From assembly GCA_006384855.1 (NCBI GenBank), contig VCJN01000215.1, forward strand, positions 18,971 to 82,970: a stretch of DNA of 64,000 nucleotides, written 5' to 3'. The notes beneath the pieces are model-generated. The model was not told the DNA's origin. It saw nothing but the letters and a program-made list of their open reading frames with translations, and ran no database searches. Source of the DNA: Tetraselmis striata (Eukaryota > Chlorophyta > Chlorodendrophyceae > Chlorodendrales > Chlorodendraceae). Position numbers and translations under genes: made by a program. This document shows, one piece after another, positions 1 to 64,000 of the stretch. Positions within the stretch are counted from its first letter, which is position 1. Each line of letters opens with the position of its first letter.

Positions 1-158
1 TCCGTGGCGGGTATTTGAGACAGCGTGGTATTTGAGGAAGTCGCGCATCAGGTCGAACTCAGCAGGGACCATGCGCCGGGCCTTATCCGGCACTGTCTCT
101 GCTGGCGCTGGCTTGTCCGGATCGCCACGCCCATGGCCATCACGACCACGACCGCGCC
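1..158 (-). pseudogene. Interrupted RG-repeat protein, fragment
   Basis: The minus strand is open from 158 through the window edge and reads an Arg-Gly repeat (RGRGRDGHGRG), then a charged stretch ending near VPAEFDLMRDFLKYHA. The same frame resumes beyond the inserted transposon at 7,328-7,394, where it reads GRGRSRG, so this was one coding segment before insertion. RG repeats of this kind occur in RNA-binding proteins and in retroelement gag proteins; I cannot tell which applies. Neither true end is visible: the 3' part leaves the window and the 5' part meets a stop at 7,395-7,397 or an unrecognised splice site. The gene is broken by the CACTG transposon. Confidence 0.5.
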
Positions 159-180
159 CACTGTGAGATTCAGATGTGAC
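159..180 (+). repeat. Left terminal inverted repeat, copy A
   Basis: This 22-bp terminus is identical, inverted, to 7,306-7,327 and matches both ends of copy B. A weaker shared GTGACGAA follows about 15-20 bp further in on both sides. Confidence 0.9.
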
Positions 181-394
181 GTAAATGTGCCCTACTGGTG
201 ACGAACGACGACATACGGGGACGATACGGGACGGACGAGGGACGTGGATTTCATACCCAGTAGCGACGACTATCGCGCGCGACCTGTAAAGTACTATATG
301 AATTTCTCGTTTCCATAATTTCATCAAATTGATATGCGCACGCGGGCTCGCGTGTCGCCCGCCGACGCGGAGCACCCGGGCTAAGTACAGGCGG

Positions 395-520
395 ATGTAC
401 GCACTCACTGCACATCGCCGCACATCGCTGACCCCGCGGTGTGCGGCGATGTGCGGCACGACGGGCGGAGGTGTGGGCGGATGTAGGTGGTACGGTAGGT
501 GGTAGGCGGTAGGTGGTGTT
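395..520. repeat. Subterminal short repeats of copy A
   Basis: The stretch holds GCACATCGCCGCACATCGC followed by its inverse, GTGCGGCGATGTGCGG, and then repeats of GGTAGGTGGT. Copy B has the same block at about 29,400-29,530 with a different number of GCGATGTGCGG units. Arrays of short direct and inverted motifs near the ends are typical transposase-binding regions of CACTA elements; binding here is inferred. Confidence 0.5.
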
Positions 521-746
521 CGTAGGTGCGCGTTTTAATGCAGCCGCCCTAACTGCTGATGATTGTGTAACGCCCCAGCACGCGCATGAAGTACGGGGTC
601 GCCTCACGGTCACCGCCGCTCACCGCTGAATCAAGCGCGGACAGCCGCGCACTCGCATCTGTGTTGCCTGCCGGTGGTGGGTTACATCCATCCCAACTCT
701 CAACCCCCCCCCCCCCCCCCCCCGCCCCCCGCGCGCGGCAGCAGGC

Positions 747-1160
747 ATGCCGGCAAAGGGATGGATAGCGAGTGTGTCGAAGGATGGCGTGTACTCATGC
801 AAGCACTGCCGGGGCAACGTGACGGGCACATGTGACAAGATGGCGCGAGAGCGGCACTTCCTAAAATTCCCGAACTGTAGCCACTCGTTGAAGCGTGCGG
901 CTAAGTTGCGCCGCAAGGCCGCCTTATCACAAGCAGCAGCAGCAGGGGCGGCAGCAGCAGCAGCAGCAACAACAACAGGGGCGGCAGCAGGAGTAGCTAC
1001 AGCCGTCGGAAACGGCCCGCCGGCGCCGGTCTTGGACGACGGCGGCTCGAAGGTGGACGATGTGATGGGCGTGGGGGAGGACCCCGTTGGCGAAGACGGT
1101 ATGGACATCGACGCGCCTGCGTGGCCGCCGGCGGGCGTGGAACCCGCGATGAGGGCGTGA
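747..1160 (+). CDS. BED-like zinc-finger protein of the CACTG transposon (copy A)
   Basis: The frame starts at an ATG (MPAKGWIASVSKDG) conserved in copy B. Residues about 16-45 hold a Cys-x2-Cys (YSCKHC) and, some 20 residues on, a His-x5-Cys-x-His (RHFLKFPNCSH), the spacing of BED-type zinc fingers, which bind DNA in many transposases. A basic stretch (SLKRAAKLRRKAAL) follows, then poly-Ala/Thr encoded by GCA repeats, then an acidic tail. Just upstream is a poly-C tract ending in a CAG, which could be a polypyrimidine tract and 3' splice site. The frame stops at 1,160, while the next conserved domain is in another frame, so an intron or a frameshift separates them. The DNA-binding role is inferred. 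Confidence 0.55.
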   Translation: MPAKGWIASVSKDGVYSCKHCRGNVTGTCDKMARERHFLKFPNCSHSLKRAAKLRRKAALSQAAAAGAAAAAAATTTGAAAGVATAVGNGPPAPVLDDGGSKVDDVMGVGEDPVGEDGMDIDAPAWPPAGVEPAMRA

Positions 1161-1381
1161 TACGGGAAGGCGATCCCGGCGACTTCTACATGAAGGTCAT
1201 CGCCAAGAAGTTCCGGGGAGTATGGCACTACGGCGTGATAACCAGCGTCGTTACCGAGTGGGTGTTTGTTAGGGTTACCACTATTAGGGTAACCCTAACA
1301 GTGTTGGAGATCTACGGCGGGGCGACCCAGTGGCGCGCTGTTTTCGAGGACGGTGACATTGTGGACCTTCTGCGTTCCGAG
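1121..1381 (+). CDS. Tudor-like domain segment of the CACTG transposon (copy A)
   Basis: This frame reads KVIAKKFRGVWHYGVIT and then WRAVFEDGDIVDLL. That pattern (a basic or aromatic strand, W/Y-x-G-x-V, then an EDGD-type strand) is the small beta-barrel of Tudor/Agenet-like domains, which bind modified histone tails or nucleic acid. A strong donor, GAG|GTGAGT, follows LLRSE at about 1,381. The next exon probably begins after CCCAG at 1,496. In copy A the domain carries a 39-bp in-frame insertion (1,262-1,300, described separately) that copy B lacks. The function is inferred from the fold pattern only. Confidence 0.45.
1267..1300. mobile_element. 34-bp telomere-like palindromic insertion with 5-bp duplication
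   Basis: The insertion is a 13-bp inverted repeat, TGTTAGGGTTACC, around an 8-bp centre. It is flanked by GTGTT at 1,262-1,266 and 1,301-1,305. Copy B has the empty site with a single GTGTT (minus strand, about 28,650). The arms contain TTAGGGTT. The added 39 bp are exactly 13 codons and keep the frame open. Confidence 0.8.
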
Positions 1382-1496
1382 GTGAGTGGGCCCGGCTTGC
1401 GTGCTGGTGGCACCACTCAACTGCGGTTGTATGGAATCACACGCACCCGTCTGCTCGGCGTGGCATGTTGTGGAGGCTATGGCGGCTGCCCAGGAG

Positions 1497-1881
1497 CACC
1501 CCCCTGTGGATGCGGACGGGGATGCTCGCTTGGTAACCGTCCATGAAGGTGATGACTTGTCCAGTGAATCACGCACCTTGCCCGGCGTGCGTTCAACACA
1601 ACCCGGCTGGCGGAGGCCAAGCAGAACACTGGCTGCCATGGCATGTGCCATGTGCATGTGGTCCTGGGCTATGTCAGCATGGTCAACCTCTTCCCCCTCG
1701 CGCCGTTCCACCTGTTTTTTTTGGCTTGGGAAGGGACTTCTGGAGGAAATTTGTCACCGTGCAGGGCCACATTGGATTCCGAGCTATGAAGCAGGAAGAC
1801 CGGCGCCAGGCTTTAGTCCCGATACCCAGCAACTTTGAACGCGGGCTGCGCCCTTCGTTTGCAGTGTCCAAGAATCGAAAG
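1497..1881 (+). CDS. Conserved hypothetical segment of the CACTG transposon (copy A)
   Basis: After a likely acceptor (GGCTGCCCAG) the frame reads EHPPVDADGDARLVTVHEGD. The conserved reading then moves to another frame (NTTRLAEAKQNTGCHG, then YVSMVNLFPLAPFHL) and again to one reading GRDFWRKFVTVQGHIGF and ending SFAVSKNRK at a GTAAAC donor. Copy B keeps the same amino acids with mainly neutral changes, which supports coding. The frame switches near 1,590 and 1,715 could be introns or decay. I do not recognise the family. Confidence 0.4.
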
Positions 1882-1957
1882 GTAAACCCCCCCCCCCCCC
1901 CCCCCCCCCCCGGGCGTGGGCGTGGGCGTGGGCGTGACGGCATTCCCTTCCATGACT
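1882..1957 (+). other. Probable intron containing a 24-bp poly-C tract
   Basis: The stretch starts GTAAA, runs through about 24 C and four GGGCGT units, and ends near CTGAAG. The coding frames on the two sides differ. Copy B has the same layout with a different tract length. Confidence 0.35.
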
Positions 1958-2440
1958 GAAGGGTCAGGCAAGGTGACGGTGCAGTCCGGCTGGGTCATGG
2001 AGGACTGCTTGCACCACATGGAAACGTTTTCCATTCTTAACGCCGGTCCGCTGTTCGAGGAGGCCCGGGTGAAGGCGATCATGCCCGAGAAGGAGCTCGC
2101 GTCCCCAGCGGTGGTGCGTTCGGTGTCGCGACTGGCGGTGCTTGGGCACATGTACAAGCGCCTGCAAGGAGCTGCGTGGTTCGTCACGCGGTGGGGGTTG
2201 CAGAATGTGGTGACGGAGGAGGACGGCCCCGAGCGCAAGGCGCAGGTGGACGCGCTCACTAGGGAGGGGAGGACTCGATACCCAGCGCGGCGCCAAGGCG
2301 CGGCGGCCGGGGCAGCGCGGCGCCAAGGCGCGGCGGCCGGGGCAGCGCGGCGCCAACGCGAGTGGGATGGGCGGGGCAGCGGTTGCTACCGAGTGAGGCG
2401 TAGCATCGTTTGCAGTAGCAACGCAGCCTTTCCGGTGTGA
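1958..2440 (+). CDS. Conserved hypothetical C-terminal segment with 10-residue repeats (copy A)
   Basis: The frame reads GSGKVTVQSGWVMEDCLHHM, then KELASPAVVRSVSRLAVLGH, then a 10-residue repeat RRQGAAAGAA encoded by a 30-bp minisatellite at about 2,285-2,355. It ends at 2,440 inside the following tandem repeat. Copy B has the same protein with a much longer repeat. I do not recognise the domain. The Ala/Gly/Arg repeat is low-complexity and possibly a flexible basic linker. Confidence 0.4.
   Translation, partial: EGSGKVTVQSGWVMEDCLHHMETFSILNAGPLFEEARVKAIMPEKELASPAVVRSVSRLAVLGHMYKRLQGAAWFVTRWGLQNVVTEEDGPERKAQVDALTREGRTRYPARRQGAAAGAARRQGAAAGAARRQREWDGRGSGCYRVRRSIVCSSNAAFPV
2285..2355. repeat. 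30-bp coding minisatellite, about two units (copy A)
   Basis: The unit is GCGCGGCGCCAAGGCGCGGC plus GGCCGGGGCA. Copy A has about two units plus a variant (CCAACGC) third; copy B has about sixteen. Confidence 0.8.
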
Positions 2441-2870
2441 CGCCGCCTGGATGTAACCCAGCAGTACGCGCAAAGTGCAAGTGCAAGCTGCTGATGGCGG
2501 GGATCCCGCGCGGGGGGGGGGGGGGGGGGGGGCTGTGGGATAGGCGCGGCAGCGGTTGCTACAGAGTGAGGCGTTGCATCGTTTGCAGTAGCAACGCAGC
2601 CTTTCCGGTTGCATAGTGTGACGCCGCTTGGATGTAACCCAGCAGTACGCGCAAAGTGCAAGTGCAAGCTGCGGGTGGCGGGGATCCACGCGAGATCGCG
2701 AGGGGTGGGGGGGGGGGGGGGGGGGCAGCGGCTGTGGGATAGGCGGGGCAGCGGTTGCTACCGAGTGAGGCGTAGCATCGTTTGCAATAGCAACGCAGCC
2801 TTTCCGGTTGCATAGTGTGACGCCGCTTGGATGTAACCCAGCAGTACGCGCAAAGTGCAAGTGTTACACG
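2360..2870. repeat. Tandem repeat of about 200 bp with internal poly-G tracts (copy A)
   Basis: Three units each contain GGCAGCGGTTGCTACCGAGT (or a variant), GTTTGCAGTAGCAACGCAGC and GATGTAACCCAGCAGTACGC. Poly-G runs at 2,512-2,532 and 2,707-2,726 separate them. Copy B has two units at about 26,225-26,575. GTTGCTAC and GTAGCAAC within a unit form an inverted pair. Confidence 0.7.
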
Positions 2871-2905
2871 TCCGTGTGCCCCACCCAATGACATTGCGCC
2901 CGACC

Positions 2906-3757
2906 TCACTGACGGCATGTCTCGCTCTCCTTCAGCTCCTGGGCCGTCCGCCGCCTCACCATGCGCACCCTACCAGCCGCGCGTGCCTTCTCGGAAGCCT
3001 CACACACGGCGGCGCGAGTCGCGTCGTGGAACGCGTCCCTGACATGGCGGAACTCCGCCCTCACCGTGGTCGTGGTCGGGCAGGGGACTGCCCGCTGATG
3101 GGTGGCCATGCATGGGTACTTGGGGCCGCACAAAGCCGGGGTGCCGTCGCAGCAACACTCCCAGTCCGTCCGTTGGCCGCAGTCCACGCATGACGGGCGT
3201 CCGGCCAGGACACGCACATGATAGTGCATGTGGCCGCCTCCCGCCACTGCTCGTAGTGCTCCGGTCAACATGGCGACGAGCAAGTCGGCATGTCCCGCAG
3301 GTGGCTGCGGGGCGGGTGGCGCGAGCGCAGCCTCGCTCGCCTCGACAACCCCCTCAGCGCGATCAGTCGCCTCGACCACGGCCTCCTCCGCCTCCTGACG
3401 CGGCGCACCAGGCGCATCATCGTCGCCTGGCAGGGCGTCCCCCCCCGCAACGGCGCCGTCGGCGGTGGCCGACGCCGTCGTGGCGGGGTGTTGTGAGGAG
3501 GTGGCCCTAGACCTAGGTGGGGCCGGCACCGCCATGTGTTGCTCCACATGCGGTGCGGTTCCTGACGCGACAGCTCCGTCGCACCAGTACCGGCGCCGGC
3601 ACCCCACGCCTGCTGGGCTTACCACCAACCGGCATGTTTCCTTTGGGAGGCGGTTCATCCGCGTCGGAGGTGAGCGGCGGTGCCTGTGTGGGTGTGGATA
3701 CTGCCCGGCCATTAGGGCTCCCGCGCCCCGCATAGTCGCCTCGAATATATTATACAT
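2906..3757 (-). CDS. Zinc-ribbon protein of the CACTG transposon (copy A)
   Basis: This 283-codon frame is open in copy A. Its N-terminal half is low-complexity and acidic (GGDALPGDDDAPGAP, then EEAVVEATDRAEGVVEA). The C-terminal part holds CVDCGQRTDWECCCDG, a later Cys and CMATHQ: a Cys-x2-Cys, a second Cys cluster and a terminal Cys-x3-His. This resembles the C-terminal zinc-ribbon of PiggyBac-type transposases, although the 3-bp target duplication is not that of PiggyBac. A basic helix (VRMVRRRTAQELKESE) ends the protein. It diverges from the frame at 3,804, so the pair could share a promoter. In copy B one of the clustered Cys codons is TGA. DNA binding is inferred. Confidence 0.5.
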   Translation of the reverse strand: MYNIFEATMRGAGALMAGQYPHPHRHRRSPPTRMNRLPKETCRLVVSPAGVGCRRRYWCDGAVASGTAPHVEQHMAVPAPPRSRATSSQHPATTASATADGAVAGGDALPGDDDAPGAPRQEAEEAVVEATDRAEGVVEASEAALAPPAPQPPAGHADLLVAMLTGALRAVAGGGHMHYHVRVLAGRPSCVDCGQRTDWECCCDGTPALCGPKYPCMATHQRAVPCPTTTTVRAEFRHVRDAFHDATRAAVCEASEKARAAGRVRMVRRRTAQELKESETCRQ

Positions 3758-3803
3758 GACGCGGGGACGGGGGGGGGGGGGGGGGGGAATTCGTGCGTTT
3801 CGT

Positions 3804-4115
3804 ATGTCGGCGGAACGGCGTGCGAAGCTGCGGCTGGCGAAGGTGGTGGAAGTAAGCGTGGCGGCGTCGGCGGCGTCGGCGGCGTATTACCGTGCGTGCA
3901 TGCGTGCGCAACCCCGCGGCAGCAAGCGCCGGACTCGGCGTGTGCCGGCGGCAGAGCTGCGAAGCCATGGACACGGTACGGGATGCCAAGTCTGGCTAAG
4001 CAACTGCCGAGGCTGGCGGCTTAACCCCCATGTCCGGCGGTTGAGGGACGGAAAGTGCGTAGAAGTTGATCGGCAAAGCGGGCATATAAGCCTGGCTGTG
4101 CTAGGTTCCTATTAA
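3804..4115 (+). CDS. Small basic protein or N-terminal exon of the CACTG transposon (copy A)
   Basis: The frame starts MSAERRAKLRLAKVVEVSVA and continues through an Arg/Lys-rich stretch (RGSKRRTRRVPAAELRS) to a stop at 4,115. Copy B keeps the start and most residues but differs in the number of GCGTCGG (Ala-Ser) units. A poly-G tract lies just upstream at 3,770-3,787. It diverges from the zinc-ribbon gene. I do not recognise it; it may be only the first exon of a longer gene. Confidence 0.35.
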   Translation: MSAERRAKLRLAKVVEVSVAASAASAAYYRACMRAQPRGSKRRTRRVPAAELRSHGHGTGCQVWLSNCRGWRLNPHVRRLRDGKCVEVDRQSGHISLAVLGSY

Positions 4116-4490
4116 GTAATGGAGGTTTGTGCTAAGTAATTCGTAGGGGTGGACCATGCAGCGCGAGTAGGGGGCGGTATAAATGAGGCCGGGCACATAT
4201 ACTGCTCCACGAAACGACACTGTCGCACGTGTAGTTGAATAGACGCCCCCCCCCCCCCCCCCGCCCGCCGGGTCGGCCCGCCGGGTCGGCCCGCCGACCC
4301 GCCACGGCATGTAATATCTGTCATGCATCGCCGGGGTATGTGTGAGTGGATGCCCCGCCGCCACATCCCCCCCCCCCTCCCATTTACACTTGTGCACTCA
4401 TTAAGTTTGGGCTGGTTTCGGAGCAGTACATGTACGTATGTAAATACATACAATGGAACGTAGGACCTGCGCGGAAAGAGGCGGGGCTGG
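4116..4490. other. Non-coding part of copy A with poly-C tract
   Basis: I see no supported gene. The stretch holds a TATA-like GGCGGTATAAATGAGG near 4,171-4,186, a poly-C tract at 4,245-4,262, three GGGTCGGCCCGCC repeats and an ATGTACGTATGTAAATACAT inverted motif. Copy B has the same block inverted at about 24,570-24,950. Confidence 0.5.
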
Positions 4491-5640
4491 CGGAGTGCGT
4501 TGGGGGTGCGTAGAGTAGCGTGTTGGTGAGATTCGGGGTGCATCGGACGCCGGATGCCCATCCACCCAGCGTAAAAGACGCGTACGTAATATTCACACTA
4601 TATATATTCACACGCAAATGTGTGAAAACCGGACATTCCGTGCCGGATGGGTGGGAATACGGCGTCCGATGCAGCCAAAACCCCAGCAACACGCTATTCT
4701 ATGCACCGCCAATGCACTCCGCCAGCACCGCCTCATTCTCTGTCGATTTCGAAAACGCCTTCACATTATCCACCGCTAATTGCAATTGCCACCGTGTAAT
4801 GTTGTCACGATGTGCGCACACAACAACACTTACTACCGGTTCCGACGCGGATGGAGGCGAGGCTTGCGGAGTGCGTTGGGGGTGCGTAGAGTAGCGTGTT
4901 GGTGAGATTCGGGGTGCATCGGACGCGGGATGCCCATCCACCCGGCGTAAAAGACGCGTAATATTCACACTATATTAACACACAAATGTGTGAAAACCGG
5001 ACATTCCGTGCCGGATGGGTGGGAATACGGCGTCCGATGCAGCCAAAACCCCAGCAACACGCTATTCTATGCACCGCCAATGCACTCCGCCAGCACCGCC
5101 TCATTCTCTGTCGATTTCGAAAACGCCTTCATTCACATTATCCACCGCTAATAATTGCAATTGCCACCGTGTAATGTTGTCACGATGTGCGCACACAACA
5201 ACACTTACTACCGGTTCCGACGCGGATGGAGGCGAGGCTTGCGGAGTGCGTTGGGGGTGCGTAGAGTAGCGTGCTGCAAATAATTGGGGTGCATCGGACG
5301 CCGGATGCCCATCCACCCGGCGTAAAAGACGCGTAATATTCACACTATATTAACACACAAATGTGTGAAAACCGGACATTCCGTGCCGGATGGGTGGGAA
5401 TACGGCGTCCGATGCAGCCAAAACCCCAGCAACACGCTATTCTATGCACCGCCAATGCACTCCGCCAGCACCGCCTCATTCTCTGTCGATTTCGAAAACG
5501 CCTTCACATTATCCACCGCTAATAATTGCAATTGCCACCGTGTAATGTTGTCACGATGTGCGCACACAACAACACTTACTACCGGTTCCGACGCGGATGG
5601 AGGCGAGGCTTGCGGAGTGCACTGGCGGTGCACAGACTAG
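4491..5640. repeat. Three tandem imperfect palindromes of about 375 bp (copy A)
   Basis: GTGCGTTGGGGGTGCGTAGA recurs at 4,495, 4,871 and 5,246, giving periods of 376 and 375 bp. Each unit is itself an imperfect inverted repeat: GCATCGGACGCCGGATGCCC on one arm answers GGCGTCCGATGC on the other, and the outer arms (GGAGTGCGTTGGGGGTGCGT and ATGCACCGCCAATGCACTCC) also pair. The centre is AT-rich and carries GCGTAATATTCACACTATAT. Copy B has the same array inverted at about 23,410-24,560. A promoter, replication or transposase-binding role is possible but unproven. Confidence 0.8.
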
Positions 5641-6080
5641 CGGGAGACTAGATCCATTGTCGCTTATTTACAAGCACGGGCGGTGCTGCCAGACCTGATC
5701 GTCTACGGCCGATATAATATTCACACTATATTAACATCGGTGCACACCGCCGCACACCGCCGCACACCGCCGCACAACGCTGCGCGTGCACATTCGTCGC
5801 GCACATATACGCGCGCCCTACTGCACATATTATCCCGGATTCACTCGCCGTATCCATTACGCCGTGCTACTTCAACAATAAACATTGCGAAATTACACCG
5901 ACACAATGCCGCACCGACTAGTTCTTGACAATACGTGCATATAAATAGTAGTGGCGCGCTGCTCCTCGCCTCCGATGTGTCGTTGACTGCTGCGGAAGGC
6001 GGTCGTCGACTTGGTGTTAGTTTCTCCACCTCGGCCGCCCCCCCCCCCCCCCCCCCCCCACCTTCACCGCTCACAACGCC
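5641..6080. other. Non-coding spacer of copy A with CCGCACA repeats, TATA motif and poly-C
   Basis: TAATATTCACACTATATTAACATCG recurs once more here without the palindromic arms. Four CACACCGCCG units follow at about 5,745-5,780. GCATATAAATAG at 5,937-5,948 is a good TATA-box candidate for the downstream plus-strand exons. A poly-C tract (6,039-6,059) precedes ATGGCAG, a possible acceptor. Confidence 0.4.
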
Positions 6081-6085
6081 ATGGC

Positions 6086-6369
6086 AGATCTCGCCCCCCC
6101 GGGCAAAAGTGGGCGGCGAGCCTTGTTGTCTCGCGTGTCCGCGCCGCCGGCATCGAGGAGGACGAGAAAGACATGAGGAAACGCGTGACAAGGTGGGCGC
6201 GCAACAAAACACTCCATCCTCCACATTAGCACGCACCCACTCGTGGCTAACTTGTGCCGCGCGCAGGTTCGTCCGGGAGCGCCGTAAGGCCCACCTCAAC
6301 GCCAAGGCTTCCACAGTGCCAGCGGCGCAACTCGTGGTGGCCGAGGAGGCCGCATCCTCAGCCGCTTAA
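6086..6369 (+). CDS. Two-exon C-terminal segment of a CACTG-transposon protein (copy A)
   Basis: The exon after GCCATGGCAG reads GQKWAASLVVSRVRAAGIEE, then DEKDMRKRVTR, to AAG|GTGGGC at 6,192. An intron of 74 bp ends GCGCGCAG at 6,266. The next exon continues in phase as FVRERRKAHLNAKA and stops at 6,369. Copy B keeps both exons and the splice sites (about 22,684-22,970). The result is a basic, helical tail. No domain is recognised and the upstream exons are not identified. Confidence 0.45.
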
Positions 6370-6387
6370 AGGCGAAACGATTGTGGC

Positions 6388-6675
6388 TTGTTGTGGGCGT
6401 CTGGGCACAGGGGGCGTCCCGACGCCAAGGTAAGGAAGCTCATGGCGGCGTCGTCGACGGCACAGCCTCCCGGGGTGGTGAAGACACTGACGGATGACAA
6501 GAAGCGGAAGAGGCCAGTGAAGAAGCGCCGAGGTAAGAAACTGACGGTCGCGGAGTCGGAGGCGGAGTCGGAGGCGCAGGCGCATGCGGAGGCGGAGGCG
6601 GAGGCGGAGGCGGAGGCAGCGAGATCGTCGAAGCGGAGGGTCCCCCGGGCACGCAAGAACAAGAACAAGCAGTAG
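6388..6675 (+). CDS. Small basic protein with Glu-Ala repeats (copy A)
   Basis: Ninety-five codons are conserved in copy B (22,384-22,665, minus). It has a lysine-rich nuclear-localisation-like block (DDKKRKRPVKKRRGKK), an E-A/E-S repeat encoded by GAGGCG units, and a basic end (SSKRRVPRARKNKNKQ). The repeat number differs between copies (an extra AHAE unit here). It lies 18 bp after the previous stop, so it may be a downstream exon of the same transcript. No family is recognised. Strong conservation of the basic blocks argues that it is coding. Confidence 0.45.
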   Translation: MLWASGHRGRPDAKVRKLMAASSTAQPPGVVKTLTDDKKRKRPVKKRRGKKLTVAESEAESEAQAHAEAEAEAEAEAARSSKRRVPRARKNKNKQ

Positions 6676-7305
6676 CCCCCGCCCCCTTACCCCCTCCCCT
6701 CACTCCCCCGGCGGGAGCGGCGGGCGGCGGGGGGGGGGGGGGGCGGCCACGCCCGCCCGCCTCCCCCCCCGGGCCACATTCCCCGATGGCAGCTGTCGCG
6801 AATATTGTAATTCAAACATTCTTCGGCAAACCGCTGCCTGCCCCCGCCCTCCCCCTATAAATATTTATGTAACGTGAGCACTCTTTGGCAAAACATGGCA
6901 GCCAAACCGCCCGTCTGATGACCTTTGATCGGACGGCGGGCAGGCCCCTAGCCGAATAGTACGGCTGCGATTTGCGCTCCCATGTACTAATAGTCGTAGT
7001 TATCCACAGGACGACTCGTCATCGCGCCCGGGTTCGTACTAGATACCCGGTACCGGCTTAATAAATATATCGCGTACTACCCGGTACTACCCGGTACTAC
7101 ACGGACAACCTCGCACCTTATACTTCAGTGCCATGTAACACATCACACGTCATGTACGACTACCAGAATGATGACAAAAAGGATTTATCGCCCGCCGGCA
7201 ATAACGCCGGATGTACTCGCACGTAACTGGATGGACATGCCGCCACCAGCAGCAGCTTTCACGGATAATAGTGGTACCGGTACGGTAGTGCTTCGTCACC
7301 CGTAT
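6676..7305. other. Right subterminal non-coding region of copy A
   Basis: No gene is supported. The region holds a poly-G tract (6,730-6,743), an AT-rich stretch with TTATGTAACGTGAGCACTC, and three tandem CCGGTACTAC units at about 7,080-7,110 beside TACCCGGTACCGG. Copy B has the corresponding sequence at 21,660-22,380. Confidence 0.5.
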
Positions 7306-7327
7306 GTCACATCTGAATCTCACAGTG
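7306..7327 (-). repeat. Right terminal inverted repeat, copy A
   Basis: This is the exact inverted counterpart of 159-180. The host sequence immediately outside repeats the GCC target duplication. Confidence 0.9.
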
Positions 7328-7330
7328 GCC

Positions 7331-8348
7331 CACGACTGCGCCCGCGCCCGCGCCCTGCTCTATCTACCGCCCGCAACAGTCGCAATCGCCTCCATCATGT
7401 TGACGGAACGAGGCGGGCCACCCAAACCGGGTCAAGGCGGGCAGGCCGATGGCTCAGCTAGAGCGCCGACACGAGTGTTAAAAGTAAAGTTCGCCCCGGG
7501 ACATCGGCCGAAGCCGCCCCACTTGACCTCGTGCGCCAGCTGCAGTCGTAGGTCTGGCATAGCCAGTAGACCATTGCCTCATTCGAGCCCCGAAGGGCTA
7601 ATGCATCAACCGAGTAAACCCGGGACACGCCGGGCCGATATTGCCGAAATACATCGGCCAAGAATCGAACCCGGGTCTCTCGCATACGAGACGACCGCTC
7701 TACCGAGCGGACAAGGGATGTACCTTGTAAAGGTTTTGCCGGTATTACGGGTACAGGTACTCGTAATCCGGACAGACGGCCTAGGCGAGCTGGGACCAGG
7801 CCGCCTATCCGCACGTTGGCCCATTTTTCAGGTCCTCATTCAATTCGCGACGTATCTCGGTACGGAATCACTGTGTCTTTGTTACGAGATGAGACAGTAC
7901 CGGTACGAATATGCAGTGACGACTAAGCTCTCACGGCCCGGCCGGTCTCGAGCCGCCGAGCGACTTACATACTTGTAGCCACTCGCTCTACCACTGAGCG
8001 CCCTAGTCAGCATAAGTTCCCGGGTCTGATGGTGGGATCGACCGGGGAACTCATACGACAAGAGTGTTATTATAGGAATTGCCGTCAGAACGCGACTACT
8101 CGTTGACCGCGCGCCGTACTTTACACAGTATCGATGTTCTGCGCCATGTACTAAAAGTCGCCGGCTGACAACTGCGAAATGAGCCTGCCGGCGTGCAATC
8201 TGGGTAGTCTTTCCCCGACAAGGGGTTTAAAGGCCAGTGATAGAATATTCCCAACACCCACTGTTGGATCCCTGTCTAAGGCAAGATCAATACCGTGGTT
8301 ATAGCGAACTATTATTGTACTGGTCGCTACTCGCTAGAGCGCCAGGTA
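7331..8348. other. Mostly gene-free stretch with tRNA-like fragments
   Basis: Apart from the RG-repeat remnant (7,328-7,394) no coding region is supported. The minus strand at 7,651-7,721 has tRNA-like features: a D-arm-like CCGCTCGGTAGAGCGG, an anticodon-like CGTCTCGTATGCGAG and a T-arm GGGTTCGATTC, with ends (ACATCCC/CCGATGT) that pair at only five of seven positions. A second A-box-like GCTCAGTGGTAGAGCG lies on the minus strand near 7,995-8,010. These look like tRNA-derived repeats (SINE heads or pseudo-tRNAs), not intact tRNA genes. Confidence 0.4.
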
Positions 8349-9122
8349 CACTACGCTTCAAACTTAATGGTAAGCGAACTGTCCTCCAGGGGTAGTTGGC
8401 GAGCATTTTTCGAGCATCCACGCATTACGAAAACCCTCCGAGCTGGGGACGCGGGGTGACCTGCCCGTGTTTAGAATTAGTTCGGGGTGCGAAAACTACT
8501 GCTCAAATCGTAGAATTCTGACATTAAGATAATCGATCTATGCCGAATTCGGACTAACGGGGTTTTTTAGATGCTCTTACGCACGCGCGCGCCCTAAGAG
8601 TTGGATACGTGCTTGCCCCACCGTGTAGAGCTACCGGTAGTAGCGCGCTACCTTATGAAGCGGCTGCCAAAAGGTGCGCATGCTCATTACAAAAAATTCG
8701 CCGCCTACACGAGTACGTGCCTCGTGATAGGTGTAGCACTTGTGTAACGCTAATGTACTTTGGCATTATGAGCGGTTGGAAGGCGCGATGCGGGATCACT
8801 CGCGGTACCATGCGAGCACATCTATGGGCAGTCTGTTGCTATAGAGCGATGCCAAAGACTCCTCATGTGCTGCGCGTAGGAATATTTTTTCTGAATATTT
8901 GGGCTAATCTAAACACGAGATGTGCGAAATCCGTGCCTCGTTTTTACATCTACATACACCGCAATGTACACGGCCGAATCAATTCAATCGAAAATATGGG
9001 GGTTGTAGCCAGCACTCCTACCCAACATACCCCTATATTAGGATTGGCGCCACGCGCTTCGATTGCGCGTGAGCACAGACCCTACCCGAAGTAGAGTTTG
9101 CCATTTATTTTGAAGCGTAGTG
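8349..9122. mobile_element. R1, small CACTA-terminated non-autonomous element, intact copy
   Basis: The 774-bp element begins CACTACGCTTCAAA and ends TTTTGAAGCGTAGTG, an inverted pair. The same sequence occurs split into four pieces at 17,587-17,805, 30,954-31,115, 32,783-33,060 and 34,090-34,209, which confirms it as one repeat unit. There is no coding frame of note. Both ends begin CACTA, suggesting a CACTA-derived MITE, but I find no convincing target duplication (left flank GGTA, right flank AGCA), so the class is tentative. Confidence 0.65.
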
Positions 9123-9231
9123 AGCAAGGCAAAAATGTAACATGATTTGGGATGGCAGTACTTTGCACAATAATTACAAGCTGCGCTTTTGCTAACGATG
9201 GCCACCATTTATCATGTAAATATGTCGCGCT

Positions 9232-9410
9232 CTATATGTGACTGCCATGCAGCTCGATCACCTTGCGCAAGTGTCTAGGCATTGACTCGACTGTCTTTTT
9301 AAAATAATCGGGCGGAATTTCAGCTAGCGCCGGTTGGATTGAAGACTTGAAGCTCGTCATCGTCTTGTACCTCTTGCCCATGAGTTTATCGTCAAGCTCG
9401 TTCCATATAA
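9232..9410 (-). pseudogene. Tc1/mariner transposase, C-terminal fragment
   Basis: The minus frame reads IWNELDDKLMGKRYKTMTSF and then EIPPDYFKKTVESMPRHLRK, ending VIELHGSHI and a stop. This is the conserved C-terminal end of Tc1-like transposases: a W-x2-L region after the third catalytic acid, then IPxxYxxxxVESMPxR and a final GxH. The catalytic D-D-E part is missing; upstream sequence belongs to an unrelated plus-strand frame, so this is a truncated remnant. Confidence 0.65.
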
Positions 9411-10001
9411 GCCCGCCGCTCGGCAGACTCGGTTCGCCTCGAACTCCTCGATCCCGAAGCGGCGCGCCTACTACAGGATGTGTGCCGCGACGCAGTACTG
9501 CCGCTGCCGTTTGACGACCAATCACATGGCCGAGCAGTGATCCAAGTCGCAGTCGAACACAGCGAGGACCGCGAGGACCAGCCCACCACCCCGCTCCCAG
9601 GAGTACTGCCCCCGGCGCTGTCCAAACAATTCTTCCGATGCGCGTTGACGGCCAAGGCGATCTGCACCGGCCCCCTGGCCAACCTGGAGCTGCCGACGGT
9701 GGAGCAGCTAGCGGAGGCCATCGCAGCCACCATCAGCCAGCGCACCACCACACCCCCGGAGCTGCACCACGCACAATGGCTGACAGACACCATGACAGCT
9801 GTTGGCGTCGAGATGCACCACTACCACACCGAGCCGACCATGCTGCGCGTGGGGGACGACAACCTCTGCGCCATCTCCCCCGGCAAAGAAGACGAGGAGT
9901 TCGCGGACACCCTGCGCCTAGCAGTGGCCCTCACCTCCCCTATCGCACTACTACGGGCGATACGCCTCCGCACCACACTAGGCTCCCAGCCCGTCTCGTA
10001 A
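9411..10001 (+). CDS. Hypothetical protein, 3' fragment
   Basis: The plus frame is open from the edge of the Tc1 remnant to a stop at 10,001 and reads smoothly (LPTVEQLAEAIAATISQ, then VGVEMHHYHTEPTMLRVGDD). It ends LGSQPVS. A minus-strand fragment at 14,359-14,550 ends ASQPVS with matching flanking DNA (GTCTCGTAATTA), so both may be 3' ends of the same repeat-encoded protein. No domain is recognised. The 5' part is lost at the junction with the Tc1 fragment. Confidence 0.4.
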   Translation, partial: ARRSADSVRLELLDPEAARLLQDVCRDAVLPLPFDDQSHGRAVIQVAVEHSEDREDQPTTPLPGVLPPALSKQFFRCALTAKAICTGPLANLELPTVEQLAEAIAATISQRTTTPPELHHAQWLTDTMTAVGVEMHHYHTEPTMLRVGDDNLCAISPGKEDEEFADTLRLAVALTSPIALLRAIRLRTTLGSQPVS

Positions 10002-10261
10002 TTATGATGTAATACCATGTATTTATCTTGTAATCTTACGAGTAGTATGACACTCGTATGTAGTCATTCCGTGACGTACTCGTAATAAACTGCATCATGC
10101 GCATATTACACTTCCTCGCGACGCTGCATCCAATGCGGACTATTTTTACATCTGCCCCTTGAAGCCCGACAATCTCGATACGCTCTGGCCTAATCCGCGA
10201 TAGCGCGCGCGCGGCAGTGCCTGTGAGGGGCGCGCGGCAGTGGGCGGGCGGAATACATTAT

Positions 10262-10838
10262 TTACATCCGGTTTTGACCGGGACCGCCTCGGCGGCGGGC
10301 ATGCTGCTCGCGGGTGGCGGCAGCGGCTACGGCGGCCCGGCGGCCGGCCCGCGACCCGAGCGCCCCACCGCCCGCCCTGGCCCCCGCACCACCCCGGCCC
10401 CCGACCAGCCCTCCAGCCGCCGGCTTGGCGGGCTGCATGGCCTTCTTGGCCGGGGGCTCCGGGCTACTGCCCTCGTCGACGTTGTCGCCGGGGACGGCTT
10501 GCGTGGCGGCCAGGTTCTTGACCGCGTTGGGGTTGTGCTTGATGATGCCGCCCGCCCTCTTCTGCTGCTGCGCCAGCACGCCCACCAAGCCGTGGAGCTT
10601 TGGCGACGCAGCGGTGCCCGCCAGCGGCAGCGACACGATCTTGTTGCGCTGAACACCCGATAAGATTGGCTTACCGCCGAACGTAGGGACTGGACGGGGG
10701 TCTAACACAGCAACTGCAAAAGTCAGTATACGTGTTGATTGCTTGTCGTGGCGGCGGTGGCCGTGTAATCAAACAAGTGGGAAAACAAACGCGACTCACC
10801 TGCGGCTTCCCAGTGCGGCGTCACCTCGCAGACCTCGA
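10262..10838 (-). CDS. Hypothetical protein, two predicted exons
   Basis: The minus-strand exon at 10,262-10,705 reads AVLDPRPVPTFGGKPILSGV, then KKAMQPAKPAAGGLVGGRGG, to a stop at 10,262. It is preceded by an intron of about 96 bp with consensus ends (GCAG|GTGAGT at about 10,801 and TTTTGCAG|TT at about 10,706). The upstream exon in phase reads EVCEVTPHWEAA. The C-terminal half is Ala/Gly/Arg-rich and basic. Further 5' exons are not identified. I do not recognise the family; clean splice signals argue for a real or recently real gene. Confidence 0.4.
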
Positions 10839-10969
10839 GCTAGCCTAAGGAATCTGAGTGTTGCGTGGCCAGCATTCGTCAAAGACAACGCTGGCATCAC
10901 TGCCTTGTCCTCAGCTGCAGGAGCAACATCAAAAAGTAATGCAGCACGGGGCGGTCAACGCCTGTGAAA

Positions 10970-12180
10970 TTCTAATCCTCTACGCAGTCAAGTCACCCAC
11001 CCGCCGACTCACTGTACCTTGCAGGGTGGACTTCAGCCCCCGGCTCGTGGGAGTATGGCATGGACCGTCGACGGAGGCGTTCTGAACGCCAGTGCCCATG
11101 TCAGATCCCGTTTGTGTGTGGGGGGGGGGGGGGGGGGGGAGACTTTGGTACTGGGTTCAATATCTGCGCACGTGTCGAGTCGGGTACAAACGAGGTAAAA
11201 TACAGCGAGACGACACCCCCATCGGACACTTGGAAACCATGATGGAGGGTGCTGGGGGACGAGCAGCTACGGTACCTGTACTGTCTGGCGAGTGTGCGTC
11301 AGGTAGGCGCAGCCGCTTTCTAAAATAAACAAGTCAGGCGCCGCGCCTGGACGACTCGCGCTCCGTCTTAATATCATACATATTATATCATTATGTTATA
11401 TATAAATTGTATATTATAATGATCCAATATAAATATATAATAAATATATACACATATTATAATAAATTAATATACGCGTCTGCACAAGCCCAATAAACAG
11501 TAATGAGACAAGCGATTGACTATCCCAATACGACGGGGCTGCCAAACGGCTTGTAGTGCCGCGCAAGAGGCCGGTTGGCACACGGTGCACCAAGGCGCAA
11601 AGCGACTTACTCCGGAGCCACAGGCTGCGCTAGCAGGCAGTCTCACATATCAAGAATCAAGCGGGCTACTTCGTACAATAAGGTAAATAGAAGGTGTGTC
11701 CCGCTGCTGTGCCATTCACATGCATCTATGCAATTATAATATATATATATTTATATATATATATATATATATATAAATATGTCTATCATAGCATGCTCTG
11801 ATATGATGTTTATCTTTGATGTCGTGATATGCAAAGCCCGGAATACAAGAAGGGGCAGGTGAAGATCATCGTGGTCGTGATCAAGGCAATCATAGAGCGC
11901 AGGAATGCACATGGGCAAGGGATGGATGGCTGGTCCATCAATACCCCCAACTAGAATTGCAATAAAGTGTGCTTATATGAAGGTGCGATAAATGCATGTA
12001 ATGCAGATTGCGGTTTGAAATTTTGAAGGCATCAATTCAACATCACTTACAATTGCATTCCTGCTGCGATCTATGTCTCGCATGCGTGAAGGTGGTGACA
12101 GCTACACGGACTTTATTGCCAAGGACGGAGGCGTGATCTAGCAAGTCTGAAAACTGTAGAGGGATGGCATTCAGCTGCGC
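10970..12180. other. Gene-free region with poly-G tract and AT-rich island
   Basis: A poly-G tract lies at about 11,119-11,139. From about 11,365 to 11,480 the sequence is almost purely A/T (TTATATATAAATTGTATATT and similar), and at 11,738-11,782 there is an (AT)n microsatellite. This contrasts sharply with the GC-rich surroundings. No coding frame is supported. Confidence 0.5.
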
Positions 12181-12240
12181 GGCAAGCAGTTCTCCGTGCT
12201 GCTGTGGCTTGGATCCAGGAGCATGGCTGCATCAGCGACT

Positions 12241-13272
12241 ACATGGTGCATGAAAGTGTTATCTATCCCATTCGCGCATGTTGGTGTTTTTGGGGCTGGC
12301 ACAGATTCGGCAACAGAGCGCAGGCAGGACGCACCGGCGTAAGCAACCAGACAGCTAGATCTTTAGTCAATACAAATTTGCAGCACATCCATGTAATGCA
12401 AACATGATCCCATTCCATACTGGCCCATGCATGGTGCCGCACACAACATTGCAGCGATGCAGTCACAGAGAGCGAGCGATCAGAGGTAAAGCAAATGAAC
12501 TACATGCCAGTCCAGTCATGTGCCGCGGCACAAGCCAGGTCTACAAAACGGTCAAAAACTAGTTGACCGTCAATCTCTCTCACATTCCTGATCCTTTGCT
12601 GCACATGGTGCATGAAATGGTGATCTATCGCATTCGCGCATGTTGGTGTTTTTGGGTCTGGCACAGATTCGGCCGCAGAGCACAGGCATGACGCACCGGC
12701 GTAAGCAACCAAACAGCTAGATCTTTAGTCAATACAAGTTTGCAGCACATCCATGTAATTCAAACATGATCCCATTCCATACTGGCCCATGCATGGTGCC
12801 GCACACAGCATTGCAGCGATGCAGTCCTGGAGGCCCAGCGATCATAAGTAAAGCAAATGAACTACATGCCAGTCCAGTCATGTGCCGCGGCACAAGCCAA
12901 GTCTACAGAACGGTCAAAAACTAGTTGACCGTCAATCTCTCTCACATTCCTGATCCTTTGCTGCACTTGGTGCATGAAATGGTTATCTATCGCATTCGCG
13001 CATGTTAATGTTTTTGGGGCTGGCACAGATTCGGCCGCAGAGCACAGGGCGCACCGGCGTAAGCAACCAGACAGCTAGACCTTTAGTCAATACAAATTTG
13101 CAGCACATCCATGTAATTCAAACATGATCCCATTCCATACTGGCCCATGCATGGTGCCGCACACAGCATTGCAGCGATGCAGTCCCAGAGGCCGAGCGAT
13201 TATAGGTAAAGCAAATGAATTACCCGCCAGTCCACTCATGTGCCGCGGCACAAGCCAGGTCTACAGAACGGT
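12241..13272. repeat. 362-bp satellite, three tandem units
   Basis: CGCATTCGCGCATGTTGGTG-type sequence recurs at 12,277, 12,639 and 13,001 (period 362). Each unit contains the perfect palindrome TGTGCCGCGGCACA. The first two also contain the hairpin CGGTCAA-AAACTAG-TTGACCG. The units are nearly identical, indicating recent tandem duplication. No convincing protein is encoded. The third unit ends in the middle of CAGAACGGT, where unrelated sequence begins. Confidence 0.85.
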
Positions 13273-14358
13273 GAAACACGTAGGCAAGCTCCGCTCTGCA
13301 CGCCCGCTCGTCGCTCAGGACGGTCCGGACACTTAGGGGGGTGTCGCAGGGCGTGCATCGGCCGTGCACGGGGGGTAGGTCGTTGAGTCGCTCAGCGGCG
13401 CAGCGCACGCATCGCCAAGACAGTCATAATGCACCAGCACACAGCAGCCATATATCACACACCACAGATCACATAGGGGGGTCGACACATATTCAGACCG
13501 GCAGAAACTTTGATATGGTTCTATACTGCCGGATTCTGAAGTTTGACTAGGGCGGGTGCCGGATCTGGTCTAGGGATCACTTTGACAGCGAGGGGAGGAA
13601 GATCGTGGTTAGGCAAAAAAGTCGAGTGCGCACTGTGACTCGCCCGCGCTCACCTGACAAGCTTCGGCCGTGCTCCGCCTGGATGATGGCGAAAACCACC
13701 GTGGCGGCAGGCTTTAGTGTCCTCGAGACGTTGTGCCGGGCCTTGAGTGACCGAACCGTGTATGGTCGCCCCACGAGCGGCGGGCGTGGGCTGGGTTGTG
13801 ATGGCCAATTGACTGTTCGCGGCGCGTCGCGCAAGCATACCGTTATGGGGGCCGCGGCGAGGGCTGCTAATGTGCCGATACCGGTACCCTACAGTTAGCC
13901 GTGGCCAAACGTCCAGCCCTCCTTCCCCTCAGGAATACGGCGCTTGGAGTTGCGACGCCCCATGGCACACCAGTACTTGGCGCCGGCGGCTCGCAGCGTG
14001 TGGGGGTGGGTAGGAGCTACTCACTGGCGCTGCTGCGATGGTTAACTGCTCGCCCGCACTTGTAAAACATCGGTTTGAGCCTTACGATGCGTTGGGCGTT
14101 GGCCGTTGCGAGTCGTCACAGAGCCTATTGTGAAGTGTTAAAGTACAGCATGGCGGGTAACCACGCGAGGGGCGATGTGGGCCCAATGTACTATGGAAAT
14201 AGACAACATGCTACTGGTAGCAGTATTACGGAATGCAGGCCGCCGGGGACTTCTTTGCGACTACCGAGCCTAGCAGAAAAGTGGCGATTACACGGTATAT
14301 ACAGCGATTACAAGCCTATTCCGTGGGAAAATCGCGATTAAGGGCCATTACAGTGTAA
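13273..14358. other. No confidently supported gene
   Basis: A short minus-strand frame at 13,280-13,408 (LNDLPPVHGRCTPCDTPLSV) and a plus-strand frame at 13,605-13,898 (KLRPCSAWMMAKTTVAAGFS) look protein-like but match nothing I recognise and have no splice or start support. They are probably transposon debris. Short GCGATTACA repeats occur at 14,284-14,340. Confidence 0.35.
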
Positions 14359-14550
14359 TTACGAGACAGGCTGGGAGGCTAGTGCATCGTCATCTACCTC
14401 ACGGAGTCCGAGTTCGATCCCTCGGAGCTGCTCATCCACCCCTTCAGCCAGACGATCCGCGAGGCGGGAGAACTGGGTGGCAACACTGGCCACAACCAGA
14501 TCCGACGCGATGCGATAGGCTTGCGTAAGAAGGCCCGGAAGACCGCCCAA
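14359..14550 (-). pseudogene. Hypothetical protein, 3' fragment
   Basis: The minus frame reads ASDLVVASVATQFSRLADRL and ends LASQPVS. The end matches, in protein and DNA, the 3' end of the plus-strand frame at 9,411-10,001. It overlaps the start of the divergent ORF1-like frame. Confidence 0.3.
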
Positions 14551-15578
14551 GCGTCCCTCGTCCTACGAGCCACCGGACGCCCAATCTACACCCTCACCCT
14601 GCAGCTGACCGCCCACCACCACAGCATCATTGGTGGCACCCGCAGCACCGACAGAACTGAGCAGTGGCGCAAGACATTGTCGACAACGTGCGGGAAGATC
14701 AAGGCCACGCCATCACCGGCACCAGCCGAGAGGCGCCATGCCGACACATCACCAGCCCCGCCACTACCGGCAGGCCCAACCGCACTACCTCTTCCAGCGA
14801 CCCCAGCAGCCCAGACCGCACCCATGGTCCGCGACGCTCCCCCCCCCCCCCCCCCCCAGGGTTCGAGCACGTCCCGCCGAGGCGCGGAACGGTTGCGGGC
14901 GCAGTGGCAGCCATCGACCAGCGAGGAGCTGCAACGGAGCGAGCCCCCGGAGCAGCCCCCCGCCCCCCCCCCAAAGCCCCTGCGCGTTCAGCCACAGCCC
15001 CAGCGGCCACTGCCACGACTGGAGCACATGCAGACGAGGAGGAGGAGCTTGACCTCAACTACGAGGAGATGGACAGCGCCATGGAGGTGGACACCACCCA
15101 GGGTGACGCAGCGGAGACACCGGTCGCGGCTATCACATCCCTTGATTCCCCCCAACGCTCAACAACACCCCGCACGTTCAGAGAGGGCACACCCAGCGGC
15201 ACCACAGAAAGACTGGCTGAACTTCAGCACCTCACCACCGCAACCAAGGAGTTGCTCGCACAGTCCTCCCCAGCCAACCAACCCGCAATAGCAGCAGAAC
15301 TGGCCAGCTACGCAGCGGAGACACACCAGCTGCTCCACCCACAACGCCTCTCCATCCAGCTAGAGCGCCACCCCAGCCAGCCCACCCCAGCAGGCGAGGA
15401 CAAGACAGCCACAGCAGTCAAACTTAAGAAGAAGCAGCCCAGGGGCCGCAGCCGCTCAGACGGCGCCACCCGCAACCGCAGCAAGAGCAAGCCACGCCTC
15501 TCTGGCACACGCGGCTCATACATCGAGTGGGAAACAGACGATGATGCAGACCAACCGTCCAGCAGCTCACATCAGTAA
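14521..15578 (+). pseudogene. Retroelement ORF1/gag-like protein, frameshifted
   Basis: One plus frame covers 14,521-14,700 (QASLVLRATGRPIYTLTLQL). The better-coding frame from 14,664 to the stop at 15,578 reads an acidic block (DEEEELDLNYEEMDSAMEVD), a helical block (TERLAELQHLTTATKELLAQ) and a basic RS-rich tail (KKKQPRGRSRSDGATRNRSK). A poly-C tract at 14,841-14,857 ends in CAG and may be an artefact, a slippage site or an acceptor. An acidic-helical-basic, disordered layout is common in ORF1 or gag proteins of algal retroelements. No RT follows. The family assignment is an inference. Confidence 0.35.
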
Positions 15579-16119
15579 GCTGCGGAGCGAGCCAATGCAG
15601 CAACAACCAAGCCAGTTGACTCAAGAACACCGCCCACCACTAACCATGTGCCTGGTCCTGCAGCTCACACACCAACACACACCCGGACCTCATCACACAC
15701 CCCAAGCACACAGTCTGATTCCCACCACCACCACTAGCAACACCCACTCAATTCCATGTTGGAGGGAATCGCAGCCCCCACCAATCATACTAGCCGGCTC
15801 AGCGGTGGATAAATACTGAGCACCACATAGCTATTCCGGTCAGCCCCCTTCCCCCATCACACCTTGGTAGCTGCAGGCGGGATGCTTCGGCTGCCTAAGC
15901 TTGCCTGCTGAGCTCTGGATGGGATAGGCCTGACTTCGGTAGGGACAACAGGCGGGCGCTGCTGTCTTAGCTATAGCCCACTGGATGGAGGAGGGGCTAG
16001 GAAACAATGGAGGATGGCCGGTAGCTTGAACTGTGATAACACTTTGTTTGTGTTCCCCACTGTGGTTACAGATAGCATGTCCTGAGAACAACTCAGTCTG
16101 AGCGAGCGGATGCAACAGA
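15579..16119. other. No confidently supported gene
   Basis: The first 200 bp are CA-rich and could encode a Thr/His-rich tail, but no family is recognised. The rest leads into the truncated 3' end of the Tc1-like transposase, where a TTTCAATTTCAATTTCG microsatellite replaces the normal C-terminus. Confidence 0.35.
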
Positions 16120-16977
16120 CTAGACGTTGTAACCAATTTCATTTTCAATTTCAATTTCGTTCCATATGTTCTCTATCCAGTTCAGATCCGGAGATTTAGG
16201 CGGAGCTTGAAGCATCGACAGTTCTAGTTGATACGTCTGCCACTTTAGGGTGGTGCCCCTCGCAGTGTGAGCTGAGGCCCCATCTTGATAAATTGTGAAG
16301 GGCTGCTCACCAAACATGCGTCGACCTTCAGGGACAAGTGTTTTCTCAATGACTTGCTGGTATTCTTGACTCCCAACGCCTTTCCACCCTGTCCGCAGCC
16401 CTGCCGTACCGCTGACAAGGTGTGCCTTGCTTATGCCATGGACACTAGCACCAAGATATAGGTGCACTGTTGGGCCATGGTGTTCCGTGTCCAAAGTGAC
16501 GCGGTGGCGCGGATTTTGATATCGCTTCTTGCCCGTGGACTTGTGCAACACTGTGTAATGGGAATCGGTAACCATAACACGCTTCCAATCCACATGTAGG
16601 TGTCGATGGCACCACTGCAACCTTGTAGCCATATTGCGGATTGTTAGGTGCTGACGCCGTATAAGGCTCATCCACACGATAGGGGCTCTCCCAATCCGTA
16701 AAGCACGCTGAACGGTGCTTGTAGATGCCTATTTCTGTGTCTTGCTACAGTTGTGCAAACGTCTAGCGATTATCTTCGATCCAACTTTGGTGCGACCAGA
16801 TGCGATACGCTTCGCGGCGGTCACCGCCGCGCCATCTAGCAATCGCTTGCGCCCTTGCCCTTGCTTGTTATCCGGGCCTTCTCCGGCTGCATGCCGTTCC
16901 GCCCAACGTTTCACGAAGCGCACATCACGATGCAATTGCCTAGCCACCGCTGCCACGTCTCCATTCCATGCTTGCAA
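16120..16977 (-). pseudogene. Tc1/mariner-like transposase, broken
   Basis: Two minus frames together make a transposase. The first (16,729-16,977) is a helix-turn-helix domain (VARQLHRDVRFVKRWAERHA). The second (16,120-16,677) holds the catalytic core: VMVTDSHYTV at the first Asp, YQDGASAHTA at the second and SPDLNWIENIWNEIE at the third acid, the D-D34-E pattern of Tc1 elements. The frames differ, so there is a frameshift or stop between 16,678 and 16,728. The C-terminus ends early in a TTTCAA microsatellite. I found no terminal inverted repeats. It is very probably inactive. Confidence 0.8.
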
Positions 16978-17586
16978 TAGTATGGTACCGGCACCGCTTC
17001 CCGATCAGCTTTACTGCTCCGCGGCCTCCGCACCATCTTACTATATATGTATTCAATAGTCAGATACGGCGCTAACGCTGAGCGGCGCGTAGCGCAGCGT
17101 GAGATAGGGATACTTTGCTGGGGCGGTCGCCCGAAGGCTTGTAGTGGTATACCTACAAGGACATAGCTGGCTATATAGGGAATAGGCGGCAAATCCAACA
17201 CAATGCTACCTAACTGCGGTTACTGTCCACAAACACATGCCGGCTGTCCAAACAAATCTTCAAACGATGCACGCCATGCATAGGCTAGGGAACAAAGCTA
17301 AGGGGGCGCGTGGTACGCGCACACGTGACGATGCATGATGCACATGCGAACATTGTCTAAAGTACTGAACACTAACCGATGCCATGCATTATATAGAGTC
17401 ACGTCTATTTTATATTAAGTGTTTACTGCCGATCTCCGAAACCAAGTTCCAAAACCAATATGCGCGCATATCTTGCAAGGGAAACAAAACTAGGGCGTGA
17501 TATTGTACAAAAATGTGTAGCTAGCATGGACGCATTACGTGGCACTGCGATCGCTGGGAGCACTAAGACTTCGTATTTGGGTTGCT
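16978..17586. other. No confidently supported gene
   Basis: Intergenic sequence between the Tc1 remnant and R1. I see no conserved protein, tandem repeat or RNA gene. Confidence 0.4.
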
Positions 17587-17813
17587 CACTACGCTTCAAA
17601 ATTAATGGTAAGCGAATTGTCCTCCAGGGGTAGTTGGGGAGCATTTTTCGAGCATCAACGCATTACGAAAACCCTCCGAGCTAGGGGCGCGGGGTGACAT
17701 GCCGGTGTTTAGAATTAGTTTGGGGTGCGAAAACTACTGCTCAAATCGTATAATTCTGGCATTAAGATAACCGATCTATGCCGAATTCGGACTAACGGGG
17801 TTTTTATGGTCAG

Positions 17814-18054
17814 ATTGGTTATATAGAGGTTTGATTACACCGGGCTATTCTGTCACCGGTACTGGTAACGTTAAGATTCTACAGTAGTTTGAATGCTAGC
17901 GACCAGTACCTGTACTCGCAGTACGCGTACCGCTTGGACTTCCCGATGTCCAACGGCGCTAGCGACAGGATGCGACAACCCTGCTACATGACGCACCCGC
18001 ACCACGAGGGGAGTCCACCTTCTGCATTTGCGCCAGCTTACCAGCTAGCGCAAC
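17814..18054 (+). repeat. DIRS split direct repeat A1
   Basis: 241 bp from ATTGG through CAGCTAGCGCAAC, over 95% identical by eye to 30,596-30,836 and in the same orientation. Confidence 0.85.
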
Positions 18055-18151
18055 GGCGTCGCACCTCTCGTAGGTGTGCAAGGTGTGAATATCTCTACGA
18101 GTGGACGGTCTCGACGACTAGTCTTCCACCACGACACTTGCGCACGCTACG

Positions 18152-18500
18152 ATGGCAGGCGGCAAGAAGGCGGCAGACCCTACGAAGGCAACGCCAGCCG
18201 ACAGTTTGGCCGAATCGCCCGCGTAGCCGACAGAGACGACACGGGACACGACAACGCTTGCGTTACTGCAAGCGCTGGCGTTGAAGGTGGACGCTTTATC
18301 GACCCGCTTGGACGAACAGGACAACCACAAGCACAAGGAGCAGCGCGACATTCCCTCGGACGACGACGAAGTCGGCGAGGGTGGCAAGGAGCCGGAGCAC
18401 GACGCCCGGACAACCGCTGCTACGGGGGGCGCGCGCGACGCCGCGGCCGTGTTCATCGACCCTCGGGATTGGGAAGACCTCTTGCCCCGGGCGTACCAAG

Positions 18501-18531
<31 letters not shown>

Positions 18532-19165
18532 GTCGGGCGCCACACGCCCGAGCCTCTAGCGGCCCCGTAACGACGAGGCCGACCGCTATCTCACTGAGGC
18601 CAAGAAGACTGCGTCGCGCGACGAGTACCGCCACCTGCTGTGCTATGGCGTCTACCGCGCCGCCGCTAACCCGGCGGCTAAGACAGCTCTGGCTACGCTT
18701 CGCGCGCCCTATACCCCCACCCAAGACCGCGTCGACGCCCTCGACCTACTCGACGCCGCGCATCGCACGCTTGAAGCAGTGGGCGACGCGGATGAGGCCA
18801 GGCTCACCTACCTTCGACGCTTCAAGGCCAAGAAAGCCCTCACCCCCGAGGAACAAGTCGCCGAGCGACTCATCTACTCCCGAGTCTTCGACACCGCCGA
18901 GCATGAACGCTCCGCCAACGTCGTCGACGGCCTCCTGGCAGCGCTTGAGGACAAGCGCCTCGAGGTCGGCCTCGCGGCTGCGGCCAAGGCACAGGCATCA
19001 ACGACCTTCAAGAGGCAAGCAGCGGAGCGCGACACCGACCGCGTCAAGGAGCGGAAGGAAAAGGACAAGGCGGCGCGCGAGAGGCGGGAGCAGCAACGCG
19101 GCGAGGCGGACGCCAAGAACCGCGACAAAAACGGCGGCAGGACCGGCGACAAGACACGCGACTGA
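18152..19165 (+). pseudogene. DIRS gag-like ORF1
   Basis: The frame starts MAGGKKAADPTKATPAD and meets a TAG at 18,224-18,226. Past it comes a helical block (LKVDALSTRLDEQDNHKHKE) and the motif VFIDPRDWEDLLPRAYQDC, then a poly-C tract (18,507-18,530) that shifts the frame. It resumes RNDEADRYLTEAKKTASRDE and ends in a highly charged tail (DRVKERKEKDKAARERREQQ) with a stop at 19,165. Position and charge fit the gag-like ORF1 of DIRS elements. The poly-C lies where Pro codons would be expected, so tract expansion may have caused the frameshift. Confidence 0.65.
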
Positions 19166-19211
19166 CGGTGTGGCGCGCCGCGCCGACAGCTGTTGCCCCG
19201 ACTCTGACTAT

Positions 19212-20725
19212 ATGCGTCACCCCGTAAGGCGGAGTTGGCGGCACTGGCGAGACATCGGCGCGAGCGCGCAAGTGACGAGCTGGATACGGGATGGCGTACG
19301 CGTGCCTTTCCGCTACAACCGGCCCGCCCCAAGGTTCAACCAAGGCGTCTCATTCAACGACGCAACCCCTGCCCAACTCAAGTTCCTCACCGCCGAACTA
19401 AGACGCTTTACGGCGGCCGGCGCGTGGGATAAGTCGTCGTGCGCATGGTGGGTGTCCCGGGCGTTCTTCGTTCCGAAGCCCGGCGACAACCAGTGGCGTT
19501 TCATCATCGACCTCCGCGTGCTCAACACCTTCTGGGCGCGCAAGCGACTACGGATGGAGACACTCATGGGCGTCCGACACCTGACCGCGAAAGGGGATTA
19601 CATGTTTTCGTTCGACATGCAAGACGTCTTCTATGCCCTGGGCATCGCGCCCTCCGATCGCGACTACTTCACAGTCAACATCCCCGGGACCCTCTACCGG
19701 CTGTGCGGCCTTCCCATGGGCAAGTCGCTCAGCCCTTACTACTTCACGACGTTCACGATGACGTTCGTCAAGCACCTACGCTCTCCGACTACCCCCGCTG
19801 CGCCTGGCAATGTCCCGCGGTCACGCCGCTGCCTGCGCCGCGGGCGGTGGAGGGGAGCGCGCATCTTACCATACGTCGACGATTTCTTGCTGTTCGCCTC
19901 GTCGGAGCCGGAGGCGCTGGAGCTCCGCCAGCGCGTCGCCGATTTGCTGGACAGCCTGGGCCTGCTGCGCAACCCGCCAAAGGGCTGTGGGAGCCGGTCC
20001 AGTACGGCCAGCACCTGGGGGTGGACATCGACACAGCCACGGGATATTTTTATGCCCCGGTGGACAAACTGCAGCGGCTCGCGCGCCAAGCCAAGCCATT
20101 GCTGCAGCGCGCGGCCCGCGACGCCCGTTGGCTACCCGTGCGGGAGCTGCAGTCGCTCGCTGGGCGGGCTCAATACCTTTTCTTGGCAATCCCGGCCGCG
20201 CGCTTCTACCTGCGGGAGCTCCACGACGTGGTGGGCTCCAAGTGGGGCGGCCGAGTGCGCATGACACACCAGCTGCGGCGCGACCTGCAATGGCGGACTG
20301 CCGTGCCGACTCAGGCCAACGGCCGCCCTATCCACCGCCATGTGGAGACGGCCTACATGCACTGCGACAGCTCCGGCTACGGTTGGGGTGCAGTGCTGAA
20401 TGGCAGGCTGGAGGCGCGGGGGTTCTGGGAGGCAGCCAACGAGCGCCAGCACATCATCTGGAAAGAACTGAAGGCCGTCCGGCTGGCAGTGGAGTCTTTC
20501 CTGCCGCACCTCGCTGGTCGCCGCGTGTTGCTGCACGAGGACAACGAGGCGGTGTGCAGCGTCCTTGCTGGCCTCACCTCCCACTCTCCGGCGATGATGG
20601 CGGAACTACGCAAGCTATGGTACCTGCTGGACAGCAACGGCGTACACATCAGAACCCGCTACATCCGGTCCGCCGCGAACGTGTGGGCGGATCGACTCAG
20701 CCGACACCTCGACAGCGACGACTAG
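19212..20725 (+). pseudogene. DIRS reverse transcriptase-RNase H
   Basis: The RT fingers read FFVPKPGDNQWRFIIDLRVL; the palm reads GDYMFSFDMQDVFYALGIAP, then LCGLPMGKSLSPYYF and the catalytic ILPYVDDFLLFA (YVDD). Near 19,985 the frame shifts. The second frame carries the connection (YGQHLGVDIDTATGYFYAPV) and RNase H (MHCDSSGYGWGAVLNG, then WKELKAVRLAVE, LHEDNEAVCSVLAGL and AANVWADRLSRHLDS), with the D-E-D-D acids visible. It stops at 20,725. A plus-strand ATG lies at 19,212. The order RT-RNase H followed by a methyltransferase-like region is characteristic of DIRS elements. Confidence 0.8.
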
Positions 20726-21206
20726 CAACTGGACCCCGTCCTGTTCGCAGAGCTGGAAGCAATTTGGGGTGCGCACTCCATCGATCGGTTCGCATCAGCC
20801 CTGAACGCGATGCTACGCGAAACCCTAAACCCTAAAAAAAAAACGCTACAACGCTGCGTGGTTGGACCCCGGCTGCGAGGCGGTGGACTTCCTGCACCTG
20901 TCCGATGCGGAGTGGCGTCGCGAGAACAACTACTGCAACCCCCCTTGGCCGCTTCTGCCGGACCTTGTGCAGAAGCTGCGCCAGAGCGGCGCGGCCGCTA
21001 GTGTCGTGGCCCCTCGCTGGGAGGGCAAGGTGTGGCACCAGGCACTTACCGAGATGGCAGTGGCGGAGCGCGTGGTACTGCCTCGCCGCGATCTTTTTCG
21101 GCCGGGGCGAAGGGCAGGGCGCGATATGCCCGGAGCGCCGCGCTGGGCAGTGAGTGTCTTCCGTGTGCCATACCGTCATGGCTGCACCTGCGCCGCGGAT
21201 CAGTGA
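20726..21206 (+). pseudogene. DIRS methyltransferase-like domain, with telomere-like insertion
   Basis: After IWGAHSIDRFASALNAML the frame is broken by AAACCCTAAACCCTAAAAAA at about 20,820-20,843. It then resumes AAWLDPGCEAVDFLHLSDAE and ENNYCNPPWPLLPDLVQKLR, ending FRVPYRHGCTCAAD. The NPPW motif is the catalytic signature of amino-methyltransferases (N6-adenine class), a domain described in DIRS elements. The inserted block is two TTTAGGG-type repeats with an A run; it replaces what by family pattern should be a short Pro-Arg-Tyr-Asn stretch. Confidence 0.6.
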
Positions 21207-21639
21207 GCGCAACCTTGGCGCTGTTCCCGGTACGAGGTGCTACGCCTATCGTCAGGCCCGCGCGCGCGCCACGCGTGCCGCAGGCAAAATATCTGTTGGA
21301 CATCCAGACCAGCGGCACGAACCCGTGGGCAGCTACTATGCGTCCGTACATGCGTTCAGTACTAGGTAACGACCAACTCGGCGAAACGGCGCTTCATTTG
21401 TACGCGTCGGCGTGCGCAGAAACTACCGCCAGTACGTACGGCAGTGCCATCCGCCCATTCCTACAATTCTGCGCTGAGCAGGGTGTGCCGCCCCTGGGTG
21501 GCACGGCGGCAACCGTCGCGCGCTACATCGCGTGGCAGGGTGTGCGGGGGACGGTCAAGGCAGCCAGTCTACAGCCTTACCTTTCCGCGATCAACGGTTT
21601 CTACCGCGACCACGGCGCGGAGCCGGTGGCGCAAGGCGA
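21207..21639 (+). pseudogene. DIRS tyrosine recombinase, N-terminal half
   Basis: The frame reads the core-binding domain (ETTASTYGSAIRPFLQFCAE, then TVARYIAWQGVRGTVKAASL and PYLSAINGFYRDHG). It is cut at codon Gly-Asp by the CACTG element at 21,640. Removing that element and one CGA duplication joins this half in frame to 29,782. The core-binding half contacts DNA; the catalytic residues are in the other half. Confidence 0.75.
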
Positions 21640-21659
21640 CACTGTGAGATTCAGATGTG

Positions 21660-22383
21660 ACATACAGGTGACGAAGCACTACTACTAGCGACTATTATTT
21701 ATCCGTGAAGGCTGCTGCTGGTGGCGGCACGTCCATCCAGTTACGTGCGAGTACATCCGGCGTTATTGCCGGCGGGCGATAAATCCTTTTTGTCATCATT
21801 CTGGTAGTCGTACCAGCCCGGTGAAGCGTACATGGCACTGACGTACAAGGTACAAGGTTGTCCGTGTAGTACCGGGTAGTACGCGATATATTTATTACGC
21901 CGGTACCGGGTATCTAGTAATCCGGTACCGGCTCATGCAATTATATCTAGTACGAACCCTAGTCGTCCTGTGGATAACTACGACTATTAGTACATGGGAG
22001 CGCAAATCTCAGCCGTACTTTTTGGCCAAAGTGGGGAATTTTGTGTACATTATAGCTAGTACTGCTGAACGGGCCTGCCAGCCGTCCGATCAAAGGTCAT
22101 CAGATGGGCGGTTTGGCTGCCATGTTTTGCCAAAGAGTGCTCACGTTACATAAATATTCGCGAGGGGGAGGGCGGGGGCAGGCAGCGGTTTGCCGAAGAA
22201 TGATTGAATTACAATATTCGCGACAGCTGCCATCGGGGAATGTGGCCCGCCGGGGGGGGGGGGGGGGGGGGTGCGGGGGCGGGGGGACCACGCCCGCCCC
22301 CCCCCCCCCCCCCCGCCCCCCCTCGCCGCCAGCCGCTCCCGCCTGGGGGTGGGGGGGGGGGGGGGGGGGTAAGGGGGCGGGGG
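21660..22383. other. Subterminal non-coding region of copy B with three long G/C tracts
   Basis: Corresponds to 6,676-7,305 of copy A. It holds poly-G (about 22,252-22,271), poly-C (about 22,297-22,314) and poly-G (about 22,352-22,369), which could pair with one another. No gene is seen. Confidence 0.5.
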
Positions 22384-22665
22384 CTACTGCTTGTTCTTGT
22401 TCTTGCGTGCCCGGGGGACCCTCCGCTTCGACGATCTCGCTGCCTCCGCCTCCGCCTCCGCCTCCGCCTCCGCCTGCGCCTCCGACTCCGCCTCCGACTC
22501 CGCGACCGTCAGTTTCTTACCTCGGCGCTTCTTCACTGGCCTCTTCCGCTTCTTGTCATCCGTCAGTGTCTTCACCACCCCGGGAGGCTGTGCCGTCGAC
22601 GACGCCGCCATGAGCTTCCTTACCTTCGCGTCGGGACGCCCCCTGTGCGCAGACACCCACAACAA
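22384..22665 (-). CDS. Small basic protein with Glu-Ala repeats (copy B)
   Basis: The counterpart of 6,388-6,675, 93 residues. The basic blocks (KKRKRPVKKRRGKK and the KNKNKQ end) are unchanged. Differences from copy A are a few substitutions (WVSAH for WASGH) and one E-A repeat unit fewer. Conservation of the charged blocks while the repeat length changes supports a coding role. Confidence 0.45.
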   Translation of the reverse strand: MLWVSAHRGRPDAKVRKLMAASSTAQPPGVVKTLTDDKKRKRPVKKRRGKKLTVAESEAESEAQAEAEAEAEAEAARSSKRRVPRARKNKNKQ

Positions 22666-22683
22666 GCCACAATCGTTTCGCCT

Positions 22684-22970
22684 TTAAGCGGCTGAGGATG
22701 CGGCCTCCTCGGCCACCACGAGTTGCGCCGCTGGCACTGTGGAAGCCTTGGCGTTGAGGTGGGCCTTACGGCGCTCCCGGACGAACCTGCGCGCGGCACA
22801 AGTTAGCCACGAGTGGGTGCGTGCTAATGCGGAGGATGGAGTGTTTTGTTGCGCGCCCACCTTGTCACGCGTTTCCTCATGTCTTTCTCGTCCTCCTCGA
22901 TGCCGGCGGCGCGGACACGCGAGACAACAAGGCTCGCCGCCCACTTTTGCCCGGGGGGGCGAGGTCGGCC
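22684..22970 (-). CDS. Two-exon C-terminal segment of a CACTG-transposon protein (copy B)
   Basis: The counterpart of 6,086-6,369 with the same exons (GIEEDEKDMRKRVTR and FVRERRKAHLNAKA) and intron ends (GTGGGC...GCGCAG). The only visible changes are in the intron and at GRPRPPG for GRSRPPG. The poly-G tract just beyond it (about 22,990-23,032) is much longer than in copy A. Confidence 0.45.
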
Positions 22971-22985
22971 ATGGCGCTGTGAGCG

Positions 22986-23410
22986 GTGAAGGGGGGGGGG
23001 GGGGGGCGGGGGGGGGGGGGGGGGGGGGGGGGCGGCCGAGGTGGAGAAACTAACACCCAGTCGACGACCGCCTTCCGCAGCAGTCAACGACACATCGGAT
23101 GCGAGGAGCAACGCGCCACTACTATTTATATGCACGTATTGTCAAGAGCTAGTCGGTGCGGCATTGTGTCGGTGTAATTTCGCAATGTTTATTGTTGAAG
23201 TAGCACGGCGTAATGGATACGGCGAGTGAATCCGGGATAATGTGTGCGACGAATGTGCGCGCGCAGCGTTGTGCGGCGGTGTGCGGCGGTGTGCGGCGGT
23301 GTGCGGCGGTGTGCACCGATGTTAATATAGTGTGAATATTATATCGGCCGTAGACGATCAGGTCTGGCAGCACCGCCCGTGCTTGTAAATAAGCGACAAT
23401 GGGTCTAGTC
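22986..23410. other. Non-coding spacer of copy B with long poly-G and CGGTGTG repeats
   Basis: Two abutting G tracts (about 22,990-23,006 and 23,010-23,032) are followed by the inverted counterpart of 5,641-6,080, including four GTGTGCGGCG units at about 23,270-23,310 and CTATTTATATGC, the inverse of the TATA-like motif. Confidence 0.45.
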
Positions 23411-24565
23411 TCCCGCTAGTCTGTGCACCGCAAGTGCACTCCGCAAGCCTCGCCTCCATCCGCGTCGGAACCGGTAGTAAGTGTTGTTGTGTGCGCACAT
23501 CGTGACAACATTACACGGTGGCAATTGCAATTATTAGCGGTGGATAATGTGAAGGCGTTTTCGAAATCGACAGAGAATGAGGCGGTGCTGGCGGAGTGCA
23601 TTGGCGGTGCATAGAATAGCGTGTTGCTGGGGTTTTGGCTGCATCGGACGCCGTATTCCCACCCATCCGGCACGGAATGTCCGGTTTTCACACATTTGTG
23701 TGTTAATAAAGCAGTGTGAATATTACGCGTCTTTTACGCCGGGTGGATGGGCATCCGGCGTCCGATGCACCCCAATTATTTGCAGCACGCTACTCTACGC
23801 ACCCCCAACGCACTCCGCAAGCCTCGCCTCCATCCGCGTCGGAACCGGTAGTAAGTGTTGTTGTGTGCGCACATCGTGACAACATTACACGGTGGCAATT
23901 GCAATTAGCGGTGGATAATGTGAAGGCGTTTTCGAAATCGACAGAGAATGAGGCGGTGCTGGCGGAGTGCATTGGCGGTGCATAGAATAGCGTGGTGCTG
24001 GGGTTTTGGCTGCATCGGACGCCGTATTCCCACCCATCCGGCACGGAATGTCCGGTTTTTACACATTTGTGTGTTAATAAAGTGTGAATATTACGCGTCT
24101 TTTACGCCGGGTGGATGGGCATCCGGCGTCCGATGCACCCCAATTATTTGCAGCACGCTACTCTACGCACCCCCAACGCACTCCGCAAGCCTCGCCTCCA
24201 TCCGCGTCGGAACCGGTAGTAAGTGATGTTGTGTGCGCACATCGTGACAACATTACACGGTGGCAATTGCAATTAGCGGTGGATAATGTGAAGGCGTTTT
24301 CGAAATCGACAGAGAATGAGGCGGTGCTGGCGGAGTGCATTGGCGGTGCATGGAATAGCGTGGTGCTGGGGTTTTGGCTGCATCGGACGCCGTATTCCCA
24401 CCCATCCGGCACGGTATGTCCGGTTTTCACACATTTGCGTGTGAATATATATAGTGTGAATATTACGTACGCGTCTTTTACGCTGGGTGGATGGGTATCC
24501 GGCGTCCGATGCACCCCGAATCTCACCAACACGCTACTCTACGCACCCCCAACGCACTCCGCCAG
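23411..24565. repeat. Tandem 370-bp imperfect palindromes (copy B)
   Basis: The inverted counterpart of 4,491-5,640. GTCTTTTACGCCGGGTGGAT recurs with about 370-bp spacing (about 23,729, 24,097 and a variant at 24,473). Palindromic arms and the central GTGAATATTACGCG are conserved, with small indels (an extra CAG in GCAGTGTGAATATT). Confidence 0.8.
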
Positions 24566-24953
24566 CCCCGCCTCTTTCCGCGCAGGTCCTACGTTCCATT
24601 GTATGTATATACATACGTACATGTACTGCTCCGAAACCAGCCCAAACTTAATGAGTGCACAAGTGTAAATGCGGGGGGGGGGGGGGGGGTGGGGGGGGGG
24701 TGTGTGGCGGCGGGGCATCCACTCACACATACCCCGGCGATGCATGACAGATATTACATGCCGTGGCGGGTCGGCGGGCCGACCCGGCGGGCCGACCCGG
24801 CGGGGGGGGGGGGGGGGGGGGGGCGTCTATTCAACTACACGTGCGACAGTGTCGTTTCGTGGAGCAGTATATGTGCCCGGCCTCATTTATACCGCCCCCT
24901 ACCTGCGCTGCATGGTCCACCCCTACGAATTACTTAGCACAAACCGCCATTAC
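24566..24953. other. Non-coding part of copy B with two poly-G tracts
   Basis: Matches 4,116-4,490. The G tracts at about 24,673-24,700 and 24,801-24,823 are longer than the corresponding C tracts of copy A. No gene is seen. Confidence 0.45.
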
Positions 24954-25256
24954 TTAATAGGAACCTAGCACAGCCAGGCTTATATGCCCGCTTTGCCGAT
25001 CAACTTCTACGCACTTTCCGTCCCTTAACCGCCGGACATGGGGGTTAAGCCGCCAGCCTCGGCAGTTGCTTAGCCAGACTTGGCATCCCGTACCGTGTCC
25101 ATGGCTTCGCAGCTCTGCCGCCGGCACACGCCGAGTCCGGCGCTTGCTGCCGCGGGGTTGCGCACGCATGCACGCACGGTAATACGCCGCCGACGCCGCC
25201 ACGCTTATTTCCACCACCTTCGCCAGCCGCAGCTTCGCACGCCTTTCCGCCGACAT
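24954..25256 (-). CDS. Small basic protein or N-terminal exon (copy B)
   Basis: The counterpart of 3,804-4,115, starting MSAERRAKLRLAKVVEISVA. It lacks some of the GCGTCGG units of copy A and keeps the basic block RGSKRRTRRVPAAELRS. No family is recognised. Confidence 0.35.
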   Translation of the reverse strand: MSAERRAKLRLAKVVEISVAASAAYYRACMRAQPRGSKRRTRRVPAAELRSHGHGTGCQVWLSNCRGWRLNPHVRRLRDGKCVEVDRQSGHISLAVLGSY

Positions 25257-25290
25257 ACGAAACGCACGAATCCCCCCCCGTCCCCGCGTC

Positions 25291-26186
25291 ATGTATATTA
25301 TATTCGAGGCGACTATGCGGGGCGCAGCACACGCCGCGGCGTGGGTCGGCGGAGCGACAGGCGGCGGGAGCCCTAATGGCCGGGCAGTATCCACACCCAC
25401 ACAGGCACCGCCGCTCACCTCCGACGCGGATGAACCGCCTCCCAAAGGAAACATGCCGGTTGGTGGTAAGCCCAGCAGGCGTGCGTGGGGTGCCGGCGCC
25501 GGTACTGGTGCGACGGAGCTGTCGCGTCAGGAACCGCACCGCATGTGGAGCAACACATGGCGGTGCCGGCCCCACCTATGTCTAGGGCCACCTCCTCACA
25601 ACACCCCGCCACGACGGCGTCGGCCACCGCCGACGGCGCCGTTGCGGGGGGGGACGCCCTGCCAGGCGACGATGATGCGCCTGGTGCGCCGGGTCAGGAG
25701 GCGGAGGAGGCCGTGGTCGAGGCGACTGATCGGGCTGAGGGGGTTGTCGAGGCGAGCGAGGCTGCGCTCGCGCCACCCGCCCCGCAGCCACCTGCGGGAC
25801 ATGCCGACTTGCTCGTCGCCATGTTGACCGGAGCACTACGAGCAGTGGCGGGAGGCGGCCACATGCACTATCATGTGCGTGTCCTGGCCGGACGCCCGTC
25901 ATGCGTGGACTGCGGCCAACGGACGGACTGGGAGTGTTGATGCGACGGCACCCCGGCTTTGTGCGGCCCCAAGTACCCATGCATGGCGACCCATCAGCGG
26001 GCAGTCCCCTGCCCGACCACGGCCACGAAGAGGGCGGAGTTCCGCCATGTCAGGGACGCGTTCCACGACGCGACTCGCGCCGCCGTGTGTGAGGCTTCCG
26101 AGAAGGCACGCGCGGCTGGTAGGGTGCGCAGGGTGAGGCGGCGGACGGCCCAGGAGCTGAAGGAGAGCGAGACATGCCGTCAGTGA
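25291..26186 (+). pseudogene. Zinc-ribbon protein of the CACTG transposon, with UGA (copy B)
   Basis: The counterpart of 2,906-3,757. The acidic block and CVDCGQRTDWEC are intact, but the next codon, TGC (Cys) in copy A, is TGA here (about 25,938). The frame continues CDGTPALCGPKYPCMATHQR and runs to the same end (LKESETCRQ, stop by 26,186). The 5' third differs from copy A by an extra stretch around 25,325-25,370 that changes the frame. As read it is a pseudogene unless the UGA is decoded. Confidence 0.5.
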
Positions 26187-26224
26187 GGTCGGGCGCAATG
26201 TCATTGGGTGGGGCACACGGACGT

Positions 26225-26363
26225 GTAACACTTGCACTTTGCGCGTACTGCTGGGTTACATCCAAGCGGTGTCACACTATGCAACCGGAAAGGCTGCGTT
26301 GCTACTGCAAACGATGCTACGCCTCACTCGGTAGCAACCGCTGCCCCGCCTATCCCACAGCCG

Positions 26364-26400
<37 letters not shown>

Positions 26401-26575
26401 GCGCACCGTCCTGCGACCTCGCGTGGATCCCCGCCACCAGCAGCTTGCACTTGCACTTTGCGCGTACTGCTGGGTTACATCCAGGCGGCGTCACACCGGA
26501 AAGGCTGCGTTGCTACTGCAAACGATGCTACGCCTCACTCGGTAGCAACCGCTGCCCCGCCCATCCCACTCGGGA
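26225..26575. repeat. Tandem repeat of about 200 bp with poly-C (copy B)
   Basis: Two units of the repeat found three times at 2,360-2,870. The poly-C tract at about 26,370-26,398 sits where copy A has poly-G on the other strand. Confidence 0.7.
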
Positions 26576-27174
26576 TGCTGAGAGCAGCTAAAGGGCACCG
26601 GGGGCGGGGCAAGAGGGAGCAGGGCCAATGATTGTGGAAGAGCGGGGACCCGCTTGCATGCCATCGTATTATATCTTGCACAATATCTGTTGCTGCACTC
26701 ATATCTCACATCACTAGCTTAGCTATAGTGATTCCCCCCCCCCCCCCCCCCCCCCCCCCCCCGCACCGCGGACGCACAAGCCTGGGTATACGCATCAACT
26801 GCCCGCCGGGATGAGAAACTGGTATTGGTAGTGTGTCTGTGGGGTGGAGGGGGGGCAAAAGAGCTGCCAATTGCTGCCAAGCTGGTGCGTTACATTGGGG
26901 CAGGCGCTGGGCAGACAATTGGGGCTCGCTTCAGAGCATTGTCTAGTGCCTATGCGGCTGCGCCGCCTCCGCCGCATGCAGACTCTCCGAGCTCACCAGC
27001 ACCGCCACCTCAGTCATGCGGCCCTGCATCCCGCAGCCCGCCGCCGCCAGCCAGATCAGAGGTATCCAGAAGCCAGTGCTGGGGTTGTTGCGGCATGACC
27101 GCATAGTTTTCAGCGCCTGCCGTCCACAACTTGTAATGCATCCCTTTCCGCCGATTCCGCTGTATGCGCTGTCT
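26576..27174. other. Segment present in copy B and absent from copy A
   Basis: About 600 bp lie between the tandem repeat and the minisatellite, with a poly-C tract at about 26,736-26,762. In copy A the flanks are joined directly (CCCACTCG|CGTTGGCGCC in this orientation). On the minus strand the minisatellite frame runs through it (FWIPLIWLAAAGCGMQGRMT, then LVSSESLHAAEAAQPHRH) and stops near 26,943, so it may be the original 3' exon, deleted from copy A by repeat-mediated recombination. An insertion in copy B is the alternative. Confidence 0.45.
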
Positions 27175-27667
27175 TGGCGCCGCGCTGCCCCGGCCGCCGC
27201 GCCTTGGCGCCGCGCTGCCCCGGCCGCCGCGCCTTGGCGCCGCGCTGCCCCGGCCGCCGCGCGTTGGCGCCGCGCTGCCCCGGCCGCCGCGCCTTGGCGC
27301 CGCGCTGCCCCGGCCGCCGCGCCTTGGCGCCGCGCTGCCCCGGCCGCCGCGCCTTGGCGCCGCGCTGCCCCGGCCGCCGCGCGTTGGCGCCGCGCTGCCC
27401 CGGCCGCCGCGCGTTGGCGCCGCGCTGCCCCGGCCGCCGCGCCTTGGCGCCGCGCTGCCCCGGCCGCCGCGCCTTGGCGCCGCGCTGCCCCGGCCGCCGC
27501 GCGTTGGCGCCGCGCTGCCCCGGCCGCCGCGCCTTGGCGCCGCGCTGCCCCGGCCGCCGCGCCTTGGCGCCGCGCTGCCCCGGCCGCCGCGCGTTGGCGC
27601 CGCGCTGCCCCGGCCGCCGCGCCTTGGCGCCGCGCTGCCCCGGCCGCCGCGCCTTGGCGCCGCGCTG
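27175..27667. repeat. 30-bp coding minisatellite, about sixteen units (copy B)
   Basis: The units (GGCGCCGCGCTGCCCCGGCC plus GCCGCGCCTT) are almost perfect. One position alternates C or G (GCGCCTT or GCGCGTT) in the order C C G C C C G G C C G C C G C C. On the minus strand it encodes RRQGAAAGAA or RRQRAAAGAA. Copy A has only about two units. Confidence 0.9.
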
Positions 27668-28030
27668 GGTATCGAGTCCTCCCCTCCCTAGTGAGCGCGT
27701 CCACCTGCGCCTTGCGCTCGGGGCCGTCCTCCTCCGTCACCACATTCTGCAACCCCCACCGCGTGACGAACCACGCAGCTCCTTGCAGGCGCTTGTACAT
27801 GTGCCCAAGCACCGCCAGTCGTGACACCGAACGCACCACCGCTGGGGACGCGAGCTCCTTCTCGGGCATGATCGCCTTCACCCGGGCCTCCTCGAGGAGC
27901 GGACCGGCGTTAAGAATGGAAAACGTTTCCATGTGGTGCAAGCAGTCCTCCATGACCCAGCCGGGCTGCACCGTCACCTTGCCTGACCCTGCAGTCATGG
28001 AGGGGAATGCCGTCACGCCCACGCCCACGC
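27668..28030 (-). CDS. Conserved hypothetical C-terminal segment (copy B)
   Basis: The counterpart of 1,958-2,440 up to the repeat (SGWVMEDCLHHMETFSILNA, then VVTEEDGPERKAQVDALTRE). It is nearly identical to copy A (LEEAR for FEEAR) and continues into the long 10-residue repeat at 27,175-27,667. Confidence 0.4.
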
Positions 28031-28069
28031 CCACGCCCGGGGGGGGGGGGGGGGGGGGGGGGGGAGGGG

Positions 28070-28465
28070 TTTACCTTTCGATTCTTGGACACTGCAAACG
28101 AAGGGCGCAACCCGCGTTCAAAGTTGCTGGGTATCGGGACTAAAGCCTGGCGCCGGTCTTCCTGCTTCATAGCTCGGAATCCAATGTGGCCCTGCACGGT
28201 GACAAATTTCCTCCAGAAGTCCCTTCCCAAGCCAAAAAAAAACAGGTGGAACGGCGCGAGGGGGAAGAGGTTGACCATGCTGACATAGCCCCGGACCACA
28301 TGCACATGGCACACGCCATGGCAGCCAGTGTTCTGCTTGGCCTCCGCCAGCCGGGTTGTGTTGACCGCACGCCGGGCAAGGTGCGTGATTCACTGGACAA
28401 GTCATCGCCTTCATGGACGGTTACCAAGCGAGCCTCCCCGTCCGCATCCACAGGGGGGTGCTCCT
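28070..28465 (-). CDS. Conserved hypothetical segment (copy B)
   Basis: The counterpart of 1,497-1,881, with frames EHPPVDADGEARLVTVHEGD, then NTTRLAEAKQNTGCHGVCHV, then DFWRKFVTVQGHIGFRAMKQ. The same frame changes occur at the same places as in copy A, which favours introns over independent decay. Confidence 0.4.
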
Positions 28466-28580
28466 GGGCAGCCGCCATAGCCTCCACAACCTGCCACGCC
28501 GACCGAGCGGGTGCGTGTGATTCCATACAACCGCAGTTGAGTGGTGCCACCAGCACGCAGGCCGGGCCCACTCACCTCTG

Positions 28581-28797
28581 AACGCAGAAGGCCCACAATG
28601 CCCCCGTCCTCGAAAACAGCGCGCCACTGGGTCGCCCCGCCGTAGTCCTCCAACACCCACTCGGTAACGACGCCGGTTATCACGCCGTAGTGCCATACTC
28701 CCCGGAACTTCTTGGCGATGACCTTCATGTAGAAGTCGCCGGAATCGCCTTTCCATATCACGCCCTCATCGCGGGTTCCACGCCCGCCGGCGGCCAC
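28581..28797 (-). CDS. Tudor-like domain segment without the palindromic insertion (copy B)
   Basis: Reads KVIAKKFRGVWHYGVITGVV, then TEWVLEDYGGATQWRAVFED, ending LLRSE at a GTGAGT donor. This is the uninterrupted version of the domain at 1,121-1,381 and shows the empty site of the 34-bp palindrome. Confidence 0.5.
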
Positions 28798-29168
28798 GCA
28801 GGCGCGTCGATGTCCATACCGTCTTCGCCAACGGGGTCCTCCCCCACGCCCATCACATCGTCCACCTTCGAGCCGCCGTCGTCCGAGACCGGCGCCGGCG
28901 GGCCGTTTCCGACGGCTGCAGCTACTCCTGCTGCCGCCCCTGTTGTTGTTGCTGCTGCTGCTGCCGCCCCTGCTGCTGCTGCTTGTGATAAGGCGGCCTT
29001 GCGGCGCAACTTAGCCGCACGCTTCAACGAGTGGCTACAGTTCGGGAATTTTAGGAAGTGCCGCTCTCGCGCCATCTTCTCACAAGTGCCCGTCACGTTG
29101 CCCCGGCAGTGCTTGCATGAGTACACGCCATCCTTCGACACACTCGCTATCCATCCCTTTGCCGGCAT
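28758..29168 (-). CDS. BED-like zinc-finger protein (copy B)
   Basis: The counterpart of 747-1,160, starting MPAKGWIASVSKDG with the same Cys-x2-Cys and His-x5-Cys ligands. CEKMARERH replaces CDKMARERH, and the poly-Ala/Thr tract is shorter. A poly-G tract (29,192-29,212) marks the upstream, possibly intronic, poly-pyrimidine in gene orientation. Confidence 0.55.
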   Translation of the reverse strand: MPAKGWIASVSKDGVYSCKHCRGNVTGTCEKMARERHFLKFPNCSHSLKRAAKLRRKAALSQAAAAGAAAAAATTTGAAAGVAAAVGNGPPAPVSDDGGSKVDDVMGVGEDPVGEDGMDIDAPAWPPAGVEPAMRA

Positions 29169-29781
29169 GCCTGCTGCCGCGCGCGAGGGGCGGGGGGGGG
29201 GGGGGGGGGGGGTTGAGAGTTGGGGTGGATGTAACCCACCACCGGCAGGCAACACAGATGCGAGTGCGCGGCTGTCCGCGCTTGATTCAACGGTGAGCGG
29301 CGGTGACCGTGAGGCGACCCCATACTTCATGCGCGTGCTGGGGCGTTACACAATCATCAGCAGTTAGGGCGGCTGCATTAAAACGCGCACCTACGAACAC
29401 CACCTACCGCCTACCACCTACCGTACCACCTACATCCGCCCACACCTCCGCCCGTCGTGCCGCACATCGCGGCACACCGCGGGGTCAGCGGTCAGCGATG
29501 TGCGGTCAGCGATGTGCGGCGATGTGCAATGAGTGCGTACATCCGCCTGTACTTAGCCCGGGTGCTCCGCGTCGGAGGGCGACACGCGAGCCCGCGTGCG
29601 CATATCAATTTGATGAAATTATGGAAACGAGAAATTCATATAGTACTTTACAGGTCGCGCGCGATAGTCGTCGCTACTGGGTATGAAATCCACGTCCCTC
29701 GTCCGTCCCGTATCGTCCCCGTATGTCGTCGTTCGTCACCAGTAGGGCACATTTACGTCACATCTGAATCTCACAGTGCGA

Positions 29782-30540
29782 CCTCATCAGCACGGTGAGA
29801 AAGGGCCTCGCGGCATCTCAAGGTGAGCACCGACGTGCCCGCACCGACGTGCCCGCCCGGTTGATCACACGGACGCTGCGGCTGGCGGAGACCATGCGTG
29901 AGGAGTTGGGACCCACATGGACCCGCGACCAGCTTCCTCGTATCCTCTTGTTCCGCGCCGCGATGGCAGTCGTTGCCATGTATATGTTCTACGCGCGTGG
30001 CAAGGCCGGCGTAGCCTGCCAGACGGGCGATTTGACGGTTACTGCAAATGGTACAATCCTATTGTACCATCGGGACCGAAAAGGCAGACGCGCGCAGAAC
30101 CGTGACCGTAAGTTACAGTGCCAGATTCCGGCGCGCGCGCAGCCCCGGATTGCGGCCTTGCTGCTCTATTTTGATGCCGCACGCGCAGCTTACTGCGGTC
30201 AGCGCGGACTGCCAGCAGCCCGGTGGGCAGTGACCCACGACCAGCCGGCGGCATCGTGGACATCGGCCACCGTTACAGACTAGCTGCGGCTAGTGGCGCA
30301 TATTTTGGAGGAGCACCCGCCTCCCGGGTTTGTATGGACGTCACACTCTCTCCGCAAGGGCGCGGCCACTGCGGCGTACGCCATCGGCGTGGTGCTGCAG
30401 AAGATCAAGCACTTTGGCGGCTGGGCGCAGTTGTCCAGCGTTGTACTCGACTACATCAATCCCACGGCGCTACCGTGTGCGGCATCGTGGCAGCTCTTCG
30501 GATGGCTTACCCCTTGGGGTGGGCCGCCAATGACAAGCTG
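29782..30540 (+). pseudogene. DIRS tyrosine recombinase, catalytic half
   Basis: The frame resumes LISTVRKGLAASQGEHRRAR and carries FYARGKAGVA (candidate first catalytic Arg), then a TAG at 30,281-30,283. The same frame goes on LRLVAHILEEHPPPGFVWTS, then HSLRKGAATAAYAI (His-x2-Arg box) and HFGGWAQLSSVVLDYI, with the Tyr nucleophile in the expected place. The R-H-R-Y set is present, but the nonsense codon and the CACTG insertion inactivate it. Confidence 0.8.
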
Positions 30541-30561
30541 CCCGCCCATGGGCGGCATGAT

Positions 30562-30589
30562 GGCAAACGCGGCCCCACAATGGTTAAAT
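30562..30589 (+). repeat. DIRS repeat B1
   Basis: Reads GGCAAACGCGGCCCCACAAT plus GGTTAAAT. It matches B2 at 30,926-30,953 with two differences and lies just left of A2, as expected for split direct repeats. Confidence 0.65.
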
Positions 30590-30595
30590 GCTCAT

Positions 30596-30836
30596 ATTGG
30601 TAATATAGAGGTTTGATTACACCGGGCTATTCTGTCACCGGTACTGGTAACGTTAAGATTCTACAGTAGTTTGAATGCTAGCGACCAGTACTTGTACTTG
30701 CAGTACGCGTACCGCTTGGACTTCCCGATGTCTAGCGGCGCTAGCGACAGCATGCGACAGCCCTGCTACATGACGCACCCGCACCACGAGGGGAGTCCAC
30801 CTTCTGCCTTTGCGCTAGCTTACCAGCTAGCGCAAC
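30596..30836 (+). repeat. DIRS split direct repeat A2
   Basis: 241 bp, the direct-repeat partner of A1 at 17,814-18,054. Confidence 0.85.
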
Positions 30837-30925
30837 CCACCCAACCCGCTATGCTACCCTTTTTAATGCGGACGGTACGCCCGTGGGCCTACTCACACCC
30901 AAAAATGTAAGAGATTCACATCTTT

Positions 30926-30953
30926 GGCAAACACGGCCGCACAATGGTTAAAT
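30926..30953 (+). repeat. DIRS repeat B2, right end of the element
   Basis: GGCAAACACGGCCGCACAAT plus GGTTAAAT. R1 sequence (ATGCTCTTACG) resumes immediately after it. Confidence 0.65.
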
Positions 30954-31115
30954 ATGCTCTTACGCAGGCGCGCGCCGTAAGAGTTGGAAACGTGCTTGCC
31001 CCACCGTGTAGAGCTAGTAGCGCGCTACCATATGAAGCGGCTGCCAAAAGGTGCGCATGCTCTTTACAAAAATATTCGCCGCCTACATGAGTACGTGCCT
31101 CATGATAGGTGTAGC

Positions 31116-31351
31116 TATTATAGTACAGCAGTACTAGCGCAGTGTGCCAGCAGTGTGCAGTGTGCAGTGTGCGAATGTGCACAGCGACAGCAGTATCTTG
31201 GGCGCCCGCCAGGTGCGCGTGCCGCTACATGGCGGCGCGGGCGCTGCGGGCGCCACACACTTCCTTTAACCTCACCGCATCCTCTTGCTCCTCCCACTCG
31301 GCTGCCCCTCGTCAGGGGCCCACGCCCGTGCCCTGCACCAGGGCTATAAGA
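31116..31351 (+). repeat. 5' LTR of the deleted Copia element
   Basis: Contains tandem GTGTGCAGTGTGCAGTGTGC and ends near GGGCTATAAGA. It lacks the usual TG...CA ends. It matches 32,542-32,777. Confidence 0.7.
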
Positions 31352-31475
31352 GGTTATGATGCCCTCCTAGCCTCACAGCGTCGCTTCCCGATGTGTGCTC
31401 CGTCTCGTCGCGCCGCGCCCGCCTGCACGGCGCGCCCTCTTGGCCCTGTCGCCCGGTTTTTCCGTGAGCGTTTGT

Positions 31476-31879
31476 ATGTCCGACAGTCCGCCCCCGTCGC
31501 CGCCAGGCGCAGGCGGATCCTCCGACCAGTGGCCCGCACTCGGCCAATCCGTTGGCCCCCTATCCCCTGCCTTCTGGGGACAAGTCAGCTCTGCAGCGGT
31601 CCAACACGCCGTGCAGATGCAGCAAGCTGCCTCGGCCGAACTGATGTCTCAGATGCTCGCGTTGATGCGAGACATCGCGCACGATGCTGCCACGGCCGGC
31701 GCCCGCGCGGTTCTGCAGGCACATGACATGCCCCGGCTCTCTCTCCAGCACGAAACGGCGCAGCCGGAGCCCGCGCCTCCGCCGCCTGCCGCCCCCGTGC
31801 AGCCGGAGCCAGTGCCTCTGCCGCCTGCCGCCCCCGTGCAGCCGGAGCCCTTGCCTCCGCCGCCTGCCGCCCCCGCGTA
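31476..31879 (+). pseudogene. Gag-like fragment with Pro-Glu-Pro repeats
   Basis: An ATG starts MSDSPPPSPPGAGGSSDQWP. A helical block follows (AVQMQQAASAELMSQMLALM), then a repeat of about 14 residues, PVQPEPxPxPPAA, encoded by a 42-bp minisatellite (about 31,760-32,060). The frame stops at 31,878-31,880. Position just after the primer-binding site suggests it is the gag start of the Copia element. The zinc knuckle is absent. Confidence 0.4.
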
Positions 31880-32149
31880 GCCGGAGCTCGTGCCTCCGCC
31901 GCCTGCAACCCCCGCGCAGCCGGAGCCCGTACTTGCCGCCGCCACCTCAGCGCCCGCCGCTATCCGGCACGCCGCCATCCGCGCAGCCAGAGCCCGTGCC
32001 TCCGCCGCCTGCCGCCCCCGCGGAGCCGGAGCCCGTACCTGCCGCAGTCACCTCAGCGCCCGCCGCTATCCCGCACACCGCCATCCCTTCAGTCGCCGCC
32101 ATCTTGCCAGCGCCATCGCCACCGACAAGGCCCCGCTCCCCCGAGAGGA

Positions 32150-32460
32150 CCATGAAACGTATCGGTGCTGGTTTCCTGGGCTCTGTCAACTTCGTCACGA
32201 TGTGCACCGGACCGGACGTCGCCTTCGCTATCAGCGTGCTCAGAAGGTTTCAGTCTGCCCCGCAGAAGACCCACCGCATGCTGCGTGCTCTGCCATCTCA
32301 AAGGCACCCCGCCTGGCTTGGGCATCACCTACGGGGCCACTGAACCGGGGGGGCTCGCCTCGTAGTCTACTCAGACTCCGACTGGGCAACTGACACCAGC
32401 AACCGGCGCTCTCAGTCCGGTGACATCAGCATGCTCAATGGTGCCCATCATCAAAGCCCT
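32150..32460 (+). pseudogene. Copia RNase H region, fragment
   Basis: Frames read FLGSVNFVTMCTGPDVAFAI, then a shifted HLKGTPPGLGITYGATEPGG and VYSDSDWATDTSNRRSQSGD. The order (L-G-S, TxPD-AFA, LKGT, then the SDSDWA acid) is the region between RT and RNase H of Copia elements. It is frameshifted and truncated at both ends. Confidence 0.65.
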
Positions 32461-32541
32461 GCCAGAACCTACTCACACCCTGCTGCTTAGACAAGCATGG
32501 GCACTAGTCAACTGTATGACCGGCCTATGCTTGAGAGGGGC

Positions 32542-32777
32542 TATTATATTACAACAATACTAGCGAAGTGTGCCAGTAGTGTGCAGTGTGCAGTGTGCGA
32601 ATGTGCACAACGATAGTAGTATCCTGGGCGCCCGCCAGGTGCGCGCGCTGCTACATGGCGGCGCGGGCGCTGCGGGCGCCACACACTTCCTTTAACCTCA
32701 CCGCATCCTCCCGCCCCTCCCACTCGGCTGCCCCTCGGCAGGGGCCCACGCCCGTGCCCCGCACCCGGGCTTTAAGA
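32542..32777 (+). repeat. 3' LTR of the deleted Copia element
   Basis: The partner of 31,116-31,351, ending GGGCTTTAAGAG before the R1 sequence resumes. Confidence 0.7.
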
Positions 32778-33060
32778 GCAGCACTTGTGTAACGCTGATG
32801 TACTTTGGCATTATGGGCGGTTGGAAGGCGCGATGCGGGATCACTCGCGGTGCCATGCGAGCACATCTATGGGCAGTCTGTTGCTATAGAGCGATGCCAA
32901 AGACTCCTCACGTGCTGCGCGTAGGAATATTTTTCTGAATATTTGTGCTAATCTAAACTCGAGATGTGCGAAATTCGTGCCTCGTTTGTACATCTACATA
33001 CACCGCAATATACATGTACACGGCCAAATCAATTCAATCTTAAATAGGGGGTTGTAGCCA

Positions 33061-34084
33061 TGCCGTCGCATGCTCGCATTCCCGCGTGGGGCGCTGTCAC
33101 CAGCTCAATGGGCGGCCGTTTCTGAACGCGAACCTAAGTCACTACATGCACCTCTCAGACGCCTATAGGGCTTTAGTTCAGACCAGCGTTGCTGGTCTTG
33201 CCCGTACTCAGGGGGGTGAATGCCAGTGGCAATGAAGCCTCTCACCACAGGTCACTGCCACGCCGTGCAGTACTTTATGCAGTGCTGGTCGCGGCTATCA
33301 ACCGTTCCTACAGTACTTTACGTCGGTACCGGGTCGAATGGTGACAACCCAGCACCACCAGCAGCGCGCGCGCACGATGCAGCGAGCAGACACGCGTGCG
33401 ACCGTACGACAAGCACGCGGACTACCGTGATTACCTGTGGCCCTCGTTCCTCAAGCCGATCTCCGTCTCTTACACCGTCTCCGTCCCGTACACAGGCTCT
33501 TGCCTATGCCTGTCATAGGCAAACACAGGCACACACAGGCACACACAGGCAAGACAAGGGGGAAGAGGGACCGCCAGAAGGCGGAGGCCCTCTATAAGCA
33601 CGCGATCGCGGCCATGGCAAGGCGGCCGCACGTCACGCTAAGTGCTAATAGCACGCGCGCCGTGCGCGCACCGCGCGCCAGACGCATTACGCACTGCCCT
33701 TGTCTAATTGTACTCATTAAGTCCTATACTACTACTCGGCCGCGGCTACAGTGAGTCTTGCGCCTTGTACCAGCAGCAGTACAGTACTTCGTCTTCTGCA
33801 GCTAGTCTACCTTAGGGGTCCCTGTTAGAGGTCCCGATTAGAGGTACTATCTGAGTTCCCTTAGAAGTCCCGCCTAGGTGTGCTTGGGCGGGTCTCTGAT
33901 CTCCGGTATGTATGTCTCCTTGCGCCTCGCTCAGGGCTATGGCCAGGGTATGGAACCCTAACCAATCAGGTGCCCTGCCTGTGGTCTCAACCGGGTATGG
34001 AACCCTAGCTTTAACCCTAGCCGACCCGGAAGGGCTTGGCTGTCCCGTTCTTCACGCGCACGCGGATATGACGGATGCTGCGGC
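33061..34084. mobile_element. Unclassified 1-kb insertion in R1
   Basis: R1 is interrupted after TTGTAGCCA and resumes CAGCCAGCACTCC, giving a 5-bp duplication AGCCA (33,056-33,060 and 34,085-34,089). The ends are weakly inverted (GCCGTCGCATGC against GCCGCAGCATCC). There is no coding frame of note. Inside are ACACACAGGC repeats (about 33,520-33,550), alternating GAGGTCCCGATTAGAGG-like units, and two copies of GGGTATGGAACCCTA. It could be a solo LTR or a non-autonomous DNA transposon. Confidence 0.5.
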
Positions 34085-34209
34085 AGCCAGCACTCCCACC
34101 CAACATACCCCAATACAGTATTAGGATTGGCGCCACGCGCTTCGATTGCGCGTGAGCACAGACCCTACCCGAAGTAGGGTTTGCCATGTATTTTGAAGCG
34201 AATATAGTG

Positions 34210-35008
34210 CACAAGTAGCGATTAGTACTGGTACGGACGTACGGTACCGTAGTGGTCGCGCGTGCCGCCGCCGCGCCGCGCCGCGGGTATTCCCGGGGAC
34301 AGGTAGTTGGGGATAGGTTGGGCTACTCGCCCGAAGGAGCAAGGAACAAAGGATTCGAAGTCGAAGCTCCGTGGCGTCGAGCCCATGGACAAGCGCGTCA
34401 GTTAATGTCCCGTATCTGCAGGAGGACATACGGCAGGAGCTGGCAGGAGTCAGGGATCAGCTAGGGGTTGGCGGTACGAGCTTGGCGCACGACTGTAGCG
34501 GCTGGCAAAAGGCAGTTTACTGGGTACGCTTTCCCAGGTCTGCAACCGGCGTTGACCTGCCGTGCGGCACCCCTCTTGCACTTCGCGTGCAGACTTACAG
34601 GTAGGCGCGAACTGCCAGGTTTATGCTTCTGCTCACGTCGTAGCTGATTTCCCAGTAGCGACTAGCCGTTGCAGTCACAGAGGACTCGCAGCCGCTTGGC
34701 TTCTCTGCTCTGAGGGGCCGCTATTGATACCTGGCATTTTTTTCGCCGGCCGCTGTGACATGCAGCGTCCTTGTCTTGGTTGCACTTTAGGTTGATGGAG
34801 TCACAGAGCACGGGTTGCATATGTCGCCTAACGCAGGTTCCTTGCAGCGATCGGTGCATATCTGCGCATGTGGCACGTTTTGCAATGGGCCGCGGTATGC
34901 GCAACTGGCTACTTGTGGCCGTTACATGCCAGGATGCAGCGTGCCCACCAAACGCATGAAGCACGCAGTTTGTCAGGTGCTAATACAAAGTGGCCTGCTT
35001 GCCTGCAG
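34210..35008. other. Upstream region of the SUMO-protease gene
   Basis: The start of the Ulp1-like gene must lie here, but I cannot fix it. One frame (about 34,372-34,604) reads VPYLQEDIRQELAGVRDQLG, a coiled-coil-like exon candidate preceded by ATCTGCAG. No other element is evident. Confidence 0.3.
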
Positions 35009-35306
35009 AGCTTGCTATCTCCTCCAAAGAGGCGGTGCATGGAGGCCAGCACACAAGCCTATGCCGTTGATGCTGCGCCTCGTCACAGCTCAGAGGATGT
35101 CAATCTGTCTGTTTCAGCAGACGTAACAGGAGCTGCACGGTACACAGACTCGTGCTGTGCAGTGCACGCAGTCTCCGTTGAAGATGGTGCCGTAAATGCC
35201 ACAACAATCGAGATTGCGTCGAAACCGCACAGTCCGGTGGCTGATTCTCCAAATCTGTGAGCACACCATCGATACTATATGCTAGCATGCATGGAGCTCA
35301 CCCTCC

Positions 35307-35343
<37 letters not shown>

Positions 35344-37678
35344 CATCACACACACACATTTACATCACACACTCGTGCATCATTCGCACCCCATAAAACT
35401 CAAGGTCCTGCTGCATGGAGAATTAACGCCTGTGATGCTATTTCCCCAGATACACTCGCGGTAAGAGGAAGTCTGAGGCCACCGCAAGCCCAACATTCGG
35501 ACGTTATACCCACAACTTTCCCATCCCAGACTCCTTTGCGGCCATCCGTTACCCCACGGTTTGGAGATCTGCCTACATGCACAGCCGCCGGCCATTCTTC
35601 AGAACAAGCCACACCCCTGCCTTGCTGCCGCAGACGCCTTACAGCTTCCAGCGGCCCGTGCGTAAGGTAAGCACCAGTCAATCCCTGTAGCTGAATGCAG
35701 GGTACAGTTTTGCAGGGTGTCGGGCATGTATGCCTGCACGCCTGACCCCATTATCGAGTTGAATATCTGCAAATGAGTGATGTTGATCACGCTGTGTTGC
35801 AGTTTGCATCTTCCGCGGATGGGTATCGCAGCCCGGCAAGGCAAGCGGAGAATCCCTGGATTGAAGCTGACATGCTGGACAACGTACGCAAAATCCACAG
35901 CCAAGCTCAGCAGAAGTTTGAACATAGCATGGAGGTATTGCTAGGGGCTGAACGTGGAAAGCTACTCATGCAAGGCGCCAGTCCTGATGCCATCGACAAT
36001 TTGGTGAGGGAGGACTGGCTTTGGAATTGATGCTGTATGCTGCAATCAGAGGCTTTTTGTGCTCTGGAAAGTCCGCAGCAGCCATCAGCCTCCCTGAGAG
36101 AATTGCTGCGCCTTGTAGGAGCTGAAGCGATACAGAGAGCACGTGCTAGCCATGCACTCGTGGGATCAGTCGTGCCCCTCTAAGGGAAGCGCAGATCAGG
36201 TATGAAGCCGTGGTATCGTTTTCAGCTTAATCTATGCGCAGTACCGCGGCGAGGATTTCTGACGCTGTTCTCATGTTACATCATCATCCTTTAGGATTAT
36301 CCTGCGATTTCCACAGTTGTAGCCCGCGAGGAAAAGGCCAGGCTACAGGGGGCGCATGAGAAGTCAGGCAAGGAATGGGGGGCTTTGCAACAGCGATTGA
36401 AGAGCTTGAACTTATCAGATTCAAGCAAGGCGAGTTTACAGAGGGCCAATCGCGAGGAGTTGTCGATAGTTAGCGATCTGGCGAAATTGGAGGAGCAGCG
36501 AAAGAAGCGCTATGAGCGACACGTGTCTCCGGAGCCTGAAAAGCCAGAATCAGTCGAAAGTGAGCAGCGAATAGAGGTGACAGACGACGAAGTGGTGCTG
36601 CTCAGTGACAGTGAAGAGGAGGACGAGGCAGCGCAGTCCGGGGGGGAGGACTCAGGTGCCAGTGAGGGCGAAGAAGAGGCGAGCATCGACGAGTTGGAGC
36701 TACACCAGCCCGATTCTGATGACTCGGGAGTACGGCCGCTCTCCCATCGTGAGATGGTCACCTACCAGCGCATCCTGAGCTCCCACGGCCCGGAGGCTGA
36801 AGTCCTAGCAGTCCACCCTGTATCTAAAGAGGAGCTTCTGCGGAGCGACTTTGTCCGCCTGGCCCCTGGGACGTGGCTGAGCGATGAGGTGCGTCCTTGC
36901 AGCTGCTGCTGCGTCATGGGTGCAGTTTTCATTTGTTTTGACCCAGCTCTAGATGCACAGGCGGCAGCTGAGAACTGATATTGGAGACTGTGCAGGCCAT
37001 CAACATGTACATGCGGCTGCTGCAGCAGCGAGACACCAGACTACGTGCGCTTGGACTGGCGCATATCCCCAAGTGCCATTTCTTCAGTTCTTTTTTCTTC
37101 TGTAAATTGTACAGTGATCGCAAGCAATACAACTATCAGGTACCCCCGCCTAATGTGTTGGCGGTGTCCTTCATGCCCATTTCCATAGACAGCCCTGGGG
37201 TGGACATTGTGGGTCGGTACTCATTCCTTGTGTGATGCAGGCTGTTCAGAAGTGGACTCGCCCCGCACGCCTGTCATCAGCTCTTCAGGCCAGTAAAACC
37301 ATCCTGGACTGCGACAAGATCTTTGTTCCAATCCACCAACCTTCGCACTGGTGTATGGCCGTGATCGATCTGAAGGAGAAGTGCTTACGGTATTACGACT
37401 CGTTGCATGGGCGAGATAAGAAATGCCTGGAAGCTCTGGCGATGTACATCAAAGACGAGGCTGCAGATAAGGCGGGTGTGACCTTGGACACGTCCAGCTG
37501 GCGCAAGGAGTTCCCAGACTATATTCCGTCACAGCGCAACGGCTACGATTGTGGCATGTTTGCAGTCAAGTTCGCAGACTATGAAGCACGTGGGCGTGAC
37601 TTCACCTTTAGCCAGGCTGATATGCCCCTTTTTCGAAAGCGCATGGTCAGTGAGCTCAGCAACATGGTAGCCTGGTAG
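35009..37678 (+). CDS. Ulp1/SENP-type SUMO-specific cysteine protease, 5' end unresolved
   Basis: The product is expected to mature SUMO and strip it from proteins, probably in or near the nucleus. Exons I can join in phase are 35,009-35,256, 35,450-35,666, 35,803-36,003, 36,119-36,199, 36,295-36,888, 36,996-37,139 and 37,241-37,678, all with GT-AG introns (641 codons including stop). The N-terminal part is disordered; the fifth exon has a coiled coil and an acidic block (DSEEEDEAAQSGGEDSGASE). The C48 protease domain runs from LAPGTWLSDE to the end, with LGLAHIPKCHFFSSFFFCKL, the His in PSHWCMAVIDLK, the Asp in LRYYDSLHG, and Gln and Cys in IPSQRNGYDCGMFAV, so the catalytic set is complete. 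The first exon may extend upstream. It ends tail to tail with the Deg gene. Confidence 0.85.
35309..35341. repeat. (CA)n microsatellite in an intron
   Basis: A CACACA run lies in the first identified intron of the SUMO-protease gene, followed by looser ACACAC stretches to 35,366. Confidence 0.85.
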
Positions 37679-37919
37679 TATCTCACTTTGTAGTGTACAT
37701 AATCCATGCAGAAGCTGGTGTCCTTGCTACGCGCACCATGCACCTCCTACCATCGGATTTGACTGGATATGCTTAATATAGTGGTGGCTGGCATATTCCT
37801 GTAACGGCATGATGTGACTTCAGATACTCGCAATGCCTGTGCCATGTCTAGAGAACATTTCATGGTTGTGCGGACGCGGATGGAGATGGCATTTTTCTAC
37901 AGTCATTATTCGCATTATC

Positions 37920-40832
37920 TTACATTATTGTTTTGGATAATGCCTGGCCTTCTCGCAGGTCGGCAGAGCGGTCATACGTGATCGCATGCTGCTGCAAGAT
38001 TGTTGGCCCGGCCTGCCTAGCCTCGGCGCTGTCAAATAGGACATGTTTGAAATCCTCCAACTCGAATCGCATGTACCTAGGGGACAATGTATGCAAGCCT
38101 CCCAAAAGTCAGTATGATGTAGGTAGGAATGAGGAATGACAACGTGTGAGAAACCAGTAATTGGCGGGCACGCATTGCAGGCCACTTGCTGGCATCACCG
38201 GTCACACACAGCATGTGCATATTGCATACCTCTCAGCTGTGCCATCCACCATTTGCGCTAGGTGGCACAGATTCTTGATTGTTTCGCCATTGAATTTCAT
38301 CACCCGTGTGGTCTGAAATTTGTAGCCGAAGTTGATTTCCGCAGCCAGGGTTTGGAACAGAACCACGACTTGCTCCTCAGGGAAGGTCCTGTACTCTTGC
38401 AACAGGTTCAGGATGGATGTCGGGGCGGACTTCCACCACTTGCGGCTCCCATAGGCATGTTCCAGGAACGGTACGCTCAAAGGGACGAAGACCAGCCCAC
38501 CCACAATCATGTAGGACGGAACGCAGTCCACACCATGCATCAGTGGAACCAAGGGGTTTCGAGCATGGAGCTCGTAGCTCAGCTCAGTCACGTGCCCATC
38601 CCGAAGTACAGTCACAGGAAGGATGTCACCGATGTGCATGCACTGCATCTGCAGTTTTATTCAATGGCAACATGCATGCGTTGTCAATGAATCTGCGGCC
38701 CGTCAAGATATGTGAGCCACGTGCAATGTTATGCACAATCTGGGTAAACAACGCATAGGGCTGATTAACGGAAAGCAAGGGAGTGAGCAGGAGTGGGATT
38801 TACCAAGTGAATGAAATCTACTCGCTCGTCGTCACGAAATGCCACTGTTCCGTCATCGCCAATGGGCACGGAATCAACCGCCATCAGAACATCTCCACAT
38901 TGCAGCACTTGCGCTGCAGGAGATAACGAATCGACCATGTATATTAAGCTCCCGCTGGTACTGGGATCCATCTGGCCGTGATAAGGTGCCAGACAAACAG
39001 ACCTCTAATCAGCATTAAGTCGCATGGAGTGGCACCTGTGCCTCAGACAGCAGCATCATAAGCAGCTACCATGAGAGGAGGAGTTTGTGAGTTTGCGACA
39101 GCTTTGTGGCAGTGTTGTCTACCTGGTGATACTCCCTGAGATGCTTGTTCTCCATGTCCTGGTGCCGGAAACCAGGCGAACAGCAGCCCCTGAACTCTCC
39201 ATACGTTTCATACTCCTCCAGAAAATGCTGTACGACCTGCAGGGGCAAGAAAAGCATAAAGCAGGCAATACCTAGCGCCGCATCTTGTTCCTTCTGTACT
39301 CCGCGTGAGAGTGTGAGCAAGGGCACCCCTGAAAGTACCTGGAACGGAATGATGTACCCAACGTTGTCCGCTTGTGACAGTTTTGAGAAGGCCACACCAG
39401 CCACCAGACCCTCTTCTAGATTGGAAAAGGCAGGCCCGCCACTGTTTCCTGGATTAATCTGAGAGCGTGGCAGTCAACATGGGGTACATTGTTAATAAGT
39501 GGTGCATTAAAACTGTGAAAACGCGCACAACGCGGTCACACAGTGATGGTCCTCAGCAGGGCAACACGGCGCCAGGGGGGAGGGGCGTACAGCTGCATCG
39601 ATCTGGATGCCAAGTAACTGACTGGAGTAGTGCGCATATGTTGTCATGGTAACCCTGGAAACAATCCCTGCAGAAGTGGTTTTCACGTTGGAGTTTCAGT
39701 GACCAGACATATCACGTGTCAGAGGAATTCACAGGTAAGTACGCTTCCCTGTTTAGTTCCATTGTGGAGAGGTCCCATCACCTTTGGTAATACTCAACGA
39801 GTCCCCGCCCATCGGGTATCCAGCGGCCAAGATGCTTTCCTGCCGGCAAGGGCGAGGGTGCAGAGAGCCAGATCAGAGATGTTTTCAAGAGTTGATTTAA
39901 CACAGGAAGTGCCATGGCCGGGCACTGGCAGCTCAGCTTACCTGCAGCTCCGGTACATCGACAAACTTTAGTGGCTGCATGTCCTCCTCCCAAAAGCCGG
40001 GCTCGTCCACAGTGAGTAGGGCCAAATCGCACATGCGCCCATTGCACAGCACCCGCGCCCGCCACTTCTTTGGATTCCCAGGTCTCCGCACATGCACCGT
40101 GGTTGCATTTGTAATCTGAGGCACACGCGCAGCCAAACAGTGATTGTCATTTCTCTGAGGCTCTCTTTGTCAAAGCCACCGAACAAGAGCGCACACACTT
40201 ACCACGTGTGCGTTTGTGAGTATTTGCCTGGTTTCCTTGCAGATCACAAATGCTGAGCCGCTTGAGGATCGCTGGGGTCGCATCTGCCAGGGCTGCGCGT
40301 AATGAGGGTCGCACTTCACCACAAATACCTTCAGAACATTCCGGAGAGCTGAATTTCTTATATTGGTTATTGGCTGAGCTTCCAGAGGCAGCGCGTTGCC
40401 CGTCGGTGCAGCGACCACCACTGGATCTCTGCGAGCCGCACAGATATGGGCCGCACTTCATTAGTTGGCTGTGCATCAATGCAAGCTGCGCCAAAACACT
40501 GGATATGATTCGTGTACAGGACAGGGCACAAACACACTGCTAGTGGATTTCTGTGTTGCCACTATCGACAGGTATGGACCAAATATCCCACTGACTAACT
40601 GCCCTGAGCCATACACGTCGCCGCAGGTCGCAGGTTGCTTGGGCGGTTCCGTAGACTTCTGTGTGCGGCTAATGCAGAGCTGCCTTGCTTCCAGACATGC
40701 TGGAGGAGTGTGCGCCAGCAGCTCTTACCTGCCATTTGCTTCGATGTTCGCGTCCCTATCACGCGGGAGAGACGCCCGTACGGGCAGACTAGCACGTCTG
40801 GGCGCTCGACGACGGTGACTTTTCGCAGCCAT
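37920..40832 (-). CDS. Deg/HtrA serine protease, plant Deg9/Deg2-like, ten exons
   Basis: A complete gene model of 538 residues joins in phase with GT-AG introns. Exons in minus-strand order: 40,832-40,729, 40,428-40,203, 40,115-39,942, 39,839-39,782, 39,667-39,591, 39,458-39,339, 39,236-39,123, 38,971-38,804, 38,648-38,230 and 38,076-37,920. The start MAAKSHRRRAPRRASLPV is strongly basic, fitting a nuclear or organellar signal. The trypsin-like domain has the triad: His in ILTNAHV, Asp in RMCDLALLTV, Ser in INPGNSGGPAF. A PDZ domain follows (SLIYMVDSLSPAAQVLQCGD), then the second PDZ-like part typical of plant Deg2/Deg9 (VGGLVFVPLSVPFLEHAYGS). Family members degrade damaged proteins. The choice between nuclear Deg9 and chloroplast Deg2 is open. 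Confidence 0.88.
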
Positions 40833-43066
40833 CACAGGCCAGGAGTTAGCCATTACAACTACTCCATGCAAGCCTCTGCGAGTCAAGGCTGCCATTTGAA
40901 GCATTGTGGGCTCCAAGCCTGTGTAAAACAAAGGCCAGGGTCGCACTTTTCATATCAGCAGCGCTCTTTGTCACCATAGTTGAAAATGCATTTCTGGCAG
41001 ACATCACTTCAATTTAAAAGCTGCGCCAATCCCCCCACCCCACCCCCACCCCCTTTCCACCTGCGACCTCCAGCCCCCAACCCCGGGTATCACGTATGCG
41101 CTACCAGTCACCACTTGCTCACCAGTCGCCACATCAAACGCCGTGGACGCCAGCAACATCCTCACAGCCAAACTGCCACGCTATATCCATTTGTTTTACT
41201 TCAAGGTGGGGCAGGGGTGAAGTAGGGTGACACGCGGCTAGCTCAGAGGCTCAGGGCGGACTAGAGAATCACAGGATAGTCGGGGGATTAGCTATGGTCC
41301 TGTCTATCCACGTCCTGGTACTGATAGTAGAGAGAGGGATGCCCAGTTTTAGCTCCACTTCAAAACAGCAACCAGGGAAAGCAGGCTGGATCCGCTCATC
41401 CCTGCCATGTCGTCATCGCCATCTGCTGCCATTGGTGCGTGTCCCCAGAGTTCAGCCCCATCAGCAACAGACTACCTACAGTGGAGCCCCCTGCTGTCTA
41501 GGGGGAAAAGGCGGCGATTGCGGGGGGGGGGGGGGGGGGGGGGGGGGGGGTGGGGGGCTGAGCAGCAGCTATGGGTGCGCATCAGGCCCACCACCCCCTT
41601 CCCTGGTCCCACCTAGGGGCCCTCCGACCCACAGTGGCGCCATGCAGGAGAAGAGGGAGGATCCTTGGGCTAGCTTAGGGGATAGTCGGGGGGCCACCAG
41701 ACCCCCCCCCCCCCCCCCCCCCCCCCTCCCTGGCTGCTAATCAGCGCATAGGAGCCAATATATGCTGGGGGCGCACATCGTGACGTCTAGGGCAGCCGGT
41801 GTGGCGTTACCGCTTAGGTATGACTAGTCGTGCGTGAGGGATCTGGGCTCGGCCAGGCATGTATTGTAGTGTGGCTGTACGTAATGTTTTTTATGTCAAT
41901 ATAGATATTATGGTACTCGCAGAGCTGACACAGCAATGGGCTCGCAAAAGAGAGCTCGCGCCCGTTAATGTAGGCCCATTGTTTACCTCCCCCTCAGCTT
42001 CACATAATGAGCAGCGGCCGCACCGATGCCCATCCGCCGTGCTTCCCAGGTGTTTTTTTCTGAGCCGTGTGGCGTAGCAGTGATTCCAATTCATGAGAAT
42101 AACGTGACCTTGTTCGCCTGGCCTCAGGCGAGCACAAAAGGAATTCTAGCATTACAGCATTATCACTCCTTATTTTTTTGGTTCAGAGAAGCCCCATGCG
42201 GTACGTGTTTCCTGGGAAAAACGTTCCGATAGTATATAAAAGCTCCTTATTCACCTCCTCCCTCAGCAGCCACCAAACATGTGATTCCATGCCGCCTTCT
42301 TGCACATGGTATTGAGATGTTCATAGCCATCTAGGAATGCCTGCGAGGTCGATGTAGGGTACTCATCATCTCCCTGATGCCTTGCCACACACCCTGCGGT
42401 GCTTCCGATGTATGATGTTTGCAGTTTCCGAGACGAAGTTGCACGTGGGCTGTACAGCATCACCCCATAACGAGCTGCATACCCAGAGGTGGTGCATGGA
42501 GCCGGAAATTCGTAGCATGCCGGCATGCATGCTGAGTCCTCAGTGGATTGGATTCACCCCCCCCCCCCCCCCCCCCCTTCCCCCCTGCCCGCCCTAATCA
42601 AACCCACCGCAGATGTGCGCTATAAACCTGCTCGCTCGCTGTAATGTTGGCTCCATGCAGCCACATGCACCACAGCATATGCTGATTAGTCCTCCAAAGC
42701 AGATCACAGTGGCGGGTGTTTGTCGGCCCGGAGAGGTGTACCTTTTCGCTGAATGTTCACCATCACCTACCGACTACTCCACAGCACCCCACTTCATCAA
42801 CACCTTCCGGGCCTTCTGCACATAACCGCTAAATGCCACTATCTAGTTCGCCGCAGTACAACGTCAGGTGAGGAACAGCTTGCGCATCCTTACTGGCCAG
42901 CACGCGTGAATTTCTTGCCACTTCAGCACCTCACCTGGTTAGTGCAGGGATGGAACGACTTGTATGTAGTCGCTATCGTGGCCGCGAAGAACCTGGAGCT
43001 GCGTACAGCGGAAAGAGGGCAGCCTCAGCGCGCCATTTGCGCGGAGACGGGAAGGGAGGACGGCGG

Positions 43067-43101
<35 letters not shown>

Positions 43102-43766
43102 CGCACGCCAAAACACACACGGTTTGTCGAGGAGACACCGGTTATATTCGCCCCAACGGCGGCCACCGTCGTTCATGGTCGTGGCTCGCACCTGTATGTC
43201 CTACCGGGTATCCGTAGCGACTAATCCTCGGTCCAATATCTGCTGGCGGCTGGTGCTGTCACATGGCACTGCCGATGACGATGATGAACTTATATTTACA
43301 TGAGCTAGCAGCAGAATAAGGCGATGATGAACTAGTCGCTACCTGTACTCGGACAGGGCGGGCAGGCGCGCAGTTGCCAGAGCAACCCCCCCACCCCCCC
43401 CCCCCCCCCCCCCCCCCCCCCCACTTTTGCCATAAAAGAAGAATCTACAGCTGTAGCGACCATATGGCAGCAAACAGGATGCGAATTAGTCGCTGCTACA
43501 TTAGTGCCTGCGACTGGCACAGGACGTCCATTTTGACGGAAAAAAAAATATAATAACAACGGGCGGAAGAAAGATACAGTACTACCAAATACTAATAAGC
43601 CGGTGTTCACAATTTATATACTGCAGTATGGGTACCTGTAGATAAGAAAACCAATGTGAATTACCAAAAGGGCAATTCCCCATAATTAGAAAACCAACAC
43701 AGCAAGGCGCCTAAAAGCGGCCCGCATCCCGCATAAGGCGGGATGGATGAGTGATGCGCACACGGT
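40833..43766. other. Gene-poor region with several long G/C tracts
   Basis: No gene is confidently supported. Poly-G (about 41,521-41,550) and poly-C (about 41,702-41,726) lie 150 bp apart and could pair. Further tracts are at about 42,557-42,577 (C), 43,069-43,101 (G, mostly unbroken) and 43,387-43,422 (C). A minus frame at 42,263-42,526 (YIGSTAGCVARHQGDDEYPT) and a plus frame at 42,753-43,065 look protein-like but unrecognisable. TAGTCGCTA-type motifs occur near 43,216, 43,333 and 43,485. Confidence 0.4.
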
Positions 43767-43942
43767 TCAGAGTCCGGGCCACGTGTGCGCGTGTGTGTGT
43801 GGGTGATCCTCGGACGTGATGTGCAGCTTCAGCAACGGGATGGCAGACGAATCTGCGTCGTCTAATGAGGCAGCGAGCGCGCGCGCTCTCAAGCGGCCAC
43901 CAAGCTTAGGACCCCGAGGAAATCTCTTGCGAGCAAGGCCTC

Positions 43943-45158
43943 CTAATGGGCCCGGGTGATGCACCGAGTGCCCCGCGATGAGAGGGCACCCCGATCCGCA
44001 GCCAAGCATGCGATACCACGCACTGTGCGGCGCACCCCCTTGCTCATCACCTCGCCCACTGTGCCGAAGATCATGCCCGTGTACTCCGACATATCCATGA
44101 TGTCTCGAAGAGGGCCCTTCTGTCCGGGCTCCGTGTTGTGCCACGCCGCACCCCGCGCAGCCAACCCCCGTTGTATGTCGCCCAACAGGGAGCGCTCAAA
44201 CCGATCCACAGCTGTGGCCCAGGGCACTGCAGTGTACTTGACCCCGTACCGCATAGTCTTGAACTCCAGCAGCGTGGACTTCAAGCTCCGGGGATCATAA
44301 CTCCCGGTCACGACGTTGAACGCCGGAAGGGAGAGCTCTGCATCCGGCACTAGGTCCTTGAGTTCGTCCCTGGGCACGGTGTTGGAACACAGAGTCGAGA
44401 GGCACTGCCTGCTGGAACAAGTCATCCACCTCCCGCCGTACCGCGATACCTAGTTCGTGAACACAGTGATCGCGGAAGGCATCTGCGATAGCGTCGTGTT
44501 GTACACGCCAGTGAGAGTCTCCAGGCGCCGGGAGGCTCATGAGCGCGTCGCCGTATAGGTCAACAGTGACGGGGCTGTGCTCCGTCGAGGGCAGAATGAT
44601 CTGGCTCCCAACCACCGGGGCCAAGCACGGGCTAGGCAGAAGGAAGTACCCGGCAGCGACCTCCCGCAGCTCATGCGGAGTCATGGCTGTCCGCGCGGTG
44701 GGGATGGCCACTGTCTACATGCCTGACGCCGCGTCGAGCTGGTTGAACAAGATCCGTTCCCTACATGTGGCAGGGAGAGCGCACACTTCATTTCGAAGCC
44801 GAGAGTTGTTGGCCTGGTCTAGAAACGCCGTCAGCTCCTTTTGCGAGCCCGACGCAACCTCCACTTCCCGCTCCATCTGGCGCGCATCTGCGTCGCCAAG
44901 ATGGCAAGCAGTAGCCGCTTGGAGGCGGCCCCACGCCTCGCGCATCTCCGCGGCGTAGCTGTCCGACCCATGAGCATCGTTGAGGAAGTGGTCATACTGG
45001 CGGGCGGAAGAAGTTGCGTTGAAGCTGCCTCGGCCAAGTACGGACCCGAGCTGTGGGTCGAAGAAACCAGGGGTGGGGGTGTTGGTGCCGGAGTTCCTAG
45101 TCAGGAACCTTGGGAGGATGGCATTCATGCCAGCTCCCTTCAACCGCGCCCACTGCAT
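43943..45158 (-). pseudogene. LINE-like element, 3' part with PD-(D/E)XK-type endonuclease
   Basis: Minus-strand frames downstream of the RT read ARLKGAGMNAILPRFLTRNS, then PTPGFFDPQLGSVLGRGSFN (44,715-45,158). The next reads DSHWRVQHDAIADAFRDHCV (44,295-44,711), and the last ELKDLVPDAELSLPAF plus TLLEFKTMRYGVKYTAVPW (43,943-44,425). A PD followed about 27 residues later by E-F-K, within a strand-turn-strand pattern, is the catalytic signature of restriction-like (PD-(D/E)XK) endonucleases found C-terminal to RT in early-branching LINE clades. Stops and frame changes near 45,280, 45,150, 44,712 and 44,400 show the copy is dead. The exact clade is not determined. Confidence 0.6.
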
Positions 45159-45265
45159 CCTCGCTCAAGGTAGCCACCTCCGCTGCCATGGGGTCGGGGT
45201 CGTGCAAAAGCTCCGCCAAGAAACCGGTGACCACCGGATTGGTGTCGGTGCCGTACATGGAGGGA

Positions 45266-48133
45266 TCAAAAGAGACCCCTAGATAGCACCCCTGCGACCG
45301 CTGCGAGGACGGTGGCATCCACCGCCTCCGCAAAGGCCTCCACCTCGGACAGAAGGCAATTGCGGAGCCAATACCCCGCCATGTGTTGCATGCAATGCTT
45401 GAGCAGGGCCCATGCGTGGTGATGCAAGGCGTGGGTGTACCGACGGTTGGGCTTAGCAGATAGAAGCTTGCTCAGGCTAGCGTCCACCTCCTCTCGTAGC
45501 TCCTCCGCCTTGCCGCGCATGTACGCCTGCACATACTCAGGCGATCCGAGCGGCACGTTGAGGACCGCGATGCCGTGATGGCCATCTAGCTCGGGCCACT
45601 CGATGTCGGCCGGAGCCTTACGCCGCGCGGCCTCCATGTCTGCGCTGTACGCCTGCATCTTGTCGAAGCGCACCTCAAGCCCCACGGACGCCTTGATGGA
45701 CGTGCGGAAGGCGTGAAGAGCCGGCCAAACGTGCTCCGGAAGGCCCACCAAAAATCCATCGTCGGCGTTGAAGCGCGCCGCCCCGTCATTGACCTCCAAT
45801 GTGGTATCACACTGCTGCACCTCGGGGTGAATCGCGACGCAAAAGGAAGTCGTGGCCAAATGTGCGCCCTGTTGCACGCCGTCCTCCGACCGCAGAGGGG
45901 GGGACCGGTCGTCCACGACCAGATACGAATCCGTGGAGAGGGAGGCTAGGAGCGCAGGGATGACAGGGTGTAGTGGAGAGCAATCGATGTGGCGTTGAAT
46001 GATGGTGCGGCGCCATGCCTCGTTGTAAGCGTTGCGAAGGTCTGTGTGGACGATGACAGCACGTGGGCCAAGCTTCTCGGCGATGAGCCGGACGCCGTGG
46101 ATGAGCATAGAGTCGCCCGCGGGAATGCCAACTCCGAGCTGAGATGGAGCAAGCACCGACACGTATGCCTCCTTCATGTTGTCCACAACTGCCCGCTCCG
46201 CTGCGCGCCGCTCCGCCTCCCCGACTGCCACAGGCCGCACGTCCGGGGCCCTCCCCTCGCCTAGCTTCTTGACAGGTGCCACGAGCCTAGCATAGGCGAA
46301 GAGCCGGTCGAACCACCCGGGCAAGCGACCTTGGAGGTACATGGAGGCAACCTCCGACATGGCGCGGACTGCCGCATGCCCGGACGCCGGGGCGTATTCG
46401 CCCACCAAGCAGCGGAGATACTCGTTGCGCATGCCTGAGGGCCCCGCCGCCACGTGCTGCTTGAGCTGTTGGTACGGCACGCGCATGTCCACCGTCATGG
46501 CGGCCTCGTCCGCCGGAATGTCATACGCGGCGTCTGGGATCGGGTGGCTACGGGACGGGTGCTTTTCGCGCAGCTGGACGAGGATAGCAGGATCGGACAA
46601 GTCGCCCATACCCTTAGAAGTCAGTCGGCCCGCCGCTCGGGAGAGCTCTCCGTCCTCCACCAACGCCACAACGGTGTCCGCGGTGCCCACGAGCAGCGCC
46701 GCAAAGAGATCGGCATCCGTTCGACGCTGACGGGCGTGTCCGGCGTAGAACGCCTCAGTGTGGGCGTCGTCCCATGAGCGCACGAGTTCGGTCATGCGCC
46801 TCTCCGCGAAAGCGCGGAAGCGCCACGCCAAGGCTTGTAGCCGCCGCCGCCCGCCTCGGCTTGGGGCCCTAAGCAACAATTGCGGCAGCAGGTACTTCCA
46901 CTTCAACGCCCTATCCAACACCACGGGGTCACCGGCCTCCACCGCCGCCACCACCCGCTCATTCACGCAGCGTTGTGCCTCCGCCCACGCTTCTTGAAAG
47001 TCAATAGGCACCGCCGTCTCCATGGACATCTCCGCCGGCATGTGCACCATGTCCACGTCGGAGAGGTGGTCCACCGCACCCCACCCCACCCCGTCGCCGG
47101 CTGGAGATGGGCGAGTAGGGGGGGGCGAATACCGAGCCCGTGAGGCTTGGCTACCGGGGTGGCCGGCCGGTGCACCCACCTCTGGCAGCGTGGGGGCAAC
47201 AACCGGGGGCGCTGCGACGCCCCGGAACGCAGCGACGGACGGCAATGTGGGCGACGGCAGCACTGACGATTGTCCAGCTCCACCGGCGCGGCGCGCCCCC
47301 CGACGGCGGTGCCGCTCGGCCAGCGCGGCGCGCGCCTTGGCTAGCCACGCGGCGGCGACCTCAGTGAAAGCCACCACGTCGGCCGGGTGGTGCCTGACGC
47401 GGGCGGGTTGGAGCGACATGGCTGCGGCGTCAGTCCTCGGCGCCCACGCGGCGCCCGCGGCGACGCCGGCGACTGAAAACGCGTCGGCGACTGTCCAAGC
47501 CGCTGCCGGCGCTACGCCCCGCCGCGCCGGCCCGCTGTCGTGTAGCCTGGAATGCAGACGGGCGAGAGCATCGAGGCCGGTGAGCGCCAGGCCGCGGTTG
47601 CCGCCGCGCGGCCGCGGCCGCGGCCGCTCGGAGACTTCCTGGCCGGTCGGAGCGCCGTCGTGATCGCGCAGTGACGCGCCGGGCCCCGAAATACTGCTGA
47701 AAGTACTACGGCGAGGCGACGACACAGGCGAGGCAGCGCGCGCGCCGGCCGTACCTGCCGCGCCCGTCGCGGACTCGGGACTCGACGACCGGCTCACCGC
47801 CTGGGCGTACGTGGGAGCCGGCGGGGCGGCAGCCGCGGGCGGGCTCGGCCTCGGCTGGGTGGTGTCGGGTGCACTGCCGCTGGACGGTGTTGCCGCGGGC
47901 GACGCTCCCTCCGCACGCGATGCGCCGGGGCTGACTGATATACTGGACGATGTACTGGGGGGCGGCGGCGACCCGGGGTCAACGGCGCGTTCTGCCGCAC
48001 CATGGGCGGAAGGCGCAGACATCGCGCGGCGCCCCGCCGGATACAAGCGACCCGCCACAGCCCGGGCATAACTGTGACGTCGCGTGGGAGGGGGTTGAGG
48101 GCAGCTACGCGATCTAGGCGGTGGGTGAGGCAT
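45266..48133 (-). pseudogene. LINE-like reverse transcriptase with long N-terminal region
   Basis: An open minus frame of 955 codons starts MPHPPPRSRSCPQPPPTRRH. The first 330 residues are Pro/Ala/Ser-rich and disordered. A helical region follows (VLDRALKWKYLLPQLLLRAP). RT motifs come next: GPSGMRNEYLRCLV, APDVRPVAVGEAERRAAERA, SQLGVGIPAGDSMLIHGVRL, IVHTDLRNAYNEAWRRTI with the first catalytic Asp, DGVQQGAHLATTSFCVA, and ARFNADDGFLVG, where A-D-D stands for the usual Y-x-D-D. The domain is followed, out of frame, by the endonuclease-like part. No apurinic endonuclease is seen at the N-terminus. The ORF itself is intact, but the element's 3' half is broken. Confidence 0.7.
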
Positions 48134-48496
48134 GGCGACACACGGCCCCGGGGCGCCTCCGGGGCCGCTGGGTGGGTGGTCGGTGGTAGTCTCCTCCGGG
48201 AGGTATAGGTATTGGTAGTTGTAAAAAAAGATAAGAAAACCGGTACCTGTAACTGAGCAAGCAAGGTTTTCTCATATACGAAATTGCAGTTTATTTTACC
48301 GTTTTGGGAATGTGCGTATCATGCTGATGCATGTAGTCGCTATTTAGCGACTACATTAATAATAAATCCCTTATCAAGTCGCGGAAAGACTTCCAGAAAG
48401 ATAGTCGCTAATAGCTGACGTGCCTGTTATGTTTATTACAAGTAGTCGCTAATTCGGGTTACTTAGCATGCGCGGAACAGCGCAAAAGTGCGGTGC
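48134..48496. other. Spacer with repeated TAGTCGCTA motifs
   Basis: GTAGTCGCTATTTAGCGACTAC at about 48,332 is an inverted pair. ATAGTCGCTAATAGC and GTAGTCGCTAATTCG follow at about 48,402 and 48,443. The same 9-mer or its inverse recurs elsewhere in the window. No gene is seen. Confidence 0.45.
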
Positions 48497-48955
48497 TAGT
48501 ATGTCCACGTGGCGTGCCCGTACCGCTCGAGGAGCTGCTCGACCCAGCAGCCCCTCAGCAGTTTCATGGTCTGGCGGAAGTTGCCGTACACCCGTAACGT
48601 ACCACCCCGCGGGCCGTCCCCGACGCAACCATCATGGGTAGCGTTGTTCCCGCATGATGCTTCATCGTGTGCGTAAAAGCACCCGGGGACTCCGGGACTT
48701 ATCTATCCTCATTTTCCTTCGTTGCGGCGTACTCACCATTGTTCGCGCGCCGCGACATAGCTCGTGTGTTTGTCACATGCATGGTCTTTGTTGTACAAGC
48801 CGCGCATAAGTGATGCCCCGTGCCACCCAGCTCGGGGACATATGTCTCGTTGGCCGGGAAGCGGTCGACGATCGTCCGGAGCAAGGGCACGGTGCGCCGA
48901 CTCCTGGAAGCCGACAACCAGTGCCCCACCCGGAAAACTGTTATTGGATTAATTC
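48497..48955 (-). CDS. Unrecognised minus-strand gene, last two exons
   Basis: The upstream exon (about 48,739-48,955) reads HWLSASRSRRTVPLLRTIVD, then VPELGGTGHHLCAACTTKTM, to a donor AACAATG|GTGAGTAC. The last exon (about 48,497-48,690) reads FYAHDEASCGNNATHDGCVG, then GTLRVYGNFRQTMKLLRGCW and VEQLLERYGHATWTY, and stops. Cys and His residues (HHLCAAC, ASCGNN, DGCVG) could bind zinc. I do not recognise the family. A poly-G tract (48,957-48,980) cuts into the upstream sequence, and earlier exons are not found. Confidence 0.4.
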
Positions 48956-48980
48956 GGGGGGGGGGGGGGGGGGGGGGGGG

Positions 48981-50257
48981 CTTCACACCTACTCGCAACA
49001 CAAGGGCCCCCGAGCATGCCGCCGTTGGCGTTCGGCTCGCCGGTGAAGAAGACCGCCATTTCCGGGCAAGAACGAGTTTGCCGCCGTACAGTTCAGACCG
49101 TTGGATGCTGAATTAGTTTCTACGGATCTTGGCAGCGCGCTGAACTGCCGTCATATCCTCCCACCGAACCTGGCCGAAGCAACACGCCGGAGGGTCTAGT
49201 ATCAATAGAAATACGAGTTCTGAGCATCTAATAAGGATGATTAATATATGTGCGATACACGAGCATGTGATATATGTGATTCATACACGAGCAAGCCATA
49301 TATATAAAGATATTTCTTATGCTTCGCCGAGAACTATTGTAGATAACATGGTCGATATCAGTACATGTACATACAGCATCCCACAAAAGTCTTTTGGCAT
49401 AGAAATCCGCGCGTATCATCGCCTTGCTTGGTGCCCAAGCCATGGGGCCACGGGGCCATGGAGCCTTGCAAACCCGTGTCTGAAAGCCTCCTACGCCAAG
49501 GAGGCAGCCGTTTCGTCCGGTTATCGCACTTTAGAAATGTTCTTCGGCAATGGCATCGTTTAGCACATGGCTAAAAATAAAAACGGGCGATGAATATGGG
49601 GCAACTTGTTGCCGGCGTACTTACCATCCGTCGCATATGCCCGCGCGCTGCCGGTGGTGGGTGGACGTATGCATGCCATGTAAGACGACCGAACTTGAGC
49701 CCAATCCATGCACCCTGCCGATGGAATGCATGGCATTTCCATGAGAGTGTGCCAATAGTGCCGTCATCATGATGGGGCCAATCACCCCACATTTTCAAGC
49801 TGCAAGATAAGCCCCCTTAGCCGTTGGCCGCGCCTCGCTAGGTGAAAGTGGCACACATAAAGTGCCTTCGATTCCATAGGTGCATGCTTATACCGCCGCC
49901 CGCACCGTATAGGCTGAGCGCGGGCTGTCCCCCGCCGCTGTGGGCAGGGCCATGACCGCCATAGAGGCCCGAACACACCAGCAAGGGGATTCTTGGATGC
50001 CTGCTAGGGCCCTAGGGCCCGCCGGGATGGTCAAAGTTGAAAGTTCTAGTCAAAGTGTGCGAGGGAGGGTGACAAAATTGATGTGGGTCAGGTGGTCGCC
50101 GGCCGATCGCCAAACCACAGATTAACGCTGACAACACCTCCACCTCCCACAACGTAGAGACACACGAAACCACGCCCCTCGACATCCGAGCTGTATAAAC
50201 ACGACGCTATAGGGTGTATCTTGCAATCTAACGTGGTGCTGCGCGGGCGGCTGCGCA
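48981..50257. other. No confidently supported gene
   Basis: A minus-strand continuation of the previous gene is possible up to about 49,110 but not supported. The rest includes an AT-rich stretch with repeated ACGAGCA-type motifs (49,255-49,310). No RNA gene or repeat family is recognised. Confidence 0.35.
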
Positions 50258-52540
50258 ATGATGGACACATGGTTGGACAACAACCAGTGGCGCGGCGAGG
50301 TGAGTCCGCGTTTTACTTTCAAACGCGTTGTTTTTTGCAAACCCACTCGGAACGTCTGTCGCAACATGCTGACGCTTCCCCGCCGACTAGTCAATCATGG
50401 GCACCCACACACGCCCCATGCCACTTACTACCTTTGCATACACGCTTGGTGCAGGCCTCGGCGGTCGGTCGGGTCGTCAGTCGCGAGCAACCCGGCCACT
50501 GTGGGGCAGAATGAGGAGGGGGCACCAGTGCTTGTCGGTCTAGACCGCCCTACCCGCCTCATCCCGATCCACCACCTGAATAAGAGCCAGAAAAACCAGA
50601 TTTTTCAGCTTGCGCTCAGCAAATGGAGCGCCGCGCAGCCGGAGCTCACGCTCAAGCAGGCGGGCTTGGAGGCCGCTGCTGACCTCGGAGTGTCGGTGCG
50701 CCCGTGTGATCACTCGGCGGTGATCATGGCTGTGTCTCGGCGGACCCGCAACCTCAAGAATGTGCGAGACTCTCTTCCGGAAAAGCCGCAGCCGCCGGAG
50801 CCGGACCTGCCCAACCCTCCTCATGATGCTCCTGCGCCTCCGTCTGCACCGTCGGACACTATCGTCGGTGTCGACATAGGGGAGAAACGGCGCGGCAGAT
50901 CAGGCAGAAAGGCCAGGCTGCCGGGGGAGGCCGCAGCAATAGCGGCTGCCAAGACATCCTTTAAGGGTGCCGCCACGTGGCTGGCTGGACTACCGGGCTC
51001 TGACCACTCAAGCAATTGTAACTGCGGTTTCTGAGCTGGACGATGATCCCAAGCTTTCTGTGAACGCACGCCGCTGCTAGTTCTGCTCGCCAGCGGCTCC
51101 TATAAGGTGGCGTGGAGATCATTGCGCGCCATCTTGTTCGCATGATTAAGGTGGCAATGTCTGTGGGGCATGTGGTGCCTGCTGAGAAACCCGGAGGAGT
51201 CTACCTGCTTATGGAGCTAGAGGAGTGCATAGCCGGTGTAATTAGAGCTCTGCGCAACAAGAAGCTGCTAGTGTTTCATCGCGATGTAATGTTATGGGGG
51301 ACAAACATGGTCAAAGGGACTCCTTATGCGTCAAGTTTTCCAGGTGGCAAGGCAACTCATGGCCGGTACTATATGCATTCCTAAAACGGCATGGCATGGA
51401 GCAAGGCACTGAGAGACCACATGAAATGACGCGTGCATGGTGGCTCACGATCGACAACCTGGAAACTTATTACAATCTGGCTGCCAACATCATGCTACTT
51501 CCCGGGGTGGCTGTCAGAAATCCAGACTACGACACTATACTGTGCTGCGGAGCGAGATGCTCACCATCACCCACTCGGAGCGCATCTTCTCATTTGATGA
51601 GACGCGCGTTGAGCTGGATTGCACGAAGAGTGGCAAGCGAAAGGGCAATCGAATCGTCAGAGGTGGCAAGCATGATCGGGGCGAGGGTCTGAGCACCAAG
51701 AACAACGCCACTGCGACAATGGCATGTGGGCGCACTGGCATTGGCGAGACCTTGCCGCCCTATACCGTCTCCGCGTCCGGTAGCAGCATGGAGGCAGGCT
51801 GGACTCGCCCTGGCCTACAAGCCGAGGTAAATGGCAAAATGTTATATTGGCGCTTCAATCACAACGAGAATAAGGGCAGCATGAACGGCGATGGCGTGAC
51901 TGACTACGTGATGTCAGTGTTGGTGCCAGCCGCTCCCATGGCAAAACCCAAGGATACACAGCCCGGGGAGCAGGCTGTCGAGATATGCGATGGCATGGGT
52001 GCTCACCTTTGGCTAGAGCTGCTGGAGGCATGCATAAGGAACGGTTTCGAAATCCTTCTCCGCGTCCCGAATCTGAGCTACATACTGCAAGGGGAGGACA
52101 CATGCAACTTTGGTCCTCTAATAGAGGTATGTCGCCAGAATGTGTAGTCATGTTTTTGTATATATGCAAATGCATGTGCACATTAGTATATATGAACCCT
52201 CCCGCCACAACATGTCACATATGCGCTGGGAATTAATTCACACATGTCACTGACATTACATTTCAATTTGTGTTCTGGTATGGCAGTGTGGCACAAAGAG
52301 AAGCACGGGATGTTCAGACGCAAAAACTACAACACGGATGGCACAACCAGGTTCGCTACGAAAGTGAAATGGTTGGAGGCGTTGAAGCTGGATGACTTCA
52401 TCGATATGTTTCGGCCAGCATTCGAGCACGGCTTCACCTACGACAGGAACATGATGGGATGGCGCAAGGAGGGGCTCGTCACAGCGATTCCTCGTATTCT
52501 CCGCGCCTCTTCGCGCGACTTTAATTTCATCAGAGGCTAG
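50258..52540 (+). pseudogene. DDE transposase, pogo/CENP-B (DDE_1)-like
   Basis: The N-terminal frame (50,258-51,034) carries a helical, HTH-like region (NKSQKNQIFQLALSKWSAAQ, then LTLKQAGLEAAADLGVSV). The core is in another frame (about 51,545-52,147): HSERIFSFDETRVELDC with the first Asp, QAVEICDGMGAHLWLELLEA with the second, and LRVPNLSYILQGEDTCNFGPL, matching the LQPLDxGxFxPLK motif that holds the third Asp. After a gap of about 150 bp a last exon (about 52,286-52,540) reads WHKEKHGMFRRKNYNTDG and stops. A frame change near 51,545 and unclear splicing near 52,130 suggest decay, though introns are possible. Terminal repeats were not found. Confidence 0.6.
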
Positions 52541-53448
52541 AGTACTAGTACTTAACAGTACATCGTGTGAACCAGTAAATACTCGGAGTAAATAATATAT
52601 CTATTGGTACTGCCCCCTCATTCCCCGGGCGTTTCGTTACCATACCGATTATCTGCGCTGGTCCATCACTGCGACGCTCCAGTACGCGTTACAGTGATGT
52701 ACGCCAGCTCAGCGCCCGCCGGTAATATCGACTATGATTTTGACCGGGGACGCGTTTCGTGTACGCGTACACATGACTGTACCTGGCCGTGGTTTTGATG
52801 CAGCCACAGCACTCGCGGATAACAAAGACTACGAGGTTTTTCCGGGGCTGCGTGTCTCCCTCCGAGACTACTGGTCCATTGTTGACCGATATTTTCATAC
52901 CGGTGCAGCTCGTGGTCCGGAGCGGGGAGTCACAGGTCGAAAAAAATACCGGATAAGACGACGACTACGGCAGTTTAGTAGCAGCGCAGCAGCTACTGGC
53001 CGCCACAACATCTGCGACGCCCTGTCGTAACCAGTGTCGGCAACTCACTGCAACACCACCTCCCGCGCGTGAACCCCCGAGCGACCACCTACTAGCCCCG
53101 TACCCGTGACACATTGATCGCTGTGTTAACTTCTATATATTCAGCGCATGGCAACTTGTCAGAAGATAATGGCAATTGCTATAGTGTCAAGTCACCACAG
53201 TCACATCAGATCGTGCGGTTGTGCCATGCGTCTATCTCCACAGCCGGAAGCAACAATCTTATTAAACAAATGATGCAGTGTCTGGTAACATATTCATACA
53301 TTAACACAATAATAAATACCTCTCAAGCCGGTGCGCTGAATGCAAACATACAATATGGCATGCACATGAAATGCACCGACATGGATGAGCGCATGAGAAC
53401 AGAAAATAATTCAGGTCCTATTATTACACAAAAAATACACAAAAAGTC
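52541..53448. other. No confidently supported gene
   Basis: A plus frame at 52,734-53,030 (RVRVHMTVPGRGFDAATALA, then DNKDYEVFPGLRVSLRDYWS) reads like protein but has no recognised domain or splice support. The remainder is AT-richer and without features. Confidence 0.3.
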
Positions 53449-54496
53449 CTATGCTGCCTCCTCCCCTTGCTGCTGCTGCTGTAGGTAGAGCTCATGCTCT
53501 GCCAGCAGCTTCCTGTGAAGCTCCCCTGTGGCATCTACAACCCAAGCTAGGGGCAGCACCTCGCGCCGCGGCCGCTTCCCACTTGCACGCGCCAGAATCT
53601 CCCAGGGCTCCATGCGACCTGTAATCTGGCCGCTAAGGTGTGGATGCATAGACCCAACCCAACTGGCCCTCTCTGGCAGGAAACCGGGGTGGGGGTGGGG
53701 GTGGGGAGGGGCAGTGAGGAAGGAGTACACACGCTGACCTAGCACATGCTAGTAGCATGCAGGATTCGCCAGCGCCGCCTGTTGGGCCTCTGTCAGCTCC
53801 ATGCCCTGTACACTGAGCAGGTGGGTCAGATAGGCAAGATAATAAAGTCACATACAGTCATGAGGTCAGGGCCAGGCAGGCGGTGGGCTCATCTCGTGGT
53901 TAGCAAAGGCGGGCAGGACCGGGACGCGGTTGTGGTCCAGCTTGGACAGGTCGCCGTCGGGGGGGTTGTGGTCCAGCCAGACAGGCGTGAGGCCCATCTG
54001 CAGCTGGTCGCCCTCTGGCCGATAGATACCGGTGCGGAACTTCCACCGCACCTTCCCCAGGTCTCCGACTTGCTGGATCCAGGTGCCTACTAAAGGGCCG
54101 AGGATCTGTATCACGTCGCCGGTCCGGGGCACTCGACGGAACTGGTCCTGCCCGAATTCCGGATCGATTGACTGGAACAACGCCACCCCCGCTATCTGTC
54201 TGCACAGCCACACACATAGACCGTGACACGATAAGACAGAGGGTGGGCTATCCTGCGTCTAGTTAGGCCCGGGGCGCTATTGGCGGCGGGTATTCTTACC
54301 TAGGGAGGAAAAAGGTGGCGGAGAAGGTCTTGTGGTTGATGACGTGGCCCTCGCTGTCCCTCTTGACGTGATGCTTCCACACGGGCCGCCCCTTGAAGTA
54401 TGCCCCCCGCCACGGCTCATCGACCAGCTCCGCCCTACTGGCCTCCGCCCACGCCGAGTACATCCGGCACAGCTCAAAGAACGCGTCGAACTGCAT
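53449..54496 (-). CDS. Unrecognised multi-exon gene
   Basis: The exon at 54,496-54,300 starts at an ATG (MQFDAFFELCRMYSAWAEAS, then VWKHHVKRDSEGHVINHKTF) and ends AG|GTAAGA. In phase after GTGCAG at 54,199 comes QIAGVALFQSIDPEFGQDQF, then DVIQILGPLVGTWIQQVGDL and WLDHNPPDGDLSKLDHNRVP, to about 53,880. A small segment near 53,770-53,815 (MELTEAQQAALANP) and a last exon at about 53,449-53,690 (RMEPWEILARASGKRPRREV, with a Gln run before the end) complete it; the joins there are uncertain. No domain is recognised. Clean first splice sites suggest a real gene; it could belong to the host or to a retroelement. Confidence 0.45.
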
Positions 54497-55572
54497 ACCC
54501 GGTACGGTTGCTTCGGCTGATAGGTTCGGAATTACGCGGGTCGCCCGAGAGTCGAGTCGCCCTCCACAGGGTAAGGGAGGTCAGTCGCGCGAAATGCTCC
54601 GGACCCACGGCTGACCCCCCCGAAACGTGCGCCACTGCTGCCCTAGCTCCACAGGACCGAGCGATAGCGCATGTGGCTGGGACGGGGGCTGAGTCATCTT
54701 CACCTATAGCTGTCAGATGCGCCGGGCGTGGTGGTGGATTGGTGGGGTGTGACTGTGTGTCAGTGACTGCGACCGCCTGCGCTGGCGGCTCGCGAGTACC
54801 ATTAGCGACTAGTAATCCTTAGTCGCTAATGACCACGTCAAAATTATATTGGCATAACGCTTTCGATATTGCGCCCCTCTGCCGGTTGACCCGCGGCATA
54901 TCGGCGGCATGAATTTAGTTCACTTTAAATGACTTTGGTGCGTTAACGATCGGAGGTGCGAAACCCACGGTTGGCTCTCGACTCTTTATTAGTATTAATT
55001 CTGCATAAATAGCATATGCGCATACGGCTAGGTACAGGGTGTCAGTAACAGCACTGGCACATAGTACACTGCGGCACGTATACACGACGCGTACGCGCTG
55101 ACGTGTAAGGCATGTACCATTAGCGGGTACGCGTGGTATCCGAATACTTCCTTAGGTGCGAGGCCGCGCCGGCGGGTGACTAACTTGAGCATCGGGTACT
55201 CGTAAGGATTATTTCAGGGCGACGAGCCCCGTACACCTTAGCATTGTCTTCCCTTTTTGCAGCAGTATATAGTTTGTACGGGTTTGTATTACGAGGAATC
55301 GCTGTGGTACCTTTCAACCGCAATGAGCTGTGGAATTCGCGTGAGGAGTTGGAGCGCATCGACCAGAACGCGACATGGAGTTGTGCAGCAGCCTCAGTCA
55401 CTACAATAATGCTGCCATTGGAGGCCTCAACTGCAGCATCCAAGGCCCGGTCAGGCAGGCCATAGCTGCGGGAGCGAAGCACCAACCTCACTAACCCTAT
55501 CATCGCCAAGGTGAAGGCTGCGCCCCACCTCACTCGTCTTTGGGGGCGAGGCCAAAATAGCCCGTCTGAACA
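54497..55572. other. No confidently supported gene
   Basis: ATTAGCGACTAGTAATCCTTAGTCGCTAAT at about 54,801 is an 11-bp inverted repeat of the TAGTCGCTA motif. A minus frame at 55,180-55,533 and a plus frame at 55,244-55,465 overlap; neither is recognisable. Confidence 0.35.
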
Positions 55573-55985
55573 TGTTAGGCTCTAGCGTAAGCCTATTCTT
55601 TTAGGCCCTTTAGGATGCAGCGGAAGGATTTAGAAAGTATGGCCAATCTCTTCTGCTTACAGGGGTTCCTGGGTTATAGTCTGTCTCTGAATTCTACCTA
55701 GTAGACTTGTCCGAGGCGGTATTTATACCCGCCGAGGTCACAGTCATACCTGTGCTATGTTAGCCGGGTGTCATGGGATACCCGTGCTGTGTTAGCCACG
55801 TAAGGGTTGAGTCAGAGAACTCTAGAGAATTCCAGAACAGTCTTCGGCCTTATACTACTAGTATTTATGCCCGCAATACTAATATATACAGCGACTCCGC
55901 GGATGCGTAGTCGTACTACCTTTGCGGGGAGTTATACCTGCTAGTATAGCAGAACATTATGGCTAAAGGAAAATGGAGTATAACA
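55573..55985 (-). repeat. Ty3/Gypsy 3' LTR
   Basis: In minus orientation it begins TGTTATACTCCATTTTCC and ends GAGCCTAACA, with TG...CA ends. A polypurine tract (AAGGGGGGAGAGAG, complement of 55,986-55,999) lies immediately upstream. A TATA-like GGTATAAATACC occurs inside at about 55,718. The matching 5' LTR would be beyond the right edge of the window. Confidence 0.6.
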
Positions 55986-56061
55986 CTCTCTCCCCCCTTA
56001 AGCACAAGCGTCCTCGCTGTGCAGGTGTCACCGAACTACAGGAAACTACAGTCTTGGTCTT

Positions 56062-56505
56062 TGTTAATGTTGACACAAGGCGGCTGCAGCTGACAGACAA
56101 GCAGCAGCAGGTGAGTGTGAGTGCACAAGACGGCAACACGACCTTGCATGTCGAGTGAGGAGCTGGTGGAAAGAACGAAGTAATTTACAAAGGCTAGGTT
56201 TCTCCAACTTGGCTGGTGGGCATTCTTGCAACATGCCTAGCCGGTCTGTGGCATCCTGGTCACTGAAATGGCCTCTAGTAGTTACCGTTGTACCTTGGTT
56301 CTGGTACGTTTGATGTAACTTTTCTAGAACTTTATGCTTTGTTGGCGTGGACATGAATGGTCAACAGTTACTTGAGCCTGTTGCCCATCTGGGCGCAATC
56401 CTAAATGTACCCAGGTGCAGTACCACTGTGGCAGCCTGTTAGAGCAGCAAGAGCAGCTACAAGTCATAGCAGTTCAGCGCTCTCATCAGCATATTAGTAT
56501 CAACA
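56062..56505 (-). repeat. 3' LTR of the methyltransferase Copia element
   Basis: In element orientation it runs TGTTGATACTAATATG to GTCAACATTAACA. It is 444 bp against 433 bp for the 5' LTR. The end of the pol ORF (stop at 56,457) lies inside it. Confidence 0.9.
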
Positions 56506-59500
56506 CCCCTCCTCGATGAACTGCATGACCTTTGCAGCAAATTGGCGAAGAGAGGGTTGCGTAGAGGCTTGGTGAACATGTCGGCGGCCATCTCCCTGGT
56601 TTCCATGTAGTGGATACTGATGTCGCCATTCTTGCATGCCTCGCGCACGAAGTGGTAGCGGATGTCCATGTGCTTGGTACGACTGGATGTCACGTCATTG
56701 GTGGAGATAGCGATGCATGCTTGATTGTCCTCTCCGATAGGGGTAGGGCCGTCAAGTGCGAGTCCCAGCTCCTGCAGCATCTGCCTGATGAACATCACCT
56801 CCTGAGTGGCGATTGCCATGGCGACGTATTCCGCCTCCGCAGTGGATAGGGTGACGATAGACTGCAGCAGCGACTTGTAGCTCACTGCTCCTCCGCAGAT
56901 GGTGAAGTAGAATCCGCAGGTGACCTTGCCTTGGCTGGTCATCGTGGCGTGGTTTGAGTCAGACCATCCAACTAGCTGCAGCACGTCGCTCCCGCCAAAG
57001 GTGATGCCTCGATCAGGGTACTTCTTGAGGTAGCGCAAAACATGTTTTGCATCTTCCATGTGTGCGCGAGTTGGGGCTGACATAGATCTGCACATGCGGT
57101 TGACGGCCTCAGTGATGTCAGGCATGGTGGCAGTGGAGGCGTACAGCAGTCCGCCGATGAGGCTCCTGAAAATGCTTGGATCGTCTAGCGCAGGTGAGTC
57201 GCGAGCATCGTTGCCGACGCTGGGAATATCAGCAGGGTTGCAGTCTGTCATGTTGAAACGCTCCAGCAGGTCGGTCACGTACTTCCCTTGATGTATCTTG
57301 ATAGTGCCCGCGTCCCGGTCGCGCTCCACCTTCATGCCTAGAATCCAGGTGCATGCTCCCGGGTCCTTGATGTCCAACTCGTCAGCGAGGTTGCGCTTGA
57401 ACTGAACCACCCAGGTGGTGCAGTTGCTGCAGATCAGGATGTCGTCCACGTAGATCGCCACAATGCTGAAGGTGTTGCCGGATCGGTAAATGTAGGCGCC
57501 GGGGTCGGTCTTGAGCTGAGCAAATCCCTGCCCCAGCATGTGCTCGCGCAGCTTGAGGTACCAATCGTGCGGCGCCTGCTTGAGGCCATAGACGCTCTTC
57601 TTCAGGTGGTAGACCAGCTCCTCTCCGTTGGGGCCTTGTTGTTCAAACTCAGGGGCTTGTGTCATGTAGATATCCTCCTCCAGGTCTGCGTAGAGGAACG
57701 CACAGTCGATGTCGGTCTGCTCGAGCTCCATGCCGTAATGGGCTGCCAGGGAAAATATGATGCGTAGCGTGGTGAACTTCACGGTAGGTGCGAAGGTGTC
57801 GTTGTAGTCGATGCCATGCACTTGGCTGAAGCCCTTGGCCACCAGTCGCGCCTTGTAGCGTGCTAGGCTGCCGTCGGCGTTGCGCTTGGTCTTGAATACC
57901 CACTTGCACTTGACTGCCTTCCTGCCGGATGGTAGGGTCACCAGTACCCACGTCTTCCTGGCTATGAGGGATCGGTATTCTACCCACATCGCCTCCAGCC
58001 AATGTGGTGCATCTGGACCGGCTAGGGCTTCCGTGTGCGTCTGCGGATCGCCGGGTGCCTCGCCTGCGAGATGGGCATGATCTCGATTGCTCCATGCCAG
58101 GTGGCGGGCGCTGGCGGGGTTGCGGTAGTCGATGCGCGGGCGGCTTGATCGGGACAAGTCGGCAGGCTGTGGCGGTCCGCTGGACGTCGGAGCGGTTGGC
58201 ACTGTAGTCCGTGCTGGATCAGGGACGGCAGGAGTAGGAGGCTGGGGAGTCACTGCTGGTGGCTGCGGGGCACCGGCTCCGGCTGGTTCGGGCGTCTCAT
58301 CTCGCTCAGGCTGGGCGTTTGGGAAGAAATCTTCGTCGCTGTCGCTGGCATCACTGTCACTGTCGGGACGGCGCAGTGGGCGGGATGCCCCTCCTGAGGT
58401 CGATGCCCCTCCTGAGGTAGATGCCCCTTCTGAAGTTGATGCATGCCCTTCCTGCCACATCATCCCCTCTTGTGTGGCATGCCGCCACACATCAGTGGCA
58501 GGTGAAGGGGTAGCCGGCATGACCCAATGCTCGTTGAACGTGACGTTGCGCGTTGCCACGGTGGTGTTGGTATCAGGAAAATAGACGAGGTAGCAGTCGT
58601 CTGCATGCAAAGCGTCGTAGCCCACGAATATTCCGAGTCGAGCAGAGGGGTCCGACTTGATGCGTTGAGCGCGCTGTTGATGAACGTACGCTGAACAACC
58701 GAACATGCGCAAATGGGAGAGATCAGGGGCGGCTGCGGCGACGATGGACATGGGTGCAGCGCCGGTGCTCCTGGGGGTGCGGTTGTGCAGGTAGGCAGCG
58801 GTAGCCATGGCAAACTGCCAGTACGGGGTAGGAAGGCCATCATAGGCCAGCATGCAGCGGCCCCAGGTCCACAAGGTGCGCAAGGTACGCTCCACCAGCC
58901 CATTCTGAAACTGGATGTAGGGAGCAGAATACTCACGTCGCAGTGCATGATCCTCACACTCAGCGATGAAGGCGCGACTGTGGAACACGCTGTCGTTGTC
59001 GAGACTTAGGGCACGGACGGTGTGCCCCATGCTGCGGGCGATCGCCAGGACGCGGCGCAGGCAGTCGACAGCGGCGGCGCGGGAGGGGACAAATAGAATG
59101 CAACACCAACTGCTGGCGTAGTCAACAGCTCCAAACACGTAGGAGTTGCCTTGCAGCGATCTGGTGGGGTTCTCCCAGAAGTCGCAGGCCAGCATGTGGG
59201 ATGGTGCATCTGGTCGAGGATGACAGGTGCCTGGTTGCGGGGCTGCAATAGCCTTGATCATGGCGCAGGCGTGGCAGAACGGTAGACGCGTCTGCGTGGA
59301 GTAGTCAACATGCGTGCCTGCGGTGCCGCGCAGAGCGTCCATGGCGCGCTCATGGATGTGACCGAGCCTGGCATGCCACCGATACTTGGAGTCTTGCTTC
59401 ACTGCAGAGACGAGGGAGATGCCCGCTGGGGGTCCAGACCGCTCAATGCGGCTGTGCAGCACGTACAGGCGGTCGACGCTCTCCACAGGGAAGACGGTAT

Positions 59501-60716
59501 CGCCCACTTCGACGCGGTTGCCGCGGGAGTTGATGACGATCTGGAGATGGGCATTCTGCTCCTCAGCTTGCCGGCTACTAAAGAGACGATAGATCTTATT
59601 GTCTGAGCGGAATGCGAGATTTGGCACGTGTAACACATTGCGAAGAACGACGGTCTGAGCAGTGCCGTTGTCGTCGGGAATGGTGGTTCGCACAGTGCCG
59701 ATGCCGACGGCTCGCGCACACAGTCCGTGAATCCAGCGCGGGGAAATGGGCTTGTAGTCCGCGAAGTCAGAGATGTTGGCCACCATGTGAGAGGTGGCGC
59801 CGGTGTCAAGCACCCACGACTGCGGGAACGACTTGATGCTGGGTAGCGCAACTTCTGACGCACTGGCTTTAACGATGGCAAGTGCCGGCCACTTGCCGAT
59901 GTTGGCATCGATGCAGGCGCCCAGCATCATGCGGCGCTGATCAAGCGAGAGACTAGGGATGTCCAATGTGTCAGCCGGGAAGCCCATGCTCACAGCCACG
60001 ATGTCCAAACATGGGGTTTCAGGCTCGCCGTCGAGTAGAAGCATGCTTTTGCCGGGCACGGCAGGTGCGTCTGTCGTGGCGGTGGTCATGCGGTAGGCGT
60101 AACTGCCCCGGCGAGAGACGAACTTCGAGAAGAGGCCACGCGGCAGATGAGACAGAGCGGTCCACCTTGGAGAGAAGCCATGTGTGGTAAGTAGCTCCCC
60201 AACAGACAGGGGTGCCCGCTGGGCTTGCTGATAGTGAGCGCGAAAGAAATCGATGTCACGGATGTTGCTCCATACCACTGTATCGCGTCTGGCTGTTGAC
60301 CCAAGCTCGTGCGCTCGGACCAGAATTGGCGTGCCCATAGCCTCAACGATCTCATGGCAGCGCGCAGCACCGGGGACATTCTCGAGAATGAAGTTGACGC
60401 CACCAGACTGCATCGACGCCAGACGCTTGACGACATCGATGGAACCGTACAGCCCACCAGCACGCGGGTCGGCGAGCATGAGGCGATGAGTGTTGGCGGC
60501 TGAGAACGGGGCGCAGGGCGGTGAGGCAATCACTAGGTCGACATGCCCAAGGGACGCCAGTTCGTCGTCAGTGATGGACTGGACATCAGGGTTGATGCGG
60601 CCGTAGGAGTCGTGGATGGCGCTGGCAGGGATCTGATGAGGATGGCGGGCTTGCATGCGCTCCTGCTCCACCCGGCCGGCCTTGCGCACGTGCTTGTCGG
60701 TCTCGCAGCAGATCAT
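56457..60716 (-). CDS. Copia pol polyprotein: C5-methyltransferase, protease, integrase, RT, RNase H
   Basis: A 1,419-codon frame. Residues 1-285 are a cytosine-C5 methyltransferase: motif IV LVIASPPCAPFSAAN with the catalytic Cys at 68, motif VI FILENVPG, motif VIII GSTARRDTVVWSN, and the C-terminal AVSMGFPADTLD and RRMMLGACIDANIG. The protease DTG is at 304-306 (SWVLDTGATSHMV). The integrase has the HHCC finger (WHARLGHIHERA, then FCHACAMIK) and the acids in ACDFWENP, LSLDNDSVFHS and NGLVERTLRTL. RT has KARLVAKGFSQVHGIDY and YVDD at 1,089-1,092. RNase H follows (VGWSDSNHATM, then STAEAEYVAM). All catalytic motifs look intact. The same frame continues upstream (60,759-62,021) past two UGA codons and 11 sense codons. 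The last residues are encoded by the LTR. Confidence 0.92.
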   Translation of the reverse strand: MICCETDKHVRKAGRVEQERMQARHPHQIPASAIHDSYGRINPDVQSITDDELASLGHVDLVIASPPCAPFSAANTHRLMLADPRAGGLYGSIDVVKRLASMQSGGVNFILENVPGAARCHEIVEAMGTPILVRAHELGSTARRDTVVWSNIRDIDFFRAHYQQAQRAPLSVGELLTTHGFSPRWTALSHLPRGLFSKFVSRRGSYAYRMTTATTDAPAVPGKSMLLLDGEPETPCLDIVAVSMGFPADTLDIPSLSLDQRRMMLGACIDANIGKWPALAIVKASASEVALPSIKSFPQSWVLDTGATSHMVANISDFADYKPISPRWIHGLCARAVGIGTVRTTIPDDNGTAQTVVLRNVLHVPNLAFRSDNKIYRLFSSRQAEEQNAHLQIVINSRGNRVEVGDTVFPVESVDRLYVLHSRIERSGPPAGISLVSAVKQDSKYRWHARLGHIHERAMDALRGTAGTHVDYSTQTRLPFCHACAMIKAIAAPQPGTCHPRPDAPSHMLACDFWENPTRSLQGNSYVFGAVDYASSWCCILFVPSRAAAVDCLRRVLAIARSMGHTVRALSLDNDSVFHSRAFIAECEDHALRREYSAPYIQFQNGLVERTLRTLWTWGRCMLAYDGLPTPYWQFAMATAAYLHNRTPRSTGAAPMSIVAAAAPDLSHLRMFGCSAYVHQQRAQRIKSDPSARLGIFVGYDALHADDCYLVYFPDTNTTVATRNVTFNEHWVMPATPSPATDVWRHATQEGMMWQEGHASTSEGASTSGGASTSGGASRPLRRPDSDSDASDSDEDFFPNAQPERDETPEPAGAGAPQPPAVTPQPPTPAVPDPARTTVPTAPTSSGPPQPADLSRSSRPRIDYRNPASARHLAWSNRDHAHLAGEAPGDPQTHTEALAGPDAPHWLEAMWVEYRSLIARKTWVLVTLPSGRKAVKCKWVFKTKRNADGSLARYKARLVAKGFSQVHGIDYNDTFAPTVKFTTLRIIFSLAAHYGMELEQTDIDCAFLYADLEEDIYMTQAPEFEQQGPNGEELVYHLKKSVYGLKQAPHDWYLKLREHMLGQGFAQLKTDPGAYIYRSGNTFSIVAIYVDDILICSNCTTWVVQFKRNLADELDIKDPGACTWILGMKVERDRDAGTIKIHQGKYVTDLLERFNMTDCNPADIPSVGNDARDSPALDDPSIFRSLIGGLLYASTATMPDITEAVNRMCRSMSAPTRAHMEDAKHVLRYLKKYPDRGITFGGSDVLQLVGWSDSNHATMTSQGKVTCGFYFTICGGAVSYKSLLQSIVTLSTAEAEYVAMAIATQEVMFIRQMLQELGLALDGPTPIGEDNQACIAISTNDVTSSRTKHMDIRYHFVREACKNGDISIHYMETREMAADMFTKPLRNPLFANLLQRSCSSSRRGVDTNMLMRALNCYDL
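56506..56514 (-). promoter_or_regulatory. Polypurine tract of the Copia element
   Basis: GAGGAGGGG on the minus strand lies directly upstream of the 3' LTR, the usual primer for plus-strand DNA synthesis. Confidence 0.7.
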
Positions 60717-60758
60717 GTCGCCAATGGGGACACCAGCTTCGGTGTGTGTCCTTCATCA
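60717..60758 (-). other. Two tandem in-frame UGA codons between the two pol-frame ORFs
   Basis: The upstream ORF ends SIAEG at TGA (60,756-60,758), immediately followed by a second TGA (60,753-60,755). Eleven sense codons (RTHTEAGVPIG plus Asp) then lead to the methionine at 60,716. All are in one frame, and the break separates methyltransferase motif I from the rest of the domain. Confidence 0.85.
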
Positions 60759-62021
60759 ACCCTCCGCGATGGAGTGAAGGGCGCCAGCACGCAGTGACAA
60801 AATCCGAATCGGCTTGCCCTTGGTGAAAGCAGCAGGGTCGGCCTTGACATCAGTAACATACGGAAGGGGCTGGAACGGCGTCGGCGAGCGGGCAAGGGCG
60901 GCGTGAGGCAATGGCGGTGTGGAGGCGATGTCCGGCAGCGTCTGGGCGGCGAACGCAGCAGTATATCCACATGGATGGAAGAAGGGAACGGTCTTGGTAG
61001 GAGTGAGGTAGGCCGGGTAGCACACACCCGGGCGATGAGACGCAGTGTGGCGCCAGTGGAACGCGCGCTCCAGAGCGTCATGCTCGTACTCGCTGTCACT
61101 CTCGCCATTGCCGTCATCACCACGGACATCCACATCGCTAGCGGTATCACAGAAGTTGTCGACGACAGCAGTCATCATGATCAGTTGATCAATGGCATCC
61201 GGTGTAGACGGAGGGACGGCGTCCGGGTAGTCAGCGGCATGATGTGTGGGAGGTCGCTCCTGTGGCGGGCTCCAGTCACACGGTGTGCAGCTGCCGCCAG
61301 ACGAGCTGTCAGTCACGGCGCCTGGCATGATGTTGTCGCTCGAGGCATCGTAATCACCTTCGCTGATGCGTAGGAAGGCGCATGCAGCCTGGCGCGCCGC
61401 ATGGTTGCGGCGGCACACATCATGGTTGCGGCGGCGGCGCAGATGGCGGTTGCGGCGATGAGGTGACTTGGGCTCGGCGTCGGGATCCTCAGCGGACGCC
61501 TCCAGCGCGTCAGGCTCCGCGGCAGGCTCGCCTGACTCCTCGGGCTCCTTAGACTCATGACACGCCGCAGCCGACTCCACTGGCTCCGCGGGCGCCTTAG
61601 ACTCATCAGTCTCCTGCTCAGCACCCATGGCAGGCTCCGCAAGTGGCATGATGGATGTTACCACCACATCAGCCTCGGGGAGCATGGGACGCTTGCCATC
61701 CGCAATATCCGCCCGGAGCTTGTAGCACTCCCCGCGCAGGTGAGAGCGGCTCCAACAGAAGGTGCAATGGGTGATCACGTTGAAGTCGGTGGTGAACGGA
61801 CGCCAGACGTTCTGCTGATGTGGGGCAGCTGGGCAGGCTGAGGTGAGAGGTCGCCACAAAAGCAAATTCCTTGGCCACGTGGGCATGCTCCTTGTCGCCA
61901 GCGGCGTCAGGGCGGCCGCGGCCATCTCCTGCAGGTGGGTTGCGATCAGGGTGAACACGGCCCGCGGCCTTGTCCCGGGCGTAGCTTCGGCAGTCACGCT
62001 TCGGGTGGCCAGGGATGCCAC
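60756..62021 (-). CDS. Copia gag-pol linker with second zinc knuckle and methyltransferase motif I
   Basis: The same frame as the pol ORF. Near its start CTFCWSRSHLRGEC is a second C-x2-C-x4-H-x4-C knuckle. An acidic stretch follows (ESKAPAEPVESAAACHESKE), then RRNRHLRRRRNHDVCRRNH, another acidic stretch, and finally GKPIRILSLRAGALHSIAEG, which aligns with motif I (the cofactor-binding strand and Gly-rich turn) of DNMT3-like enzymes, although the usual Phe-x-Gly-x-Gly is changed to R-A-G-A-L. It overlaps the gag ORF in a different frame, so a frameshift near 61,840 is needed to join gag to pol. Confidence 0.65.
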   Translation of the reverse strand: MASLATRSVTAEATPGTRPRAVFTLIATHLQEMAAAALTPLATRSMPTWPRNLLLWRPLTSACPAAPHQQNVWRPFTTDFNVITHCTFCWSRSHLRGECYKLRADIADGKRPMLPEADVVVTSIMPLAEPAMGAEQETDESKAPAEPVESAAACHESKEPEESGEPAAEPDALEASAEDPDAEPKSPHRRNRHLRRRRNHDVCRRNHAARQAACAFLRISEGDYDASSDNIMPGAVTDSSSGGSCTPCDWSPPQERPPTHHAADYPDAVPPSTPDAIDQLIMMTAVVDNFCDTASDVDVRGDDGNGESDSEYEHDALERAFHWRHTASHRPGVCYPAYLTPTKTVPFFHPCGYTAAFAAQTLPDIASTPPLPHAALARSPTPFQPLPYVTDVKADPAAFTKGKPIRILSLRAGALHSIAEG

Positions 62022-62889
62022 AGTAATAGCAGCGGCGTTTGTTGACGCCGGGACAGTCTGACGGCTGCGCAGACGAGTGGCCAGCGCCGCCGGACGCCAA
62101 GGGAGACATCATGGCGGCGAGCTTGGACATGGTTGCATCTTCAGCGCCGGGTTGAGGAGGAGAGAGCTGCTCTTTGAGTCTTGCGACCAGGGCAGTGAGA
62201 TCAGCCTCACTCAGTTTGCCATCCTTCACGGCGCTCGGCTGCGACGGGGGCGGCGCGGCCAGGAATGCTGCAGCAGTTGACTCGGCGGCAGGCGCACGGG
62301 AGGTGAGACGGACAGCCTTCGCTGCCTCAAGGAAGGTGTCAGGCCCGCTGCGAAGGAGGTGATCGTACTCAGACTTGAAGTCAGGTTGACGCAGACCATC
62401 ACGGAAGTGGTTGATCAGCTTGGCGTCAGTGACAATCGTGCCGGCTCTGTCAAGCATCAGGCGGGCAAGCATCAGGCGGGCGATGAACGATTCGAGGTCC
62501 TCGTGAGGAGATTGCTTGGTAGACAGGGAGCCCTCAAGGGTGGAGATGTAGGTCTCGGGTGGCGGAGCAAAAGCGGCCTTGAGGGCTTGCAGGGCGTGGT
62601 AGCCCTTACGGGTGTTGTAACGGTAGCTGACGTCCAGGAGGTGAGTCGCCGCGGTCCTGCCAGGAAGCAGGTTGAGCAACAGGCGGAAGACTTGGGCGTG
62701 GCAGTCCTCAGAGGTTGTGGTGTCATCAGCGACAAAGATATTTGAATACCCCTCCTCGCTGGTGAGACGACTCTCAAGCTGAAACTGCCAAAGCAGCCAT
62801 GAGGCAGCATCAAAATCACCTGGGCGAGCGAAGGACTCATAGTCCTTGGTCTTCAAGCGCGCATGGGACATGGTAGCAAGGATTCCCAC
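61840..62889 (-). CDS. Copia gag protein
   Basis: The frame opens at MGILATMSHARLKTKDYE; the first Met is 134 bp inside the element from the 5' LTR. It has the Copia gag fold pattern (SWLLWQFQLESRLTSEEGYS, then YNTRKGYHALQALKAAFAPP, SFIARLMLARLMLDRAGTIV and LINHFRDGLRQPDF). After an Ala-rich linker comes a CCHC zinc knuckle, RCYYCGIPGHPKRDC, which packages RNA. The gag frame runs on to 61,669, but the residues after about 61,840 are better explained by the overlapping pol frame. Duplicated ARLMLARLM is a small tandem repeat. Confidence 0.8.
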
Positions 62890-62999
62890 GAGGGGTGACG
62901 GAGGACGCCAGAGGACGACGAGGATGAGACGAGCGGAGAAACCCAGAGGTTGACAAGCCTAGGTGGAAGCGAAGACGAAACAACGATGAGTGGCGCCGG

Positions 63000-63023
63000 G
63001 ATAGCGCGATCAGGCCCATAACC
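63000..63023 (-). promoter_or_regulatory. Primer-binding site, half-tRNA(Met) type
   Basis: Directly after the 5' LTR the minus strand reads GGTTATGGGCCTGATCGCGC. GGTTATGGGCC is complementary to the anticodon arm of initiator-type tRNA-Met, the half-tRNA priming mode known for Copia elements. Confidence 0.65.
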
Positions 63024-63456
63024 TGTTAATGTTGACACAAGGCGGTTGCAGCTGACATACAAGCAGCAGCAGGTGAGTGTCAGTGCACAAGACGGCAACA
63101 CGACCTTGCAGGTCGAGTGAGGAGCTGGTGGGAAGAACGAAGTAATTTACAAAGGCTAGGTTTCTCCAACTTGGCTGGTGGGCATGTTTGCAACATGCCT
63201 AGCCGGTCTGTGGCATCCTGGCCACTGAATTGGCCTCTAGTAGTTACCGTTGTACCTTGGTTCTGGTACGTTTGATGTAACTTTTCTAGCTATATGCTTT
63301 GTTGGCGTGGACATGAATGGTCAACAGTTACTTGAGCATGTTGCCCATCTGGGCGCAATCCTACATGTACCCAGGTGCAGTACCACTGTGGCAGCCTGTT
63401 AGAGCAGCTACAAGTCATAGCAGTTCAGCGCTCTCATCAGCATATTAGTATCAACA
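63024..63456 (-). repeat. 5' LTR of the methyltransferase Copia element
   Basis: 433 bp, with the same termini as 56,062-56,505. The GTCTT duplication follows at 63,457. Confidence 0.9.
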
Positions 63457-63551
63457 GTCTTGATCTTGAGGTCCATGCGGAAGGTACTCGGCTTGGGTAG
63501 CGATTCCGGAACCGAATGAAGTCTGGGCTCTCAGTAAACTGTCGGTATGGT

Positions 63552-64000
63552 TTAGACAAAAGGAAGGAACGGCCGGAAAATGTGCAAGTGCTTGACTCCG
63601 CGTAGGGGCTCCCAGGTGTCTTCGCTTGGTACGTTGTACGGGAACGCCCATCGCACTCGAAACAGTAGTCCAGTGCCATTGTTGTTGAAGGCAACGTCGA
63701 GTATGTCTTGAACATGGAATCGGTTTGCGTCATGGACAATCGGTACTCGTTCATACTTCGCCGGTTGGTCAGGGTCGTCATACAACTTCCCCAGCATACT
63801 CGCGTGCACCACGTCGTGAACTCGTACGCCCGCAGGTAGTTGCAATCGGAAAGCAACTGGTGAGATCTGCTATGTAATGACGAAGGGGCCCACGTAGCGA
63901 TCGCGTAGCTTAGCACAGGGTTGCTGAATAAACTTCAGATGAGACGCTTTCAGCTCAACTCTGTCGCCGGTCTTGAATGGTACGGGTAGTCGTTTACGAT
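63552..64000 (-). pseudogene. Ty3/Gypsy integrase C-terminus with chromodomain, partial
   Basis: From the window edge the minus frame reads FKTGDRVELKASHLKFIQQP, then LRDRYVGPFVIT, a TAG at 63,870-63,872, and goes on PVAFRLQLPAGVRVHDVVHA. The chromodomain follows (HVQDILDVAFNNNGTGLLFR, then VRWAFPYNVPSEDTWEP) and a stop at 63,552. The D-R-V-x-L and L-x-L-P-x-x-x-x-x-H-x-V-x-H-x-S motifs are those of Gypsy integrases, and the chromodomain directs insertion to certain chromatin. The nonsense codon marks this copy as inactive. The Copia element sits between this end and the Gypsy 3' LTR. Confidence 0.85.

Follow-up and report, generated by a model that had tools for sequence, protein, structure and literature searches.

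A decayed Copia retrotransposon of Tetraselmis striata and its relatives carrying a cytosine-C5 methyltransferase domain between Gag and protease

The retrotransposon in the window

The sequence analysed here (the window) is a stretch of 64,000 nucleotides from the marine chlorophyte Tetraselmis striata. It contains an LTR retrotransposon on the reverse strand, which we call family A (Table 1). The order protease (PR), integrase (IN), reverse transcriptase (RT) and RNase H (RH), the RVT_2-type RT, the TG...CA LTRs, the primer binding site, the polypurine tract and the 5-bp target duplication identify a Copia element (Ty1/copia, Pseudoviridae), and the first-pass annotation had rightly delimited it by its terminal features. 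The LTRs differ by four transitions and eight transversions. The primer binding site is presumably complementary to the anticodon loop of the initiator tRNA-Met, and we take the three motifs at the end of the pol frame to be those of a Copia RNase H. The gag frame is 98% like residues 1-221 of the T. striata protein P0002 and matches PF00098 with 18.8 bits (E = 0.0017), below the cut-off of 20.8. The second frame had no match in the Pfam profile search of the window frames.

Table 1 Features of the retrotransposon in the window, in element sense
Feature	Positions	Strand	Basis
Copia LTR retrotransposon, window copy (family A)	56062-63456	-	LTRs, primer binding site, polypurine tract, target duplication, pol domains
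Target-site duplication GTCTT, upstream copy	63457-63461	.	identical to 56057-56061
5' LTR, TG...CA ends	63024-63456	-	421/433 aligned bases equal to 3' LTR
Putative primer binding site GGTTATGGGCC, directly after 5' LTR	63013-63023	-	read in sequence
gag frame, GTG start; MSHARLK... from 62871	61669-62889	-	ORF reading
gag zinc knuckle CYYCGIPGHPKRDC	61990-62031	-	sequence motif
Second frame: acidic linker, second CX2CX4HX4C knuckle (61725-61766), methyltransferase motif I	60756-62021	-	ORF reading
C5-cytosine methyltransferase domain, motifs I to X, interrupted	59889-60809	-	PF00145 marginal; alignment A2 with families A-D
Motif I	60759-60809	-	in frame 60756-62021, upstream of two stops
Two consecutive in-frame TGA stops, between motifs I and II	60753-60758	-	
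pol frame, 1419 aa from ATG: methyltransferase motifs II-X, then PR, IN, RT, RNase H	56457-60716	-	
Motif IV SPPCAPFS, catalytic Cys	60501-60524	-	
Motif VI LENVPG, catalytic Glu	60369-60386	-	
Motif VIII ELGSTARRDTVVWSN	60264-60308	-	alignment A2 and reading
Motif X MLGACIDANIGKW, preceded by SMGFP (59976-59990)	59889-59927	-	alignment A2 and reading
Protease active site WVLDTGATSHMV (DTGATSHM)	59781-59816	-	motif; PF22936 Pol_BBD 2.3e-12
gag-pre-integrase, integrase core, SH3-like domains	58527-59468	-	PF13976 1.5e-5 (below its cut-off), PF00665 1.3e-8, PF25597 9.6e-20
Copia-type reverse transcriptase RVT_2, YVDD at 57432-57452	57219-57956	-	PF07727 E 4e-66
RNase H motifs WSDSNHA, STAEAEY, EDNQACI	56712-56966	-	read in sequence
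Polypurine tract GAGGAGGGG, just before 3' LTR	56506-56514	-	read in sequence
3' LTR	56062-56505	-	LTR-LTR alignment, 421/433 equal
Target-site duplication GTCTT, downstream copy	56057-56061	.	identical to 63457-63461

Between gag and protease lie motifs IV (PxC), VI (ENV), VIII and X in the order characteristic of C5-cytosine methyltransferases. Such a domain had been annotated in this place, and the motifs, the strong RVT_2 match and relatives of the same architecture bear this out. It had been assigned to positions 60050-60810 of a single open frame; that interval overlaps the domain, which actually extends from motif I near 60809 to motif X ending at 59889, and the frame is continuous from motif II through RNase H, but motif I and gag lie in other frames. 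The window copy is thus spread over three frames: gag, the linker with motif I, and motifs II-X with pol. The homologous protein P0001 and the family A copies with 2147-aa frames lack the TGA pair. Since two TGA codons interrupt the methyltransferase domain and gag is out of frame, the window copy is decayed and inactivated and could not make a complete enzyme.

Identity of the domain and its copies in the genome

Comparison with the DNA_methylase profile PF00145, which had been proposed as a check, gives a marginal result for family A. The window frame reaches 20.5 bits (E = 3.7e-4) against a cut-off of 22, the excised methyltransferase piece 23.8 bits (3.6e-5) and the genomic copy L040 22.1 bits, while the proteins P0001-P0003 remain below the cut-off (17.2-19.8 bits) and P0004 has no match. 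The NCBIfam profile dcm gives 23.2 bits (cut-off 100.65). A genome-wide PF00145 search returned 123 rows, including six 325-aa single-frame methyltransferases, with no family A place among them. Such a marginal score could arise by chance, or the locus could be a misassembled chimaera, but both possibilities are refuted by the relatives found in the same genome. Family B has the same architecture in a single 2295-aa frame that matches PF00145 with E = 3.5e-13, which rules out chance, and the domain of family A occurs at 89% identity or more in at least 32 places including the window (at least 37 of at least 136 rows), at least 23 of which cover the whole query piece. Together with three further Copia families, these places rule out a chimaeric contig and provide the other genomic copies with the same fusion that the first-pass annotation had called for. 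Since relatives of the same architecture match PF00145 strongly, the identity of the family A methyltransferase seems beyond doubt.

Some family A copies are intact. With P0001 as query, seven of 47 rows match residues 1-1001, each with a 2147-aa stop-free frame ordered Gag-MTase-PR-IN-RT-RH. Among eight loci taken whole, six (L039-L043 and L045) have this 2147-aa frame from stop to stop; L044 has a frame of 2144 aa, and that of L046 is broken. The LTR pairs of L040, L041, L042, L045 and L046, and of L048 in family B, show no mismatch, and 5-bp duplications flank L043 (AGAGG), L045 (GCGTT) and L046 (TGTCG). Family A copies have therefore been inserted very recently. Given dozens of relatives, including intact ones that transposed recently, the methyltransferase seems to have been retained by the element and not to be there by accident.

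The Copia families B, C and D carry related methyltransferases (30-48% identity in the domain). PF00145 is matched above the cut-off by B1, B2, C, D and F, with E values of 3.5e-13 (L047), 2.6e-9 (L055), 9.9e-8 (L049) and 4.1e-10 (L051) among the Copia relatives. Family F is a LINE-type element in which a related methyltransferase (L068, 3.2e-10) shares one frame with a PCIF1-like domain. The trees of the methyltransferase (built without host DNMTs) and of the RT agree in joining A to B1 and B2, apart from C and D. Another Copia family, G, accounts for 94 of 150 RT rows at 50-52% identity, with many 1561-aa frames, and sits among the methyltransferase carriers in the RT tree. The one copy examined (L070) has the order Gag-PR-IN-RT-RH and an RT-RH region 47-49% identical to those of A and B1; unlike family A, it has no methyltransferase between zinc knuckle and protease. 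The abundance of family G, as judged from this copy, suggests that the enzyme is dispensable for spread in this host.

Class and conservation of the methyltransferase

The class of the enzyme is harder to define. A single family A sequence has DNMT3A as its best match, but a weak one (E = 0.025). In profile comparisons, M.HaeIII comes first (1.6e-9, and again in a repeat), followed by DNMT2 (6fdf, 2.9e-7) and DNMT3A (3.3e-6); these matches span mainly motifs IV-VIII, which limits any class assignment, including to the DNMT3 clade. Three protein homology searches, whose sensitivity was limited by requiring common 5-residue words (in one of them the best 7996 candidates by common words were scored), yielded 13 proteins. 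Seven are from T. striata (P0001-P0005, P0008 and P0009) and four (P0010-P0013) are distant ordinary methyltransferases (E = 1.1e-5 to 0.06). The other two have the source label 'lgn', taken as metagenomic: P0006, which matches the protease region (79% over 13% of the query), and P0007, which matches the methyltransferase region (58% over 64%). The window methyltransferase gave three pattern matches in viral contigs and 27 in genome contigs, none confirmed as a relative. Profile A4 matched 25 viral loci at 27-44%, mostly in the motif IV-VIII stretch, which we take for ordinary viral C5-methyltransferases. An AlphaFold2 model of P0001 with alignment A1 (seven rows) had a mean pLDDT of 27.7.

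The domain could also be a structural or nucleic-acid-binding spacer that has lost its enzymatic function. Motif I is altered in families A-D (SLCAGALHS, LCAGATFG, LCCGGTLS and PCHGPSAS) relative to the canonical SAM motif FxGxG of C5-methyltransferases, so SAM binding by these families is less certain, and the deletion family E has lost the Cys and ENV in the single copy examined (L067). Family F has a near canonical motif I (LCAGIGTGLEALL). Against a spacer, all 40 distinct open-frame domains compared from A-D and F (12 of 71 sources having been dropped from this set) retain the catalytic Cys, Glu and Asn, and 39 of them the motif VIII Arg. Selection also argues against it. The dN/dS ratio is 0.19 for L047-L058 (38.5 synonymous and 24.5 nonsynonymous changes, P = 3e-9), 0.24 for L047-L060 and L055-L062, and 0.21 between L001 and the window. 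Higher values were obtained for L055-L063 (0.43), L061-L063 (0.41), L062-L063 (0.67), L049-L053 (0.44), L047-L054 (0.58) and L048-L054 (0.45), as well as for L047-L048 (1.01, four differences) and L058-L059 (2.69, nine differences); the pairs include none within family D. Where it can be measured, the methyltransferase is thus under purifying selection, with dN/dS of about 0.2 between several subfamilies, and a mere spacer is improbable. That the domain is a relative of the C5-cytosine methyltransferases and is under selection is, jointly, almost certain. Placed inside a retrotransposon frame, in many copies and under such selection, it has the attributes of a retrotransposon-borne DNMT.

Possible targets of the enzyme

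Our preferred reading, to which we give a probability of roughly 0.55, is that the Copia copy in the window is a dead member of a group in which intact elements encode a single Gag-MTase-PR-IN-RT-RNaseH polyprotein, and that the enzyme would methylate the element's own cDNA. As part of Gag-Pol, it would be packaged with the RT into the virus-like particle, where it may be cut free or remain joined to the nucleocapsid. It could then act on the cDNA ahead of integration or while it proceeds, and new copies would arrive already marked. The likeliest gain would be that the cDNA is disguised or protected, or that the element restrains its own expression and so spares the host. Taken by itself, the action on the cDNA has about an even chance of being correct. 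In yeast, the SymbioDIRS-Dnmt3 enzymes of dinoflagellates perform de novo CG methylation, and cDNA methylation was proposed by the authors in the text available (PMC5890265). Against this reading, the KnitGypsy and SymbioLINE enzymes had no de novo activity in the same yeast test, which the authors call inconclusive (PMC5890265).

The sequence trace of 5mC is weak. The CpG observed/expected ratio is 0.97 for the window as a whole and 0.87 for the element; A-D loci range from 0.84 to 0.96, the methyltransferase-free family G stands at 0.85, and two family F pieces give 0.77 and 0.93. The changes between the LTRs include few transitions. This counts against self-methylation, as do the spread of family G, the unusual motif I of families A-D and the higher dN/dS values. 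The lack of strong CpG depletion in the window likewise speaks against an enzyme directed at the host genome or at competing DNA (rival elements, viruses), which would shift the epigenetic state or immunity of the host to the benefit of the element; nor was any protein feature seen that points to host targeting. The many copies within one genome would fit such an activity, and transposon methylases have been proposed as antiviral tools in the available text of PMC6338049, but we consider this explanation rather unlikely.

A somewhat better, though still unlikely, candidate is RNA. In the manner of DNMT2, the domain might methylate the genomic RNA or the tRNA primer in the particle, which would promote packaging or priming, or help the element to evade RNA sensing. 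The profile match to DNMT2 is at least equal to that of DNMT3A, and family F joins a related methyltransferase to a PCIF1-like domain. The PCIF1 family carries out cap-adjacent N6-adenosine methylation of RNA, with NPPF as catalytic motif. Nevertheless, the family F domain reads NPEY (by eye) at that position, and the best profile match, mainly over motifs IV-VIII, is a DNA enzyme, M.HaeIII. SymbioLINE-Dnmt, which lacked DNA methylation in yeast, has been suggested to have an RNA role (PMC5890265, in the text available).

More broadly, one C5-methyltransferase lineage could have spread as a replication module through Tetraselmis retroelements (several deep Copia lineages and the LINE-type element with its PCIF1-like N6-methyltransferase domain), marking their own cDNA and perhaps RNA. 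Family G would then be a secondary loss. We propose this scenario only tentatively.

Relation to known retroelement methyltransferases

Retrotransposon-borne DNMTs are known from DIRS and LINE elements of dinoflagellates and a Gypsy element of a charophyte (PMC5890265, in the text available), lineages that the first-pass annotation had named correctly. KnitGypsy-Dnmt3 of the charophyte Klebsormidium nitens is likewise an LTR-superfamily element of a green-lineage alga with a C5-methyltransferase in its polyprotein under purifying selection (Ka/Ks < 0.2), but that text describes Gypsy domains, DIRS-like repeats and an enzyme in the Pol frame (PMC5890265). The T. striata element, in contrast, is a Copia with ordinary LTRs, an enzyme between Gag and protease and a chlorophyte host. 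SymbioDIRS-Dnmt3 and SymbioLINE-Dnmt of Symbiodinium share the element-borne enzyme, the many copies and the purifying selection but belong to retroelement classes other than Copia, and the same text reports Symbiodinium Copia elements to be devoid of DNMT (PMC5890265). A single sentence in a later study (PMC12344493, Mol Biol Evol 2025) states that some DNMT3 members lie within Copia LTR elements and DIRS elements. It credits a 2018 paper whose LTR element is a Gypsy, and the text available gives no species, structure or family for these elements, with no mention of Tetraselmis in the main text; the proteomes used come from EukProt (PMC12344493), which also contains the T. striata proteins found here. 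The kind of element is therefore known, and what is new is its occurrence as chlorophyte Copia elements with the methyltransferase between Gag and protease, an addition to the short list of retroelements in which a DNA methyltransferase has been described. Because the methyltransferase-bearing families A-D, the apparently methyltransferase-free family G and young family A copies coexist in one genome, the benefit of the enzyme can be compared within one cell and its role for a retroelement becomes testable.

The Copia element of the window and its family

The Copia element on the minus strand of the window is full length yet broken (Table). The first-pass annotation had described it as bounded by LTRs, a primer site, a polypurine tract and a target duplication, with C5-cytosine methyltransferase (MTase) motifs preceding the DTG protease, integrase, RT and RNase H in one frame, and both descriptions hold. 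The primer site is complementary to what we take to be the anticodon loop of the initiator tRNA-Met. Not noted in that annotation, the copy is damaged in at least two ways, by a pair of TGA codons that cut motif I off from the other MTase motifs and by a phase break of gag relative to the remaining coding region. The T. striata protein P0001 runs through the same regions as a single protein and is 94% identical to the window copy over 909 columns, stops included.

Coordinates and structure of the elements and neighbouring features; positions are those of the window unless a contig is named
Feature	Position	Strand	Description
Copia element	56062-63456	-	Family A
LTRs	56062-56505 (444 bp) and 63024-63456 (433 bp)	-	TG...CA ends; equal at 421/433 aligned bases
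Target duplication	both flanks		GTCTT, 5 bp
Polypurine tract	before 3' LTR		GAGGAGGGG
Primer site	directly after 5' LTR		GGTTATGGGCC
Long frame	56457-60716		1419 aa; MTase motifs II, IV, VI, VIII, X, DTG protease, integrase, RVT_2 (4e-66), RNase H motifs
Two TGA codons	60753-60758		between motif I and long frame
MTase motif I	60759-60809		IRILSLRAGALHSIAEG; in phase with long frame, upstream of the TGA codons
gag frame	61669-62889		out of phase
Family B1			L047, L048, L054, L058-L060
Family B2			L055, L061-L063
Family C			L049, L050, L053; longest frame 2164 aa
Family D			L051, L052, L064; 2162 aa
Family E	G000:C1912:281400-282700		L067
Family F	G000:C2687:12707-23194	+	one 3505-aa frame
Family G	G000:C2181:12400-18400		L070; 1561 aa
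325-aa C5-MTases	C1993:505-1440, C776:80949-81884, C1647, C2337, C355, C1455		single-frame
Inverted duplication	159-6746 and 22313-29778		arm pieces mostly 95-99% complementary, ~15.6 kb between
Tandem repeats in the duplication	4603-5642, 23414-24450; 27054-27773		~370 bp; 30 bp
RT frames	18285-20722	+	RVT_1 (2.3e-13); RT_RNaseH (3.3e-4, below cut-off)
Open frame	45269-48271	-	1001 aa
Chromodomain-like piece	63552-63845	-	PF00385 E 0.0012 (below cut-off)

Further copies with the same fusion are present in the T. striata genome (a chlorophyte; 224 Mb, 2903 contigs). At least 37 of 136 rows are at least 89% identical to the window MTase piece and represent at least 32 places, the window's own included (counted by hand); the whole 289-residue piece is covered in 23 of the 32. 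With P0001 as query at least 47 rows were obtained, seven of them spanning residues 1-1001 with a stop-free 2147-aa frame and one more with 2144 aa; these place and row counts are lower bounds. The 2147-aa stop-to-stop frame is found in six of the eight family A loci fetched whole (L039-L043, L045), the other two having 2144 aa (L044) or being broken at 1255 (L046), and a full reading of L040 gives the order Gag-MTase-PR-IN-RT-RH. LTR pairs have zero mismatches in L040, L041, L042, L045 (394 bp matched) and L046, one in L039 and in L044, and two in L043; in family B they have none in L048, and four plus two gap positions in L047. Since these pairs are near-identical or without mismatch, family A, and family B at L048, moved recently. 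The best protein matches were P0001-P0003 (jgi/Tetstr1; 96-97% identical over the aligned part), P0001 matching the window's own genome at 100%. In the public gene model P0003 (jgi/Tetstr1/427508), a GidB rRNA methyltransferase is continuous with part of a window-type element, probably through a gene-model fusion.

Nature of the methyltransferase domain

The search against PF00145 (DNA_methylase; cut-off 22 bits), by which the first-pass annotation proposed to verify the domain, was marginal for the window copy (20.5 and 23.8 bits), with 50.1 bits for B1, 37.4 for B2, 32.2 for C, 40.0 for D and 40.4 for F. Other family A sequences gave 22.1 (L040 piece), 19.8 (P0001), 19.2 (P0002) and 17.2 (P0003); P0004, another protein from the homology searches, had no PF00145 match, and no family A place was among the matches listed in the genome-wide search. 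All 11 rows of the alignment of families A-D share the residues of motifs IV (P-C-P-S), VI (ENV), VIII (R, T, W, N), MGF and X (G-D-N). Among 71 sources (70 loci and the window), 59 have an open frame spanning 230 or more model positions, and 40 of these are distinct; all 40 keep Cys, Glu and Asn, and 39 keep the motif VIII Arg, in a set biased to intact copies and in which several sources are one place fetched twice. The 12 left out have a broken or partial MTase (L033-L038, L066 and L067, the last without Cys and ENV), are downstream pieces (L056, L057) or filler (L069), or have no MTase (L070). Motif I is non-canonical in A-D and near canonical in F, so that SAM binding by the domain is likely rather than certain.

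As single sequences, the domains matched in the PDB DNMT3A for A (0.025), M.HaeIII (2.8e-5) and DNMT2 (3.2e-4) for B1, M.HaeIII for C (0.0074), M.HaeIII (1.2e-4) and DNMT3B (0.014) for D, and M.HhaI (0.0012) and DNMT3A (0.002) over residues 1-187 for F, where no single stretch passes. The class is not settled by the profile matches to M.HaeIII (1.6e-9), DNMT2 (2.9e-7) and DNMT3A (3.3e-6), nor by those with F added (1.5e-9, 9.1e-8 and 1.7e-7, respectively). Six 325-aa C5-MTases in the same genome match the whole PF00145 profile (E 3e-42 to 6e-40), unlike the element domain, and are possibly viral or host genes.

Related families and the history of the domain

The MTase of family B is 46-48% identical to that of A where aligned in the A-D alignment; those of C and D are 30-32% identical to A and about 40% to each other. 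The full B1 frame (2295 aa) carries in order a zinc knuckle (3.2e-6), DNA_methylase (7e-12), an integrase (2.3e-6, below cut-off) and RVT_2 (1.4e-63); RVT_2 was also found in downstream pieces of C (6.4e-51) and D (2.5e-44). Family E, of which one copy was read, suggests an amplified deletion derivative: a D-like MTase, cut short near residue 205 and lacking both Cys and ENV, continues (as judged by eye) into the stretch of a Copia element that separates integrase from RT, and E-type matches (about 59-72% over residues 1-205) form a large share of the lower rows in one of the genome searches.

Family F looks, from its domains, like a LINE-type element carrying two nucleic-acid methyltransferase domains. 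Its frame, unbroken by coordinates across pieces L073-L072-L068-L071, runs from RVT_1 (5.9e-26) through PCIF1_WW (3.2e-15) and C5-MTase (3.2e-10) to RNase H (1.5e-11). An AP-endonuclease-like stretch upstream was recognized by eye alone, and a Pfam search of that stretch gave no match. The PCIF1 region has NPEY at the motif expected to be NPPF. The family occupies four places at 92-100% identity (C2687, C2172, C653, C596).

In the MTase tree, A groups with P0007 (99/98) and B1 with B2 (94/94), and both groups are joined (89/98; 96/97 in a second tree). A, B, C, D, F and P0007 are split from four distant MTases, a thin outgroup, at 100/100; the points at which C, D and F attach lack support, the program warning that long branches meet. 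P0006 and P0007 (both source 'lgn') are 79% and 58% identical to A, which suggests that another organism carries an element like A; placing both on one contig is a guess. The RT-RH tree gives (C,D) vs (G,(A,(B1,B2))), C and D being flagged as long branches. Family G, in the one copy read (Gag-PR-IN-RT-RH), has no MTase, and its position among MTase carriers implies either that the domain was gained once, long ago, and later lost from G, or that it was gained repeatedly, between which trees without a sound root cannot choose. By identity, at least 94 of 150 rows in the RT search are G-type (50-52% RT identity), many with frames of exactly 1561 aa, the remainder comprising 34 A-type rows and 22 B-type rows (57-65%). 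The success of G counts against a needed role for the MTase.

Selection and possible function

Nei-Gojobori dN/dS was computed on the MTase domain only, pairs with dS of at least 1.6 being excluded; the values cover one pair for A and none within D. Within B1, L047/L048/L054 vs L058/L059 gave 0.17-0.19 and comparisons with L060 0.24-0.30; B1 vs L063 gave 0.29-0.31 (dS ~1.5, near saturation). L055/L061 gave 0.23-0.24 vs L062 and 0.41-0.43 vs L063, and L062-L063 gave 0.67. Values were 0.58 for L047-L054, 0.45 for L048-L054, 0.21 for L001 vs the window copy (the sole A pair) and 0.26-0.44 within C; L047-L048 (1.01) and L058-L059 (2.69) are very close, uninformative pairs. Against neutral site proportions, P was 3e-9 (L047-L058), 2e-5 (L047-L060), 8e-6 (L055-L062) and 9e-4 (L001-window). 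These patterns are read as purifying selection that acts on the MTase between subfamilies and is relaxed in individual dead copies.

Inside Gag-Pol, the enzyme would be located in the particle, the site of cDNA synthesis, where it could methylate the element's own cDNA. This activity is favored by the Gag-Pol placement, by the selection and by the precedent of SymbioDIRS-Dnmt3, whose enzymes are reported as active (PMC5890265). The methyl marks might then perhaps be maintained by host enzymes, given the DNMT5a of Tetraselmis astigmata and the DNMT6 transcript of three Tetraselmis (PMC9998398). CpG o/e is 0.97 in the window, 0.87 in the element, 0.84 in A and B1, 0.96 in C, 0.92 in D, 0.85 in G and 0.77 and 0.93 in two F pieces, and the TpG/CpA ratio is 1.36 in A and 1.32 in G, compared with 1.18 for the remaining window sequence; this composition, which for loci includes flanking DNA, does not strongly indicate methylated, decaying copies.

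Retroelements with a DNA methyltransferase are already known as a kind. PMC12344493, which used EukProt proteomes, has one sentence placing DNMT3 members within LTR Copia and DIRS elements, and PMC6338049 mentions Gypsy and DIRS elements encoding DAM and DCM, including in green algae. Within a partial coverage of the literature, no account was found of C5-MTase-bearing Copia elements from Tetraselmis or from any other chlorophyte. New on this basis are the superfamily (Copia, in the form described), the host group, the position of the MTase and the radiation.

Neighbouring features

The 1001-aa open frame of the window has zero Pfam matches at E 0.01. The chromodomain-like piece just upstream of the Copia element may be what terminates an element of Gypsy type. 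The window also contains a large inverted duplication with internal tandem repeats, and the frames between its arms belong, on their predicted domains, to another retroelement.
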